Below, one piece after another: positions 1 through 64,000 of a stretch of DNA of 64,000 nucleotides. The notes below the pieces were generated by a model. It was not told the origin of the DNA. It was given only the letters and a program-made list of their open reading frames with translations, and did not search any database. The stretch covers positions 43,970,311 through 44,034,310 of the forward strand of contig OX328106.1 of NCBI GenBank assembly GCA_946811185.2. Direction: 5' to 3'. Made by a program: the position numbers and the translations under genes. Numbering within the stretch: the stretch's first letter is position 1; every line of letters begins with the position of its first letter. Source of the DNA: Hippopus hippopus. Its lineage: Eukaryota > Mollusca > Bivalvia > Cardiida > Cardiidae.

Positions 1-333
1 AAACAAAGACCGGACTGCTAAGTATGTAGTCTGATTTTGATCTAGACCGTCCGCATGTGTTTTCAAACTACCAGATAAACATCTTTCTGGGTATCGATGG
101 ATTGTATCTTTACCCTTCTATATATGCCGAGCGCATATATTTGGCGCTGAAAGAGTCAAGCTGTACAAGTGATTTTTGTGTTTGTTTAGCTTTTCTCTTG
201 TAAACCATGATGTTTTGTTGCTGTTTAGGCCAATTTCACAATACTTGTAGTTTGTTTAGGTCACGAAAAACAAGCTGCGCCGGTTTTTATCGGTATTTTC
301 AAGAAAAGGTGCGTACGCAAAATATATCAAAAC

Positions 334-556
334 TGTTCAACACATCTCCGTGATGCATTATACTAAGCAAGTCATCACATAACTATAAAATCAATTTTGA
401 CAACAGACTGAATCATGAGGTGAAATGGTCTTTCTATATGCAGAAAGTTAACAAATAGCAAATAGTTTCGACCCGTGTCAGCCTGCAAAGGCTGACAAGG
501 GTCGATATTTTTTGCTGATGCATTAAACGCCCTTTTCACAGAGCATGGCTCATATC
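334..556. repeat. Palindromic MITE-like repeat, family A
   Basis: A central hairpin (GTCAGCCTGCAAAGGCTGAC) is flanked by conserved arms. These include the phrases ACTAAGCAAGTCATCACATA, AATCATGAGGT, and TGCATTAA...CCCTTTTCACAGAGCATGGCTCATA. The same arrangement recurs at least ten times in this window. No coding capacity is present, so if mobile it would depend on a transposase elsewhere. Confidence 0.75.
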
Positions 557-2298
557 TTAAGTACTAAAAATATTACACTGTAACGAAATGGAGATGTTTG
601 ATTGAAGAGAATCCGATGCTTCATTTTAAAAGCTGTTTTTCCCAGAATTTCCCACAAAACATCACACTGTTAACTAGAGCAGAGTGCGTGTTCTGTAGGG
701 TCTTTTCTTGATCTTTACTCCAGACTATTCGCAAAATCATTTTAGGATGCTTTTGGCATGACATCTTACTATCAAACCTGTACATATCGGAAAAATAGGT
801 TGACACTTGAAATAATAACGTCGTGAAAAGGCAGCTCTAAACTTTGTTACAAACTCACAAAATGTTCGACAATAGAACTATCCCCTTTTGTCACAGTGTT
901 TTTAACAGAAACTATATAGAAATACATCATTAATGTTAATGGTCTCATACTTCTTTCTTTCATCCATCCGACATAATAAATAGCGGCGTGGAATGTAAAT
1001 ATTTAATATAACTGAAATAATGTTTCTCTTCGATAAATAATCGCACAACAGACGCGGGATCGTCTGTCGCCTTTGAAGGTTTGCGGGATCGTCTGTCGCC
1101 TTTGAAGGTTTTACCTTTAAAACTCATTATACTGCGAATGGCGACCTGTGATGTCCTGTTCGAAAAGAGAAGACAAAGAACAGCCCGCTTATCGATGCAG
1201 TATGATGGTAGTGTGCTCTGTTCGCCCCCCCCCCCCCCATGTTATTGGAGAGGTCATCAGACCTCTCCAACAGTGGTGAGTTTAAAAGGCAGACTGCCAC
1301 AGAATTCGCGGTCTAAATCCATTTTTCTTGCGAAATTATTCTGATACACAGTCTGATTCGTCATGGTTTTGTAAATAAAGCGAAATAAAAAAACCGAAAC
1401 AGGAAATAGACGTGGTTTATTTTTATATGACGAATTTCAGAAAAGATTTGTTATATTAATTTGCCATGGCTGCAAATGACCTCTCAAATAATTGTAATTT
1501 TTCATTAAGCAAATAGATCTAAGCAGAAGAAAAAATAAGAAGTATTTCGTTAAAAAAGAGAAAGAAGACCGCTGGACAAGATCATGTGACTTGAAAACAC
1601 GGCAAGAAGGTCAAATGACCGTCATGTAAAGCATATGCGGTTTCTACGCGACGGCTTTTTTACTTGTTTGTTTACGTGTACCAAAATATATTGAAATTAA
1701 AAGCCAATTAACAATTTGAAAACATTGATGCTGACCTCTCCTGGCTTCTTTTGTAAAGAAGCCAACTTGTTTAAGCTGTAGTGTTTTTACATCAGTTGAT
1801 CACGTGATGTTGAACGAACTATTTTGCTGATAATACCAGTCAAGGCAGCAGGATTAACTCTTTTGAAAAGCAAACGCTTGCTTTTGTAACCCTTAGCATG
1901 ACGGCTTTTGACAACAATGTGGAAAAGGAGAAATTGCTGGTTTTCTCAAAGTACTGTCTATTCTTCAAATGATAAATACCATTATTAAAGCCTCATTCAA
2001 TTTGATGCAGATACCAATGGTTTCTATATTGACCCGTTCAAAAATTTTGTTGTCTGGTAAAGGGTTAAACTTGACTGATTTTGCAAGCATTTATGATTTT
2101 AATGACCTTTTGTCTAGCTGACTGAGTGCTGTCACACTATTTACCAAAGGCATGGCCTTTCCTAAAATTTGAAGAAAAGATCTATTCGATTTACCACATT
2201 ATCATTCTACTTAGAATAATTGTTGGACTAGTTTGGTGTTTTAAGGATAGGTTACCCTAATGCGGATTCCTGTAATATCGCCTTTCATCGTCGGAAAA

Positions 2299-2370
2299 CG
2301 TACGGATTCAGCTAAGACTCGGGTAATCCGTAATGGCACGGATTACCCGAGTCTTAGCCGAATCCGTACG
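2299..2370. repeat. Near-perfect inverted repeat (32-bp arms)
   Basis: The arms at 2299-2330 and 2339-2370 are complementary with one visible mismatch and an 8-nt loop. They would form a strong hairpin. No family assignment is possible from sequence alone. Confidence 0.85.
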
Positions 2371-2984
2371 ATAAAAGGTAATGTTACACGAATCCCATTA
2401 TGGTGCCCTATCCTTAACCCCTTTTCAACAATATCTCAGTTATGTAATAGTTACCACTTGGCCCAGGGATTTTCCTGGCCTGACTTTGGAGCCGAATATG
2501 GGCCTAAAAAATCCCCAAAACATGCGCATAGATAAGAAACACAAAAGAAATAATACTATGTCTACTGAAAAGAAGAAGGCTTTTGAAATATTGTGGGATA
2601 GGAGGAAACAGAAAATGTAAGCTACCAGCATTTTCACCTTTTAAGATGGAAAAGACTAAAATGCTATTGCAGATCAGGTAAAGAGTAGGAAGGCAATTGA
2701 TTTAAGATTAAGTTGAATGTCGATAAATTTCCATTCTGTATATATACTCAGTTCCATAAATAAGTGTGCACTTAATTTTCTTTTATTTCTCGTCGCATGT
2801 TTTACTGAAGACCAACAAATTTGGTATCATACTTTAGTTCCGAGTCTGTAGAAAATGCCAGGCTAATCAGATTTTGACTAACAGAAAGCTTAAGTTAGGT
2901 TTTTGCAGTTTAAATGAAAGTGGTACTGAAATCAAAGTTGCAAAAGTACTCAGACTAAGGTAACATTAAAGTTAGGTTTTGGCC

Positions 2985-2990
2985 ACCGCT
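2985..2990. repeat. Target site duplication of element 1, left
   Basis: ACCGCT lies immediately outside the AGTAGATAGG terminus and is repeated exactly at 20573-20578. A 6-bp duplication is the hallmark of Polinton integrase insertion. Confidence 0.95.
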
Positions 2991-3490
2991 AGTAGATAGG
3001 TAAATGGGCATTTCAAGCCCATTTTGACATTTTTTCGATTAGGACATTTTTTGATGGAGCTTTTTGAGCAGCGTAATTACAACTTTTCCCTTATTTTAAG
3101 AGGGGGAAGTTTGACCAGTTAACACCATTTTCAATAATTCCTTGATGGAGGGATTGAAGCAGTGAATTATTGAATGGGTGAAGGATTTACCCGTTTTATT
3201 GAAGGAGGGAGTGAAGCAGTGAATTATTGTATGGGTGATTGGGTGATGTGTTAACCACATATATAGGTTTAATGACATATAATATATAAATGGTTGGTAT
3301 ATATTATATGTGTAACCAAGGTAGATAAGAGGGTGATTAGGTAAATTCAAAATTACTGTCTACACATGAGGCATGTAAGTAATTCACCTATTTTATCACA
3401 TTCATCACATATACATGCATGCCCACAACCAAATGCTATATTAGGTTTATTAACGGTACATATACAACATTCATCCTCTAAAAAAATTTT
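2991..3490. repeat. Left terminal inverted repeat of element 1
   Basis: This is the inverse complement of the right end. The non-coding part is 2991-3352, and homology continues into the 3' end of the RING gene. It contains a duplicated subunit of about 45 bp, seen as GAAGCAGTGAATTATTG at about 3157 and again at about 3212. Small indels separate the two arms. Confidence 0.9.
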
Positions 3491-4324
3491 TTGTTTTTTA
3501 TTTTGTTGTATAGGTTTTAAAAAATCTATACTATAATAATTTCTATCTCTTATGACCAAAATAGAACTATCAAAGTCACTTCTATTAATAAAAGTTATAT
3601 TACCAAATGGATTAGTAATTTTAACAAGTGTAGCGTCATTTCTATTAGTTCTAACATAACCAGATAGTGTTACATTTTTTGTTAATTCATCTATTTTTTT
3701 TAATGCTTCATTTACATCAGGGTCTCCATATAAATTATCAAATTCACCACTAAATTCTATACAAGGTGATAAAACCCAAAAATGTTGGTTGTATAAATTA
3801 AATGGACTAAATCCATTATTCATAAATCCTCCATCATAACAAAATAAATAATTTATTTCACTATAATAAGATAATAAATATCTTTCATTTTCTGGTCTAA
3901 TATTAAACCAGTAAGAACCAACTCTTTTCCTTTCTTCAGTTTTATTATCATAAAGACCAACCCACATAGATAAATCATGTGTACCATATTGTGCCATTTC
4001 TTTACTAAAACAATAATATATAACAGCTGCTGCTTTTTTTAAAGCAGTATCATAATTATTATGATGAATATTTGGAAAATATACTTTTCTTCCTTGACCT
4101 GGAATTTTATAAATAGGTATTTCATTATATTTATTTTTAATATGTTTTTTTAATTTTTTTAATTCTTTAGGAGTAAATCTTTTTAACACATTCATTTTAC
4201 ATTCTTTTTTAAAATTAAATCCAATTAAAGGTTTAAATTTACCTATTTTATATAATTTATGTATAAATATATTACGTTCTAATTTATCTATAATTTTAGA
4301 AGTAAATCTATTTAGCACACTCAT
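3353..4324 (-). CDS. RING-finger protein, left copy
   Basis: This 323-residue protein has a C-terminal C3HC4 RING of the kind seen at the end of IAP and related E3 ligases. The spaced ligands CCICTVNKPN, CGHACICDEC and CLMC occupy the last 40 or so residues. A RING suggests ubiquitin ligase activity, perhaps against host defence proteins; that role is inferred. The usual CPMC at the last zinc pair is CLMC here, and the chain stops right after RQ, several residues earlier than its paralogue at 19402. The N-terminus repeats a short block (MSVLNRFTSK and MNVLKRFTPK). The start ATG lies directly below an AT-rich upstream module shared with two other genes. No BIR domain is visible. Confidence 0.85.
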   Translation of the reverse strand: MSVLNRFTSKIIDKLERNIFIHKLYKIGKFKPLIGFNFKKECKMNVLKRFTPKELKKLKKHIKNKYNEIPIYKIPGQGRKVYFPNIHHNNYDTALKKAAAVIYYCFSKEMAQYGTHDLSMWVGLYDNKTEERKRVGSYWFNIRPENERYLLSYYSEINYLFCYDGGFMNNGFSPFNLYNQHFWVLSPCIEFSGEFDNLYGDPDVNEALKKIDELTKNVTLSGYVRTNRNDATLVKITNPFGNITFINRSDFDSSILVIRDRNYYSIDFLKPIQQNKKQKIFLEDECCICTVNKPNIAFGCGHACICDECDKIGELLTCLMCRQ

Positions 4325-4390
4325 CTTATAATATTTATGTAATAAAAAATTTTATAAAATCAAAAAATTTTATCCATTTCCAAAATATAA
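4325..4390 (-). promoter_or_regulatory. Shared upstream module, copy 1
   Basis: On the minus strand this reads GGAAATGGATAAAATTTTTT, then an AT-rich stretch, then TTACATAAATATTATAAG just before ATGAGTGTG. Nearly the same sequence precedes the gene at 19402, and its 3' half precedes the gene at 8285. It is a probable promoter and 5' leader. Confidence 0.65.
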
Positions 4391-4409
4391 TTTAATCTAT
4401 AAAATTAAA

Positions 4410-5717
4410 TTATATTTTATGATGCCCCCATGCTAAAGTATCAATATTATCCTCTAAAACAAATCTCTTATCATCACTTGAACCTAATGCTTTTTTATTT
4501 AACTCCTCTGTATACATATTATGTTCCTTACTTCTTAAAACAACCATCTTTCTATATTGGTCATTTTTTGTAAGCAAACATTCTTTATAATCATCAAAAT
4601 ATAATTCTTTTTTAACAACCACTCTTTTAACCCCTTTACATCTTTTATCTTCCTTACCATCTAAGGTTTTATAAGCGTATTGTTTTGCACCTAAACCAAC
4701 AAACCCAGTCATAATTTTACCACCTAACTCATCTTTAAACTTACCAACTACACCAGCATTACAAGTATTTTTTAAGAAATGATTTTCAGAGTAATTGCTT
4801 GTATCAAACATATCTGATACATCATTTAACATATCATTATATAAATCCTCAGTTTCTACTTCAAGAATAAAACTATCTGTATCAGTATAACACATTCTAA
4901 CCTTTTCACCATATTTAGCTTTAAAGTAATTATAATAAGTTCTTTGCATATGTGTTTTACTAATATCTAAAATGCTTAATCCTGAGTAAACAGGTTTATC
5001 ATATTTTATTTCTGTTTTTTTCATATGTACCGCTACCAAGTTTTCATGAAACCTTGTTTGATGGGTATAATTTGGTTTTGCTACTAACTTTCCTAAACGT
5101 TCTACATTATTAACTAATTCAATGGTTCTCCTTTTCCTTACATTTTCCATGGTTTTACCAAAAACTGAATTATTCATTAATTTAAAAAAATCTTTTTCGA
5201 AATTATTTTTTGCTGCTTTTCTTAATTTAATATTTGTATCGATATATGATTTTAACCATTTACTTTCCTTAAACTTGATACCTCGATGTATTTTGGTAAT
5301 CTTTAAACCTAATTCAATGCATGTTTTTAAAGCTTCATGATGGATAATGTAATTCTTTTTATTATTTAAATTTGGTATAAGTTTTTCTACTTTTTCTATT
5401 TTTAAACATTCAGGTGTTAAAGGAAAGTCACTATGTGAATCATGTAACTCCTTTGGATATTCTAAATCTACTTCTAATATACATGGGATTTTTTGCCAAT
5501 TTTTTAATTCTTTATCTGTCATCCATTTAAAACCATGAGTAGGAAGTGGTTGGCTCATAGCCCAAGCATAAAGGCTATTTGCATCTATATATAATAAATA
5601 TTTTGAAGGTTTACCAGAATCATATAAATCACCCATATACTTATTATTTGCTTCACCCAATCTTTTACTACACATGCTAACCCCTCCTCTGATACCCTCT
5701 TCAACCATTAAAAGCAT
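4410..5717 (-). CDS. Protein-primed DNA polymerase B, C-terminal (polymerase) part
   Basis: This carries the palm and fingers of a viral/organellar type B DNA polymerase. Motif A is DANSLYAWAM, motif B KLMNNSVFGKT and motif C YTDTDSF, in the right order. It is in the same reading frame as 5799-8174 and separated from it by a single TGA and 27 sense codons. The ATG at 5717 is therefore probably not the natural start but the first methionine after a nonsense mutation. Proteins of this family replicate linear DNA with a protein covalently bound to the 5' ends. Catalytic aspartates of motifs A and C are present. The C-terminus lies about 85 bp from the RING gene start. Confidence 0.93.
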   Translation of the reverse strand: MLLMVEEGIRGGVSMCSKRLGEANNKYMGDLYDSGKPSKYLLYIDANSLYAWAMSQPLPTHGFKWMTDKELKNWQKIPCILEVDLEYPKELHDSHSDFPLTPECLKIEKVEKLIPNLNNKKNYIIHHEALKTCIELGLKITKIHRGIKFKESKWLKSYIDTNIKLRKAAKNNFEKDFFKLMNNSVFGKTMENVRKRRTIELVNNVERLGKLVAKPNYTHQTRFHENLVAVHMKKTEIKYDKPVYSGLSILDISKTHMQRTYYNYFKAKYGEKVRMCYTDTDSFILEVETEDLYNDMLNDVSDMFDTSNYSENHFLKNTCNAGVVGKFKDELGGKIMTGFVGLGAKQYAYKTLDGKEDKRCKGVKRVVVKKELYFDDYKECLLTKNDQYRKMVVLRSKEHNMYTEELNKKALGSSDDKRFVLEDNIDTLAWGHHKI

Positions 5718-5798
5718 ATCAACATCAGATAAAAGTTCAAGATTTATTTCAGTAATTTTTAATGCTGCATCCCAAGCTAAACCTGGAGAGGTAAGATA

Positions 5799-5801
5799 TC
5801 A
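5799..5801 (-). other. In-frame TGA interrupting the polymerase
   Basis: The only stop in an otherwise continuous 1,255-codon frame (4410-8174) is this TGA, between the exonuclease and the palm. A single base substitution (for example TGG to TGA) would explain it. No frameshift is needed. Confidence 0.9.
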
Positions 5802-8174
5802 ACTAGGGTCTAAATTATAATTTTTACGACAAACATCTCTAAAGTTTTCAAAGATATCTGCTAAAAGTAATACATCTATTTTATTGTAAAGTTCTAAATA
5901 ATCTTTAAATGTTTTCATATTAAAAGCTTTCCAAACCTTTTGAGCATGAGCATAATCTTCATCACTAATTCCTTCTTTATTTAGACTAGAGTAAAATGCT
6001 TTTTTAGGTGGTAATTCTTTATCTTTTAGTTTATCAAAGGAATCTAAATACTCATAAGGAAAAACTCCTTTTCTTCTAACCAATGGTAGTTGATTAGCAT
6101 TAAAATATCTCGATAAAATTTTTAATTGGTTTTCTTCTAAATTACTTGAAAGTTTATCCAAACTAGAACTCATAAATTTAAAACTATCAACAAACCTTAT
6201 TTTATGATATATAGGTTTAACTTTTTCTTTTTTAGTATAGCTCCCAACACAAATATTTTTACTAAAAGTAATATATTTTTCTTCAGTATTTGCGATACAA
6301 TCAATCTCTCCTTCAGTTTGACCTAAATATTTAATAAAAAGATGGGAGTCATATCCACTAAGATTATGTAGGTATATTGGAGTAAATTTGGGTATTTTAG
6401 CATTTATATTACATTTACTATGTGCGGCACCTCTATATTTACCTGTGAAATGACAATGGTCTCTTACTTTATAATTTTTATCATCAGGTTTTTCATCACT
6501 AATTTCTTCATCACTAATTTCTTCATCATTAAATTCTTCATAATTAAATAATTCATTATTCATGAATTCATTATTCATGAATTCATCATCATTAAATACT
6601 CCATCATTAAATACTTCATTATAAACAAATTCTTCATCACTAATTTTAAATTCTTTATTACAAATCCAACAATGTGTTTCTTTCTGGTATTTTGCTTCCT
6701 CTGATTTTGTTATTTTAATAGGTTTTGGATTTTGGTAATATTTTTGATGAATTTTTCGTATATCATTTTCTAAATAATCTATAAATTTTTCATCAGCTTT
6801 TTCTCCAACATAACTTCTTATTATAGGTGGCATAACATTATCATCAAAACATTTTATAATATAGTAAAAACTACAAGGTATATGTTGTTGGTATTTTATA
6901 GTATAACTTTCTTTTTTAGATTCTGGTTGAGATGGGTTTAAGGGTTTTAAAACACTTTCGAAATCAGCATATACAACAAAAGGAACCTCAATTTTTTTAT
7001 CATAATTTTTAAAAGATAACCAAGTATTTGGGTTTGGCATATTTACATAAACAGCTTCATTATTATTACAATATCTTTTATGTTTTTCTAAACGTTCTTT
7101 ACTACCAAAATGATTCAAACAACGTTCACAAAATTCCATATTTTTAGAATTATGACTATTAGTTACTTGACTTCTTATTAATCTATTTAAGTTTTTTATA
7201 AAAGCATAATGTGTGTTTTCACCATCTTTAATATAAAGAAGGTTAACATGGTTATCTTTTTTCTCATCGGTACATCTTAAAGGGAAAAATTTTTTGTTTT
7301 CATTATAACCATATACATTTACACTAATTTCAGGATTTCGCTTTTCAAACTTTTTAATATCATTAAATGAAACAGGGTAAACAATTCCATCCATATTTAA
7401 ACTACTTTCCTTTTCTTTCAAAGCTTTATCAACTCTTTCTGGGTGAGATTCTTTTGGATTAAGCGCTCTTAAAACACACCATAAAAAACATTTATTATCT
7501 TTATTTTTCATATTAATAACTGCTGTTTTGTTAGCAATCCATTTTGGTAAGGATAACCAACCATTAGCTCTTATTGGGTTAAAGGTGGCTGTGTGTAATT
7601 CTAATTGTACAATTTCTTTTAATGCCCATCCGCTACCCCTACTTTGAAAAGTAGCTATTTTTTCTAAAACTTCATCTATTATATCATTTAATAATTCCTC
7701 TATTCCTTCCTCATTTAAGTTTAAGAAATGACTACTATGAAAAGCAAATTCAACCACTGAATCAGGGTTCGTAGTTAAGTAAAATTTAATTCTAAATACA
7801 AATTTTATTTTTCTTCCTAAATTATTTTTAAAAGTATCTATTAAACGCATCCAACTATCCACAAAAAATCTATGTGGTGAATAACCTTCAATACCATCTA
7901 TAGTAAATGTTCTACTAAATTCTCTAAATGTTGATTCCCCCTCTCTAACTTCAAATGGTTGTCTTTGCGGCCTTGGTGGGTAATTTTCTCTAACATTTTG
8001 AACAATTTCATCAAAAACTCGTGGTAATTGTTCTTCTTCAACATTACCAGTTAACCAATTAGTGAAATTATTAATTCTTCGTTGGATTGATTGAGGTATA
8101 ACATTAGTTATAGCTCTTCCAACGTTTGATGCAGCTCTTTGAGCAATATTAGAAATTCTATTAAGCCAAGACAT
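5799..8174 (-). CDS. Protein-primed DNA polymerase B, N-terminal (exonuclease) part
   Basis: This 791-residue ORF holds the N-terminal region and the 3'-5' exonuclease of the polymerase. It has ExoI YADFESVL near residue 400, ExoII NLSGYDSHLF near 605 and ExoIII YNKIDVLLLAD near 763. A basic, amphipathic N-terminus (MSWLNRISNIAQRAASNVGR) precedes a conserved Polinton N-domain. A zinc finger (CERCLNHFGS...HKRYC) and a second Cys/His cluster (CWICNKEF...CHFTGKYRGAAHSKC) follow. An acidic low-complexity insert of tandem Asn/Asp/Glu/Phe units, encoded at about 6480-6640, sits inside the second cluster. The ORF stops at TGA just before the palm domain. Confidence 0.93.
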   Translation of the reverse strand: MSWLNRISNIAQRAASNVGRAITNVIPQSIQRRINNFTNWLTGNVEEEQLPRVFDEIVQNVRENYPPRPQRQPFEVREGESTFREFSRTFTIDGIEGYSPHRFFVDSWMRLIDTFKNNLGRKIKFVFRIKFYLTTNPDSVVEFAFHSSHFLNLNEEGIEELLNDIIDEVLEKIATFQSRGSGWALKEIVQLELHTATFNPIRANGWLSLPKWIANKTAVINMKNKDNKCFLWCVLRALNPKESHPERVDKALKEKESSLNMDGIVYPVSFNDIKKFEKRNPEISVNVYGYNENKKFFPLRCTDEKKDNHVNLLYIKDGENTHYAFIKNLNRLIRSQVTNSHNSKNMEFCERCLNHFGSKERLEKHKRYCNNNEAVYVNMPNPNTWLSFKNYDKKIEVPFVVYADFESVLKPLNPSQPESKKESYTIKYQQHIPCSFYYIIKCFDDNVMPPIIRSYVGEKADEKFIDYLENDIRKIHQKYYQNPKPIKITKSEEAKYQKETHCWICNKEFKISDEEFVYNEVFNDGVFNDDEFMNNEFMNNELFNYEEFNDEEISDEEISDEKPDDKNYKVRDHCHFTGKYRGAAHSKCNINAKIPKFTPIYLHNLSGYDSHLFIKYLGQTEGEIDCIANTEEKYITFSKNICVGSYTKKEKVKPIYHKIRFVDSFKFMSSSLDKLSSNLEENQLKILSRYFNANQLPLVRRKGVFPYEYLDSFDKLKDKELPPKKAFYSSLNKEGISDEDYAHAQKVWKAFNMKTFKDYLELYNKIDVLLLADIFENFRDVCRKNYNLDPS

Positions 8175-8219
8175 CTTTATTTATACAACATTATATTACT
8201 ATATTAAAATCATTTTTTT

Positions 8220-8284
8220 TTTAAAAAAAATATAATAAAAAATTTTTGAATTTATAAAATTTTTTATTACATAATTATTGTAAG
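8220..8284 (+). promoter_or_regulatory. Shared upstream module, copy 2
   Basis: AT-rich sequence ending TTTTTTATTACATAATTATTG then TAAG before ATGAGC. It matches the 3' half of the modules upstream of the two RING genes. The stretch 8175-8284 is a divergent promoter region between polymerase and the gene at 8285. Confidence 0.6.
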
Positions 8285-8920
8285 ATGAGCAGGTTAAACG
8301 GTGAAGTTAAAAATATTAAACTTACAACTCCAGTTAAATCGAATGATGGGAAAATATTATTTACTAATTTTATTTGTAACAATAAGAGAGGAATTTTCTA
8401 TTTACTTTCATCTTCAACTCCTGAAAATATGACAACTCTTAATACTTATATTAATACTGATAGTGGAGATTATACTTCTTTTGTAAATATAGTATATAAT
8501 GAAGAATTTAGCAATTTTCTAAAGAGGTGTATCAATGATATCAGTGATAATGATAGTAAACGAATTATAAAAGATAATTTTGATGTTAATGCTATATTTG
8601 CTAATTATGAAGAAAATGGATTTATTAAAATGAAAGTAGAAAATAAAAGATTTGATAATAATTTCTTTCTTGAGAAAGGAAGAAATAATAAATATGTAGG
8701 GGTTAGCCATAATAAATTTTTCGAATATTCAATAACTGAAGGAAAATATGCTATAGAAGTTAGTGGACTTTGGTTAAGGAGTAATGATAATAAAAGTGGA
8801 TTTACAATGAGATTGGGAGGTGTTAAAGTAGAAGGTTGTGAAGAATTGAAAAAGAAAAGAGAAGAAAACCTAATGGAAGAAAGAAATAGTTCTTTTAATC
8901 AATTACTATTTAGTCAATAA
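8285..8920 (+). CDS. Unknown early-type protein
   Basis: This 211-residue protein belongs to no family I recognise. Its first residues (MSRLN) resemble the MSVLN start of the RING proteins, and it shares their upstream module, so it may be co-regulated with them. It is predicted mainly soluble, with beta-rich segments (LWLRSNDNKSGFTMRLGGVK) and a charged helical C-terminus. A single-strand DNA-binding role would fit its position next to the polymerase, but that is speculation. Confidence 0.75.
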   Translation: MSRLNGEVKNIKLTTPVKSNDGKILFTNFICNNKRGIFYLLSSSTPENMTTLNTYINTDSGDYTSFVNIVYNEEFSNFLKRCINDISDNDSKRIIKDNFDVNAIFANYEENGFIKMKVENKRFDNNFFLEKGRNNKYVGVSHNKFFEYSITEGKYAIEVSGLWLRSNDNKSGFTMRLGGVKVEGCEELKKKREENLMEERNSSFNQLLFSQ

Positions 8921-8970
8921 AAAATGAAATGAAATTATATATATATTAATTCCATTAATATATATATAAA

Positions 8971-9186
8971 ATGAATGATAAAATAGAATTTATGAAAAGA
9001 TATACTAGACTTGAATTAGTAAAATTATGTGAAACCAAGGTACCTAGAATATATGGTGAAAGAGGTGTAAAAAATATACTTAAATATGAGATAGTTGAAA
9101 GACTTGTTCGTAGGGGTATCAAACCAGATTTAAATAAAAAAACAATAAGAAAATGGCAATGGCAACTTTGGAAAATTAATAGATAA
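8971..9186 (+). CDS. Small basic protein, possible SAP-like helix pair
   Basis: This 71-residue lysine/arginine-rich protein has a helix-turn-helix-like layout (YTRLELVKLCETKVP, then LKYEIVERLVRRG). The layout loosely recalls the SAP DNA-binding motif. It starts at an ATG 50 bp after the previous stop and ends 9 bp before the convergent capsid gene. Family assignment is uncertain; DNA binding is plausible from charge. Confidence 0.6.
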   Translation: MNDKIEFMKRYTRLELVKLCETKVPRIYGERGVKNILKYEIVERLVRRGIKPDLNKKTIRKWQWQLWKINR

Positions 9187-9194
9187 TTAAAATC

Positions 9195-10481
9195 TTAATA
9201 CACTACACTCATTTTATTTCCATCAGACTGGAAGTTAATTAACCTATCACTAATAATGACAGCATATGCCTCTGTGTTCGCAAGCACATTTTCAGTAAAA
9301 TGTGTTTTAATTTGGATATCAGTGACAGAGTATTTTAATCTCTCACTCTGTTTGGAAACATCAAACAAAAACAAAGGATAAAGGGTTTTATAATCTGAGG
9401 GAGTAATGTTAGGGTTTGACACCATTTCATTCATGTTATAAAACTTAGACCTAAATAGAGAAGCGTCACCATACACTCTACTAAATTGGTTTGCGGTAAA
9501 ACTGAGATTATAATCAACAGCGGGATATCTAGTAGAATTTAACGTAACATAAATGTTTTTAACGTTTCTATGGTCAAATATGGCTGGATTTTGTTGTTGG
9601 TCACCGCTTTTACTAGTCTGAAAGCCAACAATGATAAAACGTGGCACTTCAGGTGATGATTTGACAGCAAGTCTCCAGGTAAATGATGTTGACTCGGGAA
9701 CCGCAATAGAGTCGCACTGCCTCATTCTATATCCAACCGGTATTTTTTCTTTTTTCTCGATAATTTTATAAAGTTGCATTTTCTCTTCATCTGCGGGTAA
9801 CACATGAGGTATAAACCAAGATACTCTAAGTAAATTAATTCTACCATCAGCAGGAGCAACACCATCTCGAAAGACCGCATCATTATCATTATTTCTCGTT
9901 AATGTGAGAGTTTGCTTCATTCCATACAATATCTTATCATAATCATCACAAAAACCAAATATATGTTTTAATGGAACTCTGAAGCTAAAGGTACCTCTTG
10001 GAAGAGGGTCATTAATAATATAATTTCTTCTTACAATAAAACCAGTGTTTCCGGCACCCGCGTTAGCTGCTGTATCTTTATACCACAATTGATTTAACCC
10101 TTGTGATTTAGAGAAATCATCCGGATATTTTAACAAACCAAGCATTGTAGTAGCCTGACCAGGATTCAATACAGATTCAATCTCCATACCCGAAAGTTGA
10201 TACTTAATATTTTTAAAAAGATACATGAGACCATTGTTTGTTAAAGAAATATTAGTGTTAGCATCATAAACTGCTCCAGTATCACTTCTTACTAATTCGC
10301 CTACAATAAGTAAATAACTTTCACTAGGATGAGTAAAAATATCTTGAGTCTCAATGTTAATCCTAATGTCTGCTCCTGAGCTGTTGAGATTGGTACCAGT
10401 GATTGGTTCATACTCATGGTGTTCATACTCAACAATACTATCATCTTTTAAAATTGGTTCGGTGATTTTTAAAATGTCCAT
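9195..10481 (-). CDS. MCP: Double jelly-roll major capsid protein
   Basis: This 428-residue protein has the size, position and sequence character of Polinton/adintovirus hexon-like capsid proteins. Early segments such as FTHPSESYLLIVGELVR, LMYLFKNIKYQLSGMEIE and PLKHIFGFCDDYDKILYGMK are typical of the first jelly roll. A second beta-rich half runs to the C-terminus. It would trimerise to form the icosahedral shell. It is the last gene of the leftward structural block, and its codon use is richer in G+C than that of the AT-rich accessory genes at the ends. Assignment rests on recognised family features, not on an alignment. Confidence 0.88.
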   Translation of the reverse strand: MDILKITEPILKDDSIVEYEHHEYEPITGTNLNSSGADIRINIETQDIFTHPSESYLLIVGELVRSDTGAVYDANTNISLTNNGLMYLFKNIKYQLSGMEIESVLNPGQATTMLGLLKYPDDFSKSQGLNQLWYKDTAANAGAGNTGFIVRRNYIINDPLPRGTFSFRVPLKHIFGFCDDYDKILYGMKQTLTLTRNNDNDAVFRDGVAPADGRINLLRVSWFIPHVLPADEEKMQLYKIIEKKEKIPVGYRMRQCDSIAVPESTSFTWRLAVKSSPEVPRFIIVGFQTSKSGDQQQNPAIFDHRNVKNIYVTLNSTRYPAVDYNLSFTANQFSRVYGDASLFRSKFYNMNEMVSNPNITPSDYKTLYPLFLFDVSKQSERLKYSVTDIQIKTHFTENVLANTEAYAVIISDRLINFQSDGNKMSVVY

Positions 10482-10533
10482 TTTATAATAACAATTATAA
10501 TTTTAAATGAGATAAAAATTATAATTGTGTTAC

Positions 10534-10890
10534 TTAAATTTCAAACCAAAGCTGGGGAAAAGACTTATTATTATCATTAACAAACACACCTTGAATTTTA
10601 ATGCTTTTTGCGGTATCCAGTATAGTTTTAGGATAAACTCTATTACCGTATACAAGTGTTATTTCAGGTATACCCCAATTTTTTAAATATTTATTCACCT
10701 TTTCCTCAATCTCTTTCATCTTGATTACCTTTTCAGGAGATAACTTCACAACAGCTTTTTTATAACCATATTTCGTTTTATTAATTTCGAGGATTTCACA
10801 ATCTTGTATGTTTAAAGAAGCGCCTACTATATTAATACAACTAGTATTGTATTTTTTATAATCTACACGATTAAAATTTAATATAGACAT
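10534..10890 (-). CDS. Unknown Polinton protein, possibly OB-fold-like
   Basis: This 118-residue protein lies between the capsid gene and a small Gly-rich gene. It starts MSILNFNRVDY, again similar to the MSxLN starts elsewhere in the element. The C-terminal half (VYPKTILDTAKSIKIQGVFV, ending FPQLWFEI) looks like a beta-rich barrel as in small single-strand DNA-binding proteins. This is a guess from pattern; no catalytic motif is visible. Confidence 0.65.
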   Translation of the reverse strand: MSILNFNRVDYKKYNTSCINIVGASLNIQDCEILEINKTKYGYKKAVVKLSPEKVIKMKEIEEKVNKYLKNWGIPEITLVYGNRVYPKTILDTAKSIKIQGVFVNDNNKSFPQLWFEI

Positions 10891-10914
10891 TCTTTTTTTT
10901 ATATTTTTTTTTCT

Positions 10915-11313
10915 TCATACTGTTTTAATACCCGCTCCACTGTTTAATCTTTTAACTAAGTCTTGAATAGCAATGGCACTTCCATCTATTAATGTACTAA
11001 TGTTTTGTGTTTTAGGAGTATCATTAGGTTTTGGTGTTGTATTATATTTTTGTAAAATTTGCTTCGATTTTGGTGTTAAAGCTTTCGTAACTAATTTTTT
11101 TCCTACATCTACTGCTGCACTTTTTCCAACCTCTAAAGCTTTCCTAACACCCTCTTTAGCTACACTCTTTCCTACATCAAGGGTAGAAGACGCAATTTGT
11201 TTAGCTGCACTACTAGTAAAAAGCCTCGCTAAAAAGTTAGCAATACTATCAAAGATTCCGGCACCACCGTATGAATACCTTTTTTTAAATCCGTGTTTCT
11301 TAGTGATTATCAT
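10915..11313 (-). CDS. Small Lys/Ala/Gly-rich virion-type protein
   Basis: This 132-residue basic protein has an N-terminal KKHGFKKRYSYGGAGIF segment followed by amphipathic alanine/lysine-rich helices with repeated VGKS/VGKK units. It is only 4 bp from the next gene (ATG at 11313, stop at 11318), so the two are probably expressed together. Composition and position recall adenovirus minor core or membrane-lytic proteins (pVI, pX), but no homology can be claimed. It overlaps an antisense open frame of 116 codons that looks like a shadow. Confidence 0.65.
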   Translation of the reverse strand: MIITKKHGFKKRYSYGGAGIFDSIANFLARLFTSSAAKQIASSTLDVGKSVAKEGVRKALEVGKSAAVDVGKKLVTKALTPKSKQILQKYNTTPKPNDTPKTQNISTLIDGSAIAIQDLVKRLNSGAGIKTV

Positions 11314-11317
11314 CTTT

Positions 11318-12199
11318 TTATAGTATAGACATTAAATTTTTATAAGCGTGTGAATTTAAAACACCTTGTCTTTTTAATTCATCACAAATGCTTACTACCT
11401 CATTTCTTACACCTGTATTACCTGCTTCTTTACTTGCCATCAACAGGTCTAGTCTTTCTATTAATGCGTTAGGGTCAGATGGGATAACAATTCCTTTTCC
11501 TCCATACTCTTTTTCTACTTTCCAAAGAGGTTTAAGAATTTTATTCCATTTTTCCCCTTTAGAACTTTTAGGATATGGATTATCCGGGTCGTTATTTCGA
11601 TGAAGAGTGTTGGTTCGTTTCATTAAATCGTGATACTTCATTAAATCCTCAAATGTATATTTTTTTGGTTCTTTAGCAACAATTAACTCCCAAAAACCAG
11701 GTGTTCCCATATATATCTCTTTACCAAGAACAATATCATCATGCTCAATTATGACAGCTTTGCTACCAATATAAAATTTACCATTTTCATCACGTATTCC
11801 AAATGTTCTATCAACATCAGTACCAAGATATTTTGTTAGATACTCCCTTGCAAGTGGTCCAATTTCAAATGTACCTTTATATTCATCCAATTTCCTTTCC
11901 TCAATAGCTGGTTTTTCTCCAGAGGGATAAGCTTCTATTGTTGGATAAGCTGGTAGATTAATAGCTTGTGGCAACTGTTCGATAGCTTTTTTAATAGGTG
12001 TAAGCCCCTCTGTAATCTCCTTTGTTGTAGCTTTTTGCGTTTCGATAACAGGTCTAAAAAACTTTGACAAATCAGTTTGTAATTCTTGTTCACCTGTTCT
12101 CTCTGCTAGTAGATTATCCCGAATCTTCTTTTTCGTTTCGAGATACTCTTTTACAATTAAGTCTCTTTTTGCAGGGTCAGTTATTTTTAAAAATGACAT
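11318..12199 (-). CDS. Conserved Polinton virion-block protein
   Basis: This 293-residue protein has a charged coiled-coil N-terminal third (residues about 10-80), a proline-rich linker and a C-terminal domain. The motif IYMGTPGFWELIVAKEPKKY is a version of the GTPGLWELI signature I associate with a protein often found in animal Polintons. No enzymatic motif is visible. Its place between the capsid and penton genes suggests a minor virion or assembly protein. Confidence 0.75.
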   Translation of the reverse strand: MSFLKITDPAKRDLIVKEYLETKKKIRDNLLAERTGEQELQTDLSKFFRPVIETQKATTKEITEGLTPIKKAIEQLPQAINLPAYPTIEAYPSGEKPAIEERKLDEYKGTFEIGPLAREYLTKYLGTDVDRTFGIRDENGKFYIGSKAVIIEHDDIVLGKEIYMGTPGFWELIVAKEPKKYTFEDLMKYHDLMKRTNTLHRNNDPDNPYPKSSKGEKWNKILKPLWKVEKEYGGKGIVIPSDPNALIERLDLLMASKEAGNTGVRNEVVSICDELKRQGVLNSHAYKNLMSIL

Positions 12200-12329
12200 T
12201 TTTAATTAGCAACATATTTTTTTAACGTAGATTTTATCATAGATTTTATTATAGATTTTAATATATTACGTGTCTGAGGAATTATCAATTTCACACATAC
12301 ACTTACACCTAAATTTTAATTTAGGAAAC

Positions 12330-13007
12330 TTAATACGAAAGTTCTCCACTATGTTTGTTTTCAACGAGCCTCCGAAAGGATTCCCTTGCTTCTTGCCTCC
12401 CTTTCTCAATCAAACTTTCCTTATCTTCTGTTGTCATCTTCTTCTTAAACTTACTTCTAATTTCACTTTTCATTTCTTCATACTTACCCATTTCATCCAT
12501 TATCAACTTAAATTCATCATCAGATATATGATTATCCATTAAAGCTTTTGATACATGATTATCTATAGTATTAAGCTTAGCAGCAGCAAGAGTTTGAATT
12601 TTCAAATGTTTTTCAGCTTTATTAGTAGTTTTCCTAACAAATATTTTACTAACCAATGAAGAAAGACCGATTACACCAGCAGCAGCTTCCAAACCTACAG
12701 CAACGGGTGCCGCTGCAACAGTTGAAAGCAAAATAACACCTGCACCACCTAACGCTAATGAAACAACAACCAATCCACCTTCAACATTATCAACTACTTT
12801 AGCCATCCTAGCATATTTTTTATTCAATCTTTCCCTTTCATTTATTTCACTCTTTAAAAAATTTTGTACTTCAGATATTTTTTTAAGTCTATAAGAATGA
12901 CCATTATCCATTGCTTCCATTTCAATAGGTGGGGCGCTTGCGGTACCTCGTTCTTTAGGTAATATAGGATATATTTTATTAGGGTGTTCCTGATTTGTAT
13001 CTGACAT
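12330..13007 (-). CDS. Membrane-associated protein with Gly/Ala hydrophobic hairpin
   Basis: This 225-residue protein has charged helical ends and one long hydrophobic block (residues about 75-120, VVSLALGGAGVILLS to IGLSSLVSKIF). The block is long enough for two membrane helices. The C-terminal half is coiled-coil-like and highly charged. It could be a viral membrane-remodelling or pore protein; the function is unknown. The 130 bp before it (12200-12329) contain only AT-rich spacer. Confidence 0.7.
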   Translation of the reverse strand: MSDTNQEHPNKIYPILPKERGTASAPPIEMEAMDNGHSYRLKKISEVQNFLKSEINERERLNKKYARMAKVVDNVEGGLVVVSLALGGAGVILLSTVAAAPVAVGLEAAAGVIGLSSLVSKIFVRKTTNKAEKHLKIQTLAAAKLNTIDNHVSKALMDNHISDDEFKLIMDEMGKYEEMKSEIRSKFKKKMTTEDKESLIEKGRQEARESFRRLVENKHSGELSY

Positions 13008-13029
13008 TTTATTAATATAATAATTTTTT

Positions 13030-13407
13030 TTATGCTAAATATTTTAGATAGCAGAATAACTCTCCCTCAGGTATTTCGATTGGTTTTTGCGAGAAATTAT
13101 AAATGTAGACTAAGATATCATTAACGTCATTATCAAGATGTGCACCATTAAAAATGGTTAAACCATATTTCCATTTATTACTAATAGATATCACTACAAC
13201 TCCTCGTGTAGTTATATAACCAAATCCTAGTGGAACTCTCATACCATCATTAGGAGGAATCTTGATAGTTAGTTGTGAGTATATTTTCCATTTTAGAGAA
13301 TCTTGCTTTAAGGGAGGATATCTTACTCCATGTAAATGAGGTTTCCAAAATATAGTTTTATGTTGGGTAGTAATATTAGGTTTTATACCAAATTTATGAA
13401 TATCCAT
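13030..13407 (-). CDS. dUTPase-fold protein, probably non-catalytic
   Basis: This 125-residue protein follows the trimeric dUTPase plan. It has a beta segment IKIPPNDGMRVPLGFGYITT, a glycine-bearing turn, then GAHLDNDVNDILVYIYN (matching the G-x-ID-x-D-YRGE-x-x-V-x-L-x-N motif), and IEIPEGELFCYLKYLA (matching the F-x-I-x-x-GDRIAQL motif). The RSG triad and the tyrosine-arginine-glycine of the catalytic motif are degenerate, and no glycine-rich C-terminal P-loop-like arm follows. A structural or regulatory role is therefore more likely than dUTP hydrolysis. Some adenovirus proteins (E4 ORF1) have a similar origin. Confidence 0.7.
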   Translation of the reverse strand: MDIHKFGIKPNITTQHKTIFWKPHLHGVRYPPLKQDSLKWKIYSQLTIKIPPNDGMRVPLGFGYITTRGVVVISISNKWKYGLTIFNGAHLDNDVNDILVYIYNFSQKPIEIPEGELFCYLKYLA

Positions 13408-13436
13408 TTTTATTTGTTGTAAATATTATTTAAATA

Positions 13437-14021
13437 TTACAATATAGCTCCTAGGATAGGGATATTAGCAAATGGACTATTAGGTCCAAGTAAAAGTCCT
13501 TTTCCATCATACATTTTTCCTCCTTGCTTTAAATACAACCCATCACCAACGGAAGCTAATCCTTTACCTTTGTATGGTTTTAAGTATAATCCACTTCCAT
13601 CAGTTTCAACTTGACAAACACATCCTCCTTTTTTAAGGTAAAGACCTGACCCCATAGCTTTTTGAACACCTGTTTGAGCTAATCCAGAAAGAGCACCAAC
13701 ACCTAAAGCTGGTAAAACGGTTTTTGCAAGCATCGGCAAAGCTCTAGCAGCTAACCCAGCCAACATTCCGAGAAAACCTCCCTCTATCTTCATGTTATAT
13801 TTAAGTTGTTTTGCAGTCATTTTAATAGTTATACCTCTACCCTCCTCATAGGCTTTAGCCATTTTCTTTGCTTGTGAATTGGTAATTGCTAAAACATCAT
13901 TACCATGTAAATCTTCATGACCTAAACGAATACTTACTGGGCAACCAGCTTTAACAGCATATTGAAGCTTTTGCTTTTGTCCTTCAGATATATTTACTTT
14001 AACATTAGTGTAACTCGTCAT
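13437..14021 (-). CDS. pX/pVI-like virion protein with adenain-type cleavage site
   Basis: This 194-residue protein has a soluble N-terminal domain (residues 1-80) followed by MKIEGGF, an exact match to the adenovirus protease consensus (M/I/L)-x-G-G-x. A hydrophobic amphipathic segment follows (LGMLAGLAARALPMLAKTVL). The C-terminal third carries four GLYLK-type repeats (GSGLYLKKGG, GSGLYLKPYK, GDGLYLKQGG, GKGLLLGPNS). Cleavage by the element's own protease would release the hydrophobic part, as for adenovirus pVI or pX, which act in membrane disruption and genome condensation. It sits next to the penton gene. Confidence 0.82.
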   Translation of the reverse strand: MTSYTNVKVNISEGQKQKLQYAVKAGCPVSIRLGHEDLHGNDVLAITNSQAKKMAKAYEEGRGITIKMTAKQLKYNMKIEGGFLGMLAGLAARALPMLAKTVLPALGVGALSGLAQTGVQKAMGSGLYLKKGGCVCQVETDGSGLYLKPYKGKGLASVGDGLYLKQGGKMYDGKGLLLGPNSPFANIPILGAIL

Positions 14022-14044
14022 TTTATATACAAATATTTTTTTAT

Positions 14045-14818
14045 TTATCTCGCTTCTCTAATATGAAACCTAATCGTTAAATTTTCACCTCTAAGATTTA
14101 GTAAATTACCATCTTGGTCCGTAATATTTACATTTAGGTTATGTATTTCATCTAACGTTATTGGTAAGTATACTAAATTAACTGGTGACTCAATTATCTT
14201 ATATCCAGGTGCAACATCTGGGAAAAAGGAGTAAATAGTGTTTTTTGTTGAACCATTAACATAACTTCCTGAAATAATATCTATGTTAACAAGCAAACTA
14301 TTTATGCTAAGAATGTTCACTACATTCTCTGACTCGTAAAATCCTTGTGTATATTTAGCGCGAGTAAATCCTAATACTTTGGCAATGGAGCCTGGTTGAT
14401 TAAAATCTACTTGATAACCATCTTCTAAGGTAATAATAGACTTTAGAGTATTGGTGTTTGCAGAAATGTTAATAGGATACTCTTCATTAACTCTATCGTA
14501 ATGACCCTTTTTTCTCATTTCCTGTTGAATGGTGTCATTAATGCTAACAAGGTCATAACTTCCTTCAGGTATCCGTATTTTAATCCATGAATTACCATTG
14601 TCTGGAGAATAAACGAATATGTTGTTCGTTTCATCAATGTTTGGAAAAGAGTAGTAAGTTTCAAGGTTTACCAGAGCTATTTCATATACTTTATCCTTTT
14701 CCAGTTGAATTGGAGGATTAAACCTTGTTCTAAAACGTGTTTTGTTGTCGCTTACTATGATTTGAAATGATGTTTTATGGTTTGTATTTTTTACAATTTG
14801 TTCTAAAAGTTTTTCCAT
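14045..14818 (-). CDS. mCP: Penton-like minor capsid protein
   Basis: This 257-residue, beta-rich protein begins with a helix. FNPPIQLEKDKVYEIALVNL, YYSFPNIDETNNIFVYSPD and IRIPEGSYDLVSIND follow, a pattern recognised in the single jelly-roll minor capsid (penton) proteins of Polintons. It would occupy the fivefold vertices. It is 22 bp upstream in transcription from the pX-like gene and directly downstream of the ATPase gene. Confidence 0.87.
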   Translation of the reverse strand: MEKLLEQIVKNTNHKTSFQIIVSDNKTRFRTRFNPPIQLEKDKVYEIALVNLETYYSFPNIDETNNIFVYSPDNGNSWIKIRIPEGSYDLVSINDTIQQEMRKKGHYDRVNEEYPINISANTNTLKSIITLEDGYQVDFNQPGSIAKVLGFTRAKYTQGFYESENVVNILSINSLLVNIDIISGSYVNGSTKNTIYSFFPDVAPGYKIIESPVNLVYLPITLDEIHNLNVNITDQDGNLLNLRGENLTIRFHIREAR

Positions 14819-14839
14819 TTTATAATATTTAAATATTTT

Positions 14840-15622
14840 TTATACTGATTTAGGTATGTAAAAATTATCAAAACCGTTTCTATACTTTCCATCATGTTTT
14901 TTACTGGTTAAGTCAATGATAGCAAAACCATGTGGTCTTTCCCATGCCTTTTGACAAAACTTTCTAAACTCATCCTTAGACATATCTTCACCTATGTGGT
15001 CGCTATAAATATGATTAAGGTTTTTTAGGTCTTGTCGGAAAAGACAAATAAAATTAGCGTTTTCTCTAATAGTTTGTCTAGGTAGTCTAAAATAATTCTG
15101 TGAGAGGTAAAAGCAGTCAACATTACTATGCCTTCCTCGAATGTAGTAACACTCACATTTATTTTGCTTTTCTAAAAGTAAATCATCGAAAATCATTAAA
15201 TTTTTATTTCCTGAGTTTAACTCTCTCGGGTCAGGTACATCACTAGCATTTTCAAAGAAGTTGCAATTTATATCCGATTTGTTTTTAATTGTTTTAACCC
15301 ATTCTTCAACTAAAGCTGTTGGTGGAATGTTTGTTTCTTGTATCTCATCACGTATGTTAAACAACCTTAAGATATATTCTTTTGGTAGTTTTTCTTCAAA
15401 AGCCTTTTTTAGTATTCGGTATTCTGGTTGAAAAAGGCTTTTTCCAAAAACACTTAAATCGTTGTAGTCAAGCCAATCTGGTCTGAGTAAAAGGTTTAAC
15501 AATAAAGTAGTTTTACCACATCCTGATTTACCTATAATTAAACCCCTAATACTTTTTGGTAAAAGGGAGTGATTAAATCTCTTTGATACTACTTCATTCC
15601 ATGATAAGTTTATAATATCCAT
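14840..15622 (-). CDS. FtsK/HerA-type genome packaging ATPase
   Basis: This 260-residue P-loop ATPase has Walker A GKSGCGKT at residues 31-38 and Walker B LMIFDDLLLE at 141-150. A downstream sensor region follows (YIRGRHSNVDCFYLSQNYFR, then RENANFICLFRQ). This is the A32-like packaging ATPase of Polintons, adintoviruses and large DNA viruses, which pumps DNA into the capsid. It is first in the leftward structural block, starting 40 bp from the divergent zinc-ribbon gene. Length and motifs look complete. Confidence 0.95.
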   Translation of the reverse strand: MDIINLSWNEVVSKRFNHSLLPKSIRGLIIGKSGCGKTTLLLNLLLRPDWLDYNDLSVFGKSLFQPEYRILKKAFEEKLPKEYILRLFNIRDEIQETNIPPTALVEEWVKTIKNKSDINCNFFENASDVPDPRELNSGNKNLMIFDDLLLEKQNKCECYYIRGRHSNVDCFYLSQNYFRLPRQTIRENANFICLFRQDLKNLNHIYSDHIGEDMSKDEFRKFCQKAWERPHGFAIIDLTSKKHDGKYRNGFDNFYIPKSV

Positions 15623-15661
15623 TTTTATTTAAATATTTTTATTTTTTATATATAAAATAAA
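15623..15661. promoter_or_regulatory. Short divergent promoter region
   Basis: A 39-bp AT-rich spacer (TTTATTTAAATATTTTTA and ATATATAAAAT) separates the ATPase start (minus strand) and the zinc-ribbon start (plus strand). TATA-like sequences exist in both directions. Similar AAATATTTTT phrases precede other structural genes. Confidence 0.5.
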
Positions 15662-15817
15662 ATGTATTGCGTTAAATGTAAAAAACATACTGATACGAGT
15701 GATATAAAATATACCATTTCGAAAAATGGAAGAAATATGATGCAGGGGAAATGTGTTATTTGTGGAATAACTAAATCACAATTTATAAAAAAAAAACCAC
15801 TGGGAGTAGCATCTTAA
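15662..15817 (+). CDS. Zinc-ribbon mini-protein (DUF5679-like), upstream of a -1 shift site
   Basis: This 51-residue ORF has two Cys-x-x-Cys pairs (MYCVKCKKHT and GKCVICGITKSQF). The layout is that of the small viral/Polinton zinc-ribbon domain known as DUF5679. Its last codons run through a tract of 10 A (15787-15796) and then stop. In the -1 frame the PLA2-like ORF continues without a stop from this tract. The domain is thus probably the N-terminus of a longer protein, made by -1 frameshifting or interrupted by loss of one A. Confidence 0.8.
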   Translation: MYCVKCKKHTDTSDIKYTISKNGRNMMQGKCVICGITKSQFIKKKPLGVAS

Positions 15818-16164
15818 ACAAATTTATAAATAATTTACCTGTTGAAATGCATCTTCCAGGGCACAATTTTACAGGGCCAGGTACCAAACTAAATGAGAGG
15901 TTAAATCCTGATTTAACACCAAAGGAATGGAGTAAACCTATAAACCGTGTTGATAAAGCTGCTTATCATCATGATGTTTGCTATCTTAAGCATGATGATA
16001 CAAAGACTAGGAATGAAATATGTGATAAAGATATGTTAACAGAGTTAGAAGGTATTTACAATCCTAGTATTAGAGAAAAAATGGAAAAAGGTTTGGTAAG
16101 TAAACTCATTGGAACGAAGATGAAATTTGGAATGGGAGTAAAAAAAAAAATTTCGACACTTTAA
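15796..16164 (+). CDS. Parvovirus-VP1-like phospholipase A2 domain
   Basis: The frame is open from the A-run at 15787-15796; the first ATG is 15847. It holds a calcium-loop-like FTGPGTKLN and an active-site-like AAYHHDVCYLKHDD with the His-Asp pair of viral PLA2 domains. Such domains let non-enveloped virions breach endosomal membranes and are known in parvovirus VP1 and adintoviruses. The ORF ends a few codons after a second A-run (11 A, 16140-16150), where the integrase frame takes over at -1. It may be translated alone from 15847 or as part of a three-domain product. Confidence 0.85.
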   Translation, partial: TTGSSILNKFINNLPVEMHLPGHNFTGPGTKLNERLNPDLTPKEWSKPINRVDKAAYHHDVCYLKHDDTKTRNEICDKDMLTELEGIYNPSIREKMEKGLVSKLIGTKMKFGMGVKKKISTL

Positions 16165-17066
16165 AAACTTTAGCGGAAGAATTACATAAACCTGTAAAAA
16201 GAAATTTTAAGAAAAGGAGAGTTAGAGTAAACGGTATAGATAGGATATGGGCTGCGGATTTAGTAGACATGCAAGCATTTTCTAAGTTTAATCGTGGTGT
16301 TAAATACCTTCTCGCTGTCATTGATATCTTTTCTAAATATGGATATCTGGTGCCATTAAAAGACAAAACAGGAAAATCTGTTGCTATAGCATTAAAAAGT
16401 ATTTTTAAGGAGAGAAAACCTGAAAAAATGTGGGTGGATAAGGGTAAAGAGTTTTATAACAAAGATGTAAAAGACTTGGTTGAATTATATTCTACCGAAA
16501 ATGAGGAAAAATCAAGTGTGGTTGAGAGATGGATTAGAACAATGAAAGAAAAAATGTGGAAGTATTTTTCCGCTAACTCTACAAACGTTTACATCAATGT
16601 GCTACCGGATTTGGTTAAAAAATATAATAACACGAGGCATTCATCTATTAAGATGACTCCGGTAGACGCTAGTAAAAAAGAAAATGAAACGAGAGTTTGG
16701 AGAAATCTTTACCCTGATAATCTTGAAATAAAAGACTCTAATCCTAAGTTTTCCGTTGGAGATAAAGTAAGGATAACTAAAAAGAAAAAGACTTTTGAGA
16801 AAGGTTATACAACAAGATGGACTGAGGAGGTTTTTACAGTTTCTGAAGTAAAACTTACATCACCTATAACATATAAAATTAAAGATTTTAATGGAGAAGA
16901 AATACAAGGTACCTTTTATGAACCTGAACTGCAGAAAACCAGTCAAGAGCTGTATAGGATAGAAAAGGTTATTAAAAAAGGAAAAAAGAAATCTCTTGTA
17001 AAGTGGAAAGGTTATCCTGATGAATTTAATTCATGGGTTGACAATAAAGATATTAGAAATATTTAA
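16149..17066 (+). CDS. INT: Retroviral-type integrase with C-terminal chromodomain
   Basis: The DDE catalytic core is complete: first Asp in WAADLVDMQ (about residue 37 of this frame), second in MWVDKGKEF, and Glu in STENEEKSSVVERW. A C-terminal chromodomain follows (YRIEKVIKKG, LVKWKGYP, NSWVD). The first ATG in frame (16269) lies after the first catalytic Asp, so a product from that ATG would be dead. The frame instead opens at the A-run where the PLA2 ORF ends, which implies expression by -1 frameshift. It would insert the element with a 6-bp duplication, and the chromodomain may direct it to histone marks. Confidence 0.93.
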   Translation, partial: NFDTLKTLAEELHKPVKRNFKKRRVRVNGIDRIWAADLVDMQAFSKFNRGVKYLLAVIDIFSKYGYLVPLKDKTGKSVAIALKSIFKERKPEKMWVDKGKEFYNKDVKDLVELYSTENEEKSSVVERWIRTMKEKMWKYFSANSTNVYINVLPDLVKKYNNTRHSSIKMTPVDASKKENETRVWRNLYPDNLEIKDSNPKFSVGDKVRITKKKKTFEKGYTTRWTEEVFTVSEVKLTSPITYKIKDFNGEEIQGTFYEPELQKTSQELYRIEKVIKKGKKKSLVKWKGYPDEFNSWVDNKDIRNI

Positions 17067-17076
17067 CTATAAAAAA

Positions 17077-17493
17077 ATGTCAAATATTTCGATTGAAAAC
17101 ATAATTTTACCAAATAAACCGTTGAACAATTTTGAATTAGAGGGTGCCGTTAAAAGATTAAAGATTCCTTATTTTAGAGGAGTTTTTTTACTAGATACAT
17201 TACCGAGAAAACCGAGTAAAAAAGAATGTGGTATAGTAAACTTTGATAAAAGTGATGGGCCTGGTACACATTGGGTCGCTTGGTATAAAAATGGTAAAAC
17301 TAAAATTTATTTTGATAGTTATGGCATACAACCACCTATTGAAATTCGAGATTATTTAAAAAGCTCAATACAGTACAATACTGACCAATTACAACAAGCT
17401 GGGCAAGTATTTTGCGGTCATTTATGTTTGTACATTCTAAAAGAGTTATCTAGAGGTAACCAGTTTCAAAATGTTTTAAATAAACTTTTTTAG
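17077..17493 (+). CDS. PRO: Adenovirus-type cysteine (maturation) protease
   Basis: This 138-residue protease has the adenain order His65 (GPGTHWVAWY), Asp80 (YFDSYG), Gln106 and Cys113 (VFCGHLCLY). The Gln-Cys spacing of 7 matches adenovirus. The ATG at 17077 is preferred; the frame is open upstream but overlaps the integrase end. It would cleave capsid precursors, including the IEGG site in the 13437-14021 product. The N-terminal region is short, as usual for Polinton proteases. Confidence 0.94.
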   Translation: MSNISIENIILPNKPLNNFELEGAVKRLKIPYFRGVFLLDTLPRKPSKKECGIVNFDKSDGPGTHWVAWYKNGKTKIYFDSYGIQPPIEIRDYLKSSIQYNTDQLQQAGQVFCGHLCLYILKELSRGNQFQNVLNKLF

Positions 17494-17509
17494 TACTATA
17501 TAAAAAAAA

Positions 17510-18811
17510 ATGCCTGTTAATAAATTTGGAAGAATGAAAGATGATGCTGAAACAAGTGGTGATGGTGTGTCACTCGCTTACATAAATAATAATTTTTTAC
17601 GTAAAGATGGAACAACCGTCGTTACTGGTTCTATAGACATGAATGGTAATACATTAACGAGGGTTAGTAATCCAGTAAATTCTCATGATGTTGCAACTAA
17701 GGATTATGTTGACTCCAACTCAGGGTTGTTGGATGAAAACGGTGGATACCATGTTAAAAATGGTTATTTAAACATGGGTTTTAATTCGATAAAAAACGTT
17801 AAAGACCCAACAGAATCGCATGAAGCTGCTACTAAAAATTATGTGGATAGGAGTGGTAAAGCAATAGTAGAGGAACCGGATGGTACCTTTTCCGCTGTTA
17901 CAAATATAAATATGAAAGGGTATCAGTTAACAAATCTTTTAAATCCAGTATATCCACAAGATGCTGCTACTATGGCTTATGTAGATGGTTTGAGGCGAGC
18001 TTTTGTTTACTTAAATGGAGTGTATCTAGCAGTTGAAGATGTTTCTATGGGTGGACGGAGAATTAGTGATGTTGGAAGCCCTTTAGAAAACCAACAAGCT
18101 GCAAATAAGTTTTATGTAGATACCGTTGTTGAGGCGGCCACCGCGGGTGTCAGAGCTATGAAAAAAAAACAAGATGGGTCTTTTTTAATGAATGGTGAAA
18201 TAGATATGAATGATAACCAAATTATTGGATTACCAAATCCTGATTCCCCTTACTCCGCTGTCAATAAACATTATGTTGATAATGGTGGGGCTATTATAAA
18301 AAATTGGGATGGAACTTTTATGGTAGCGACTAACATAAATCTTCGGGGTTTTTCTTTAAAAAACGCGGCAACCCCAGTAGAAGAGGGAGATTTAGCAACA
18401 AAATCCTATGTGGATAAAGTCTCCCGTCCTATTATAACCGTGTGGGCTGAAGAAAATGGACCACTTGGAAACGGTAATTATGAGTTTTCATTTGGTAATG
18501 GTGCTTCAGGTGCTACCCATAGGATAGGTGGTTATTGTATGAATGCGCCAGGTAGAATTATAAGAGGTAGTTTATCAGTTGTTACAAGTGACCCTAATAT
18601 ACCAAAAGAGGTAAAAGTTAATATTGTGGTAAACGGAGTAGAGTTGGTTGATTACTCTATTACTAAAAAGAAAGATGAGACTTGTAGCTGTGTAGTTTTT
18701 CCTAAACCACTTGAAATAAAACAATGTGATATCATAAACTTTATTTCAAGAACAAACACCCCTACTGCGGAACACTCTTACATATCTATTTTGATAGAGT
18801 TAGACTTGTAA
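17510..18811 (+). CDS. Fibre-like repeat protein (receptor-binding candidate)
   Basis: This 433-residue protein has six imperfect repeats of about 45 residues across residues 25-310. Each has the form (I/L/V)xMxGxxLxxVxxP followed by AATKxYVD (for example MNGNTLTRVSNP and DVATKDYVD). The same pattern builds trimeric shafts in phage tail fibres. A different, beta-rich C-terminal domain follows (about 315-433), with FSFGNGASGATHRIGGY and a short Cys pair, plausibly the receptor-binding head. It starts 16 bp after the protease and is likely a virion spike; the role is inferred from architecture. Confidence 0.82.
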   Translation: MPVNKFGRMKDDAETSGDGVSLAYINNNFLRKDGTTVVTGSIDMNGNTLTRVSNPVNSHDVATKDYVDSNSGLLDENGGYHVKNGYLNMGFNSIKNVKDPTESHEAATKNYVDRSGKAIVEEPDGTFSAVTNINMKGYQLTNLLNPVYPQDAATMAYVDGLRRAFVYLNGVYLAVEDVSMGGRRISDVGSPLENQQAANKFYVDTVVEAATAGVRAMKKKQDGSFLMNGEIDMNDNQIIGLPNPDSPYSAVNKHYVDNGGAIIKNWDGTFMVATNINLRGFSLKNAATPVEEGDLATKSYVDKVSRPIITVWAEENGPLGNGNYEFSFGNGASGATHRIGGYCMNAPGRIIRGSLSVVTSDPNIPKEVKVNIVVNGVELVDYSITKKKDETCSCVVFPKPLEIKQCDIINFISRTNTPTAEHSYISILIELDL

Positions 18812-18921
18812 AGTGTTAAATATTGGAAAACGGAGTTGAAGGTGATGGTAAAACTAGTATGAATATACCTATGTAAATAAATAAAAATATATAATATATT
18901 ATAAAAAAATATATTATATAT

Positions 18922-19080
18922 TTATTTAGACTTCTTCATATCACTTAAAATATCCATTAATCCATCAATAATTAATTCTAATTCTTGTATACGTCTATCT
19001 AGTTTAATTATTTGTTTTTTAATAATGCTTACGTTAATAGGTTCATCTTTTTTCTTTGAAAATAGCTTTATAAACTTCAT
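18922..19080 (-). CDS. Small coiled-coil protein
   Basis: This 52-residue ORF starts MKFIKLFSKKKDEP. The rest is a predicted continuous amphipathic helix with regular Ile/Leu spacing (IIKKQIIKLDRRIQELELII). It faces the fibre gene convergently. Such mini-proteins often mediate oligomerisation. No homologue is recognised, but an ATG-started helix with heptad spacing is unlikely to arise by chance in AT-rich DNA. Confidence 0.55.
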   Translation of the reverse strand: MKFIKLFSKKKDEPINVSIIKKQIIKLDRRIQELELIIDGLMDILSDMKKSK

Positions 19081-19339
19081 TTTAAATATTTTGTAAAAGA
19101 TTTTATAAAAAAAAATTTTATAAAAAAATTTTTTTTATTTTTTTTTTTTAAAAAAAATTCTCAAAATAAATTAAGAAATTACTAAACCCTATTAAAAAAT
19201 AAGGAGGGTTTAACATTAAGATTTGTGTATTCCGCGATAATATTAGTATTACTAAGTTGTTCTTCTATATTTTATTTAGCCATGCTCATCTTTTATTAAA
19301 TGTTAGATAATTAACATTTCCTATGTTGCTTTATTGTGA

Positions 19340-19401
19340 TATAGGAAATGGATAAAATTTTTTTGAATTTATAAAATTTTTTATTACATAAATATTATAA
19401 G
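19340..19401 (+). promoter_or_regulatory. Shared upstream module, copy 3
   Basis: Starts AGGAAATGGATAAAATTTTT and ends TTACATAAATATTATAAG before ATGAGTGTGCTAAAT. It is almost identical to the module above the left RING gene and extends about 12 bases into the coding sequence. Confidence 0.65.
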
Positions 19402-20208
19402 ATGAGTGTGCTAAATAAAATAGATTATAAAATTATACAAAACCTAACAACAACTCTTGAAAATAAACATTATTTAAAAAAATTGTATGCAAAAAATAAA
19501 AAAATATATATAACTTTAAATGGTAATTTACTAATGTCACAAATGTTTGACCCAATTGTTATATTAAAGAAATTAATGCCATACAATTATTACTTACATA
19601 GTAAACAAAAGTTGGTTAAATCTGATTTTACCACAACTATTTTTATGGTTTGGCCAGACCAATGCCTTTTTAATGAAAACCCTAATCGCCAAAAAGGTAA
19701 AAATATGTATACTATCATTGAAATACCATTTTGTAGAAGTAATAATTTTATTGGTGATTATAAAGATGCTTTGTTTGAAATAATGGAAGATAAAGATAGA
19801 GAACCGGTTCCAACTAATTATAGAATATATTCTATAACAACATTTAGAAATGATATTCACCCTGAATATTATATTAATGATTGTGTTAGAGAGGATATAG
19901 AGTCATATAATAAAGAAGGTAAAAGTTGTGGTTATATAGATTTTTATGGTTATAATTGGTATGGATTTGAAATTCTTACTAGAATAGATAATTCAACATT
20001 AGGTTATAAGCAAATAGAAGAAATAGAAGAAATTAAAGAAATTAAACTAAAAAAACAAAAAATATTTTTAGAGAATGTATGTTGTATATGTACCGTTAAT
20101 AAACCTAATATATTACTAAGTTGCAGGCATGCATGTATATGTGATGAATGTGATAAAATAGGTGATTTACTTACATGCCCAATGTGTAGACAAGAAATAA
20201 TCAAGTAA
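19402..20208 (+). CDS. RING-finger protein, right copy
   Basis: This 268-residue paralogue of the left RING gene has an intact C-terminal C3HC4 RING (CCICTVNKPN, CRHACICDEC, CPMC) and the tail RQEIIK. The start region, upstream module and RING are highly similar to the left copy. The middle part (residues 20-210) is very different, so one domain was replaced or has diverged. Its 3' end lies in the terminal inverted repeat, so gene conversion between the ends may keep the RING portions alike. A ubiquitin ligase with a different target from its twin is a reasonable inference. Confidence 0.86.
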   Translation: MSVLNKIDYKIIQNLTTTLENKHYLKKLYAKNKKIYITLNGNLLMSQMFDPIVILKKLMPYNYYLHSKQKLVKSDFTTTIFMVWPDQCLFNENPNRQKGKNMYTIIEIPFCRSNNFIGDYKDALFEIMEDKDREPVPTNYRIYSITTFRNDIHPEYYINDCVREDIESYNKEGKSCGYIDFYGYNWYGFEILTRIDNSTLGYKQIEEIEEIKEIKLKKQKIFLENVCCICTVNKPNILLSCRHACICDECDKIGDLLTCPMCRQEIIK

Positions 20209-20572
20209 TTTTGAATTTACCCTAACAACCCCCTATCTACCTTGGTTACACATATAATATATATACCATCCATTTATATATTATATGTCATTAAACCTAT
20301 GTGTGTGTGGTTAATATATCACCCTATCATCGAGACAATAATTAACTGCTTCAATCCCTCCTTCAATAAAACAGCTAAACAATTCACCCATTCAATAATT
20401 CACTGCTTCAATCCCTCCATCAAGGAATTATTGAAATCGGTGTTAACTGGTCAAACTTCCCCCTCTAAAATAAGGGGAAGTTGTAATTACGCTGCTCAAA
20501 AAGCTCCATCAAAAAATGTCCTAATCGAAAAAATGTCAAAATGGGCTTGAAATGCCCATTTACCTATCTACT
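20070..20572. repeat. Right terminal inverted repeat of element 1
   Basis: Inverse complement of 2991-3490, ending GCCCATTTACCTATCTACT. It includes the last part of the RING gene and about 360 bp of non-coding sequence. Compared with the left arm it has extra bases after TGTAGACA, which restore four more RING codons. Confidence 0.9.
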
Positions 20573-20578
20573 ACCGCT
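20573..20578. repeat. Target site duplication of element 1, right
   Basis: ACCGCT directly follows the element end and is identical to 2985-2990. Confidence 0.95.
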
Positions 20579-22740
20579 CTCGTTCAGGAATGGAATAACA
20601 TTCCTGCTGCAATGATTTTACGTTATGTAAGGTCTATGCGACGTCGAATAATTGCCTGTATCGACAGCAGAGGGGCCATACAAGATATTGATTGAAAAAT
20701 TACAAGAACTTTAAGAAAAAGAGGCGCAGGCTTACATGCGTCGAAACTTTTGCTATGTGTAATATTTTTGCATGTCAAGGGACCATTCTACCTCAAGATC
20801 CGGTCGACTGAATGGATTGCACGGTTTTAATATTATGAAACGACTTCCTTGGTATAATGCATCAGGGAGGTGGTCCTTTGACATTGATCAGTCGGGTTTC
20901 TCAGGACCTTCTCTGTGAGACTTTTAAGACTTCAAAAAAGGTTTAAACCATTTGTCGGACGGCCCATAGCACATTTTAACCCTTTACCACAATGCAGAAT
21001 TTTAGACCTATCCAAATTGAAAGCATTTGCAGACTACAATTTCATAGTCGCTCAAATGACACAATTTTTCTTTGACAGGGTAGAAAACTTTGTGGGAAAA
21101 GGAGAAAATGCTGGTTACCAGCATTTTCTCCTTTTCCCACAATGTTTTCAAAAGGCTTTTTCCTCAGGGTCGTTAAAAATCGTCATTGCGTGGTAAAGGG
21201 TTAAACTAGGTTTCCTTGCCTGGACACACCCTAGGACCATTGCTCATCCAAAAACCTTGTTTAGCCATGTACTCTAGGTACTTCACTATTGCAATTTGCA
21301 ATTTCTTCATCATCAAAACCAGCTTCCTGCCGGGCCAAATGGACGTTTAAGTAATACCCTATGACATGATTGTTTACTGCATTTTCTTTAAAAAAATATT
21401 TTCTGTCGTCTGACAAACATCCGCCACATACAGCCGTATTAAGTCTTGTAGTTGAATATGACATTGCAGACATCTGTTGAAAAAACAAAATGCTTCTTTT
21501 TTTTTTCATGTCATCAGCACGATACACTTTATGTTCATACATTATTAAGATTTTTTGTATCGATACAATCAAGAATGGAAAAGAGAATGAATAAAACCCT
21601 TTTTAGATAATCCAGTATTGTTACCCTTCACATTATTTTTTTTCAAGCCATTCAAAGACAATTTGGTAAGCAATGATAAGGTTCATGAATAAAGCTATGG
21701 TCACTGACTGAACAAGGGCCCCTGGATAGCCACGCCAAGATGCGTGACGTCATTTATTACTTGCCTTCAAGTTAAGTGTGAGCTGTGTTTCTCGAGAATA
21801 TATTGGGATTACTACCTAAGCAAATAAAAAATGGATTAAGTGATTAGGTAAGTGAAATATCATTGTATATGAGACATTCCTGATAATGAAATATTGTTTT
21901 GCGTTGTTTTAGGCTTTAATCGGCAAGCAATATTTCTAAATGATAGAGGTCAGTCTCCCGGGAGTGATTTTTTGGCACTTGCTGGGTAAGGGAATACTTG
22001 TATACATGTTCACTTTCGTTACTTCGAAAATCCATTTCTGTTTGTGAGTAGAAACAAAATTGACATTTTTTAAAAATGACCGAGAGCTTAGACGTGCAAA
22101 TTAACGCATGAAAGCAATAGCAGAAGAATGGTCGTCACTGGTACTTGGCCGCCTATGGTCGCAATAAATTTATAGCTCCAAGAGATGAGGAGAACCTTGG
22201 TGGTTCTGTGGTTGAAGTGATGGATAAAAAGCCCAGACGTTTTTGTTTTGATCTCATCGTTGGTACTGACATTCTAGTTGCTGTCTATGGACAAAACAGT
22301 TTAACAATGTAGTGCTCAAGCGTAGTACAAGCAAAACACCCGTAAAAACATAAATGAATGAGCTTTCACCGTGATATAAAAGTAATGTATAAAAGCAGCT
22401 TATCAGATAGAAAGCTATGTCGAGCTGTTGAGATGGGAAGTGTTCTTAATGTTTCCTATGACAAATCTCCAGGGACATTTTGTCTTCATTTCTGGAATTC
22501 CAATTTTCTACCTTGGACCCAAAATTGTTTTGTAGCATCATTTTGTTTTAAGTCTCTTCAACCGACACTTTCTCTCAACAGAGGTAAAACTCAAGATGAC
22601 ACCTTTAACCCATTTACCCAACAACAAGTGTTTTAACGAGCCTGAAGTGTTTTAACGAGTCTGAAGAAGTAGGCCTGTGAAAACAAGTTGGAAAGAAGAG
22701 AAAATGTTGGTAACCACCATCGCCTTCTTTTCATATCATA
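20579..22740. other. Host intergenic DNA
   Basis: No gene was recognised. A degenerate family A palindrome copy lies at about 20700-20910 and a hairpin-family copy at 20985-21205. Between 21206 and 22740 nothing beyond short, unsupported open frames is visible. Confidence 0.6.
20985..21205. repeat. Hairpin repeat, family B
   Basis: The core AGGAGAAAATGCTGGTTACC is followed by its complement (CAGCATTTTCTCCTTTTCCC). It is flanked by AGACCTATCCAAATTGAAAG...TTTGCAGAC and AATGTTTTCAAAAGGCTT...GTGGTAAAGGGTTAA. The same unit recurs at 23030, 56735 and 61385. Confidence 0.75.
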
Positions 22741-22769
22741 TCATTTTTCTAACATTTTAGAGACACTCT

Positions 22770-22985
22770 CCATTATTATCCCCCGCCGAAGGCGGAGGGA
22801 TATAGTTTTAGCGTTGTCTGTCCGTCCGTGTGTCCGTCTGGGAGAATATCTCCAATACCATTGGACGGAATTTCGTGAAACTTTATACATGTGTACAATA
22901 TTCCATTCCGCCGATACACTTTTTTCATTTTTTGATTCGATGAAAAATGGCCGACTGGTAGCGATTTTAAGTTACGCGGTCAAGT
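22770..22985 (+). repeat. CCGCCGAAGGCGG-headed interspersed repeat
   Basis: It starts with a short palindrome (CCCGCCGAAGGCGGAGGGAT), then TGTCCGTCCGTGTGTCCGTC and GAATTTCGTGAAACTTTATA. This layout is one I recall as an abundant unclassified repeat in marine invertebrate genomes. The open frame through it is not a gene. Confidence 0.55.
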
Positions 22986-23029
22986 AAAGTTTTCAGCGAG
23001 GGATATCATTTCAACGAAATTGCTTGTTT

Positions 23030-23350
23030 GGTCAGCATTCAACTTGTCGTCTGCAAATGCTTTCGATTTAAGTCTAAAATTTTGCCATGTGCTAAAAAGT
23101 GGAAAATTAAACTCTTCAGGTTTGTTAAATCTTTCTAGACAACAAAATTTTTGACTTATCCAAGTTGAAAGCATTTGCAGGCGACAAATTAAATGTGACT
23201 AAATAATTGAAATTTATTTTTGGCTAGGAAGAAAACAGTGTGGGAAAAGGAGAAAATGCTGGTTACCAGCATTTTCTTCTTTCCCACAATGTTTTCAAAA
23301 GGCTTTCTTCTTTGGGATCCTTTAGACTCAGTATTACGTGGTAAAGGGTA
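23030..23350. repeat. Hairpin repeats, family B (two adjoining pieces)
   Basis: Contains GGTTACCAGCATTTTCTTC paired with AGAAAATGCTGGTTACC at about 23250-23280, plus flanking TCCAAGTTGAAAGCATTTGC and GTGGTAAAGGGTAA. An inverted fragment of the flank precedes it at 23030-23075. Confidence 0.65.
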
Positions 23351-23394
23351 ATTGCGCCATGGATCGATATTATTGTATAGTAACAGTGGGATGC

Positions 23395-23640
23395 CCCGAC
23401 TGCGCAGCTTCAGGGCTTGAAGCGCAGTGGTCTCTGGTTCGATTCCCACTTTAGCCAAATACTCTTCGAAGATTGATGGCCATCAACGCGACATGATTTG
23501 TTCCCGTCTCTCCTCTGAATGTTTTTCCGACGAAGTTTATATATAGGTGGTTAAACAGCTAGTGGCTTAGAATGTTGTGCAAACTTCTGGTAAGAGAATC
23601 TCTAGCATATAAACGCTAATCCCGACGATATAACTGAGAC
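23395..23640 (+). repeat. Degenerate tRNA-derived SINE
   Basis: The B-box-like GGTTCGATTCCCACT is followed by a body matching the intact SINE at 26137 (AGTGGCTTAGAATGTTGTGC, TTCTGGTAAGAGAATCTC, CGACGATATAACTGAGA). Confidence 0.6.
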
Positions 23641-23964
23641 ACAAATCACGATATATAAGCCTTGCACGTTAAAATAGTGTCACTGATCTTGAATAATACT
23701 TTCTTCAGAAAAAAAGGAAGCGAAAAGTTTAATCCTGTGTATCGTGTGATTCTATAAACGATACATCAGCTGTGGGGTTTTACAGATGATAAATGTTATA
23801 AACGTTCCGTATGGCAACGCTCCTGGGATATTCACCGCTATTGTCTCCATTTCTAGAATTCCAATTTTTCTACCTTTGTCACTTATGTTGACATATTTTT
23901 TTCCTGATATATGTCATTGTTTAGAAAATGGCATAGCAGCTTATTGCTCTTCTGTTTGAACTTG

Positions 23965-24115
23965 TCGTCCGCTGTGACCCAGTGGTTGAGGAGGTGGATT
24001 TGCAATCCGAATGTCCTGGGTTCGAATCTAAAAGGCCATGCTGGTTTCTTGCGCCTCAAGCAAAGAACTTCAGGGTTCATATTTACCAACCATCCTTCAG
24101 AACGATCTTTGTCTT
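23965..24115 (+). repeat. tRNA-like SINE head fragment
   Basis: GTGACCCAGTGGTTGAGGAG...TCCTGGGTTCGAATC has A-box and B-box promoter motifs of a tRNA-derived SINE. The usual body and AATC tail are missing. It is probably not a functional tRNA, because no matching 3' acceptor strand is visible. Confidence 0.5.
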
Positions 24116-24619
24116 ATTGTCGAGTATTTTCGAAATTTGAAAGTAACACATCTTCTGATCGATGTCTGCTGATACTTTCAAATTTGGCAGGTCAAAAAAT
24201 TTGTCGTTCGGAAACGGATTTAAGATGATAAACATTACGAACGTTCTCTATGGCAACTCCCCTAGGGATACTCCACGGTATTGTCTCTATTTCTAGATTC
24301 CAATTTTCTACCGTTGGGCAGACAGACGAATATTTCTGTAGTATCGCAATGTTTAGAAACCGGCATTGTCACTTTTGGCTCATCTGCTAGGAATCCCGGT
24401 AACACACAAAATGAGTGGGGTTAGCTACATGTAGTACACCCCAACCTCATATTTGTCGCTACCGTATATTTAGTCCTACTCATGTATACAGTTCTAAATC
24501 TAATTACCAGCAGAAAACCGCGCCAGTTTGATGGATTCATCAAGAAGTATAATGTTGTTCGCAGGATGTTTTCAGAGTCGTCTGTGAACGATGCGAAATC
24601 CAAAACTTAAGTCCGATGG

Positions 24620-25330
24620 GGTGGGTGGGGGGGGGGCTAAAGATCTCTCAACAATATTTGATAAGCACATGATAAGCCGGGTCAGGGTAAGATAAAGTAG
24701 GACAGGACAGGGCTAGGACAGGGCTAGGACAGAAGCAGGGCAGGGCAAGCACAATGGAAGAGGACATGACAAGCAGGGACAGGGTAAGATAAAGTAGGAC
24801 AGGACAGGACAGGGCTAGGACAGGAGCAGGGTAGGGCTAGCACAATGGAAGAGGACATGATAAGCCGGGGTCTGGGTAGGATAAAGAAGGATAGAATAGG
24901 ACAGGGCTAGGACAGGAGCAGGGGCAGGGCAGGGCACAATGGAAGAGGACATGATAAGCCGGGTCAGGGTAAGATAAAGTAGGACAGGACAGGACATGGC
25001 TGGGACAGAAGCAGGGCAGGGCTAGCACAATGGAAGAGGACATGATAAGCCGGAACAGGGTAGGATAAAGTAGGATAGAATAGGACAGGGCTAGGACAGG
25101 AGCAGGGACAGGGCAGGGCACAATGGAAGAGGACATGATAAGCCAGGACAGGGTAGGATAAAGGATAAAGGACAGGTCGGGGCTAGGGCTAGGCTGAAGG
25201 GGGCGGTGCGGGGCGGAGCAGGGCGGGGCTCGGCACGGCACGGCACGGCACGGCACAATGGAAGAGGACATGATAAACCAGGACAGGGTAGGATAAAATA
25301 GGACAGGATAGGATATGACAGGACAGCCGT
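24620..25330. repeat. GC-rich minisatellite, about 90-100-bp units
   Basis: At least six tandem copies share ATGGAAGAGGACATGATAAG, then CAGGGTAGGATAAAGTAGGA and GGGCTAGGACAGGAGCAGGG. The last copies are degenerate (CGGCACGGCACGGCAC). Long open frames on the minus strand here simply reflect the absence of stops in the repeat. Confidence 0.9.
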
Positions 25331-25339
25331 CGAAAGAGT

Positions 25340-26130
25340 TAGAACTTTTTAATGCCAGTGCAATGGCTAAGTAAAGTCGTTTTTTCAAAAAAAAAAATAA
25401 GTTAGATTAAGTTTTGACAATATTTCAGCGATAATTGTATCTAAGCTTGAAAACAAAGAGGAGAAAAAAAGGGGAAAATCGCTAAGAAAGAGCGAGGGAA
25501 ATAATCCCACTTACATACGCTAATTGGAAGTATTTACAGGGAGATTTTACCGTGCCCGTTTGTAATCAAAGCGACGAGAGTACTAAAACTAATGACATCG
25601 TAAACACTTTGGAAACAGAGGTCGTAAAATGGAGATCATCGATTTGATTTCTTTGATGTTCTGGAGAAATTTCTGCAACTAGACGACATGTGTCTGCGAG
25701 CACCAAATATTGTTTGAATGATAACTTAACTGATTTAAATAACCATGAAAACTACAACCTCTTCCATTTCGAAGTATTGTTTTACCTTGACAATTTTGTT
25801 CGTTTCGCATTGAATAACATTGTGTGGTTTAAAGATACATCTTTACTCGTTTTCAGCCAGTTTTTAAAACCATTTCATCTTTATTTTATGAAACTAAAAT
25901 CATTCTTGTATCTCCATGCCAAATGTTGCCCCTGACAGTTGCAAGGTGGCACAGATATCGATAGAAAGAAAATGCATTTCATTCTCTTGGGGCCATCAAA
26001 GGAAGCACTGCTGTCGTTTCCATTCTTAAATTGAAGACAAATCCCGTGAGTGTTTCCAACCCGTACACCATATTTGTCGATTATTTATTCATGTTACACA
26101 GCAAACCAATATCTGAACCATTCTACACAC
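25340..26130. other. Host DNA, nothing recognised
   Basis: AT-rich sequence with a short A-run near 25387. An 81-codon open frame at 25690-25935 has no recognisable motif or context. Confidence 0.5.
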
Positions 26131-26136
26131 TTAGTC

Positions 26137-26450
26137 GAGACCCAGTAGCTCAGCCGGTAGGGAACAGGACTTTAGAACAGGGGGTTGTGAGTTCGATCCC
26201 TGGCTCGGCCATTTTCTTTCCGAGGATTGATGAGAGTCATTGCGACAGGATTCTTTCCTTTCCCACCGTTGACCATTGTTTCGACGATGGTTATGTGGGA
26301 AAGCAGCCAGTGGCTTGGAAAGAAAATTGTCCGGAGTACTGGTAAAGAGACTCCAGGAAAGCATGGATAGGTGCATTGGCCGCCGCGATATAACTGAAAT
26401 AATGTTGAAAACGGGGTTAAACACCATACATTCAATCAATCAATCTACAC
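26137..26450 (+). repeat. tRNA-derived SINE, full length
   Basis: The head GACCCAGTAGCTCAGCCGGT (A-box) and GTGAGTTCGATCCCTGGCTC (B-box) form a pol III promoter. The body includes TGGGAAAGCAGCCAGTGGCT and the mollusc-type core CGCGATATAACTGAAATAAT...GGGGTTAAACACCA. The tail is AATCAATCAATC. Two more copies lie inverted at 30245 and 60530. Confidence 0.85.
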
Positions 26451-26840
26451 ACTTAAAGTTTTAACAGCCTTTTTTTTTTTTTCTCTCGGGCTGTAAAGAT
26501 GTATCTTTAAAAAACCGTTTTAATTTAATCAACGTCTTTCATATCATAGGACTAGGTCCTTACTCACTTTTGACTCTGAGAAAGGTGAGTCTGAAACAAA
26601 AAGTAGTCTGATTTGAAACTTAATTGATTAATTAACCTTAAATTTCGAAATTAATTTAATGAAAATTTTCAGCCATTGGTAAAGACCCGATGATTTCGGT
26701 TTCAAGTTCATTACCATTAAAAAAAAAAGGAAAACTCTTACCGTCACAGACTTTAGGCGGACATTATAGATCAAGATCAGACTAAAAACGTTCTGTTGCA
26801 TATATTTATGAGCCATTCTCTAGCAAAAGGGGGGGGGGGG
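26451..26840. other. Host DNA, nothing recognised
   Basis: T-run at 26470-26482 and G-run at about 26829; otherwise AT-rich sequence without a supported gene. Confidence 0.5.
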
Positions 26841-26844
26841 GTCT

Positions 26845-27080
26845 GCATCTCCGTGATCCATGATACCAAGCAAGACAACACTAAATTACAGCTGCACAAA
26901 ATCCATTTTGTCTAACAACCGACTAAATCATGAGGTAGACTGGTCCTTTGACATGCAGCAAATTTACAAAAAGCAAAAAGTTTCGGCCCAGGTCAGCCTC
27001 CGCGGACTGCGGAGGCTGACCTGGGTCGATATTTTTTGCAGATGTATTAAGTTCCCTTTTCACAGAGCAAGGCTCGTTTG
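26845..27080. repeat. Palindromic repeat, family A
   Basis: The central stem is GGTCAGCCTCCGCGGACTGC with its complement to GGAGGCTGACCT. Flanks include CATGAGGTAGACTGGTCCTT and CCCTTTTCACAGAGCA. Confidence 0.8.
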
Positions 27081-28480
27081 TCTGGTTGGTAAAAAGTGAA
27101 GGGAATCCTTGTAAACATAATTTATCCTTTTTATTTCTGAGCCTATACATCCATTCACAGATTTCGTCTTATAATATCTTCATCGAAATATAACAAAATC
27201 TCCCGCCGATTCCAAAAATGTATTATCATTAATTTTGTTCGTTTTTCTTTGTAAAACTGCATGCTCCTATAACCCATTCAGAGCCACTGGCAAATTTATG
27301 GATTTTGCAGTTGGCATTGACCAAAACCAGACTGCACATAGCGAGCAGTCTGACCTTCGATCTAAAGCGTCCGCTACTTTTGTCGAGCATATGAGGTAAA
27401 ATCAGTCTAATTTCAGTAGATTATATTTTTAGCCATCGAAAGAGGTCGGGTGCATAAAAGCAGAAAGAGATTAGCTCGTGTTTGGCCAGAGTTAGCCACT
27501 ACTTGTTTGAGTTTGTATGTTTAATATGAAATATAGGATTTGACAGGAGTTGGTTTTTGAGATAAAATTTTATTAAACGAGTCTACGAGCCTTTGGCGAG
27601 CTTAATAACATTTTTTGTGGACGAGTTTAATAAATTTTTACCTCAAAAGCCAACGAGTGTCAGATTCTTTTTATCACATAACTGTACAACAAGAATTATA
27701 GTCCATAATGTGTTAAACCAGAGGCATACATGTATAATGTGTAGTGAAATTTACATGAAGCCTGTGCGCTTCTTTGACAGATACATTACGAACGAAAAAT
27801 AGTTCCGAAGAAACTTGCATATATTGATTTTGTTTTGAATCTAAAAGTGATGAAATTAACAACTTTATCATGATTAAGAATTTTGACCATTAATTTCCTT
27901 CAGGAACCTAGGTCAGCAATGTTTTAGAAATGAAACGTATAATTACAGGGTGTTGACCAAATACAGCGCTATTTTCTTATCTCACACGTGTGTGAGACAA
28001 GAAAATTCGTAATGGCTGTATTACATTGAAAACAAGGAGAGTTATGTGAAAAAGCATCATGTCACGACTTACAGATCTTGATAAGTATTCAACAATCATT
28101 TCTAACAACTTCTTAGTCTTGTTTTTAGGAATTTTCTAAATTTGAAAGTAACACAAGTTCTGATTGGCTAAATCAAATGTTTTAGCCAATCAGAAGTTGG
28201 CTTACTTTCTAAATCTTAGACTAAAAAATATTCTAAGGAATGGTTGGTAAATATGGATGTACTTTGTTCTGCGTTTACATCGATACGGTCAGTCACAAGA
28301 ATTCAAGATCATAACCCCTTCGCTCAGTTTGATCTACAACTGGAAAAGATATGGACTCACTTGTTCAGTTTTTCCACAATGTTTCCGAAAGTAGTCTATT
28401 GTTAAGCAAATAGGTGGGAAAGTAGCCGGTACTTTGGAATGAGTGTTGATCATTATATCAGCATCGTCATCGACACCACC
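27081..28480. other. Host DNA with small hairpins
   Basis: A degraded hairpin of the family complete at 63676 lies near 27320-27375. CTCACACGTGTGTGAG is a 16-base palindrome near 27983. Two complementary segments (TTCTGATTGGCTAAATCAAA and TTTTAGCCAATCAGAA) lie at about 28157-28195. No gene was identified. Confidence 0.55.
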
Positions 28481-28485
28481 GTCAC

Positions 28486-28500
28486 AGTCATCTTCATCAT

Positions 28501-28533
<33 letters not shown>

Positions 28534-28565
28534 CAGGACCTACATCGTTATCATCGTCATTGCCA
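28486..28565. repeat. Trinucleotide microsatellite (CAT/CAG-type)
   Basis: TCATCATCATCATCATCAGC followed by AGCAACAGCAGCAGCAGCAG and more CATCGT units. An Asp-rich antisense open frame here is a by-product. Confidence 0.9.
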
Positions 28566-28727
28566 TCGTCATCACCACCCACATCTTTATCATTATTTCC
28601 ATTATCATGAGAAGATAGAATTAGCAGTCATACATAAGGATGGCTATTTGTTTTTTGCAGTTATACTGACGTGGGGAGGAGTGGGCGTCGAACGTTTTGC
28701 TGTTGGAGTGCTGGTTAAATATAAAGA

Positions 28728-28995
28728 GCCATACTCAGTGAAAAGGGGGTCTAATGCATCTGCAAAAAGTATTGACCCAGGTTAGCCTACGCGGATTGCG
28801 TAGGCTGACCTGATTCGAAACATTTTGCTTTTGGTAAATCGTCTACATCTCAAAGGACCATTCTACCTCAAAACTCAGTTGGTTATTTGACAAAACGGAT
28901 TTTATGGATCCATTATCTTATGATGACTTGCTTGGTGTAATACATCACAGAGATTCATTAAGTCCCCGTATGTCAGAGCATGCCTCATATATTTA
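28728..28995. repeat. Palindromic repeat, family A
   Basis: Stem GTTAGCCTACGCGGATTGCG...TAGGCTGACC. It has the same flanks as other copies (GAGCCATACTCAGTGAAAAG and TGATGACTTGCTTGGT). Confidence 0.8.
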
Positions 28996-29571
28996 TTGTG
29001 AAAACTGACCGCTAGATACCTGGCAATATTCTATGAAACAAACCACACTCTGTGGGATAGACTGTTTACGAACGATTTGCAGCAATGTACTTTACTAAAC
29101 AGACACACCGTTTTGTTTAGTTCGATTTGGTAAACAAATGCACATGTTTTGAACAATATTTCCCGCTCGTTTCCATTTTTTGCTGAGAGTTTTTGCCATT
29201 AATGGAATTTTTCAAAACCAAGATACTTAGAAAAATAATGTAATGCTTAAGCCAGACAGAAATGTAGGCGTAGTATAGAGGAAGACACATAATGACGAAC
29301 TGAGAAATTACTCACTTTTTTCTAAAATTTTCAGAATAATCAGTTTGTGATATCTTTAAAGTATCGAGTCTTGCACCGGTAAATGGACCAACAACTATCT
29401 TTAAAAAAAAAAAAAAATAGGTGGCGTCAGAGGTATCGGAATAAAAGTTTATAGGGAAAAAATTCTTTTGTGGGTCAATATGAATTTAAATAATGAAAAG
29501 TAACCTCTCAACTAATTGTTTCTTTTTCCACATTATTTTCCCTATTGTTGAAAAGTGAAATTTTCACTTAG

Positions 29572-29825
29572 CTATGAGCCATGCACTGTGAAAAAAGGGT
29601 TTCAGTGAATCTGCAAAAAGTAGCGACTCAGATCAGCCGCGCAGGCTGACCTAGGTCGAAACGTTTTCGACTGGTCAATTTTCTGCATATCAAAGGACCT
29701 TTTTACCTCATGATTCAGTCGGTTATTAGACCGTAGATTTTATGGATCCATAACTATGCTTTGCGTAGTGCATCACGGAGACGCATTAAATGCCGTTTTG
29801 CCAGAGCATGGCTCATATTTTTTTA
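29572..29825. repeat. Palindromic repeat, family A
   Basis: GAGCCATGCACTGTGAAAAA, the stem GATCAGCCGCGCAGGCTGACC, then TACCTCATGATTCAGTCGGT and ATGGATCCATAACTATG, ending GCCAGAGCATGGCTCATA. Confidence 0.85.
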
Positions 29826-30240
29826 AAAGATTAGATATTAGTCCAAACCGTCGCTGGAAAGGGAGCAGCTGCTGCTAAAATTACTTACTCTCTTCATTTT
29901 ATCCCTGTCGACATGTTGGGCAGCAACAAAGGACCTCCACTGCTATCGATTCCTGGCCACCTTTGCTATTCCCCAGCTATATTCCAGGTTCTTCATTTGA
30001 ACCTCCATCGTCAGGCGCCATCTACCTTTGGGACTTCCAATATCCCCTTTCAAATAATGGTGTGTCTGATAAAATGCGTTCACATACAGCAGTTGAGTAA
30101 CGCTTAAAAAAATTAGATTACCAGTTTGTACAAGAAAAGGATTATCCTATATCGTATTTAATTGTGTGAATAAACGCCCCGGGGTATCCATTAGCGGCAG
30201 CCCGGCTTGTATTTTGGTGTTATAAATGTACCCGCAAATA
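29826..30240. other. Host DNA, nothing recognised
   Basis: A 64-codon open frame at 29913-30107 has no recognisable features. Confidence 0.5.
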
Positions 30241-30244
30241 GGCT

Positions 30245-30560
30245 TGAATGATTGATTGATTGATTGTTTGGTGTTTAACGCCATTTTCAACATTAGTTCA
30301 GTTATATCGCGGCGGCCAGTGCACCTATCCATGCCTTGCTGGAGACTCTTTTACCAGTACTCCGCACAATTTTCTTTCCAAGCCATTGGTTGCTTTCCCT
30401 AATAACCATCATCAAAACAATGATCAGCGGTGGAACAGGTATGAATCCTGTCGCAATGACTATTATCAATTCTCGGAAAGAGATTGGCCGAGCCAGGGAT
30501 CGAACCCACAACCCCCTGTTCTCAAGTCCTGTACGCTACCGACTGAGCTATAGGGGCTCG
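30245..30560 (-). repeat. tRNA-derived SINE, full length, minus strand
   Basis: Begins with the tail GATTGATTGATTGATTGTTT and core TGGTGTTTAACGCCATTTTC, and ends with the inverse head (GAGCCAGGGATCGAACCCAC...GACTGAGCTATAGGGGCTCG). Same family as 26137-26450. Confidence 0.88.
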
Positions 30561-30744
30561 GCAAATAATAGACTTTAAGGGGCTCGCCGAATAAACATGT
30601 ACACATTATTGATCTGTCCACATGAACTATTTATTCATCGAGTATATCAATATAGCAAGAAGGAGGTCAAAAGCCAGAGCATTAGGGCACGCCGACAAAA
30701 CATCTTTGAGGGTAGTTTTCGTGAGTTGTAGACCAGGATAAGCC

Positions 30745-30995
30745 ATGTTCTGGCAAAACGGGGCTTAATACATTTCCGTGATGTGCCATACCGAGCAAGA
30801 CATCACATGATTATGGATCCATAAAATCCATTTTATCCAACAATCGACTTTTTCTTGAGGTAGACTGATCCTTTGACATGCAGAAAACTGACTGATAGCA
30901 AAAAGTTTCGACCTTGGTCAGCCTGCGCGGACTGCGCAGGCTGACCTGGTCGAAACTTTTTGCAGATGCATTAAGCCCATTTTCACAGAGCATAG
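30745..30995. repeat. Palindromic repeat, family A
   Basis: Stem GTCAGCCTGCGCGGACTGCG...CAGGCTGACC near 30918; flanks ATGGATCCATAAAATCCATT and TTGCAGATGCATTAAGCCC. Confidence 0.85.
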
Positions 30996-31019
30996 CTCAT
31001 ACTATTTTTCTTTTCATTT

Positions 31020-32440
31020 AAATTCGTCTGCGAACGGGTAAACTCGTTATCAGATATTCGAAAGTAGATAAGTCCATAATCAAAGCATTTGCAGACCATT
31101 TGTAAAGGTGACTCAAACAATGAATTATGTCATTGAAAGGGCTAAAAATATTGTAGGAGGAGAAAATACTGCTTTTCACGATGGTTACCAAGATATTGTC
31201 AACAGCCTTCTCTCTCAGGGTCATTAGAACTGGGGATTTGATCGTTACAGGGTTAATAATAATAACAATAATGATAATAATAATAATAATGTTATAAAAA
31301 AGAAATATTTATTATCCATTAAAGTCAAGGTCGTTTAATGTTTTACCCATTTTCATTAATACGTATTTGTAAGTATTACAGTAATGCAACTTACATTTTA
31401 TTCCATAAATCTAATGATATCGTATTGTGTTGTTTATTCATTTTCCTCGTTTAAAAAATTCATGGATTAAGTTAACAGTAATAGAATTCATACCTTATTC
31501 ATTTTCATGGCCTCGAACGATTCATAGATAAATATTACAGTAATACACAGGTGTGGTAACGCTGAAAAGAGGCTCGTTTTGCTCTCTATAAACAATTTAT
31601 CGCATGTCGAGTCTGGTAAAATCGTTAATGTAACAACTGTTCTGCATTGGGCCTTCACCTGCCATACTAGACTGCGAATGTTTTACAACGTAGAGTGTAG
31701 AAAAAGATCAGCCTGCACATACGTGCAGTCTGATCTTTGTCTACTCTCTCCGCTGCTTCTCTGTAAATGGTTCGAGTCATATAACCTGAATTGGATGTCA
31801 ACAGCTTTGGCGGATTCTGTTGTCGAGATAGTGAAAAAGATGGATTCGGCAGGACAAGGGTTGAAATGCTCCAGAGTTCTTCATATCTATTTCCTTGTAT
31901 TATACGCTTATTATCTTTGCTTTCCCGTCCCTCTTTCTCAGTCAAAAGACTTGTCTATCTGTCTGCCTGCCTATTTCGGTTTCGGTCCAGGCCGTTCTCT
32001 TAACTTGTTGCTTCTGTAAATGCTTGAACATTACATGTATGTTGTGGACGGTATAATGTGGGACTTGAATCATGCGGCTCATGGATCGCAGTAGTCAAAA
32101 AGTAATCCTGTTTGAAAATTTGATAATTATCAAGCACTACTGCTACCTCATTGCGTCAGAAAAGGTGAAAGGACAGGTCTAAAATGTGCTTGTAATATTG
32201 AGTTGATGAATTCTTAACAGAGTGAGGGCCAGTGACCTTACTATTTCTTTGGGGACTCTTTAGTTTCAGGGAAAATGTTCTACAACTAGAGAAGTCTCTT
32301 TCAATCCGATGTATCGAAGGCAGTTGGGTTTGTGGAGCAATAACAAAAACTAAATCATCGCTCTCGATGCCACTTTTTCTGCGCTGTACTCTCTAAACGC
32401 AGAGACACTCGCGAAAAAGTAAGATGTAGCTGTACTTTAA
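31020..32440. other. Host DNA with degraded repeats
   Basis: A degenerate family B copy lies at 31060-31255, an AAT-type microsatellite at 31254-31290 and a family C hairpin at 31689-31750 (AAGATCAGCCTGCACATACG with inverse complement). A 146-codon frame through the hairpin is not supported as a gene. Confidence 0.6.
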
Positions 32441-32447
32441 ATATATG

Positions 32448-32715
32448 AGCCATGCTCTGTGAAAAGGGGGCTAAATGCATCTGCAGAAACTATCGACCCA
32501 TGTCAGCCTGCGCACTACGCGCAGGCTGACATGGGTCGAAAATCTTCTCTAATTGTAGATTTTCTGAGTGTCCAAGGACCATTTTACCTCTTTATCCAGT
32601 AAATTTACAGACTGAATGAATTTTATGGATCCCTAACTATGTGATGTCTTGCTTGGTACAATGCATAACGAAGATGCACTAAGCCCCCCCCCCCCCTTTT
32701 CACAGAGCATTGCTC
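32448..32715. repeat. Palindromic repeat, family A
   Basis: ATGAGCCATGCTCTGTGAAA to TTTTCACAGAGCATTGCTCA, so the whole element is terminally inverted. The core stem is CATGTCAGCCTGCGCACTAC and its complement. Confidence 0.88.
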
Positions 32716-32889
32716 AATTATATTTCTGTTGGAAGCAGAGAATTATTCAGTTCGAATGAAAGTCTTACTGTACCACTTCCCCTGTGGAGAATAGCAGTGC
32801 TTGTTTTATAGTATCTTATTCATATTCGGTAAATTCGCGTAGAGCTACTTCAATAGAACTTGTTCAAAGCATACAACGACAACTTATAT

Positions 32890-33290
32890 GAATCATGCTG
32901 TGTAAAAAGGGGGCTTAATCATCTGCGAAAAGGTATCGACCCAGGTCAGCCTGCGCAATTCGCGCAGGCTGACCTGAGCCGATACTTTTTGCTGTCAGTA
33001 ATGTTTCTGCATCTCGAAAGGACTGTTCTACTTCCAAATTCAGTCATTTGTTTGATAAAATGGATTTTATTGATCCATAATTATGTGATGACTTGCTTGG
33101 TAAAATGCACCACGGAGATGCGTTGAACCCCCTCTTTTCCACAGAGTGCATGTCGAAAGGACTATTCTACCTCAAGATTCAGTAATTTGTTTGACAAAAT
33201 GGACTCTATGGATCCATAACTTTGTGATGACTTGCTTGGTAAAATCCTAACGGAGATGCATTGAAACCTTCTCCCCCTTTTTCCACAGAT
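32890..33290. repeat. Palindromic repeat, family A, with a partial second copy
   Basis: The stem CAGGTCAGCCTGCGCAATTC and complement lie at about 32942. A partial right half is repeated at about 33155-33290 (ATTCTACCTCAAGATTCAGT, ATGGATCCATAACTTTGTGA), suggesting tandem duplication of one arm. Confidence 0.75.
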
Positions 33291-33371
33291 ATTGGTTACC
33301 TCCCGTTATACAGTGTATCTATATATGTGCAACGGGGAACCAGTTTATTTTTTTCAGAGTATGACTCATAT

Positions 33372-33640
33372 GAGCCATGCTACGGCAAAAGGGGGCTTAA
33401 TGCATCTCCGTGATACATGGTACCAGCCCAAGTCATCACATAATTATGGATCTATAAGAGCCACTTTTTTAAATAATCAACTTAATCATGAGGTAAACTG
33501 GTCCTTTGACAAACAGAAAATTGACCAATAGCGAAAAGTTTCGGCCAAGGTCAGCCTGCGCGGACTGCGTAAGCTGACCTGGGTCGATACTTTTAGCAGA
33601 TGCATTAAGCCCCCTTTTCACAGAGTATGACTCATATCTT
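33372..33640. repeat. Palindromic repeat, family A
   Basis: ATGAGCCATGCTACGGCAAA, CATAATTATGGATCTATAAG, the stem GTCAGCCTGCGCGGACTGCG...AAGCTGACCT and TTTTCACAGAGTATGACTCA. Confidence 0.85.
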
Positions 33641-35215
33641 TTCGACAGCATGATTATTTTACAATGTATTTAACGTTGTCTCAGTATCCCAACCTCTCCT
33701 ATTGGCGCATCTGATGTTCCATTCGATTGTTCCCAGCTATACAAAATTCCTATGAAGCAAATGGAAAGATTAGTGTGAATTATTGCCACAGACGGAAGAT
33801 AAAACCTCTCCATGAGCTTGACAAATTATCTATTTTAAAATTATTTCCCAAAGGTTGACTATCATAACTCATATATTCACCCTGTTCTAGACGAAGACCA
33901 ATAATACTGCCCCTCCAGTGTACGACTTTGAAAACGATGTGGGAAAAGGAGCAATTGCTCAGTGTGAGCAATTGCTCCTTTTCCCACACTGTTTTCAGTT
34001 CCAGCGAACCATTCTTTTGGCTCATTGTACTTGTATGTCAATTTATTTTTATTCAATTTTCTTACTTCCTTTACTGGTGTGTCTTAACCAATTACTTGAC
34101 AGGTTATCTTTTTAGACATAGCCAACCAATACTGCTGTAAGTGACACAAAAACAAACAAAAATGAGTAAGTGAAAATTTCTATTTGAATAGTATAGAGAA
34201 CATGAATGGATAACGATCAATTGCTTCTTTTAGAGCAATTGATCCTTTACCTACAATGTTTTGAAAAGGTTGTCTAAGGCAGGATTGTTAAGGATGTATC
34301 CTTACTGTCAAAGGATAGATCAAGCGATGATGGATCGAACTTTTAACCTTCTCCTGCCGTTGGCGACCGAATATGTATTTTGCGGAGAGTGTAAAGCAAG
34401 ATCAGCCTGCAAATACGTGCAGTCTGATCTTGCTCTACACTCTCCGCCGCTCTATCAGTAGTTTTTGTCATATAAACCCAGCTCAATGCCAATGAGTCTA
34501 TTCATGTAATCGTCAAAAAATTAAATTCGGCAGGATAAGGGTTAACGTACAATCCTGAATTTATACAACTCTGAAGAGTAAAGATTTTGAAAACATTTTA
34601 GGAAGCCAGCATTTTCTCCTTTCCTAAAACGTCTTCTAATATTTAAAAAGACAAGTCTATTTATTTGAGCCACGCTGAATTTGTCGTCTGCAGATGCTTT
34701 CAATTTGAACAAGTCTAATTGTTATTGTCGTGTAATGGATGGCCAAACCGATTTGCATTGTAACGTACAATGGTGCACTTTATTCTGTAACGTGTGAACC
34801 TTGTTATTTCTCAGGTTACACTCTGTCGCCTGCACTAACAATTTAAATGTATTAATGCTATTGAAATTAAATACGCTTTTCGTGTGTTATAATGCCATAA
34901 CGGTGATCTTGTTATTAATGAAATAGGAAACTGAACAATTGAACTTATGTAACATTAAAACACGTTACTCAAATGCGTTGCTAGCCCGTCAAGATAATTA
35001 AGGTAACAGTAAGCAACGATCTGGCAAAAGGGGTGTCTATTTTTAGAAATGTTATGGGTAAAGAAATGTCGTAATTTAAGCTGGGGGGAATTATTTCCCC
35101 GTCACAGTGAATATTTTCCTCCTGCCGAAAATCTGGAACTACTTTTTTAAGTTTTTTAAGTTTTTAAGTTTTTAAAGTGGCATTCGTTGACAAAATAATC
35201 AGAGGAAATATATAA
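33641..35215. other. Host DNA with several small hairpin repeats
   Basis: Hairpins are AAGGAGCAATTGCTCAGTGT...CAATTGCTCCTTTTCC at 33950-33985, TCAATTGCTTCTTTTAGAGC at about 34209 and a family C copy at 34390-34447. A degenerate family B copy spans 34560-34720. No coding region is supported. Confidence 0.6.
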
Positions 35216-35218
35216 TTT

Positions 35219-35375
35219 ATTTCATCAGCTTGTGGTTAATATGGGGAAATATTTGCCTCAAAAGGGAAAGGTCCGCGAAAATAACTCGTGCCTTACGGCA
35301 CGAGTTATTTTCGCGGACCTTTCCCTTTTGAGGCAAATATTTCCCCATATTAACCACAAGCTGATGAAATAAACT
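35219..35375. repeat. Long near-perfect hairpin (about 75-bp arms)
   Basis: The arms run ATTTCATCAGCTTGTGGTTA ... AATAACTCGTGCC and back GGCACGAGTTATTTTCGCGG ... ACCACAAGCTGATGAAATAA, with almost no loop (TTAC). Complementarity looks essentially complete. Confidence 0.9.
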
Positions 35376-35612
35376 CTATTTAATGCATTACCGTGATGCA
35401 TGATACCAAGCAAGTCATCACATAATTATGGATCCATAAAATCCCTTTTCAATAACAATGACTGAATCTTGAGTTAGAATGGTCATTGAACCTAAATTGA
35501 CCGATAGCAAAACGTTGCGACCCAGGTGAGCCTGCGCAGGCTGCACAGACTGACCTGAATCGATACTTTTTGCAGACGCATTAAGCCCCCTTTTAACAGA
35601 ACATGACCCTAG
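35376..35612. repeat. Palindromic repeat, family A, left half adjoining hairpin
   Basis: CTATTTAATGCATTACCGTG, ATTATGGATCCATAAAATCC, the stem AGCCTGCGCAGGCT and CATTAAGCCCCCTTTTAACA. It starts immediately at the end of the long hairpin, which may have inserted into it. Confidence 0.75.
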
Positions 35613-35893
35613 TGTTTTGAAATCGCAAATAATCCAGTCTCATAGCATTTTTTTTGTATAAGGCGACAGCCATTGATTTAGATAGTCCAGTTATCAGGAT
35701 TGAAAAATATGGCTGGTACTGGAAATAAATGAATACTATTTCATTGAGAAAAAAATGGAGCCCTTCTATTTGGTTCATGATAAGAAAGTCAAAATTCGTT
35801 ACATTTCTGTGACACAAGCAACTGAAATTAGCTAATATTTTAACTGATATTCGATACCATTTTCACCTTGGAAAGGAAGTAGACCAAAACTAG

Positions 35894-35899
35894 TGCGGT
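35894..35899. repeat. Target site duplication of element 2, left
   Basis: TGCGGT lies directly before AGTAGTAAAGG and is repeated exactly at 51229-51234. Confidence 0.95.
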
Positions 35900-35908
35900 A
35901 GTAGTAAA

Positions 35909-35962
35909 GGAAGAGAGAATACGGACACACCTGGGCCTGGGTGTGTCCGTATTCTCTCTTCC
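35909..35962. repeat. Terminal hairpin, left end of element 2
   Basis: The arms GGAAGAGAGAATACGGACAC(ACC) at 35909-35931 and their complement at 35940-35962 are perfect over 23 bp, with an 8-nt loop TGGGCCTG. It starts nine bases inside the terminus, so the end of a single strand could fold back. Confidence 0.9.
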
Positions 35963-36089
35963 CTGAGTGCCCTATATCACCGTCCCTGACAAAAATGTGG
36001 GCTAATTTGCCCTCCGAAGGTCCGAAAAGTTGCGAGTAAGCGATAAAGTCCGAGATTCCGCATGAAAATGTTACTATAAATAGAATCAT

Positions 36090-36320
36090 AGCATTCAAAA
36101 TGGCGGCCGTGCGGAGGATACTCTGGGGATGTGTCCCTATTTGCTGTCCCCGAAAGATTTTTTTTTTATTTTGTCCCTAGGCTCTCTTCCCTGAGCGGGA
36201 TTTAGCATTCAAAATGGCGGCCGTGCGGAGGACACTCTGGGGATGTGTCCCTATTTGCTGTCCCCGAAAGATTTTTTTTTATTTTGTCCCTAGCTCTCTA
36301 CCCTGAGAGGGATTTAGCAT
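36090..36320. repeat. Two direct repeats of about 110 bp, left arm
   Basis: Each copy has ATTCAAAATGGCGGCCGTGC, CTCTGGGGATGTGTCCCTAT, TTGCTGTCCCCGAAAGATTT and TTTGTCCCTAG. The second copy is followed by a partial third head (ATTCAAAGTGCAGGCC). ATGGCGGC matches a YY1-type site. Confidence 0.85.
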
Positions 36321-36339
36321 TCAAAGTGCAGGCCTTATG

Positions 36340-37135
36340 ACTGTCAGGTTGGGTAAAAATGGTCAGATCACTGAGTTGGACTTAGTTTTTTTCACCCTAT
36401 GGATGATTTTTTCTCTTTCTAATTGCCTGACCATCGAGTTGGACTTAGACTTTTTTCTGCATCTCTATGAATGATTTTCTTTCTAAAAAGCCTGACCATT
36501 GAGTTGGACTTAGTTTTTTCTGCACCTATGAATGATTTTCTTTCTAAAAGCCTGATCATTGAGTTGGACTTAGACTTTTTTCTGCATCTCTATGAATGAT
36601 TTTCTTTCTAAAAGCCTGACCATTGAGTTGGACTTAGTTTTTTCTGCACCTATGAATGATTTTCTTTCTAAAAGCCTGATCATTGAGTTGGACTTAGTTT
36701 TTTCACCCTATGAATGATTTTCTCTCTCTAAAAGGAATTTATCCCTATATCAGTGAGTTGTACTTAGTTTTTTCCCCTATGGATGATTTCTCTAAAAGAT
36801 TGAGCGCTGAGTTGGACTTAGTCTTTTTTTACCCTATGTATGATTTTTTCTCTCTAAAAGGAAATTTATCCTATATCACTGGGTTGGACTTAGACTTTTT
36901 TCTGCATCTCTATGAATGATTTTTTTCTTTTCTAAAAGGAAATTTATCTTATATCACTGAGTTGGTCTTAGCTTTTTTTCCCTATGAATGATTTTCTCTC
37001 TTTCTAAAAGGTTGACCATTGAGTTGGACTTAGTCTTTTTACATCTCTATGAATGATTTTTTCTTTCTAAAAGACTGATCACTGGGTTGGATTTAGTCTT
37101 TTTCTGCATCTATGAATGATTCTTACTCTTTGGAG
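36340..37135. repeat. 60-bp tandem repeat array, left arm
   Basis: About 13 imperfect units contain GAGTTGGACTTAGTTTTTTC, CCTATGAATGATTTT and CTTTCTAAAAGCCTGA. It is the inverse complement of 50000-50765. Short open frames across it are identical in both arms and are not considered genes. Confidence 0.9.
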
Positions 37136-37204
37136 TGTAACTCTCTGGAGTATAACTCTTTTGGAACGTGTCTGTTCTAAAAGAAAGATAGAACTTTCGT
37201 GGTA

Positions 37205-37576
37205 GATGGTTAGTCCTGAAAAGGACTGTTGGGTTAGCTCTGAAAAGAGCTGTGACAATTTGAAGAAATGACAACTTGAAGATAGAACTTTCGTCTGACA
37301 GCTTGAAGGTAGAACTTTCGTCTGACATCTTGAAGATAGAACTTTCGTGGTAGATGGTTAGTCCTGAAAAGGACTGTTGGGTTAGCTCTGAAAAGAGCTG
37401 TGACAATTTGAAGAAATGACAACTTGAAGATAGAACTTTCGTCTAACAGCTTGAAGGTAGAACTTTCGTCTGACAATTTGAAGAAATGACAATTTGAAGA
37501 AAAGATAGAACTTACGTCTGACAATTTGAAGAAAGGTAGATCTTCCGTGGTAGATGGTTAGCCCTGAAAAGGGCTG
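37205..37576 (-). terminator. Cluster of five histone-type 3' stem-loops, left arm
   Basis: Read on the minus strand, five 16-nt hairpins with a UUUC loop lie at 37560-37575 (stem AGCCCU/AGGGCU), 37384-37399 and 37236-37251 (AGCUCU/AGAGCU), and 37360-37375 and 37212-37227 (AGUCCU/AGGACU). Each is followed by AACC. The first lies 45 nt after the stop of the 37620-37835 gene. The purine-rich CGAAAG about 15 nt downstream resembles the position of a histone downstream element. Confidence 0.8.
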
Positions 37577-37619
37577 TTGGGGTGTCCCTAAAAGGGAGCT
37601 GGTTTTGGAGGTTGTGTTT

Positions 37620-37835
37620 TTAAGCACAACCTCCAACCTTTCTGCAGGCTGGACAGCTACTCGCAGCCCGCCTCTTTAGCCTCTTCAACTCCTGTTCATC
37701 CAGTCCAAAGTCCAAAGAGAACGAAGGCTCAGCGTCTTCGTTCCAATCTTCGGTAGAAGCCACTACGAACTCCTTCTTCTTCTTGTCGTCCATCTTTTTT
37801 CTGGATGATAGCTGCGCAAGCTCGCTAAAGCTCAT
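37620..37835 (-). CDS. Small acidic/basic protein with C-terminal CPAC motif, left-arm copy
   Basis: This 71-residue ORF starts MSFSELAQLSSRKKMDDKKK, has an acidic middle (TEDWNEDAEPSFSLDFGLDE) and ends in a basic segment with SCPACRKVGGCA. It is nearly identical to residues 8-78 of the right-arm gene at 49270. The longer start used there is ATT here, so the first seven residues are lost in the left copy. The Cys motif could bind zinc together with a partner; no family is recognised. Confidence 0.75.
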   Translation of the reverse strand: MSFSELAQLSSRKKMDDKKKKEFVVASTEDWNEDAEPSFSLDFGLDEQELKRLKRRAASSCPACRKVGGCA

Positions 37836-37879
37836 ATCTCTTAAAGCACACTCAATATTGTCTACAAGTCGAAGAGAAT

Positions 37880-38000
37880 GAACGATGTGCGGGAAATGAC
37901 GCTGGGTTTTATAGGTTTTCAGACGGATTGAACTAGTTGACCCATGACGTCATTTTCTCCTATGTTTTTCCCGCGTCGGCGTTTCATGCTGTTTTTTGGC
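37880..38000 (-). promoter_or_regulatory. Cassette promoter P1 (minus strand)
   Basis: On the minus strand: GCCGACGCGGGAAAAACATA, then a CRE-type TGACGTCA (37945-37952) and a TATAAAA box (37907-37913) about 70 bp upstream of the small gene. The same module recurs at 39615, 47650 and 49138. Confidence 0.8.
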
Positions 38001-38299
38001 TCCAAAAATTAATGTTAGCCAATCAGAATCAGCGTTTTATTTCTAATACTAAATGTTTTATTTTTTGACCAACCCGTGGGTTTGTTACATTTTTTCTTGT
38101 TCTGGGGATTTTATTGTTGCCCAATCCATGGGTTTGTTACATTTTCTTGTTCGGGTTAGAAAAACTAGAGTTTAACTAACAGTTATGAGACGTTGTATGG
38201 GAAAAATGTAGACAGAACAAAGTCTTTTGGGGAAAAAACAGAATGAAGAACTCTATTGTTTTTTGAACTTTTATTTATTGAACTTTTATTTACTGAACA

Positions 38300-38690
38300 G
38301 AACTAAACATTGAAACATTTTTTTTGCAATGCATCATAAAAAAATTTCTTGACAATGAAAAAAATTTCTTGACAATGAAAAAAAATCACAAGCAAACATT
38401 TTTTGCAATGCATCATAAAAAAATTTCTTGACAATGAAAAACACATTTTCTTAACAATGAAAAAAATCACAAGCAAACATTTTTTTGCAATGCATCATAA
38501 AAAATTTCTTGACAATGAAAAAATATTTTCTTACCAATGAAAAAATCGCACTGAAATATTTTTTCACAATGAATTATTCACAACGAATTAATCGCAATGA
38601 ATTAATCACAATGAATTATTTTTCGCAATGATTTATTTACAATGAATTAATCGCAAAAAACAGTATATAACAAATTTTATGCAATGTAAA
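38300..38690. repeat. AT-rich tandem array, left inner TIR
   Basis: Repeated GCAATGCATCATAAAAAAAT and TTTCTTGACAATGAAAAAAA units, then CAATGAATTA(A/T)TCGCAA units. The array reappears inverted at 46165-46545. Between 38001 and 38300 lie conserved TIR sequences (CAACCCGTGGGTTTGTTACA) without a gene. Confidence 0.85.
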
Positions 38691-38721
38691 TTCGCAAACA
38701 CCACAAGTTTCACATTTGTTT

Positions 38722-39384
38722 TTATATTCCTACCGTTTTGTTGTTTTTTCTTGGTTGTTTTCGTTCTGTCTTTGGTTTTTTCGGGATCTTGAAATCAACG
38801 TGATTGTCAATGTTTTTCCCGTATTTGCCCTGCCCTGTCAATATTGGTATAGTTGGTTTTTGATCAACTCGCTGCTTCTTGTGGAGATGGTTACCATCTT
38901 CCTCAGATTTCCGCTTTGTTGTTTTTCTTGGTTGTTTTTCCTTTGGTTGATTTTTCTTTGGTTGATTTTTCTTCACAACACTTACGATAGAGTCCACTAA
39001 GTTGTGAAGATTGGATTTATCAAACTCGAACTCCACAGGAATCTTCACAGGAGTTGTTGAAATGAGCTGATCCTGTTGACGTAGTACCTCGATATTTCTA
39101 CTGAGCTGATCAGTACTTGCGGTTAAAGTTTTAATTTCCTCCAAATGTCTGTTTAAAGTCTCCAGCTGATCTATGATTCGGATCATCATGCTATCTTGTT
39201 TCAAATTTAGCTGCTTTACCTCTTCATAAATGTTATCAAACACTGTCGCTGGAATGATGGTTGTCGAATTTAACTCCGGTGGTGGATTGATAATTGTCGA
39301 ATTCATAACTGATGAAAGAACGTCTCCATTGTTTTCCACTGATGGAAAATCGTCCAAGCTGATTTCATCTAAGTTGTGCTTCAT
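38722..39384 (-). CDS. Coiled-coil protein with basic C-terminus
   Basis: This 220-residue protein counts from the ATG at 39384; the frame is open further upstream but only from a GTG. An acidic N-terminus is followed by a coiled coil (residues about 60-115, EEVKQLNLKQDSMMIRIIDQ) and then a long Lys/Arg/Gln/Pro-rich tail. The tail has tandem KNQPK units and nuclear-localisation-like KKQRVDQK and KKPKTERKQPRK. The layout suggests a nuclear DNA-binding or terminal-protein-like role, but no family is recognised. Its promoter and leader are homologous to those of the 47028 gene on the right arm. Confidence 0.75.
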   Translation of the reverse strand: MKHNLDEISLDDFPSVENNGDVLSSVMNSTIINPPPELNSTTIIPATVFDNIYEEVKQLNLKQDSMMIRIIDQLETLNRHLEEIKTLTASTDQLSRNIEVLRQQDQLISTTPVKIPVEFEFDKSNLHNLVDSIVSVVKKNQPKKNQPKEKQPRKTTKRKSEEDGNHLHKKQRVDQKPTIPILTGQGKYGKNIDNHVDFKIPKKPKTERKQPRKNNKTVGI

Positions 39385-39535
39385 ATTGTAACTGACTCTG
39401 AATATTGATACTGCTTTCGAAGTGATCGTTAGCTGAGAATCAAAGAAATGGTGAATATATGAAAATAACACCGAGCTTTATACGTTTACAGAGGATTGAA
39501 ATTTTTAAAGAGGGCGGACCTGGCGGAAAACACCG
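39385..39535 (-). promoter_or_regulatory. Promoter P6 and leader of coiled-coil gene
   Basis: The TATA-type TATAAA (minus strand) lies at 39477-39482, within CTGTAAACGTATAAAGCTCG. The leader includes TCAGCTAACGATCACTTCGA. Both are repeated at 46905-47027 upstream of another gene. Confidence 0.7.
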
Positions 39536-39611
39536 GTATTGTACTGTGTGACACCGAATTAGGAGTGGTAAAAAAACACCGATATAACCGTCGATTTGAT
39601 TGCACAATGTT

Positions 39612-39731
39612 AATGAAACGCCGACGCGGGAAAAACATAGGAGAAAATGACATCATGAGTCATCTAGTTCAATCCTTCTGTAAAGCTATAAAGCCCAGCG
39701 ATAATTTACATAAAATCATATTTGTTCCAGA
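39612..39731 (+). promoter_or_regulatory. Cassette promoter P2
   Basis: CGCCGACGCGGGAAAAACAT, TGACATCA (a one-base variant of the CRE in other copies) and CTATAAAGCCCAGCG, 50-60 bp before the zinc-ribbon start. An open frame through the promoter at 39496-39777 is considered a shadow. Confidence 0.75.
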
Positions 39732-39938
39732 ATGGTTCGAATTCTTGTATGCCCTCACTGTGCAAACAGATGTCTGATAGAGTGTGGGAAATGTTTTTCC
39801 ATACTCGAGTATCTTGGTCAGAAGCATAACTGTCCAGATACAGATGAAGGATTTTATGATGATGATGAAGGTTCGACGATTTACTGCGAACATTGTGGAT
39901 GTGAAATCATCCCAGTAGATCGGGCGGTAGAATCGTAG
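39732..39938 (+). CDS. Small zinc-ribbon protein
   Basis: This 68-residue acidic protein has Cys pairs CPHC, CGKC, a CPD turn and CEHCGC, which suggest one or two zinc sites in a ribbon. An acidic patch (DTDEGFYDDDEG) precedes the last pair. It could act in transcription, as zinc ribbons of TFIIS or RNA polymerase subunits do, but that is a guess from composition. It is a stand-alone promoter-gene-stem-loop cassette located in the core rather than in a TIR. Confidence 0.75.
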   Translation: MVRILVCPHCANRCLIECGKCFSILEYLGQKHNCPDTDEGFYDDDEGSTIYCEHCGCEIIPVDRAVES

Positions 39939-39970
39939 AGCTGGATGTCAATGTGAGATCCTTCAAAAAA

Positions 39971-39986
39971 AGCCCTTTTCAGGGCT
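39971..39986 (+). terminator. Histone-type 3' stem-loop
   Basis: AGCCCTTTTCAGGGCT followed by AACCA lies 33 nt after the zinc-ribbon stop. It has a 6-bp stem and UUUC loop; CGAAAG follows about 14 nt downstream. Confidence 0.85.
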
Positions 39987-40092
39987 AACCATTTAGCACG
40001 AAAGATCTTTCTTCTCAAATTGTCAAAAGTAAAAAGACTTACAGTCATAACTAGAAAAAAGTCAAAAGTAAGAAGTAATTATTTTTATATTT

Positions 40093-40098
40093 TTTATT
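40093..40098 (-). terminator. AATAAA poly(A) signal of the zinc-knuckle gene
   Basis: Minus-strand AATAAA about 150 nt after the stop at 40246. No histone-type hairpin is visible on this strand here. Nothing else is evident at 39987-40245. Confidence 0.55.
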
Positions 40099-40245
40099 TC
40101 AAAAAAGAACTTATGTACAATGAAAAAATCAAAATCATGAACTGTAAAGACAAAAAATGAATGAACTGTAAAAGACAAAAATGAATGAAAAAAATCAAGT
40201 CAGTCTTTTTTTGTTTATAATCAATATTGTATTGAAATCTTTTTT

Positions 40246-41097
40246 TCACTCAGTATGTTTTTTCTTTTTCTTTGAGATGTCAGATTCACATTTGTTTTTA
40301 CGTTTTCTTTTCCTATCGTTGGTTTTTAATTCCACATCTGGACAGATTTTATCCTCATGTTTTGTTGATTTGTAAAAGAAATAGTTCTTTGTCACTCGTT
40401 TTTTCTTCTTTTCGATGTTTTGCTGTTTTTCCTTTCCGTACGAACAACCCGGTTCTGCAGAAAATTCGTTTTTTAGATCCAAAGTTTGTTGTTTTCTTAG
40501 ATTATCGTTTGTAGATATTTTTTTCTCTGTCTGTTCTGTTATTTTGCAGATTTCTGAATCGCTGTTAGCCGCTGTATCGCTCTGCATGTCTACGATCTGA
40601 GTTACAATCGATGAGGATGTAGCTTGTGGTGAACTTTTTTTCCATGTATTTTCACTGCAGAATGAATTTAGTGTGCCGACGAATTTTATATCTTTGAGAC
40701 AATCAACGTTGTAAAACGATGGTAAAATCTCAATGTCGTGACTGTGTGGATTCACGTAGACAAAAACAATTGTACCTAGCTGATTTTCTTTTTCTGCACA
40801 TTCTTTGGTCCAATGTCCTGCTTCGTTGCATGTGAAACAAATATTTGTTCTCACACCATTCACACCATATCGTTTGTCAATCATCGCTTGATCCAAAACT
40901 CTGTAACTGGTAGTACGGTAAACATCTTTTTCTTCTAAATGTTGCTGGGATAAAAATGATCCCACATAGTTTCCGATATGTTTAACATTATACTTTGATG
41001 GTATATTGCTGATCTCATAATCGTGGGTGTATGGATTAACATACAGATACACCCTCTTTCTAAGTGGTGATGTATTTTGCAGCTTTAACTCACTCAT
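40246..41097 (-). CDS. CCHC zinc-knuckle protein with duplicated domain
   Basis: This 283-residue protein has a retroviral-type zinc knuckle CFTCNEAGHWTKEC (C-x2-C-x4-H-x4-C) near residue 87. It is flanked on each side by a homologous block: VYLYVNPYTHDYEI...YNVKHIGNYVGS before it and VFVYVNPHSHDIEI...YNVDCLKDIKFVGT after it. The C-terminal third is low complexity, with basic clusters (KKKKRV, KRKRKNK) that could be nuclear signals. The start is the ATG at 41097. Nucleic-acid binding is a fair inference. The duplicated domain is unknown to me. Confidence 0.78.
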   Translation of the reverse strand: MSELKLQNTSPLRKRVYLYVNPYTHDYEISNIPSKYNVKHIGNYVGSFLSQQHLEEKDVYRTTSYRVLDQAMIDKRYGVNGVRTNICFTCNEAGHWTKECAEKENQLGTIVFVYVNPHSHDIEILPSFYNVDCLKDIKFVGTLNSFCSENTWKKSSPQATSSSIVTQIVDMQSDTAANSDSEICKITEQTEKKISTNDNLRKQQTLDLKNEFSAEPGCSYGKEKQQNIEKKKKRVTKNYFFYKSTKHEDKICPDVELKTNDRKRKRKNKCESDISKKKKKHTE

Positions 41098-41255
41098 ATT
41101 TTTTTTATCAGCTGTACTGACTGAGATCGAGTAGGAGAATGAATAGATTTTCACAACTAACGGCTTATTTATACACTGTTACAACGGAGAGGGTATATAA
41201 ATTGCTAGTTTTTTCTCACTTCTGCATTATTGTCTTTTCACTCAGAGCTAAAACG
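41098..41255. promoter_or_regulatory. Divergent promoter between zinc-knuckle and polymerase genes
   Basis: TATATAA at 41194-41200 points right to the polymerase start at 41256. A TATAAATA on the minus strand at about 41166-41173 points left. It shows none of the CRE module of the cassette promoters. Confidence 0.65.
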
Positions 41256-44205
41256 ATGGGTAAAAGAAAAAGAATAATAACCTATTCAGACAGTGAAAGT
41301 GACGATGAGGTGTTTCCACCAACAAAAAAGAAAAAAAACTAGACCTTTGAAAGAAGAAAGTGACGATGAGGTGTTTCCACCAATAAAAAAGAAAAAAACT
41401 AAACCGTTGAAAGAAGAAAGTGACGATGAGGTGTTTCCACCAACAAAAAAGAAAAAAACTAGACCTTTGAAAGAAGAAAGTGACGATGAGGTGTTTCCAC
41501 CAATAAAAAAGAAAAAAACTAAACCGTTGAAAGAAGAAAGTGACCATGAGGTGATTCCACCAATAAAAAAGAAAAAAACTAAACCGTTGAAAGAAGAAAA
41601 TGATAGCGACGATGAAAGTACCAACTCTAACTTAGACATGAAAAGTCTATATGATTTAACAGAAAAGGGTAATAAGAAGTCAAGAAAATTTAAAACAGAA
41701 TCACATGTGCTGATGCTGAGTTTTAAGAAATTTGAAGAATTATCACCTCAGAGACTCCTTGGATTATTTGACGATGTTACCCGTGAAATCATTCGAAAGT
41801 TAAATGCCAGCCCGACGGATATGATTAGGATTACCATCAATCATCCTTCGTTGGAAATAGGAATCCATATTCCTTTTTTAGCTGCAGACCAGTTACAAGG
41901 TGAAACTATGCTGAATGAAATTGAACGAGTTTTACAATCGAATACAGATTTCGTCTTGAACGATGGATTCATGACATTTGACATCACACATACAATACCA
42001 CCAACTGGTAGCGGAAAACCAAAATATAGATCGTCAGAATTAGATTCAAAGTTTTTTGCCCAGAAGAAAAAATCCATTATTCAAATTGACAATCATGACC
42101 AACTATGTTTTGCAAGAGCCGTTGTTGTGGGAATTTGCTACAGTGAACGTGAAAACACCAAAGTATGGAAAAGAAAATGGGATCGTATTTGTCGTTCAAA
42201 CCGCCCTCTTCAAAAGACTGAAGCTGAGAAATTGTTACATGAAACTGGAGTTTCACCAACACAACCTATAGGAATTGACGAATACAAAAAAATTCAAGCA
42301 TTCTTCTATGAAAAAGGCTATGTCATTAAAGTTCACCAGCAGCATTCAAAAGTGGAAAAAATATTTAAACATCCAGAAGTGAAAACCAATAGTAAGATCA
42401 TACATTTGTACTTTCATCAAAACCATTACGACTACATTAAATCTATCAAAGGTTTTCTTAGTTGTGGATATTATTGTGAGTTCTGTGATGTGGGTTACAC
42501 TCAGCGGGAAGGTCATGCTTGTTCAAATATCTGTAAAGGTTGTTATCGCGAAGGAAAATGTCCATCAGAATCAAAAGAATATGTTTGCAGTGTTTGCAGT
42601 AGACGATTTTTTAGTGCTGAATGCTTTGAAAATCACAGAAATGTTCAAGGTAAAGAAAAGAAATCCATTTGTGAATTAGTGAAACTCTGTTCGAAATGCG
42701 GTGCACAATATCATATCAGAAAGAAAAATCATGTTTGCAATGGAAAGAAAAGATGTCATATCTGTAAGAGAATTGTTAACTTTTCTCATCAATGCTATAT
42801 TCAACCTTACCAAAGTAAGTTGAACCATGACAGCGATGACGAGACGAGTTCTTCTGTAGTCAAAAAACCACAGTTTATTTTCTTTGATTTTGAATGCAAA
42901 CAAGACACAGGTGTACATATCCCAAATTATTGTATCGCACACAGAGCGTGTGATGAATGTATCGATAAATCACTTGATTTTCATTGTTCTACATGCAGTG
43001 AATTTGAAGAGGGTAGGGAAGTTATTTTTCAAGGTGAAAAAACTTTGAGTCAATTTTGCAACTGGCTCTTTTCAAAACATCATAAAGGGGTTACGGCTAT
43101 TGCCCATAATTTCAAAGGCTATGACGGGCAGTTCATTCTTGACTATATTGTCAAAGTTGGGTTAAAACTTCCAAAATTGATCATGAATGGAAACAATATT
43201 ATGAAGTTAGAACTGAACGGTGTACGTCTGATCGATTCTTTCAATTTCATGAGTTTTGGTTTGGCAAAATTTCCATCCACCTTTGGCCTTCAAGAAATGA
43301 AAAAAGGTTACTTTCCTCACTGGGCGAATACAGATGAATTTTGGAGTTACATCGGACCCTACTTGGATATGTCTTATTACAAACCCGACTCAATGTCTGA
43401 AGAGGCTAGGTCGAAATTTATAGTTTGGTATAATGACAAAGTTCGAAATGGTGAGGAATTCAATTTTCAGAAGGAGATGGAAATGTACTGTAGGTCAGAC
43501 GTTGATATCCTCAGACGAGGGTGTGCTGAATTCAGAAAGCTGTTTATCGAACAGGGCGGTATTTGTCCATTTTTAGAGGCGATTACCATCGCAGATGCCT
43601 GTAACAAAGTGTGGCGAAGCAAATATTTACCAGAAAATCAAATAGCTATCATTTCAAGTAAAGACTCATCCAGACGTCGCTTTTCTATGAAAGCGATACG
43701 ATGGGTTCAAAGCATTGCTCAGGAAAAAGGTATTAATATTCAGCATGCAAAAAATGGTGGTGAAGCTCAAATCGGGAAATATAGTGTAGATGGTTTTCAC
43801 CATCAATCAAACACTGTTTATGAATTTCTTGGGGATTTGTATCATGGTTGTCCTGTATGCTATACAGATCGAAATCAGATCAATCCTATTAATGGAAAAC
43901 CCATGTCTGAATTGTACGAACGTACTTTTGAACGTATAGCAGATATCGAAGACATGGGATATAATGTAGTGTACATTTGGGAACACGAATTTGATGCTAA
44001 GATGAAGGATAAAGAGTACAAAAAACACATTGAAAAGTTATATCCACATTTGGACCCTATCGATCCGAGGGATGGTTTGTCCGGGGGAAGATGTAATGCA
44101 ATAAAAATTGGATATGATGTTGATGAAAAAACCAAAAAGGAAATCAAGTACATCGATATCTGTTCTCTATACCTTATGTTTGTAAACACAAATCCTACCC
44201 TGTAG
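41256..44205 (+). CDS. Protein-primed DNA polymerase B (second type), N-terminal part
   Basis: The ATG at 41256 opens a short frame (MGKRKRIITYSDSES) that leaves the polymerase frame inside the first 60-bp repeat, because its A-run has 8 A where later repeats have 7. The main frame runs from about 41293. After six ESDDEVFPPxKKKK repeats come a Cys/His-rich region (about 42460-42800, for example CEFC, CSVC, CSKC, CHIC), ExoI FFDFECKQD, ExoII NFKGYDGQF and ExoIII YCRSDVDIL. A Vsr-like nuclease domain follows at 43690-43990 (GGEAQIGKYSVDGF, YEFLGDLYHGC). The frame ends within motif A (DICSLY). Confidence 0.92.
41285..41610 (+). repeat. Coding 60-bp tandem repeat
   Basis: Six units encode ESDDEVFPPTKKKKTRPLKE with alternating variants. 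Acidic and lysine runs alternate, suggesting a disordered, nucleic-acid-facing N-terminus. The minus strand shows false open frames of Phe-rich sequence. Confidence 0.92.
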
Positions 44206-45425
44206 GTCAGCCAGAAATTTTGTCTGCTGAGAATATTGATATGAACAATATTCGCCAATATGAGGGATTAATCAAATGCAAAGTTTTACCTCCATCTGAT
44301 TTGTTTCACCCCGTTCTTCCAGTTCACTGTAACAACAAAATGATGTTTCCCCTCTGTATGAAATGTGCAGAAGAAAGCTCAAACATTTGTAGACATGGTA
44401 AAGAAGAGAGGGCTTTGGTCGGAACTTGGGTTACTTTTGAATTATTCAAGGCTCTTGACTGCGGTTATCGATTATTGCAAGTGTATGAAATTTGGCATTT
44501 CAATTCTGTGTCAGATCAGTTCTTTAAACATTATGTGGACAATTTCTTGAAAATTAAGCAAGAAGCCAGTGGTTATCCAGATTGCTGTCAATCAGACTCA
44601 GAAAAAGATCAGTTCGTTTGTGAATATGAGAAGGCAGAAGGTGTTCGTCTTGATCCAAGTTGTATTCAAAGAAATCCTGGGAGAAGATCATTTGCTAAGA
44701 TTATGTTGAACTGTCTTTGGGGAAAATTAGCTCAGCGTGAAAAAATGATCCAGACGGAATACATCAGTGATCCGTCTAAATATTTTGAATTAGTCACCAA
44801 CCCCAATTTCATTGTAAAGCATGTAGAAATCTTTGATGAGAACTGTTCATTCATCTTGGTTAACTATGAATCGAAGCTGGAACATATTGACACCCATGCT
44901 ACAGCCAATGTGATAGTAGGTTCTTACGTAACAGCTTATGCAAGGTTGGAATTGTACAGTGTTCTTGAAAAGTTAAAAGATAGAGTTCTGTATTTCGATA
45001 CAGATAGTTGTATGTACATTCACGACCCCGAATTATGGAATCCCCCTATTATTAACAGCCGGTTAGGAAAATGGACTGATGAAGAGCCTGCTTGTAAAAT
45101 TACTCAATTCAGAGGACTTGGACCTAAGAATTATGCTTACAAAATGAAAACAAAAGATGGAAAAGAGATAAGCAAATGTAAAGTAAAGGGGATTACTCTG
45201 GATTACAATACAAAACAGGTGGTAAATTTCGATACATATTCGAAATGTGCTTTGGATCGTACAGTAGAAATCAAAATTCAGTATGATTGTAAAATTAAAA
45301 GACACAGAGATAGAACGGTTACCAGTGAACCACAAACAAAAACGTTTCGTTCTGTATACACCAAGAGAGTCATTGTAAATGGTACTGATACTGTACCCTA
45401 TGGTTATAAAAGCTTGAGAAAATAA
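44175..45425 (+). CDS. Protein-primed DNA polymerase B (second type), C-terminal part
   Basis: This is the continuation in another frame, equal to loss of one base at about 44172-44175 inside motif A. It contains motif B KIMLNCLWGK, motif C YFDTDSCMY and the thumb-side FRGLGPKNYAYK typical of Polinton and mitochondrial-plasmid polymerases. The first ATG (44240) comes after motif A, so independent translation would give no active enzyme. Catalytic residues of motifs B and C are kept. It is distinct from the polymerase of element 1, which lacks the Vsr-like domain. Confidence 0.92.
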   Translation, partial: YVCKHKSYPVGQPEILSAENIDMNNIRQYEGLIKCKVLPPSDLFHPVLPVHCNNKMMFPLCMKCAEESSNICRHGKEERALVGTWVTFELFKALDCGYRLLQVYEIWHFNSVSDQFFKHYVDNFLKIKQEASGYPDCCQSDSEKDQFVCEYEKAEGVRLDPSCIQRNPGRRSFAKIMLNCLWGKLAQREKMIQTEYISDPSKYFELVTNPNFIVKHVEIFDENCSFILVNYESKLEHIDTHATANVIVGSYVTAYARLELYSVLEKLKDRVLYFDTDSCMYIHDPELWNPPIINSRLGKWTDEEPACKITQFRGLGPKNYAYKMKTKDGKEISKCKVKGITLDYNTKQVVNFDTYSKCALDRTVEIKIQYDCKIKRHRDRTVTSEPQTKTFRSVYTKRVIVNGTDTVPYGYKSLRK

Positions 45426-45507
45426 TTTCATATCACATTGTTGTGTACCAATCACTCAAAGTAAGTCGGGGGAAAAATATTAGCAGTTGATCAAAAAAAT
45501 AACAATC

Positions 45508-46164
45508 ATGTTGCCGTTACCAATAGAACTACGTGAAAAAATTTATGGAGAATTTGTTCGACAGCATACGCTTGATGAACAAACACAGCTTAACATTAAA
45601 TTTTTCTGTGTGAAAATGTGGATCAAAAAAATGTTTAAATGGGTTGCAAAAGGAGAAAAGTCCTACAAAGTGTATGCTATATTCAACTTTATTGCGATGA
45701 TGGTGGACGATTCGGGGATGGATCTCGTTCTCAAGACTTATTTAGCAGATAGCTGTATGAAAGACAATGTTATTAGTAAACTGTTTAGATCCACAAGTCG
45801 ATGGACATTTTTTATCATAGGCCCAACAGAAGAAAGTTTTCTTAACGTTGTGAAAATGAAATCAGTTCTATTTAACTTTTACTTACGCTACAAAAAAGGA
45901 TCTGTTCATGATTCCTACGGAGAAACAGTGGAAACCATGTCAGGATATATTCTATTTGATAGAGATGTTACAGAAGAAGTAGTGAATTCAGCTCTTTCAA
46001 CAAAAGACGCTTATAGACATGTTGCTCCATTCATAGGACTACGAGATTTCAACGATATGGACAGTGAGTATACAATGTTTTTGGGGTATGACCAATTGCA
46101 TAAAGACATTACGGAATATGAAAACAAACGTGAAACTCGTGGTGTTTGCGAATTTGCATTATAA
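45508..46164 (+). CDS. Unknown protein with F-box-like N-terminus
   Basis: This 218-residue protein begins MLPLPIELREKIYGEFVRQH, which looks like an F-box core (LPxELxxxI). A mixed helical domain with many aromatic residues and no clear motif follows. If it is a real F-box it could recruit a host SCF ubiquitin ligase; that is speculative. The start is the ATG at 45508. AATAAA occurs downstream at about 46207 and 46553. Confidence 0.7.
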   Translation: MLPLPIELREKIYGEFVRQHTLDEQTQLNIKFFCVKMWIKKMFKWVAKGEKSYKVYAIFNFIAMMVDDSGMDLVLKTYLADSCMKDNVISKLFRSTSRWTFFIIGPTEESFLNVVKMKSVLFNFYLRYKKGSVHDSYGETVETMSGYILFDRDVTEEVVNSALSTKDAYRHVAPFIGLRDFNDMDSEYTMFLGYDQLHKDITEYENKRETRGVCEFAL

Positions 46165-46560
46165 AAAATTTGTTATATACTGTTTTTTTGCGAATAATTC
46201 ATTGTAAATAAATCATTGCGAAAAATAATTCATTGTGATTAATTCATTGCGATCAAATCGTTGTGAATAATTCATTGTGAAAAAATATTTCAGTGCGATT
46301 TTTTCATTGGTAAGAAAATGTTTTTTCATTGTCAAGAAATTTTTTATGATGCATTGCAAAAAAATGTTTGCTTGTGATTTTTTTCATTGTTAAGAAAATG
46401 TTTTTTTCATTGTCAAGAAATTTTTTTATGATGCATTGCAAAAAATGTTTGCTTGTGATTTTTTTTCATTGTCAAGAAATTTTTTTCATTGTCAAGAAAT
46501 TTTTTTATGATGCATTGCAAAAAAATGTTTCAATGTTTAGTTCTGTTCAGTAAATAAAAG
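46165..46560. repeat. AT-rich tandem array, right inner TIR
   Basis: Inverse complement of 38300-38690: ATTCATTGTGA units followed by TTTTTCATTGTCAAGAAATT and ATGATGCATTGCAAAAAAAT units. AATAAA signals at 46553 and 46564 fall at its end. Confidence 0.85.
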
Positions 46561-46849
46561 TTCAATAAATAAAAGTTCAAAAAACAATAGAGTTCTTCAT
46601 TCTGTTTTTTCCCCAAAAGACTTTGTTCTGTCTACATTTTTCCCATACAACGTCTCATAACTGTTAGTTAAACTCTAGTTTTTCTAACCCGAACAAGAAA
46701 ATGTAACAAACCCATGGATTGGGCAACAATAAAATCCCCAGAACAAGAAAAAATGTAACAAACCCACGGGTTGGTCAAAAAATAAAACATTTAGTATTAG
46801 AAATAAAACGCTGATTCTGATTGGATAACATTAATTTGGAGCCAAAACA

Positions 46850-47027
46850 GTATGAAACGTATCATGGAAAAATGTATGTGCTTTCTGCCAGGTCCGAGCT
46901 CTTTAAAAAATTTCAATCCTCTGTAAACGTATAAAACCCGCGTTATTTTTCACACATTCACCATTTCTTTGACTCTCAGCTAACGATCACTTCGAAAGCA
47001 GTGTCAATATTCGGAAGCAATATCAAT
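46850..47027 (+). promoter_or_regulatory. Cassette promoter P3 (variant)
   Basis: A divergent copy whose TATAAAA lies at 46930-46936 (GTAAACGTATAAAACCCGCG). From CCAGGTCCGAGCTC onward it matches promoter P6 and leader of the coiled-coil gene rather than the CRE type. Confidence 0.7.
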
Positions 47028-47294
47028 ATGGAAGAGGTAAATCATCAACTACGTGAGGCTCTCCAAGAGTATCTAAATGCCGGACAGCAGTTATTGCAAC
47101 TAACCACTCATCTCGTAGGAGAGGAGGAACAAAACCAGCTGCGACGTATAACACAACCATACAAAGATCTCGGCGAAAGATTAGTTCAGCTATTATTAAA
47201 GACAACACCGGATATCATCTTGGTTGATATCGAGTTCGGGAGGAAGATTACAGCATGCCCCATTTGCCAAGCGAATTTCGGGTGTTGCCATTAG
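47028..47294 (+). CDS. Small helical protein with C-terminal CPIC motif
   Basis: This 88-residue protein counts from the ATG at 47028. The N-terminal 55 residues are helical and leucine/glutamine-rich (EEVNHQLREALQEYLNAGQQ), and the end is ACPICQANFGCCH. The terminal CPxC...C pattern recalls the SCPACRKVGGCA of the other arm gene, though the rest is unrelated. It is present only in the expanded right arm. Function unknown. Confidence 0.72.
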   Translation: MEEVNHQLREALQEYLNAGQQLLQLTTHLVGEEEQNQLRRITQPYKDLGERLVQLLLKTTPDIILVDIEFGRKITACPICQANFGCCH

Positions 47295-47329
47295 AACTGG
47301 AAAAAACACAACCTCCAAAAAAACAAAAC

Positions 47330-47345
47330 AGCCCTTTTCAGGGCT
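47330..47345 (+). terminator. Histone-type 3' stem-loop
   Basis: AGCCCTTTTCAGGGCT lies 36 nt after the stop of the 47028 gene, followed by ATCCA and CGAAAG. Confidence 0.85.
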
Positions 47346-47644
47346 ATCCATCTACCACGAAAGTTCTATCATTCTTCAAATTGTCATTTCTTCAAATTGT
47401 CAAACTTCTTTCTTTTAGAAGAGTTACACTGCAAAGATTCACAATAAAAAAAAGTCATAGGTTAGTTAAACTCTAGTTTTTTCTAACCCGAACAAGAAAA
47501 TGTAACAAAACCCATGGATTGGTCAACAATAAAATCCCCGAACAAGAAAATGTAACAAACCCACGGGTTGGTCAACAATAAAACATTTAGTATTAGAAAT
47601 AAAACGCTGATTCTGATTGGCTAACATTAATTTTTGGAGCCAAA

Positions 47645-47771
47645 AAACAGCATGAAACGCCGACGCGGGAAAAAACATAGGAGAAAATGACGTCATGGGT
47701 CAACTAGTTCAATCCGTCTGAAAAGCTATAAATCTCGGCGATTTATTTTCCATGCATTTCATTTTTTCACA
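47645..47771 (+). promoter_or_regulatory. Cassette promoter P4
   Basis: GCCGACGCGGGAAAAAACAT, TGACGTCA at 47688-47695, GGTCAACTAGTTCAATCCGT and TATAAA at 47727-47732, about 40 bp before the ATG. Confidence 0.82.
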
Positions 47772-48086
47772 ATGGCTTCAAGACAATCACCAGTCGTCAC
47801 TTGGATGGATACTGAGCGAAAGTTAATAAGAGCAAGGAGACAAATCGTCTTACTTAAACAACGCCGAGCTGGAGTGAGAAGACGATACGAGAGGGCTGAG
47901 CTTGCTAATAACAGGGTGTTCTGTTATAACCTTCGGATGAAGGAACTCATTATTGAGGGCATGCTTGAGATGTATTTTCAGTATGTTATTTTAAAAACTG
48001 AGCAGGTGACCCGTCTTTTCCGTGCGCAAATCGCCACTGAAAGGAGTGAGTCAGACAGCGAATCGACTGATGCTGATACTGAATAA
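47772..48086 (+). CDS. Small basic helical protein with acidic tail
   Basis: This 104-residue protein has a basic, arginine-rich helical N-terminal two-thirds (RKLIRARRQIVLLKQRRAGV) and an acidic Ser/Glu/Asp tail (TERSESDSESTDADTE) that could be phosphorylated. No cysteine motif is visible apart from one Cys. Presence only in the right arm marks it as part of the cassette expansion. The stop codon overlaps an AATAAA, but the stem-loop 33 nt later is the better 3' signal. Confidence 0.72.
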   Translation: MASRQSPVVTWMDTERKLIRARRQIVLLKQRRAGVRRRYERAELANNRVFCYNLRMKELIIEGMLEMYFQYVILKTEQVTRLFRAQIATERSESDSESTDADTE

Positions 48087-48118
48087 ACATTTTCAAAAAA
48101 ATCAGCTCTTCTCAAAAC

Positions 48119-48134
48119 AGCCCTTTTCAGGGCT
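48119..48134 (+). terminator. Histone-type 3' stem-loop
   Basis: AGCCCTTTTCAGGGCT followed by AACCATC lies 33 nt after the 47772 gene. CGAAAGTTCTATCTTTC follows. Confidence 0.87.
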
Positions 48135-48239
48135 AACCATCTACCACGAAAGTTCTATCTTTCTTCAAATTGTCATTTCTTCAAATTGTCAAACTTCTTT
48201 CTTTTAGAAGAGTTACACTCCAAAGACTCACACTCCAGA

Positions 48240-48660
48240 GAGTTACACTCCAAAGAGTAAAAAATCATTCATAGATGCAGAAAAAAGACTAAGCCCAACT
48301 CAATGTCCAGACAATTAGAAAAGAAAATTCATTCATAGAATAAAAAAGCTAAGTCCAACCCAGTGCTCAGTCTTTTAGAGAGAAAAAATCATTCATAGAT
48401 GTAAAAAAGACTAAGTCCAACTCAATGATCAGACAATTAGAAAGAAAAAAATCATTCATAGATGTAAAAAAAGACTAAGTTCAACTCAGTGCTCAGACAA
48501 TTAGAAATCATTTATAGGGTAAAAAAGTCTAAGTTCAACTCAGTGCTCAGACAATTAGAAATCATTTATAGTGCAAAAAAAAATCTAAGTTCAACTCATC
48601 GATATAGGGACAAATTCCATTTTAGAGAGAAAAAATCATTCATAGGATGAAAAAAACTAA
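48240..48660. repeat. Extra 60-bp tandem repeat block in the right arm
   Basis: About seven units of the TIR repeat (AAATCATTCATAG, AGTCCAACTCA) lie between two cassettes. The left arm has only the outer array, so this block came with the cassette duplication. Confidence 0.85.
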
Positions 48661-48753
48661 AAAGTGATCCATTACACATATAAAACACTAAACTCTTGAT
48701 TATTTTTCTCATTCACCATTAACTTTTTGTAAAACCTGAGCCAGTATCGCACA

Positions 48754-48894
48754 ATGTTTGGATTAACATTTTTTCTCTTATTGCTCTTCTGGTTAGAAGA
48801 AAGAGAACGTTTCAGATATATCAGACATGAAATTGAACATCTGATGCAAATGCTAGATAAAATGGAATCAATCAAAAGAAAGAGAGGGGGATAA
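48754..48894 (+). CDS. Mini membrane protein
   Basis: This 46-residue ORF begins with a single hydrophobic helix (MFGLTFFLLLLFWLEE) followed by a charged amphipathic helix (EHLMQMLDKMESIKRKRG). The layout is a type of small single-pass membrane protein. A TATAAAA at about 48680 and a degenerate stem-loop 27 nt after the stop frame it as another cassette, which supports it being real despite its size. Confidence 0.6.
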   Translation: MFGLTFFLLLLFWLEERERFRYIRHEIEHLMQMLDKMESIKRKRGG

Positions 48895-48920
48895 AAAAGT
48901 GCATTCTGTAAAAAAAAACC

Positions 48921-48936
48921 AACTCTTTTCAGGGCT
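48921..48936 (+). terminator. Degenerate histone-type stem-loop
   Basis: AACTCTTTTCAGGGCT keeps the loop and most of the stem but has one mismatch and one G-U pair. It lies 27 nt after the mini membrane gene. Confidence 0.6.
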
Positions 48937-49134
48937 AGCTATCTTAAATAAACATCTTTCTTTTCATTTTGTCAGAAGACTCATAATCAAAAAAGTCATA
49001 GGTTAGTTAAACTCTAGTTTTTTCTAACCCGAACAAGAAAATGTAACAAACCCACGGGTTGGTCAACAATAAAACATTTAGTATTAGAAATAAAACGTTG
49101 GTTCTGATTGGATAACATTAATTTGGAGTCAAAA

Positions 49135-49269
49135 CAGCATGAAACGCCGACGCGGGAAAAACATAGGAGAAAATGACGTCATGGGTCAACTAGTTCAATC
49201 CGTCTGAAAACCTATAAAACCCAGCGTCATTTCCCGCACATCGTTCATTCTCTTCGACTTGTAGACAAT
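49135..49269 (+). promoter_or_regulatory. Cassette promoter P5
   Basis: Inverse complement of P1: GCCGACGCGGGAAAAACATA, TGACGTCA at 49174-49181, TATAAAA at 49213-49219. The start ATG at 49270 is about 50 bp further. Confidence 0.82.
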
Positions 49270-49506
49270 ATGGAGTGTGCTTTAAGAGATATGAGCTTTA
49301 GCGAGCTTGCGCAGCTATCATCCAGAAAAAAGATGGACGACAAGAAGAAGAAGGAGTTCGTAGTGGCTTCTACCGAAGATTGGAACGAAGACGCTGAGCC
49401 TTCGTTCTCTTTGGACTTTGGACTGGATGAACGGGAGTTGAAGAGGCTAAAGAGGCGGGCTGCGAGTAGCTGTCCAGCCTGCAGAAAGGTTGGAGGTTGT
49501 GCTTAA
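49270..49506 (+). CDS. Small protein with C-terminal CPAC motif, right-arm copy
   Basis: This 78-residue protein starts MECALRDMSFSELAQLSS. It is the twin of the left-arm gene at 37620-37835 with an intact first ATG and a Gln-to-Arg difference. The middle is acidic with several serines and the end basic with SCPACRKVGGCA. It is the only gene present in both arms. A shared C-terminal CPxC...C pattern with the 47028 gene hints at a common binding partner. Confidence 0.77.
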   Translation: MECALRDMSFSELAQLSSRKKMDDKKKKEFVVASTEDWNEDAEPSFSLDFGLDERELKRLKRRAASSCPACRKVGGCA

Positions 49507-49526
49507 AAACACAACCTCCAAAACCA

Positions 49527-49914
49527 GCTCCCTTTTAGGGACACCCCAACAGCCCTTTTCAGGGCTAACCATCTACCACGGAAGATCTACCTTTCTTCAA
49601 ATTGTCAGACGTAAGTTCTATCTTTTCTTCAAATTGTCATTTCTTCAAATTGTCAGACGAAAGTTCTACCTTCAAGCTGTTAGACGAAAGTTCTATCTTC
49701 AAGTTGTCATTTCTTCAAATTGTCACAGCTCTTTTCAGAGCTAACCCAACAGTCCTTTTCAGGACTAACCATCTACCACGAAAGTTCTATCTTCAAGATG
49801 TCAGACGAAAGTTCTACCTTCAAGCTGTCAGACGAAAGTTCTATCTTCAAGTTGTCATTTCTTCAAATTGTCACAGCTCTTTTCAGAGCTAACCCAACAG
49901 TCCTTTTCAGGACT
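49527..49914 (+). terminator. Cluster of histone-type 3' stem-loops, right arm
   Basis: Five canonical hairpins lie at 49551-49566 (AGCCCU stem), 49727-49742 and 49875-49890 (AGCUCU stem), and 49751-49766 and 49899-49914 (AGUCCU stem). A shorter hairpin TCCCTTTTAGGGA lies at about 49529. The first canonical one is 45 nt after the stop. Stem variants covary while the loop is constant. CGAAAGTTCTA(T/C)CTT elements lie between them. Confidence 0.85.
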
Positions 49915-49999
49915 AACCATCTACCACGAAAGTTCTATCTTTCTTTTAGAAGAGGCACGTTCCAAAAGAGTTATACTCCAGAGAGTTACACTCCAAAGA

Positions 50000-50765
50000 G
50001 TAAGAATCATTCATAGATGCAGAAAAAGACTAAATCCAACCCAGTGATCAGTCTTTTAGAAAGAAAAAATCATTCATAGAGATGTAAAAAGACTAAGTCC
50101 AACTCAATGGTCAACCTTTTAGAAAGAGAGAAAATCATTCATAGGGAAAAAAAGCTAAGACCAACTCAGTGATATAAGATAAATTTCCTTTTAGAAAAGA
50201 AAAAAATCATTCATAGAGATGCAGAAAAAAGTCTAAGTCCAACCCAGTGATATAGGATAAATTTCCTTTTAGAGAGAAAAAATCATACATAGGGTAAAAA
50301 AAGACTAAGTCCAACTCAGCGCTCAATCTTTTAGAGAAATCATCCATAGGGGAAAAAACTAAGTACAACTCACTGATATAGGGATAAATTCCTTTTAGAG
50401 AGAGAAAATCATTCATAGGGTGAAAAAACTAAGTCCAACTCAATGATCAGGCTTTTAGAAAGAAAATCATTCATAGGTGCAGAAAAAACTAAGTCCAACT
50501 CAATGGTCAGGCTTTTAGAAAGAAAATCATTCATAGAGATGCAGAAAAAAGTCTAAGTCCAACTCAATGATCAGGCTTTTAGAAAGAAAATCATTCATAG
50601 GTGCAGAAAAAACTAAGTCCAACTCAATGGTCAGGCTTTTTAGAAAGAAAATCATTCATAGAGATGCAGAAAAAAGTCTAAGTCCAACTCGATGGTCAGG
50701 CAATTAGAAAGAGAAAAAATCATCCATAGGGTGAAAAAAACTAAGTCCAACTCAGTGATCTGACC
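50000..50765. repeat. 60-bp tandem repeat array, right arm
   Basis: Inverse complement of 36340-37135, with units AAAATCATTCATAGAGATGC, AGTCTAAGTCCAACTCAATG and ATCAGGCTTTTAGAAAGA. An antisense 69-codon open frame is identical in both arms, showing how similar the arms are. Confidence 0.9.
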
Positions 50766-50809
50766 ATTTTTACCCAACCTGACAGTCATAAGGCCTGCAC
50801 TTTGAATGC

Positions 50810-51040
50810 TAAATCCCTCTCAGGGTAGAGAGCTAGGGACAAAATAAAAAAAAAAATCTTTCGGGGACAGCAAATAGGGACACATCCCCAGAGTGTCCTC
50901 CGCACGGCCGCCATTTTGAATGCTAAATCCCGCTCAGGGAAGAGAGCCTAGGGACAAAATAAAAAAAAAATCTTTCGGGGACAGCAAATAGGGACACATC
51001 CCCAGAGTATCCTCCGCACGGCCGCCATTTTGAATGCTAT
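50810..51040. repeat. Two direct repeats of about 110 bp, right arm
   Basis: Inverse complement of 36090-36320, including CGCACGGCCGCCATTTTGAA twice. Confidence 0.85.
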
Positions 51041-51165
51041 GATTCTATTTATAGTAACATTTTCATGCGGAATCTCGGACTTTATCGCTTACTCGCAACT
51101 TTTCGGACCTTCGGAGGGCAAATTAGCCCACATTTTTGTCAGGGACGGTGATATAGGGCACTCAG

Positions 51166-51219
51166 GGAAGAGAGAATACGGACACACCCAGGCCCAGGTG
51201 TGTCCGTATTCTCTCTTCC
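51166..51219. repeat. Terminal hairpin, right end of element 2
   Basis: GAGAGAATACGGACACACC and its complement around AGGCCC; mirror of the left terminal hairpin and at the same distance from the end. Confidence 0.88.
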
Positions 51220-51228
51220 TTTACTACT

Positions 51229-51234
51229 TGCGGT
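51229..51234. repeat. Target site duplication of element 2, right
   Basis: TGCGGT, identical to 35894-35899. Confidence 0.95.
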
Positions 51235-52079
51235 GCAATCTTGGTCTCTAAGTTTTTGTTATACGATGAATTCTTTTATCATTATTTAAAAAAATGGCCA
51301 CTAGGCAATGTATGGTTCCCTGGATAGCTACAGTTAGGCAAAATCAAGACTGGCAGAATGCATTCTTTTAATAGATTTTATAAGCGATTCTGACGTGATA
51401 AGAAATATTGACCAATACGAGTAGTAAAGTTCATTTCCGGTTTACGGTCTTCCTTTAGCCGGATGTGGGCTGAGAGGTCCCAGTAATCGCAGAAATATTG
51501 CGTGCGCTGTTATGACGAGTTTACGGGTTCATCTACCGTTGGGGGGGGGGGGAGGGGGGGAAGGGGGGAAGAGACATAAAAAAAAAATAACAACAGAAAT
51601 TACCGTAATGTTACGAGTCTGAATGTCTGAATAAAATATAAAATTATCTATACAGGAATAATAAAAATATAAAACAGGAATACTACGAATTATGTCCTTT
51701 CAACCATTTTTAACAGGTTATCTTATTGGTAGCAAGTAAAAGTATATCGAATACAGTATGATTAAAAATATATTAAATATTTGTTTTCTTTTCTGTTTGG
51801 CAAGATAAGCCATGTCAGATTAAATGAGAAAAACCTGAAGCTTCCATAATAGCCTACTTAAAAGCGAAGTCTATTTGAGAATATAATTATGTATCACCTA
51901 GGCTTGAAGCAGTTGCCTTTTTGTAGAATACAAAAATAAGACCAAAAAAAACATAGACAACTAAATCCTCCTAGAAAATTAAGGGCAGTGACAGATAAAC
52001 CCGATGTAAACTCTGAAAACCCAGGTCATTGTATTTAACCCTTAGGCTGCTAAGTGCGACTCAGGGACCTTTTGCGGAC

Positions 52080-52145
52080 TGTGTAGCTCAAGATCAGACT
52101 GCACAGAACGTGCAGTCTGATCTTGGATCTACACTGTCCGATAAG
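52080..52145. repeat. Hairpin repeat, family C
   Basis: AAGATCAGACTGCACAGAAC pairs with GTGCAGTCTGATCTTGGATC; preceded by GACCTTTTGCGGACTG and followed by TAAGGATATATCTTTTCC. Confidence 0.8.
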
Positions 52146-52344
52146 GATATATCTTTTCCTAAATAATACCTTTTAAAACAGCAAAATTTGGATTATTTAC
52201 TATCGGTTTTGAGAGTTTCAATTCACTTATATAGCTAGATATGGGTTAACTCTGTCGCTGCCAAGTATATAAATTAGAATTCTTTCCGAGGCCTGAAAGT
52301 CGATTTCCACTGCAATTAAATACTATTTTCATACATTTTAGCAT

Positions 52345-52428
52345 CAGGTAGCGGACGAAGTAGATCTAAGATTAGACTGCACGTTCTGTGCAGTCTTATC
52401 TTGATCTACTTCGTCCGCAAAAGATATC
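52345..52428. repeat. Hairpin repeat, family C
   Basis: GCGGACGAAGTAGATCTAAG ... GCACGTTCTGTGC ... TTGATCTACTTCGTCCGC forms a 30-bp stem with few mismatches. Confidence 0.8.
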
Positions 52429-52725
52429 TAGATCGCCATTTGCAGTGAAAGATTTAAACAAAAAGAGAGCCTAATTATTCCTGAAACGCGCATCCGTTCT
52501 GCCTAATGTGTTTCCTTCTATCGCCTTCCTTTATTATACTCTAATGAAAAGAAAGGTGTTTTGACATAAAACGGAGCACAGCTATACAAAGACTTTGTAT
52601 GGTTTATTCCAAAAAGGAAGAAAAACAAATATTGTAATCTGGATTGCTTGAACATGCAATTACGCGAATGCTTCGTCTGTTAAGTTCATTGTCTTAATTT
52701 GAATTGTCTTTTAAAAAAGAAATAT

Positions 52726-53120
52726 ACTCCTCACAAAAATTTAAGCAACAATGAATTACGGCTGCACCAGAATTTTATTATTACACATATAGATAATTTT
52801 ACTGTTAAAAACCAGTCCAAGCAATTCTGTACTTCTATCAGATAATGTTTCTCACTTTCAGGCTTTTGAAGTAAGGCACTGTCTAAATCCACATGCAAAA
52901 AAGTGGTATACTTCCGAGATGTTTTAAAATCTCTAAACTCCGTTCAATCTGCAACTGGAACACATTCAGTACACGGTATGGCCATCTTTAGCACAAATAC
53001 AAGCTTTAACTCTTCTGGGCATTGACCATTTACATTTATACAACGAAATTGTCTATATGTGTAATGATAAAATTCTGGTGCAGCAGTAATTCATTGTTTC
53101 TTAACTTTTTGTGAGGAGTA
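52726..53120. mobile_element. Tc1/mariner-like MITE
   Basis: A 395-bp non-coding element with inverted ends TACTCCTCACAAAAA...TTTTTGTGAGGAGTA, flanked by TA dinucleotides (52724-52725 and 53121-53122). The arms match over about 70 bp (GGCTGCACCAGAATTTTATT and its complement). No transposase is present. Confidence 0.85.
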
Positions 53121-53164
53121 TACAAGAACATGTTTGCTGATACATATTTGTATTTATTTTATTT

Positions 53165-53360
53165 GTTTGCTTGTTGTTGAATGACATTTTCGGCATTATT
53201 TCAGCGATGTCATGGCGGCCTATGGGCTTATCCATACATTCCTGTTTTTTTTTTTCTGTAAACAATACTTCGCACAACACTTTTTTCCAGTGGCTGTTTG
53301 CTTTTTAAAGCAAGAGGGCCATAATGGCCCTGTATCACCCCACTGCATTATAAATAAATG
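53165..53360 (-). repeat. Degenerate SINE body
   Basis: TTCAGCGATGTCATGGCGGC...TTATCCATAC and CCAGTGGCTGTTTGCTTTTT resemble the inverted SINE core at 30300-30400. The tail and tRNA head are unclear. Confidence 0.45.
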
Positions 53361-54400
53361 AACCATCAATGGTATAGACAGAGCACTAATCTGCAAAAAT
53401 AGCCTACACTGCAATGACGTTTCATACAGAAGAAAAGCCTAGTCAATATAGTCCTACTTTTTAACTCCCCAAGATGGAAAAACGAGTATAAAGAATGGTC
53501 AGCTCGAGGATATTCATAAGTATCAATGAACTCTGACAGTTTGTATGAAAAGATTTCAAGCAATTGTGTAGCACTAATACAATTTATGTTTGGCATGCAT
53601 AGGTAAAGCTTTGTGTGACCGGGAGAGGGGGCCAGAATGATGCAAAACTTGCTTGACACTCAACACATCTGAGTAATAACAAGATCAAGTTCGCGGCAAT
53701 CATGTTCTTTAACAGATCTTAATCATATACAGAAATTCGAAAGAGGTACATCAAAGAATCCTTTATGTCAGTTTGCAAAGAAATCCACCTGGTAGGTTTG
53801 GAAAAGAAGATAATTTAATGATTCTCAGTATTTTTCATTTTAATTTCTATGGAAGCCAGGGTTTTAAATGGATTTAAATTCTTTAAAGGAATTCTAAAAG
53901 GATCTTTTGCAACATAATTTCTGTTTGGTCAAAACTGATTTTGTAGCTTTAGAGAAGGTGTTTTAGAGAAAAGTTGACGCACGGACGCACTCTAGACGAC
54001 GGACACATGCCCATTTTATGGGGCTGCTAGCATTAGGCAAGGGGAGGTAAAAAATCCAATAGAAACAATGTTCAGTTGTAAGAGAGGAACGAATCCCGTC
54101 TAATGGCGATTTTCAGTTCCCGAAAAGACTTGGGCCGAGATCCGATCTTACCACCCTTGGTTCACCAGCCATGTATGTTAACGACTAATCTAGCTAGAGC
54201 GGTATGGAAACAAAGAAGCAGCACTTCTGATCACCTGTACTGAGCAATCCGAACTTTTGCCGCAATGTTTCTAGAGAAAAATAACAAACAACGTCGGTTT
54301 TTTATGAAATTTAAACTATTAAAAAAAAAAATACACACATATTCAGTTTGGTATACCAACCTAACTGAAGTACAGTTTAAAGAACATGTTGATGTCTTAG
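53361..54400. other. Host DNA, nothing firmly recognised
   Basis: AT-rich sequence. TTGGGCCGAGATCCGATCTT at about 54130 may be a remnant of an inverted tRNA-like head. No gene is supported. Confidence 0.5.
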
Positions 54401-54414
54401 TTATATCTTGTCAA

Positions 54415-54660
54415 CCAATAAAAAGGGGACTTAATGCATCACCGTCATTCATTACACCAAGCAAGTCATCGCATAATTTTAGATCCATAAAATCCATTTT
54501 GTCTAGGAACCGGCTACATCATGTGGTAGATTGTCCTTGGACATGTAGAAAATTTGAAAAAAAAAAAAAAATGGACTGCAGAGGCTGAAATATGTCGCTA
54601 TTTTTTACATATGTATCAACCCCCCTTTTTTTTACAGAGCATGGATAAAATTTATTCGTC
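54415..54660. repeat. Palindromic repeat, family A (degenerate)
   Basis: ACTTAATGCATCACCGTCAT, CAAGCAAGTCATCGCATAAT, ATCCATAAAATCCATTTTGT and TTTACAGAGCATGG are kept. The central stem is decayed. Confidence 0.65.
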
Positions 54661-54696
54661 AGGCTATGCCAGAGATGTTTGTATTGGGCACCAGGT

Positions 54697-54765
54697 AGAA
54701 TGTGTCTCGAAATATTCATGTCTGGATAATGATTACCCAGACAAGAATATTTCGAGACGCATTCT
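54697..54765. repeat. Inverted repeat, about 29-bp arms
   Basis: AGAATGTGTCTCGAAATATT...GTCTGG pairs with CCAGACAAGAATATTTCGAG...CATTCT with a few mismatches and an 11-nt loop. Confidence 0.75.
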
Positions 54766-55425
54766 GCTGTTGTCAATAACCTTTATCAACAATGCGCTTC
54801 ATTTGGAATTACTGATAAATGCCTTGGGCCTACATATCATCGAATACAGCTGATTACCGTATAAACTAACCTTTACGAAGCAGCCCAGTTGCCAAAACGT
54901 CACCAATGTTATCCTTGTTACTGGGAAAGAAAACGCGCTTACGTGAAATATTGTGCTGACATATCTGATTAATATTCAGGGTTGATTTGGACTTTTAGTG
55001 ACATTAATGTATGTACGTGTATTACAAATGCAAGGTGGCGACAGAAATACTACTTGAAAAATTTATAACCTACATTTCAAACCATTGTGAACGCCAAGAA
55101 CCAGTTTTCAAAACATTCATGATAAAGCAACAACAGCTTGTTTTAAGAATCTCTTTTGTCTCAACTACTCGTACCTGCTTAAACCACAGTCACGCTAGAT
55201 CAGTGTCCTACAACGCGGACGTAAAAGCGTCGCAGAGGGATTGCTACAAAAACTGATAGGAACGCAATCCGATCTTTATGGTTTTGGCTGCCGTTGGTGA
55301 TTTTTGAACGTGTTTTAACAGAGTAAAGTTGGGACGTGATCAAATAGAGACTCAGTAAAGACTTAATAAGGACGTGACAGCAACGGCATTGACGTAGCGA
55401 CAACGTGGTTTAAACCTAATATGGC
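54766..55425. other. Host DNA, nothing recognised
   Basis: An 81-codon open frame at 55011-55256 has no recognisable motifs. No repeats are obvious. Confidence 0.5.
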
Positions 55426-55429
55426 CTGC

Positions 55430-55670
55430 AACACGCGAAAAGGGACATTCGGAAATTAACGTAAAGTATCGTCTCGGATCAGCCTGCGCAATCCGCGCAG
55501 GCTAATCCGAAACGACACTCTCCAATTTTCTGTTTTGCGCAAGTCTACAAAAAAACAACATCGAATGTAGTCTTGAAGTGCCGTCTCGGGTGAGCCTGCA
55601 CGGACTGCGCAGGCTCATCCGAGATGACACTTTACGCACGAGTCTGAATGCCCCTTTTCTCGTGCTGCAA
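55430..55670. repeat. Double-hairpin palindromic repeat (family A relative)
   Basis: Two hairpins in head-to-head arrangement: ATCAGCCTGCGCAATCCGCG...GGCTAATCC and GAGCCTGCACGGACTGCGCA...CATCC. Each is flanked by a GTCTCGG.../...GACACT pair. Ends resemble CGAAAAGGGACATTC. I recall similar units as very abundant in heterodont bivalves. Confidence 0.7.
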
Positions 55671-56484
55671 GGCATATGGTCTTCTTTGACGTAATACAAA
55701 ACTGGTACTGACGAGAATGATTGTTTTTTTTCCTCAAGAACACTTGTAGAATGAATGAGAATCCAATGAACGTAGACTCGAATTTTAAAAGATCACGCAG
55801 GGCGCCGTTAAACGTGCGATCTGTCAAGTATTCGAAATATCGTTGTAAAAACGCGATGCGTACTTGATCAAGAGTGCGACAAAATTTAGCAGGGACATGG
55901 ATAACGCAAGGAAATCATGTCAGGGACTTTGCTGGCTGACATGGGTCGTTACTTTTGGTAGATGTATTAAGCTCCCTTTCCACAGAGCATGGTTCGTTTA
56001 TTATTGTTTAACCTTGACTAAGCAAGGGATGTGCAATGCCTTGTCCATCGAAACAAATGACTAATGTCACCAACGAAGATGAAGTCAGGATTTCCTGATT
56101 ACAAATCCCAAAGCTTGACTAAGGGTTCACAGACGATACCCCACTACCCCCGGCGGTTTGTCGTATAGATTAAATCTTCAGCTGACACAACGATGCTTTC
56201 AACAGTCGCCTTCTGCAGAAATTTTTATAGACATAACATTGTCGTATAGGTATACGCTGCATTTGCAATTTTTAGAATATTGCTTCGTGGTACAGACGGT
56301 ATCTCATTTGAATTTCTAACTTATTTCCGATAGAATTAAAATAATAAACGGAACTAACTATTGTCTGGGACCCAATGGAAATGGATTTAAAATTGGCATA
56401 GAAAAGCTACAATAGTTCAGTCATTACCAACTGTAACAAATTCGCACTAGACGACTTTAAAGCATCCTGGTAAAATATTTACAA

Positions 56485-56710
56485 GCCATGCTCTGTGAAA
56501 AGGAGGCTTAATGTATCTGCAAACAGTATCGACCGAGGCTAGCCTGCGCAGTCCGTAACATGTTAATATTGTGCGTGTCACTGGACCATTTTACCTTAAC
56601 ATTTCAGTCGGTTGTGAGATAAAATGGATTTTATGGATCTATAATGTGATGACTTGCTTGACATCACACATCACAGAGATGCATTAAACGGGCTTTTACC
56701 AGAGCCTGGG
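56485..56710. repeat. Palindromic repeat, family A (central part decayed)
   Basis: CATGCTCTGTGAAAAGGAGG, CGACCGAGGCTAGCCTGCGC, TTATGGATCTATAATGTGAT and CATTAAACGGGC. The second half of the stem is missing. Confidence 0.75.
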
Positions 56711-56734
56711 TAGTTTTATATATACTTAATTAAC

Positions 56735-56960
56735 TCTTTACCAAACGACAAAATTTTAGACTGGTCCAAATTCAAAGCACTTGCAGACGACAAAATAAAC
56801 ATAATTCAAAAATTGAAATTTGTTTCCAGCAGGGTAGAAACCATTGTGGAAAAAGGAGAAAATGCTGGTTACCAGCATTTTCTCCTTTTTCGACAATGTT
56901 TTCAAAAGGCTTCTATCTCAGGGTCGTAAAAACCAGGGATTGTTTGGTAAAGGGTTAACA
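56735..56960. repeat. Hairpin repeat, family B
   Basis: TTTTAGACTGGTCCAAATTC, AAAAGGAGAAAATGCTGGTT, its complement, then AATGTTTTCAAAAGGCTTCT and TTGGTAAAGGGTTAACA. One of the best-preserved copies. Confidence 0.85.
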
Positions 56961-57164
56961 CAAATCAGGATACAAATAATGAAATCCTGAAGGCAAGAAT
57001 TGGTAGAAAGTGCTCATTGCCTTATATTGTGACTCCAAAATATCTCGCATCTAGAAAATTAATTTTTCAAAAATATTTCAAATGCCTGCTGCACTCACAT
57101 TTTTTGTAGTAATCGGCATTCATATCCCTGGGTGCATGTGGTTTCGTATTGCTTAGGAGTTAAC

Positions 57165-57375
57165 CCTTATCCTGCTAAATAACTAAAATGAAATTTACAA
57201 TTCGATAGTAAAAACCCAAATATTGCTATTTCAAAGGTATGTTTTGGGGAATAATGTCTCCTTATCGGACAGTGTAGATCCAAGATCAGACTGCACGTTC
57301 TGTGCAGTCTGATCTTGATCTACGCCGTCCGCAAAAGGTCAGTGAGTCGCGCTTAGCAGCCTAAGAGTTAAGGAG
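57165..57375. repeat. Hairpin repeat, family C, long form
   Basis: CCCTTATCCTGCTAAATAAC, TTATCGGACAGTGTAGATCC, the stem AGATCAGACTGCACGTTCTG and its complement, then GGTCAGTGAGTCGCGCTTAG and AGCCTAAGAGTTAA. Nearly identical to 63580-63783. Confidence 0.88.
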
Positions 57376-58560
57376 TTGGCTTTGCAAGCTAGAGTTTTTG
57401 GGTACGATCTTGCATCTCTTGTTGCCTGGTGGTGCCCTTGGCCGAGGCAATGCAAAACCTCGGATAAAAACTGGTGAGATCCGTGATACACATGGAAAAG
57501 TAAGCTGTCGATGTGTCTAATAACCATTTTACTTTTTTCGAGGTAGCCTGTGCCACGAGCTTGCCCTTAGTGAATACCTGATAACCAATACAAGCAACAC
57601 TACTCTTTGTTTATTTGTAGTCTTCAAATTTCGGGCTCCATGATTTCCCAAAATTGTTGTTTGATGTATAGGTAAAACTTACTGGGAATGAACAGATGCA
57701 CACGATAACTTGCAATAAGCCAAACATTCCTTTTTCCATGCAGTTTCGCATATGCATGACTCTTATTTCAGATGTTTTGTATTATATTGGCATCCTTTCA
57801 TAATTGCTAATTGCGAAAAAGCCAGAGGAGACGAGGTTTTGCTCTGGAATAAGACTCTTCATCGAAATCGCATCCAGCTTACAGGAAAATTCGTCCTTCA
57901 GTAACACTGGCTAAAAAAAAAAATTATGACTGCACTAGTCGCCGTGATATAACTGAAATACCATGACGCTTGTTAGCCAACCAAAAAACAAAAAAACAGT
58001 GACCATTATTCTTAGCGCAAATCCACTTGCTAAACCATTCATGACGAGATTATGGTTGCAAATGAAGTATTTGATGAAAAGCGACAATTTCAATAATGGT
58101 CACATTATTTAGTTATTAGGTGTAATATTCAAATTCTTTTTTCTCTCTCGCACATATTTTGATAGATGGCGTGACCTATTACAGCACATGATACAAGTAT
58201 GGCTTTAACGGCCCCACAGCGTTTGAAAACATTGACCGGGTGTAAGTAACAATTATTGTCGGGAAAGTAAAAAAGGCCCTCGAATAAACCGTCTTATACA
58301 ATGTCTTTTGACACGGTGACACTTCTACGACCTCCAAGCCCTAACAAGCACCTAATCAAATTTGTTGGCGAATTAGTCGACAAAACTGAGAAACATTTTT
58401 ATTTTCCTAAAACGCAGTTTTGTTCAAGACTCATCAATCAGTGTCAAGTTTTCCTATAAAACTGGTTCTTTTCGTCTCACAGTTATCAGACGTGTACGTG
58501 TATCTGTCAAGTCCTCGATCTACTTTCTAGTTCCAGATTCCTTTTTAGTCATGTCTAAAC
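57376..58560. other. Host DNA, few remnants
   Basis: A SINE core scrap (GCCGTGATATAACTGAAATA) lies at 57938. The rest shows nothing recognised. Confidence 0.5.
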
Positions 58561-58599
58561 ACACTCGTCACAACTCGGCCGAACCTACATCTAACCCCG

Positions 58600-58680
58600 T
58601 CTGTATTACGGTTGTTTCCATTTGAACTGCCAATCACGTGATCTTATACATGGCGGCGCCACTGTAAGTCGTTAAAAACG
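58600..58680 (+). promoter_or_regulatory. Possible host promoter and first exon
   Basis: CCAATCACGTGAT combines a CCAAT box and an E-box-like CACGTG. It is followed by ACATGGCGGCGCC (YY1-like, also a start codon, ATG at 58650) and then CACTGTAAGT, which fits a splice donor. This could be the beginning of a host gene on the plus strand; no downstream exon was identified. Confidence 0.25.
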
Positions 58681-59029
58681 ACATAAACAACCTCGTTGAA
58701 GTTATTCACATCTATCTATTTATCTGCCGGTGAAAATTTCAATCGGAATTGATAAACCACGTTAAAATATGAATTTACGAACTCTTTGTCAGCTGAAATA
58801 TAGTTACAAAGATTTCGATAGAAAATTGAGACTCAAGTTTTCTTTTTTAAGAGGAATAATTTTCAGAAAGGTAAACAGGCGTATTTCCGGCGAAGAAACG
58901 TATCGTGTAGGTGCATATCAAGCTACCAGATACAGCCGAGGGACTTGATCACCGAATCACCCGTGGTATGCCGACTGGCCTAAACATACAGAGGGTAGCC
59001 TATTTGTTTCTTCGGTGAAAGCGCCACTC

Positions 59030-59480
59030 GTGAAAACATTACCGATGATGTTCACTCTATGAAATTAATTTCGATCTTTCACCGCAAAAAAATAACAAAT
59101 ATTCTATTTATTTCATGCTTTTAACCCTTTCTGTTTTTTCTTTTTTTTTGGGGGGGGGGGGGGGGGACTTACATCAAAATCCAGTGCAGTTCTTTCCGGT
59201 AATACCCCGTACCCCCTTCGCATAACAACGCATTACAATATTACTTAAAGCGCGAGAAATGTAGGGTAAATTACGTCATATTTCCATCTTGTTGAGTGAC
59301 GCGCGCATTTTACCTAGGTAACTAGTGCGCGGGAACTACTGTTTCCGCCTTCAATTGAAGAGTTCGAAAATAAAATCGGTACTTTTTACTGGTCGTAAGC
59401 ATGAAATATCGAAAAATATTTCACTGTTATTTCTCGATAAACTACCATCAATTGAACTTACTACCGACAAGAAATATAAT
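59030..59480. repeat. Interspersed repeat, family D, copy 1
   Basis: Key phrases are GATGATGTTCACTCTATGAA, CATCAAAATCCAGTGCAGTT, GGTAAATTACGTCATATTTC, GCGCGGGAACTACTGTTTCC and TGGTCGTAAGCATGAAATAT. A G-run lies at 59149-59165. Other copies are at 61860 and 62460. Confidence 0.75.
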
Positions 59481-60524
59481 CTGTAATGCCTCTTTCGCGG
59501 TTTAATAAATGTCGATGTGAGTTTGTACCTGGGAGCCGTAACCATCAAACTGTCTTAAGAATGTTCTGATTATTCAATCCAAGACATTACTTCTTGGTCA
59601 ATCAGTTGGCATTTCTTAGAATTAAGAATAATGTAAGTTTTAAGAAAAATCGATGAATACAGACCCAGATACACGTGTATCTGTCATGTCGTCGATCTTC
59701 TTTCTTGGAGCGGTTTCCCTTTTTAGCCATGCCATATCCCATGATTATACTTTTGTTCAACCGGAAGTGCAAGGCGCATTATAGGCAATTATCACAATCT
59801 GTAAGGCTTCTCATGTGGTTTATATTGTTTGTATTAAGTTCGCATCTAAAAGGTGTAATTACAGGCCTTTCTTTTTATTGTTCCTATTCTTCATTCCAAG
59901 ACTAGCAATCTAATTGGTCGAAACGTATTGTCTCGGCAAATCCGCTTGCTAGGCTTGGAATTGGACCTGATTTAAGAATTGTTCGTAATACTGACCCGGA
60001 TACAGGAGTATGTACTCCATCTAATTTTGAGTACATTTTTCCAATTATAGCTATTTGTTAATGTACTGTTGTCATTGTGTCCGATAGTAAGTCCACAACA
60101 CGTTACCGTAAATTAAGCATTCATGAAACTTAAAAAAAAAAACTCTGATTAAATCATTTTGTGTAGTATCATAATTATCTATTCTACAGTTTGCTTGTAG
60201 TCTGTTTTAAGTTAATCAACAACTTTTTTCTCTCAATATTTTATACCCTTTCAGAGAAAAATCTCATAATTTAAGGTTCATTTGATTTGTCGTCTGCAAC
60301 TGCTATTAGTTTGGAAGAGTCTAAAGTTTTGTCGTCTGGTACAGAATTAATCGGCTATGTATACAGATAGTCCAGGGATAAAGATTTAGAGATGAAAGAC
60401 CGAGGACTGATGATAGTCATTGCAATAGGATTCATTTATCTTTTATCGCTACATTTTGTAAGGACTATGTTTGTAGTGGAAAGTACTACAAAGTGGCAAG
60501 TGGCTTGGACATGGTGCTGTGCAC

Positions 60525-60800
60525 TACTTGATTGATTCATTGATTGATTGACTGTATGGTGTTTAACGCCGTTTTCAACACTATTGCAGTCATATCGCGG
60601 CGGCCAGTGCACCTATCCATGCTTTCTTGGATTTCCTTTTACCAGTACTCTGCACAGTATTCTTTCCATGCCACTGGTTGCTTTCCCACATGACCATAGT
60701 CAAAACAATGGTCACCGGTGAGAGAGGAATGAATCCTGTCGCAATGACTATCATCAATCCGTGGAAAGAAATTGGCCGAGCCGGGGATCGAATCAGCACC
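60525..60800 (-). repeat. tRNA-derived SINE, minus strand, head-truncated
   Basis: Tail GATTGATTCATTGATTGATT, core GGTGTTTAACGCCGTTTTCA and body through GCCGAGCCGGGGATCGAA. The head is lost beyond the B-box, where the sequence changes to another scrap (GTGATATAACTGTAATGATG). Confidence 0.8.
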
Positions 60801-60894
60801 CCCCACCCCCGTGATATAACTGTAATGATGTCGCCTTTTTATACTATTAATACCTTTTACCAAGATATTAACACATCCTTCCTCACCTCTCTCT

Positions 60895-60940
60895 TCCCCT
60901 TTTCTCTGTCTGTCTGTCTCTCCCTCTCTCTCTATCTCCC

Positions 60941-60977
<37 letters not shown>

Positions 60978-61000
60978 CCTCGCTTTCTCTCTCTCCCCGT
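60895..61000. repeat. CT-rich microsatellite
   Basis: TGTCTGTCTGTCTCTCCCTC followed by more than 15 CT dinucleotides. The long open frame at 60627-61268 is an artefact of this repeat. Confidence 0.95.
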
Positions 61001-61384
61001 CTCTTGTGCGTCAATTCATTGTATCTCTGTATCTCCCACTGTCTTTCCACATTCTTCTTATTTCTTTCTCTCCCTAGTCGAAGAAAGAGACCAAGCTTGG
61101 CGTTCGAATTCCTTTATTTTTATATTCTTTTTCCATCCCCTTTCCAATATGATAAACAAAGTATTTACTTGCCTTCTGTTTTGTCTGAAAAACCTCTGTG
61201 TGATAATGAGAAATATTAAATCTAAATTATTTTCTCTTTTGTTTGCACGCTGTGACAGAAGTCGTTAGAATCGTGATGGCATACTTTCGCAGCAAACAAA
61301 ACCGTTCAATTTGTTTTTGGTGTCATTTCAAATTCCGAAGAAAAAATGGTGTTCTATAATGTGATCGCAGTGCTGTGAACGCTA

Positions 61385-61705
61385 AACTTTTTACCAGACA
61401 ACAAAATGTTAGACTTGTCCAAATTCAAAGTATTTGCAGACGACAAATTAAATGTGACAAAGATAAAAGTCAGATCAGATACGGTAGAAAACATTGTTGG
61501 AAAAGGAGAAAATGCTGGTAACCAGCATTTTCTCCTTTTTCCACAATGTTTTCAAAAGCCTTCTTTGTTGGCATCGTTAAAACTCCGGATTGTGTGGTAA
61601 TTTACAACTTTCTCAGAGCTATCATTTTCTCCTTTTTCTACAATGTTTTCAAAGGCCTTCTTTGTTGGCATCGTTAAAACTCCGGATCGTGTAGTAATCA
61701 TTAAT
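61385..61705. repeat. Hairpin repeat, family B, with partial tandem copy
   Basis: ATGTTAGACTTGTCCAAATT, AAAAGGAGAAAATGCTGGTA, its complement and CTTCTTTGTTGGCATCGTTA. A second copy of the right part follows at 61610-61700 with the same GGCATCGTTAAAACTCCGGA. Confidence 0.82.
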
Positions 61706-61859
61706 GGGTCAACTATTTCCATCGCTTGAAAATTCGTGACAAAGTGTTTGAAAGGGATGTGAAGTTTTATGACAACATCACGTTATCATGAAATCTGAAC
61801 ATAAGTTCCCGGATAATATGATGCACAAATCAACCGATAAGATTAAGCGTAAAGGACAC

Positions 61860-62225
61860 GAAACAAAACATTTTTATTTCATGCTTTCCGGTAGGTTATC
61901 GAGAAATATCGGTGAAATATTTTTCGATATTTCATGGTTACGACCAGTGAAAATACCGATTTTTATATTCTAACTCTTCAATTGAAGGCGGAAACAGTTG
62001 TTCCCGCGCACTAGTTACCTACATGTAGGTAAAATGCCCGTGCCTCACAAACAGATAGAAATATGACGTAATTTACCTTACGTTTCTCGCGCTTGACGTA
62101 ATATTGTAATGCGCTGCTATGCGGAGAGGGTACGCCACGGGGAATAACCGAAAAGAACTGTACTGAATTTTGATTAAGTCCCCCCCCCCCCAAGGATTAA
62201 AAGCATAAAATAAATAGAATTTTTT
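61860..62225 (-). repeat. Interspersed repeat, family D, copy 2 (inverted)
   Basis: GGTTATCGAGAAATATCGGT, TTTCATGGTTACGACCAGTG, AATTGAAGGCGGAAACAGTT and ATATGACGTAATTTACC, the inverse of copy 1. A C-run lies at about 62181-62190. Confidence 0.75.
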
Positions 62226-62231
62226 TTTTCG

Positions 62232-62358
62232 GTGAAAGATCGAAATTTATTTCATCGAGTGAACATCATCGGTAATATTTTCACGAGTGGCTGCTGCGCC
62301 ACTCGTGAAAATATTACCGATGATGTTCACTCGATGAAATAAATTTCGATCTTTCACC
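62232..62358. repeat. Near-perfect hairpin (about 58-bp arms)
   Basis: GTGAAAGATCGAAATTTATT...CACTCGTGAAAATATTACCG and complement, around a short GGCTGCTGCGCC loop. It joins copy 2 to an inverted partner, so the family D unit may itself be a large foldback element. Confidence 0.88.
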
Positions 62359-62459
62359 GTAAAAAACAAATATCCTCTATATCTTAGCATCTTGTCTGAA
62401 TTCCACCATTAATCTATGCAGCGCATTTAAACATTTAAAACGTACTTGGTTCCCCTCAT

Positions 62460-62950
62460 TCGAAATATATAGAGGATATTTGGGTTTTTTTAGGTAAAAG
62501 AAATTTATGTCATCGAGTGTACGTCAGCGGTAATATTGCACAGCCACGAGTAGAAATAGTACCGATGATGTTCACTCCATGAATCAACACCGTTTTTTTT
62601 TTGTTGTTGTTGTTGGGAATTTCGTCAAAATCCAGCAAAAATGTTTTCCGTAATTTCCCGTGGCGTTCTCTCCTCAACATAACAACGCATTTCAATACTA
62701 CGTAAAGAGCGAGAAATGTAGGGTCGATACGCGTAAAGTACGTCATATTTCCCTTTGGTTGAATGGCACGCGCTGTTTACATAGGTAAAAAGTGCGCGGG
62801 AACTACTGTTTCCGCCTTAAATTGAAGAGTTAGAAAATATGAAATCGGTATTTTTCACTGGTCGTAACCGTGAAATATCGAACCATTATCCATCACTATT
62901 TCTCGATAAACTACGATAAACTACCGAAAAGCATGAAATGAAAGAATCGT
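62460..62950 (+). repeat. Interspersed repeat, family D, copy 3
   Basis: Same order as copy 1: GATGATGTTCACTCCATGAA, GTCAAAATCCAGCAAAAATG, AGTACGTCATATTTCCCTTT, GCGCGGGAACTACTGTTTCC, CACTGGTCGTAACCGTGAAA. Confidence 0.78.
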
Positions 62951-62989
62951 ATACCCATTTTAACTGTAAATAAAAAAAAAAACAGCTTT

Positions 62990-63150
62990 TTATAAATTGT
63001 AGGCTAAATAGCTGTGTTTTTTGGCTATTGGCGGTTTACTGCAAACAGCCACTTTGTAAAAACAGCCTGCAAAAATAGCTATTTACAAATAATTGTAAAA
63101 AGCTTACTGCATTCTTTGGCTACTGGCTGTCAACTGTGAATAGCCACTAC
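62990..63150. repeat. Short degenerate tandem repeat
   Basis: AAATAGCTGTGTTTTTTGGC, AAACAGCCACTTTGTAAAAA, AAAATAGCTATTTACAAATA and TGGCTACTGGCTGTCAACTG: imperfect units of 30-45 bp on alternating strands. Confidence 0.6.
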
Positions 63151-63339
63151 GTTGAAAAGCTGTTGTAATTTCAGATATATCAGATTATTGTCTAGACAAA
63201 CCTCTCCACTATAAGTTCTTCCATTTTCACATTCCTAATAAAGACGGGAAAAATGAATAATGGATGATGAAATTTCATGACACAACATGTTGCGCTGATA
63301 ATGGTAAATCCCAGTTTTTGCTCTGTATCGGACGATATC

Positions 63340-63785
63340 GATGTATTAAAATTTTGCCAAACGACAAAATGAAGGATTTTTCAATAGTGACAGCATTTGC
63401 AGCCCAAAAATTAAATCTGTCTGGAAAGACGGAATTTGTCTATTAAAGGGCAGAAAACAGTGTGGGTAAAGGAAAAAGTGCTGTGCATTTTCTTTTTTTC
63501 AACAAAGTTTACCAAAGCTGTCTTCCTAAGGGTCGTTAAAACACGGGATGTTTGGGTTAATTTATTTTTCTTTAACCCTTATTCTGCTAAATAACTTAAA
63601 TGAAACGTTCAAGCCGATAGAAACAACATGAATTTGACTCTTTCAAAGATATTCTTTGGGAGAAAATATCTTCTTATCGGACAGTGTAGATCCAAGATCA
63701 GACTGCACGTTCTGTGCAGTCTGATCTTGATCTACACTGTCCGCAAAAGGTCAGTGAGTCGCGCTTAGCAGCCTAAGAGTTAAAT
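63340..63785. repeat. Hairpin repeats, family B (degenerate) then family C (intact)
   Basis: A decayed family B copy (AGGAAAAAGTGCTGTGCATT) is at 63450-63560. A family C copy follows at 63580-63783, with the stem AAGATCAGACTGCACGTTCT plus complement and the tail AGTGAGTCGCGCTTAGCAGC, matching 57165-57375. Confidence 0.8.
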
Positions 63786-64000
63786 GCATTTCTTGACATG
63801 CTGACAAAAAGTTCCTGATATAATTGAAAGAAAACTCACACAACGATCAGGCCGACCGCCCACGTTATCCCAAAGAAGCCAGTTGTGTTCAACGTGGTGG
63901 TGTTTTTTTACCATGAAAACTGAAAGAATGCCTATTAAAGCCTTAGCTCTTTTCTGGGGTCGCTTATATCATTTTAAGCAGACTGCACTGAATAAGCAGT
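63786..64000. other. Host DNA, nothing recognised
   Basis: No gene. The last bases (AAGCAGACTGCACTGAATAAGCAGT) may begin another hairpin repeat cut by the window end. Confidence 0.5.

What the first reader, a model, noticed from the sequence alone, without database searches (positions are those of the whole stretch)
39971..49914. Histone-mRNA-type 3' stem-loops end the small genes of element 2
At least fourteen hairpins of the form AGYYCU-UUUC-AGRRCU, followed by AACC, lie in element 2 in sense orientation. The first one after each small gene lies 27-45 nt past the stop (39971, 47330, 48119, 48921 degenerate, 49551, and on the minus strand 37575). The stem varies (GCCC/GGGC, GCUC/GAGC, GUCC/GGAC) with compensating changes while the loop stays UUUC. 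The flanks (CCAAC before, AACCA after, a purine CGAAAG about 15 nt on) resemble replication-dependent histone mRNAs, which end this way instead of in poly(A). If real, the element captured S-phase-linked, SLBP/U7-dependent 3' processing. I know of no such description for Polinton-like elements.
Basis: partly seen in the sequence, partly recalled or inferred. Interest (0 to 1): 0.93.

Follow-up and report, generated by a model that had tools for sequence, protein, structure and literature searches.

The report
Mobile element borrowing histone mRNA ends
A virus-like mobile element in an animal genome ends its small non-histone genes with the same kind of RNA hairpin and downstream signal that the animal uses for its histone genes, which would tie those genes to the DNA-replication phase of the cell cycle.

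Summary
Thirteen perfect AGYYCU-UUUC-AGRRCU hairpins and a degenerate one lie in a 15.3-kb element (35900-51228, 6-bp TSD); the perfect motif is absent elsewhere in the window. A first hairpin follows each of five small genes by 26-44 nt, in sense (gene D's is the degenerate one).

The reading as histone-type 3' ends is well supported at sequence level. The host has a tandem histone array and an SLBP gene. Its H1, H2A, H2B, H3 and H4 genes end the same way, hairpin 28-39 nt after the stop; H2B shares GAAAGTTCT and H1 CAAATTGTCA. In 18 other stretches the hairpin follows 37 of 45 small-gene copies, also where synonymous sites are saturated (dS 3.1). Small-gene dN/dS is 0.02-0.54. Two larger genes never carry it (0 of 23 copies or fragments). 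A distant relative (L003) ends an 89-aa zinc-finger gene in a hairpin above Rfam's cut-off. Promoters of A, C and E carry E2F- and CRE-like sites.

Against: first pair A-U, not G-C as in the host; the window's hairpins stay below Rfam's cut-off, as do 4 of 5 host histone genes; no U7 gene found; no transcript seen; only one of six distant relatives has the hairpin.

The parts
35900..51228 (.). Element 2: terminal inverted repeats of about 2.1 kb (35900-37995 / 49131-51228), termini AGTAG..., 6-bp target site duplication TGCGGT
39732..39938 (+). small gene A, 68 aa, zinc-ribbon-like cysteines (weak Pfam matches below cut-off)
   Evidence: dN/dS 0.05-0.19 in 7 pairs
39971..39986 (+). histone-type hairpin of gene A, 32 nt after stop
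   Evidence: RF00032 25.7 bits
39987..40024 (+). downstream element of gene A (GAAAG 13 nt after the stem) and distal ATTGTC
47028..47294 (+). small gene B, 88 aa
   Evidence: dN/dS 0.02-0.21 in 11 pairs
47330..47345 (+). hairpin of gene B, 35 nt after stop
   Evidence: RF00032 26.6 bits
47772..48086 (+). small gene C, 104 aa, predicted helical hairpin; an AATAAA overlaps its stop
   Evidence: dN/dS 0.29-0.54 in 5 pairs
48119..48134 (+). hairpin of gene C, 32 nt after stop
   Evidence: RF00032 24.1 bits
48754..48894 (+). small gene D, 46 aa
48921..48936 (+). degenerate hairpin of gene D (second pair G-C lost, A opposite C); AATAAA 52 nt after the stop
49270..49506 (+). small gene E, 78 aa (right repeat)
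   Evidence: dN/dS 0.12-0.29 in 9 pairs
49551..49914 (+). five perfect hairpins after gene E (49551, 49727, 49751, 49875, 49899)
37620..37835 (-). gene E' in the left repeat (starts at a later ATG than E; measured upstream sites from 37853)
37212..37575 (-). five perfect hairpins after gene E' (37560, 37384, 37360, 37236, 37212)
39626..39692 (+). promoter of A: E2F-like GCGGGAAA, TGACATCA, TATAAA
47665..47732 (+). promoter of C: E2F-like GCGGGAAA, CRE TGACGTCA, TATAAA
49152..49237 (+). promoter of E: two E2F-like sites, CRE TGACGTCA, TATAAA
37889..37974 (-). promoter of E': two E2F-like sites, CRE, TATAAA (repeat copy of E's)
41305..45425 (+). DNA polymerase B of PF03175 type, frame broken near 44205; no hairpin after it
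38722..39384 (-). 220-aa gene; no hairpin here (AATAAA at 84 nt), but a hairpin in 3 of 9 copies elsewhere
40246..41097 (-). 283-aa zinc-knuckle gene, AATAAA at 147 nt, no hairpin
45508..46164 (+). 218-aa gene, AATAAA at 42 nt, no hairpin

Best explanation
The hairpins and the roughly 25 nt after them are the host's histone-type 3'-end processing signal, taken over by a Polinton-related mobile element for its small, probably regulatory or accessory, non-histone genes. Shown: position, structure, letters shared with host histone genes, conservation across diverged copies, purifying selection on the genes, and a host SLBP gene. Inferred: host SLBP binds the hairpin, U7 snRNP pairs with the purine element, cleavage falls about 4-5 nt after the stem, and the mRNAs have no poly(A) tail and accumulate in S phase. 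In three of the five genes E2F- and CRE-like promoter sites would add S-phase or stimulus-linked transcription. The larger genes would use ordinary poly(A) signals.
For: 13 perfect hairpins in the element, 0 elsewhere in the window and 0 in 2.56 Mb simulated. First hairpin 26-44 nt past each small-gene stop, in sense; host histone genes 28-39 nt. The block conserved between unlike genes is the hairpin plus about 24 nt. Host H2B has GAAAGTTCT as genes B and C do, H1 has CAAATTGTCA as A, B, C and E do; W-TTGTC lies within 42 nt after the hairpin in 35 of 40 gene-linked units of other copies. Host SLBP PF15247, 60.7 bits. In 18 stretches (130,213 bases) the hairpin lies within 60 nt of the stop in A 8/10, B 11/12, C 6/7, D 2/5 (one of the two degenerate), E 10/11, gene 38722 3/9, against 0/9 for 40246 and 0/14 for 45508. 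Kept in a copy of A with dS 3.1. Of 131 units, picked by CTT.TCAG and at least five pairs, 125 have six standard pairs and 123 the second G-C pair, which SLBP reads (PMC12775136, passage). Gene C in L060 has the double change C-G to U-A at pair 3; gene B shows U-G steps. Relative L003: RF00032 35.8 bits, above gathering, 28 nt after the stop of an 89-aa gene. 13,007 matches of YYCTTTTCAGRRCTAACC in the host genome against 1 for the reversed control.
Against: First pair is A-U in 14 of 14 window hairpins and in all 131 units elsewhere, while 5 of 5 host histone genes have G-C. The window's units stay under Rfam's gathering score. U7 was not found (rang nowhere). AATAAA lies 148, 252 and 52 nt after genes B, C and D and another overlaps the stop of C (48082), so poly(A) ends are possible there. 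Only 1 of 6 distant relatives has a Histone3 match; three of the six are under 4 kb. Host histone promoters have no E2F or CRE match. No transcript data.
Confidence: 0.85

Rival explanations
1. Fossil of capture: the element once picked up a host histone 3' end with a small gene and has copied it passively by gene conversion and duplication; it has no function now.
For: Many hairpins are recent tandem or repeat copies. Gene D's hairpin is decayed here and in 4 of 5 copies read, counting the degenerate L076 one.
Against: Genes A, B, C and E have unlike proteins, yet each has its own hairpin at the right distance. The units have gene-specific tails (A: CATTTAGCACGAAAGATC), so they are not simply homogenised. 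Stems stay paired in copies with saturated synonymous sites.
Confidence: 0.06
2. The palindromes are DNA sites (for an element replication or transcription protein), not RNA structures.
For: Stem symmetry also suits a dimeric DNA-binding protein. Clusters of five lie in the terminal repeats.
Against: Loop is UUUC in one orientation only, sense to the gene; fixed distance to stop codons; purine element downstream; letters shared with host histone genes.
Confidence: 0.03
3. The hairpin stabilises or regulates a polyadenylated mRNA (or is a transcription stop) without the SLBP/U7 route.
For: AATAAA within 260 nt of B, C and D and at the stop of C; AATAAA at 8426 in L003, 114 nt after the stop. 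C. elegans histone genes carry both hairpin and poly(A) signal (PMC1924863, passages).
Against: A and E have no AATAAA or ATTAAA for more than 1.3 kb. The purine element is kept, which a simple stabiliser would not need.
Confidence: 0.06

Closest known systems
Metazoan replication-dependent histone mRNA 3' end (Rfam RF00032, SLBP/U7)
   Same: 6-bp stem, UUUC loop, G-C second pair, A-rich 5' flank, purine element, 26-44 nt from the stop; letters shared with the host's own H2B and H1 3' ends
   Different: Genes show no histone match; first pair A-U; below Rfam's gathering score; hairpins in clusters after gene E
Polinton/Maverick elements and adintoviruses
   Same: Polymerase B of PF03175 type, long terminal inverted repeats, 6-bp target duplication
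   Different: No capsid, ATPase or integrase match among the element 2 proteins scanned; element 1 of the window has those and no polymerase match. A paper on adintoviruses (PMC11071296) has no 'stem-loop' or 'promoter' in its main text (term look-ups only)
E2F/CRE-controlled early promoters of small DNA tumour viruses (recalled, not tested)
   Same: E2F-like and CRE sites with TATA upstream of small genes A, C, E
   Different: No binding data; none in the promoters of B, D or the larger genes of the window

Membership tests
Histone 3' stem-loop (RF00032) | 6-bp stem with 4-nt UUUC-type loop | tested here: met
   13 of 14 in the window; 125 of 131 units, picked for at least five pairs, have six standard pairs
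Histone 3' stem-loop (RF00032) | Second pair G-C, read by SLBP (PMC12775136, passage) | tested here: met
   13 of 14 in window; 123 of 131
Histone 3' stem-loop (RF00032) | First pair G-C as in host histone genes | tested here: not met
   A-U in 14 of 14; G-C in 5 of 5 host genes
Histone 3' stem-loop (RF00032) | Score at or above Rfam gathering (34 bits) | tested here: not met
   22.4-26.6 bits in window; host histones 30.0-35.2, 1 of 5 passes; relative L003 35.8 passes
Histone 3' stem-loop (RF00032) | Purine-rich downstream element 10-20 nt after the stem | tested here: met
   GAAAG 13 nt after the stem in A, B, C (GGAAG in E's first unit, lost in D); host H2B has GAAAG 12 nt after the stem
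Histone 3' stem-loop (RF00032) | Host has SLBP | tested here: met
   PF15247 in two pieces on C11
Histone 3' stem-loop (RF00032) | Host U7 snRNA pairs with the downstream element | tested here: inconclusive
   RF00066 search found none and rang in no control; a U7 pattern search did not complete
Histone 3' stem-loop (RF00032) | mRNA ends 4-5 nt after the stem, no poly(A) | not testable with these tools
   no RNA data
Replication-dependent histone gene | Encodes a histone | tested here: not met
   No histone match for A, B, C, E in Pfam; D was not scanned
Polinton/Maverick or adintovirus | Polymerase B, terminal inverted repeats, 6-bp target duplication | tested here: met
Polinton/Maverick or adintovirus | Integrase and double-jelly-roll capsid in the same element | tested here: not met
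   No such match in the element 2 proteins scanned; present in element 1

The most novel reading that the evidence does not exclude
A high-copy virus-like element has built an S-phase expression programme out of host parts. E2F/CRE promoters switch its small genes on as cells enter S phase. Histone-type 3' ends keep those mRNAs only while DNA is being replicated, the state in which the element itself would replicate, and the cell would clear them afterwards by the histone mRNA decay route. Capsid and integrase would come from a partner element with the same termini and target site.
Probability: 0.45. Interest if true: 0.95.

Novelty: new variant of a known kind. Interest (0 to 1): 0.88.

Why it matters
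[quoted passage not shown] Genes of a mobile element with the same signal would break that rule, show a new way for selfish DNA to couple to the cell cycle, and give natural non-histone test RNAs for SLBP and U7. About 13,000 matches of the hairpin motif in one genome also make a rich natural mutagenesis of the signal.

Tried and rejected
Chance hairpins: rejected. Covariation inside the window as proof: too few independent changes. IMG/VR relatives: polymerase scans gave none and the gene E alignment none. Four hairpin or downstream-element patterns there gave 1, 0, 0 and 0 hits; the one hit lies in a contig whose open frames look prokaryotic to me and I took it as chance. A broad canonical pattern gave 12 hits; none has six Watson-Crick pairs, some have six pairs if G-U is allowed, and 7 of 12 lie inside open frames of 100 aa or more; I took them as chance and did not annotate those contigs. 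Structure of protein C: helical hairpin, no PDB match at E <= 0.001. U7 by RF00066: nothing. Of the histone array, three stretches were fetched and two read gene by gene.

Rows that count against or need care. A misses: two partial frames (L060, L077). B miss: a partial frame (L067). C miss (L072): the hairpin is there, 67 nt on, because the frame ends early. E miss (L075): a hairpin that lost one loop T. D has lost the hairpin in L060, L064 and L072, and in L076 it is degenerate though counted as present. The counts for 40246, 45508 and 38722 include several fragments of one gene. The unit search asked for CTT.TCAG and at least five pairs, so and 136 counts are biased to good hairpins; the loop-unbiased count is 121 UUUC against 1 UUUU, GAAA and AAAA being the other-strand readings. 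dN/dS is by the simple Nei-Gojobori method against the window copy only; pairs with dS at or under 0.02 or not computable were dropped by the script, leaving 7 of 8 for A and 5 of 6 for C, all for the other genes.

Papers: seen as search listings and passages (PMC11071296; PMC5011920; PMC6303110; PMC6210712; PMC1924863; PMC7614891; PMC12775136). No paper was read whole. That the thing is not in print rests on (histone stem-loop + virus + Polinton, 0 papers; SLBP + Polinton, 0 papers), in an open-licence library only.
Full report
Observation. The window holds 13 perfect hairpins of the form AGYYCU-UUUC-AGRRCU and a degenerate one at 48921; all lie in element 2. In 2.56 Mb of simulated sequence of the same dinucleotide make-up the perfect motif did not occur. 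The element spans 35900-51228, has inverted repeats of about 2.1 kb and the 6-bp target duplication TGCGGT. The first hairpin lies 32, 35, 32, 26 (degenerate), 44 and 44 nt after genes A, B, C, D, E and E', in sense. The four larger genes have no hairpin within 1.1 kb of their ends; three of them have AATAAA within 150 nt and the polymerase has ATTAAA at 169 nt. Genes A and E have no AATAAA or ATTAAA for more than 1.3 kb; B, C and D have AATAAA at 148, 252 and 52 nt, and one overlaps the stop of C (48082).

The conserved unit. Between A, B, C, D, E's first and E's third hairpin, identity is 0.22-0.28 upstream, 0.49 in the ten bases before the stem, 0.90, 0.87, 0.77 and 0.67 over the next four tens, then 0.49 falling to 0.28. 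That is the stretch a histone pre-mRNA needs: hairpin plus downstream element. Folding puts the hairpin in the minimum-energy structure of 5 of 6 tested 3' ends, the exception being D.

Rfam. At gathering thresholds the window has no match. With an E-value cut-off on 30000-55000, RF00032 matches nine units at 22.4-26.6 bits, E 0.001-0.04 over the whole library. The host's five histone genes in L055 score 35.2 (H4), 33.5 (H2A), 32.4 (H2B), 31.5 (H3) and 30.0 (H1), so 1 of 5 passes 34; a sixth, cut-off H3 end scores 29.5. The element is 3-13 bits weaker than the host's own genes; its A-U first pair may be one cause.

Host. Its histone genes form a tandem array on contig C15 (150 of 256 candidates scored, 150 PF00125 matches, most of them there). 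In the repeat read here H3, H4, H2B, H2A and H1 each have a hairpin 28-39 nt after the stop. H2B has GAAAGTTCT 12 nt after the stem; genes B and C have it 13 nt after. H1 has CAAATTGTCA 26 nt after the stem; A, B, C and E have it 29-31 nt after (letters). Four of the five host genes have ATTGTC 29-32 nt after the stem, and H2B has TGTC at 30. The host has an SLBP gene. The RF00066 search for U7 found nothing and rang in no control. Three of the 120 listed relatives of element 1's capsid carry a species name, all from the scallop Ylistrum balloti (70-71%), so a bivalve host is likely but not shown; bivalve histone mRNAs with the hairpin are described (PMC6210712, passage).

Other copies. YYCTTTTCAGRRCTAACC occurs 13,007 times in the host genome against once for the reversed control. 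I read 18 stretches (130,213 bases) on the first contig listed, picked by eye from the places shown, not at random. Hairpin within 60 nt of the stop: A 8 of 10, B 11 of 12, C 6 of 7, D 2 of 5, E 10 of 11; gene 38722 3 of 9, 40246 0 of 9, 45508 0 of 14. Of 131 hairpin units, picked for CTT.TCAG and at least five pairs, 125 have six standard pairs, 112 six Watson-Crick pairs and 123 keep the second G-C pair. In gene C the L060 copy has U-A where the others have C-G at the third pair, and B copies show the U-G step. Gene D has an intact hairpin in the distant copy L071, so the loss in the window is probably secondary; the other four D ends read have AATAAA where the purine element lay, as in the window.

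Selection. Against the window copy dN/dS is 0.05-0.19 for A (7 pairs), 0.02-0.21 for B (11), 0.29-0.54 for C (5) and 0.12-0.29 for E (9). For comparison 45508 has 0.32-0.75 (6) and 40246 0.27-0.60 (3). The L071 copy of A has dS 3.1 and still the identical 16-nt hairpin, 26 nt after the stop. So A, B and E, and less clearly C, behave as real genes, and the hairpin is kept while silent sites are saturated.

A distant relative. A scan of bacterial and archaeal genome contigs with the polymerase alignment found six contigs that I take for eukaryotic contamination. One, L003 (8,883 bp), has a polymerase in three frames (36% identity), an rve-chromodomain integrase, a TATA-binding-protein homologue and, about 350 nt on, an 89-aa C2H2 zinc-finger gene. 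That gene ends in GGCCCUUAUCAGGGCC 28 nt after its stop, RF00032 35.8 bits, above gathering. Its upstream 200 nt hold three TGACGTCA sites. The other five (L002, L004-L007) have no Histone3 match; three are under 4 kb.

Promoters. In the window E2F-like TTTSSCGC sites lie within 125 nt upstream of A, C, E and E' (E' being a repeat copy of E): 6 of the 9 in the whole window, where a Markov model expects 2.95 per 64 kb and 0.06 in six 200-nt stretches. A, C, E and E' also have TGACGTCA or TGACATCA. In the copies: A E2F 6 and CRE 7 of 10, C 6 and 6 of 7, E 11 and 10 of 11; B (12), D (5), 40246 (9) and 45508 (14) none; 38722 1 and 2 of 9. The five host histone promoters read here (300 nt each) have neither, so the promoter part is not copied from histone genes.

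Judgement. The sequence evidence that these are working histone-type 3' ends is strong; that they act through SLBP and U7 and couple to S phase is inference from the known pathway (PMC7614891 and PMC12775136, passages). I found no description of this in Polinton-related elements (open-licence papers only).

Noticed in passing
window 2991-20572 and 35900-51228: Element 1 (target duplication ACCGCT) has capsid, packaging ATPase and integrase but no polymerase match; element 2 (TGCGGT, that is ACCGCA on the other strand) has the polymerase but none of those among the proteins scanned. Both begin AGTAG and sit at ACCGC, as if one integrase served both.
   Followed up: partly
L003:7189-7695: A polymerase- and integrase-bearing element encodes a TATA-binding-protein homologue (PF00352, 96 bits).
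   Followed up: no
window 49597-49623, 49671-49698, 49819-49846: Weak matches to the downstream purine element without a hairpin lie between the hairpins after gene E (10.8-15 bits, E 0.12-2.1, with model R1).
   Followed up: no
window 38722-39384 and L060, L061, L074: The same gene has a hairpin end in some copies (75-79% identical) and none in others (95-98%), so the 3'-end type seems to switch during the element's evolution.
   Followed up: partly
window 44205-44241: Polymerase frame broken in this copy although the terminal repeats are 98-100% alike, so it looks like a young but polymerase-defective copy.
   Followed up: no
window 47291, 49506: Proteins B and E end in similar CPxC...G-C motifs although otherwise unlike; gene E has a relative (66% over 68% of it) on an 8.8-Mb contig elsewhere.
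   Followed up: no
window 35207-35427: Near-perfect long hairpin just outside element 2 (83-nt arms, 98%); Rfam's snR82 match there is below its cut-off and looks spurious.
   Followed up: no
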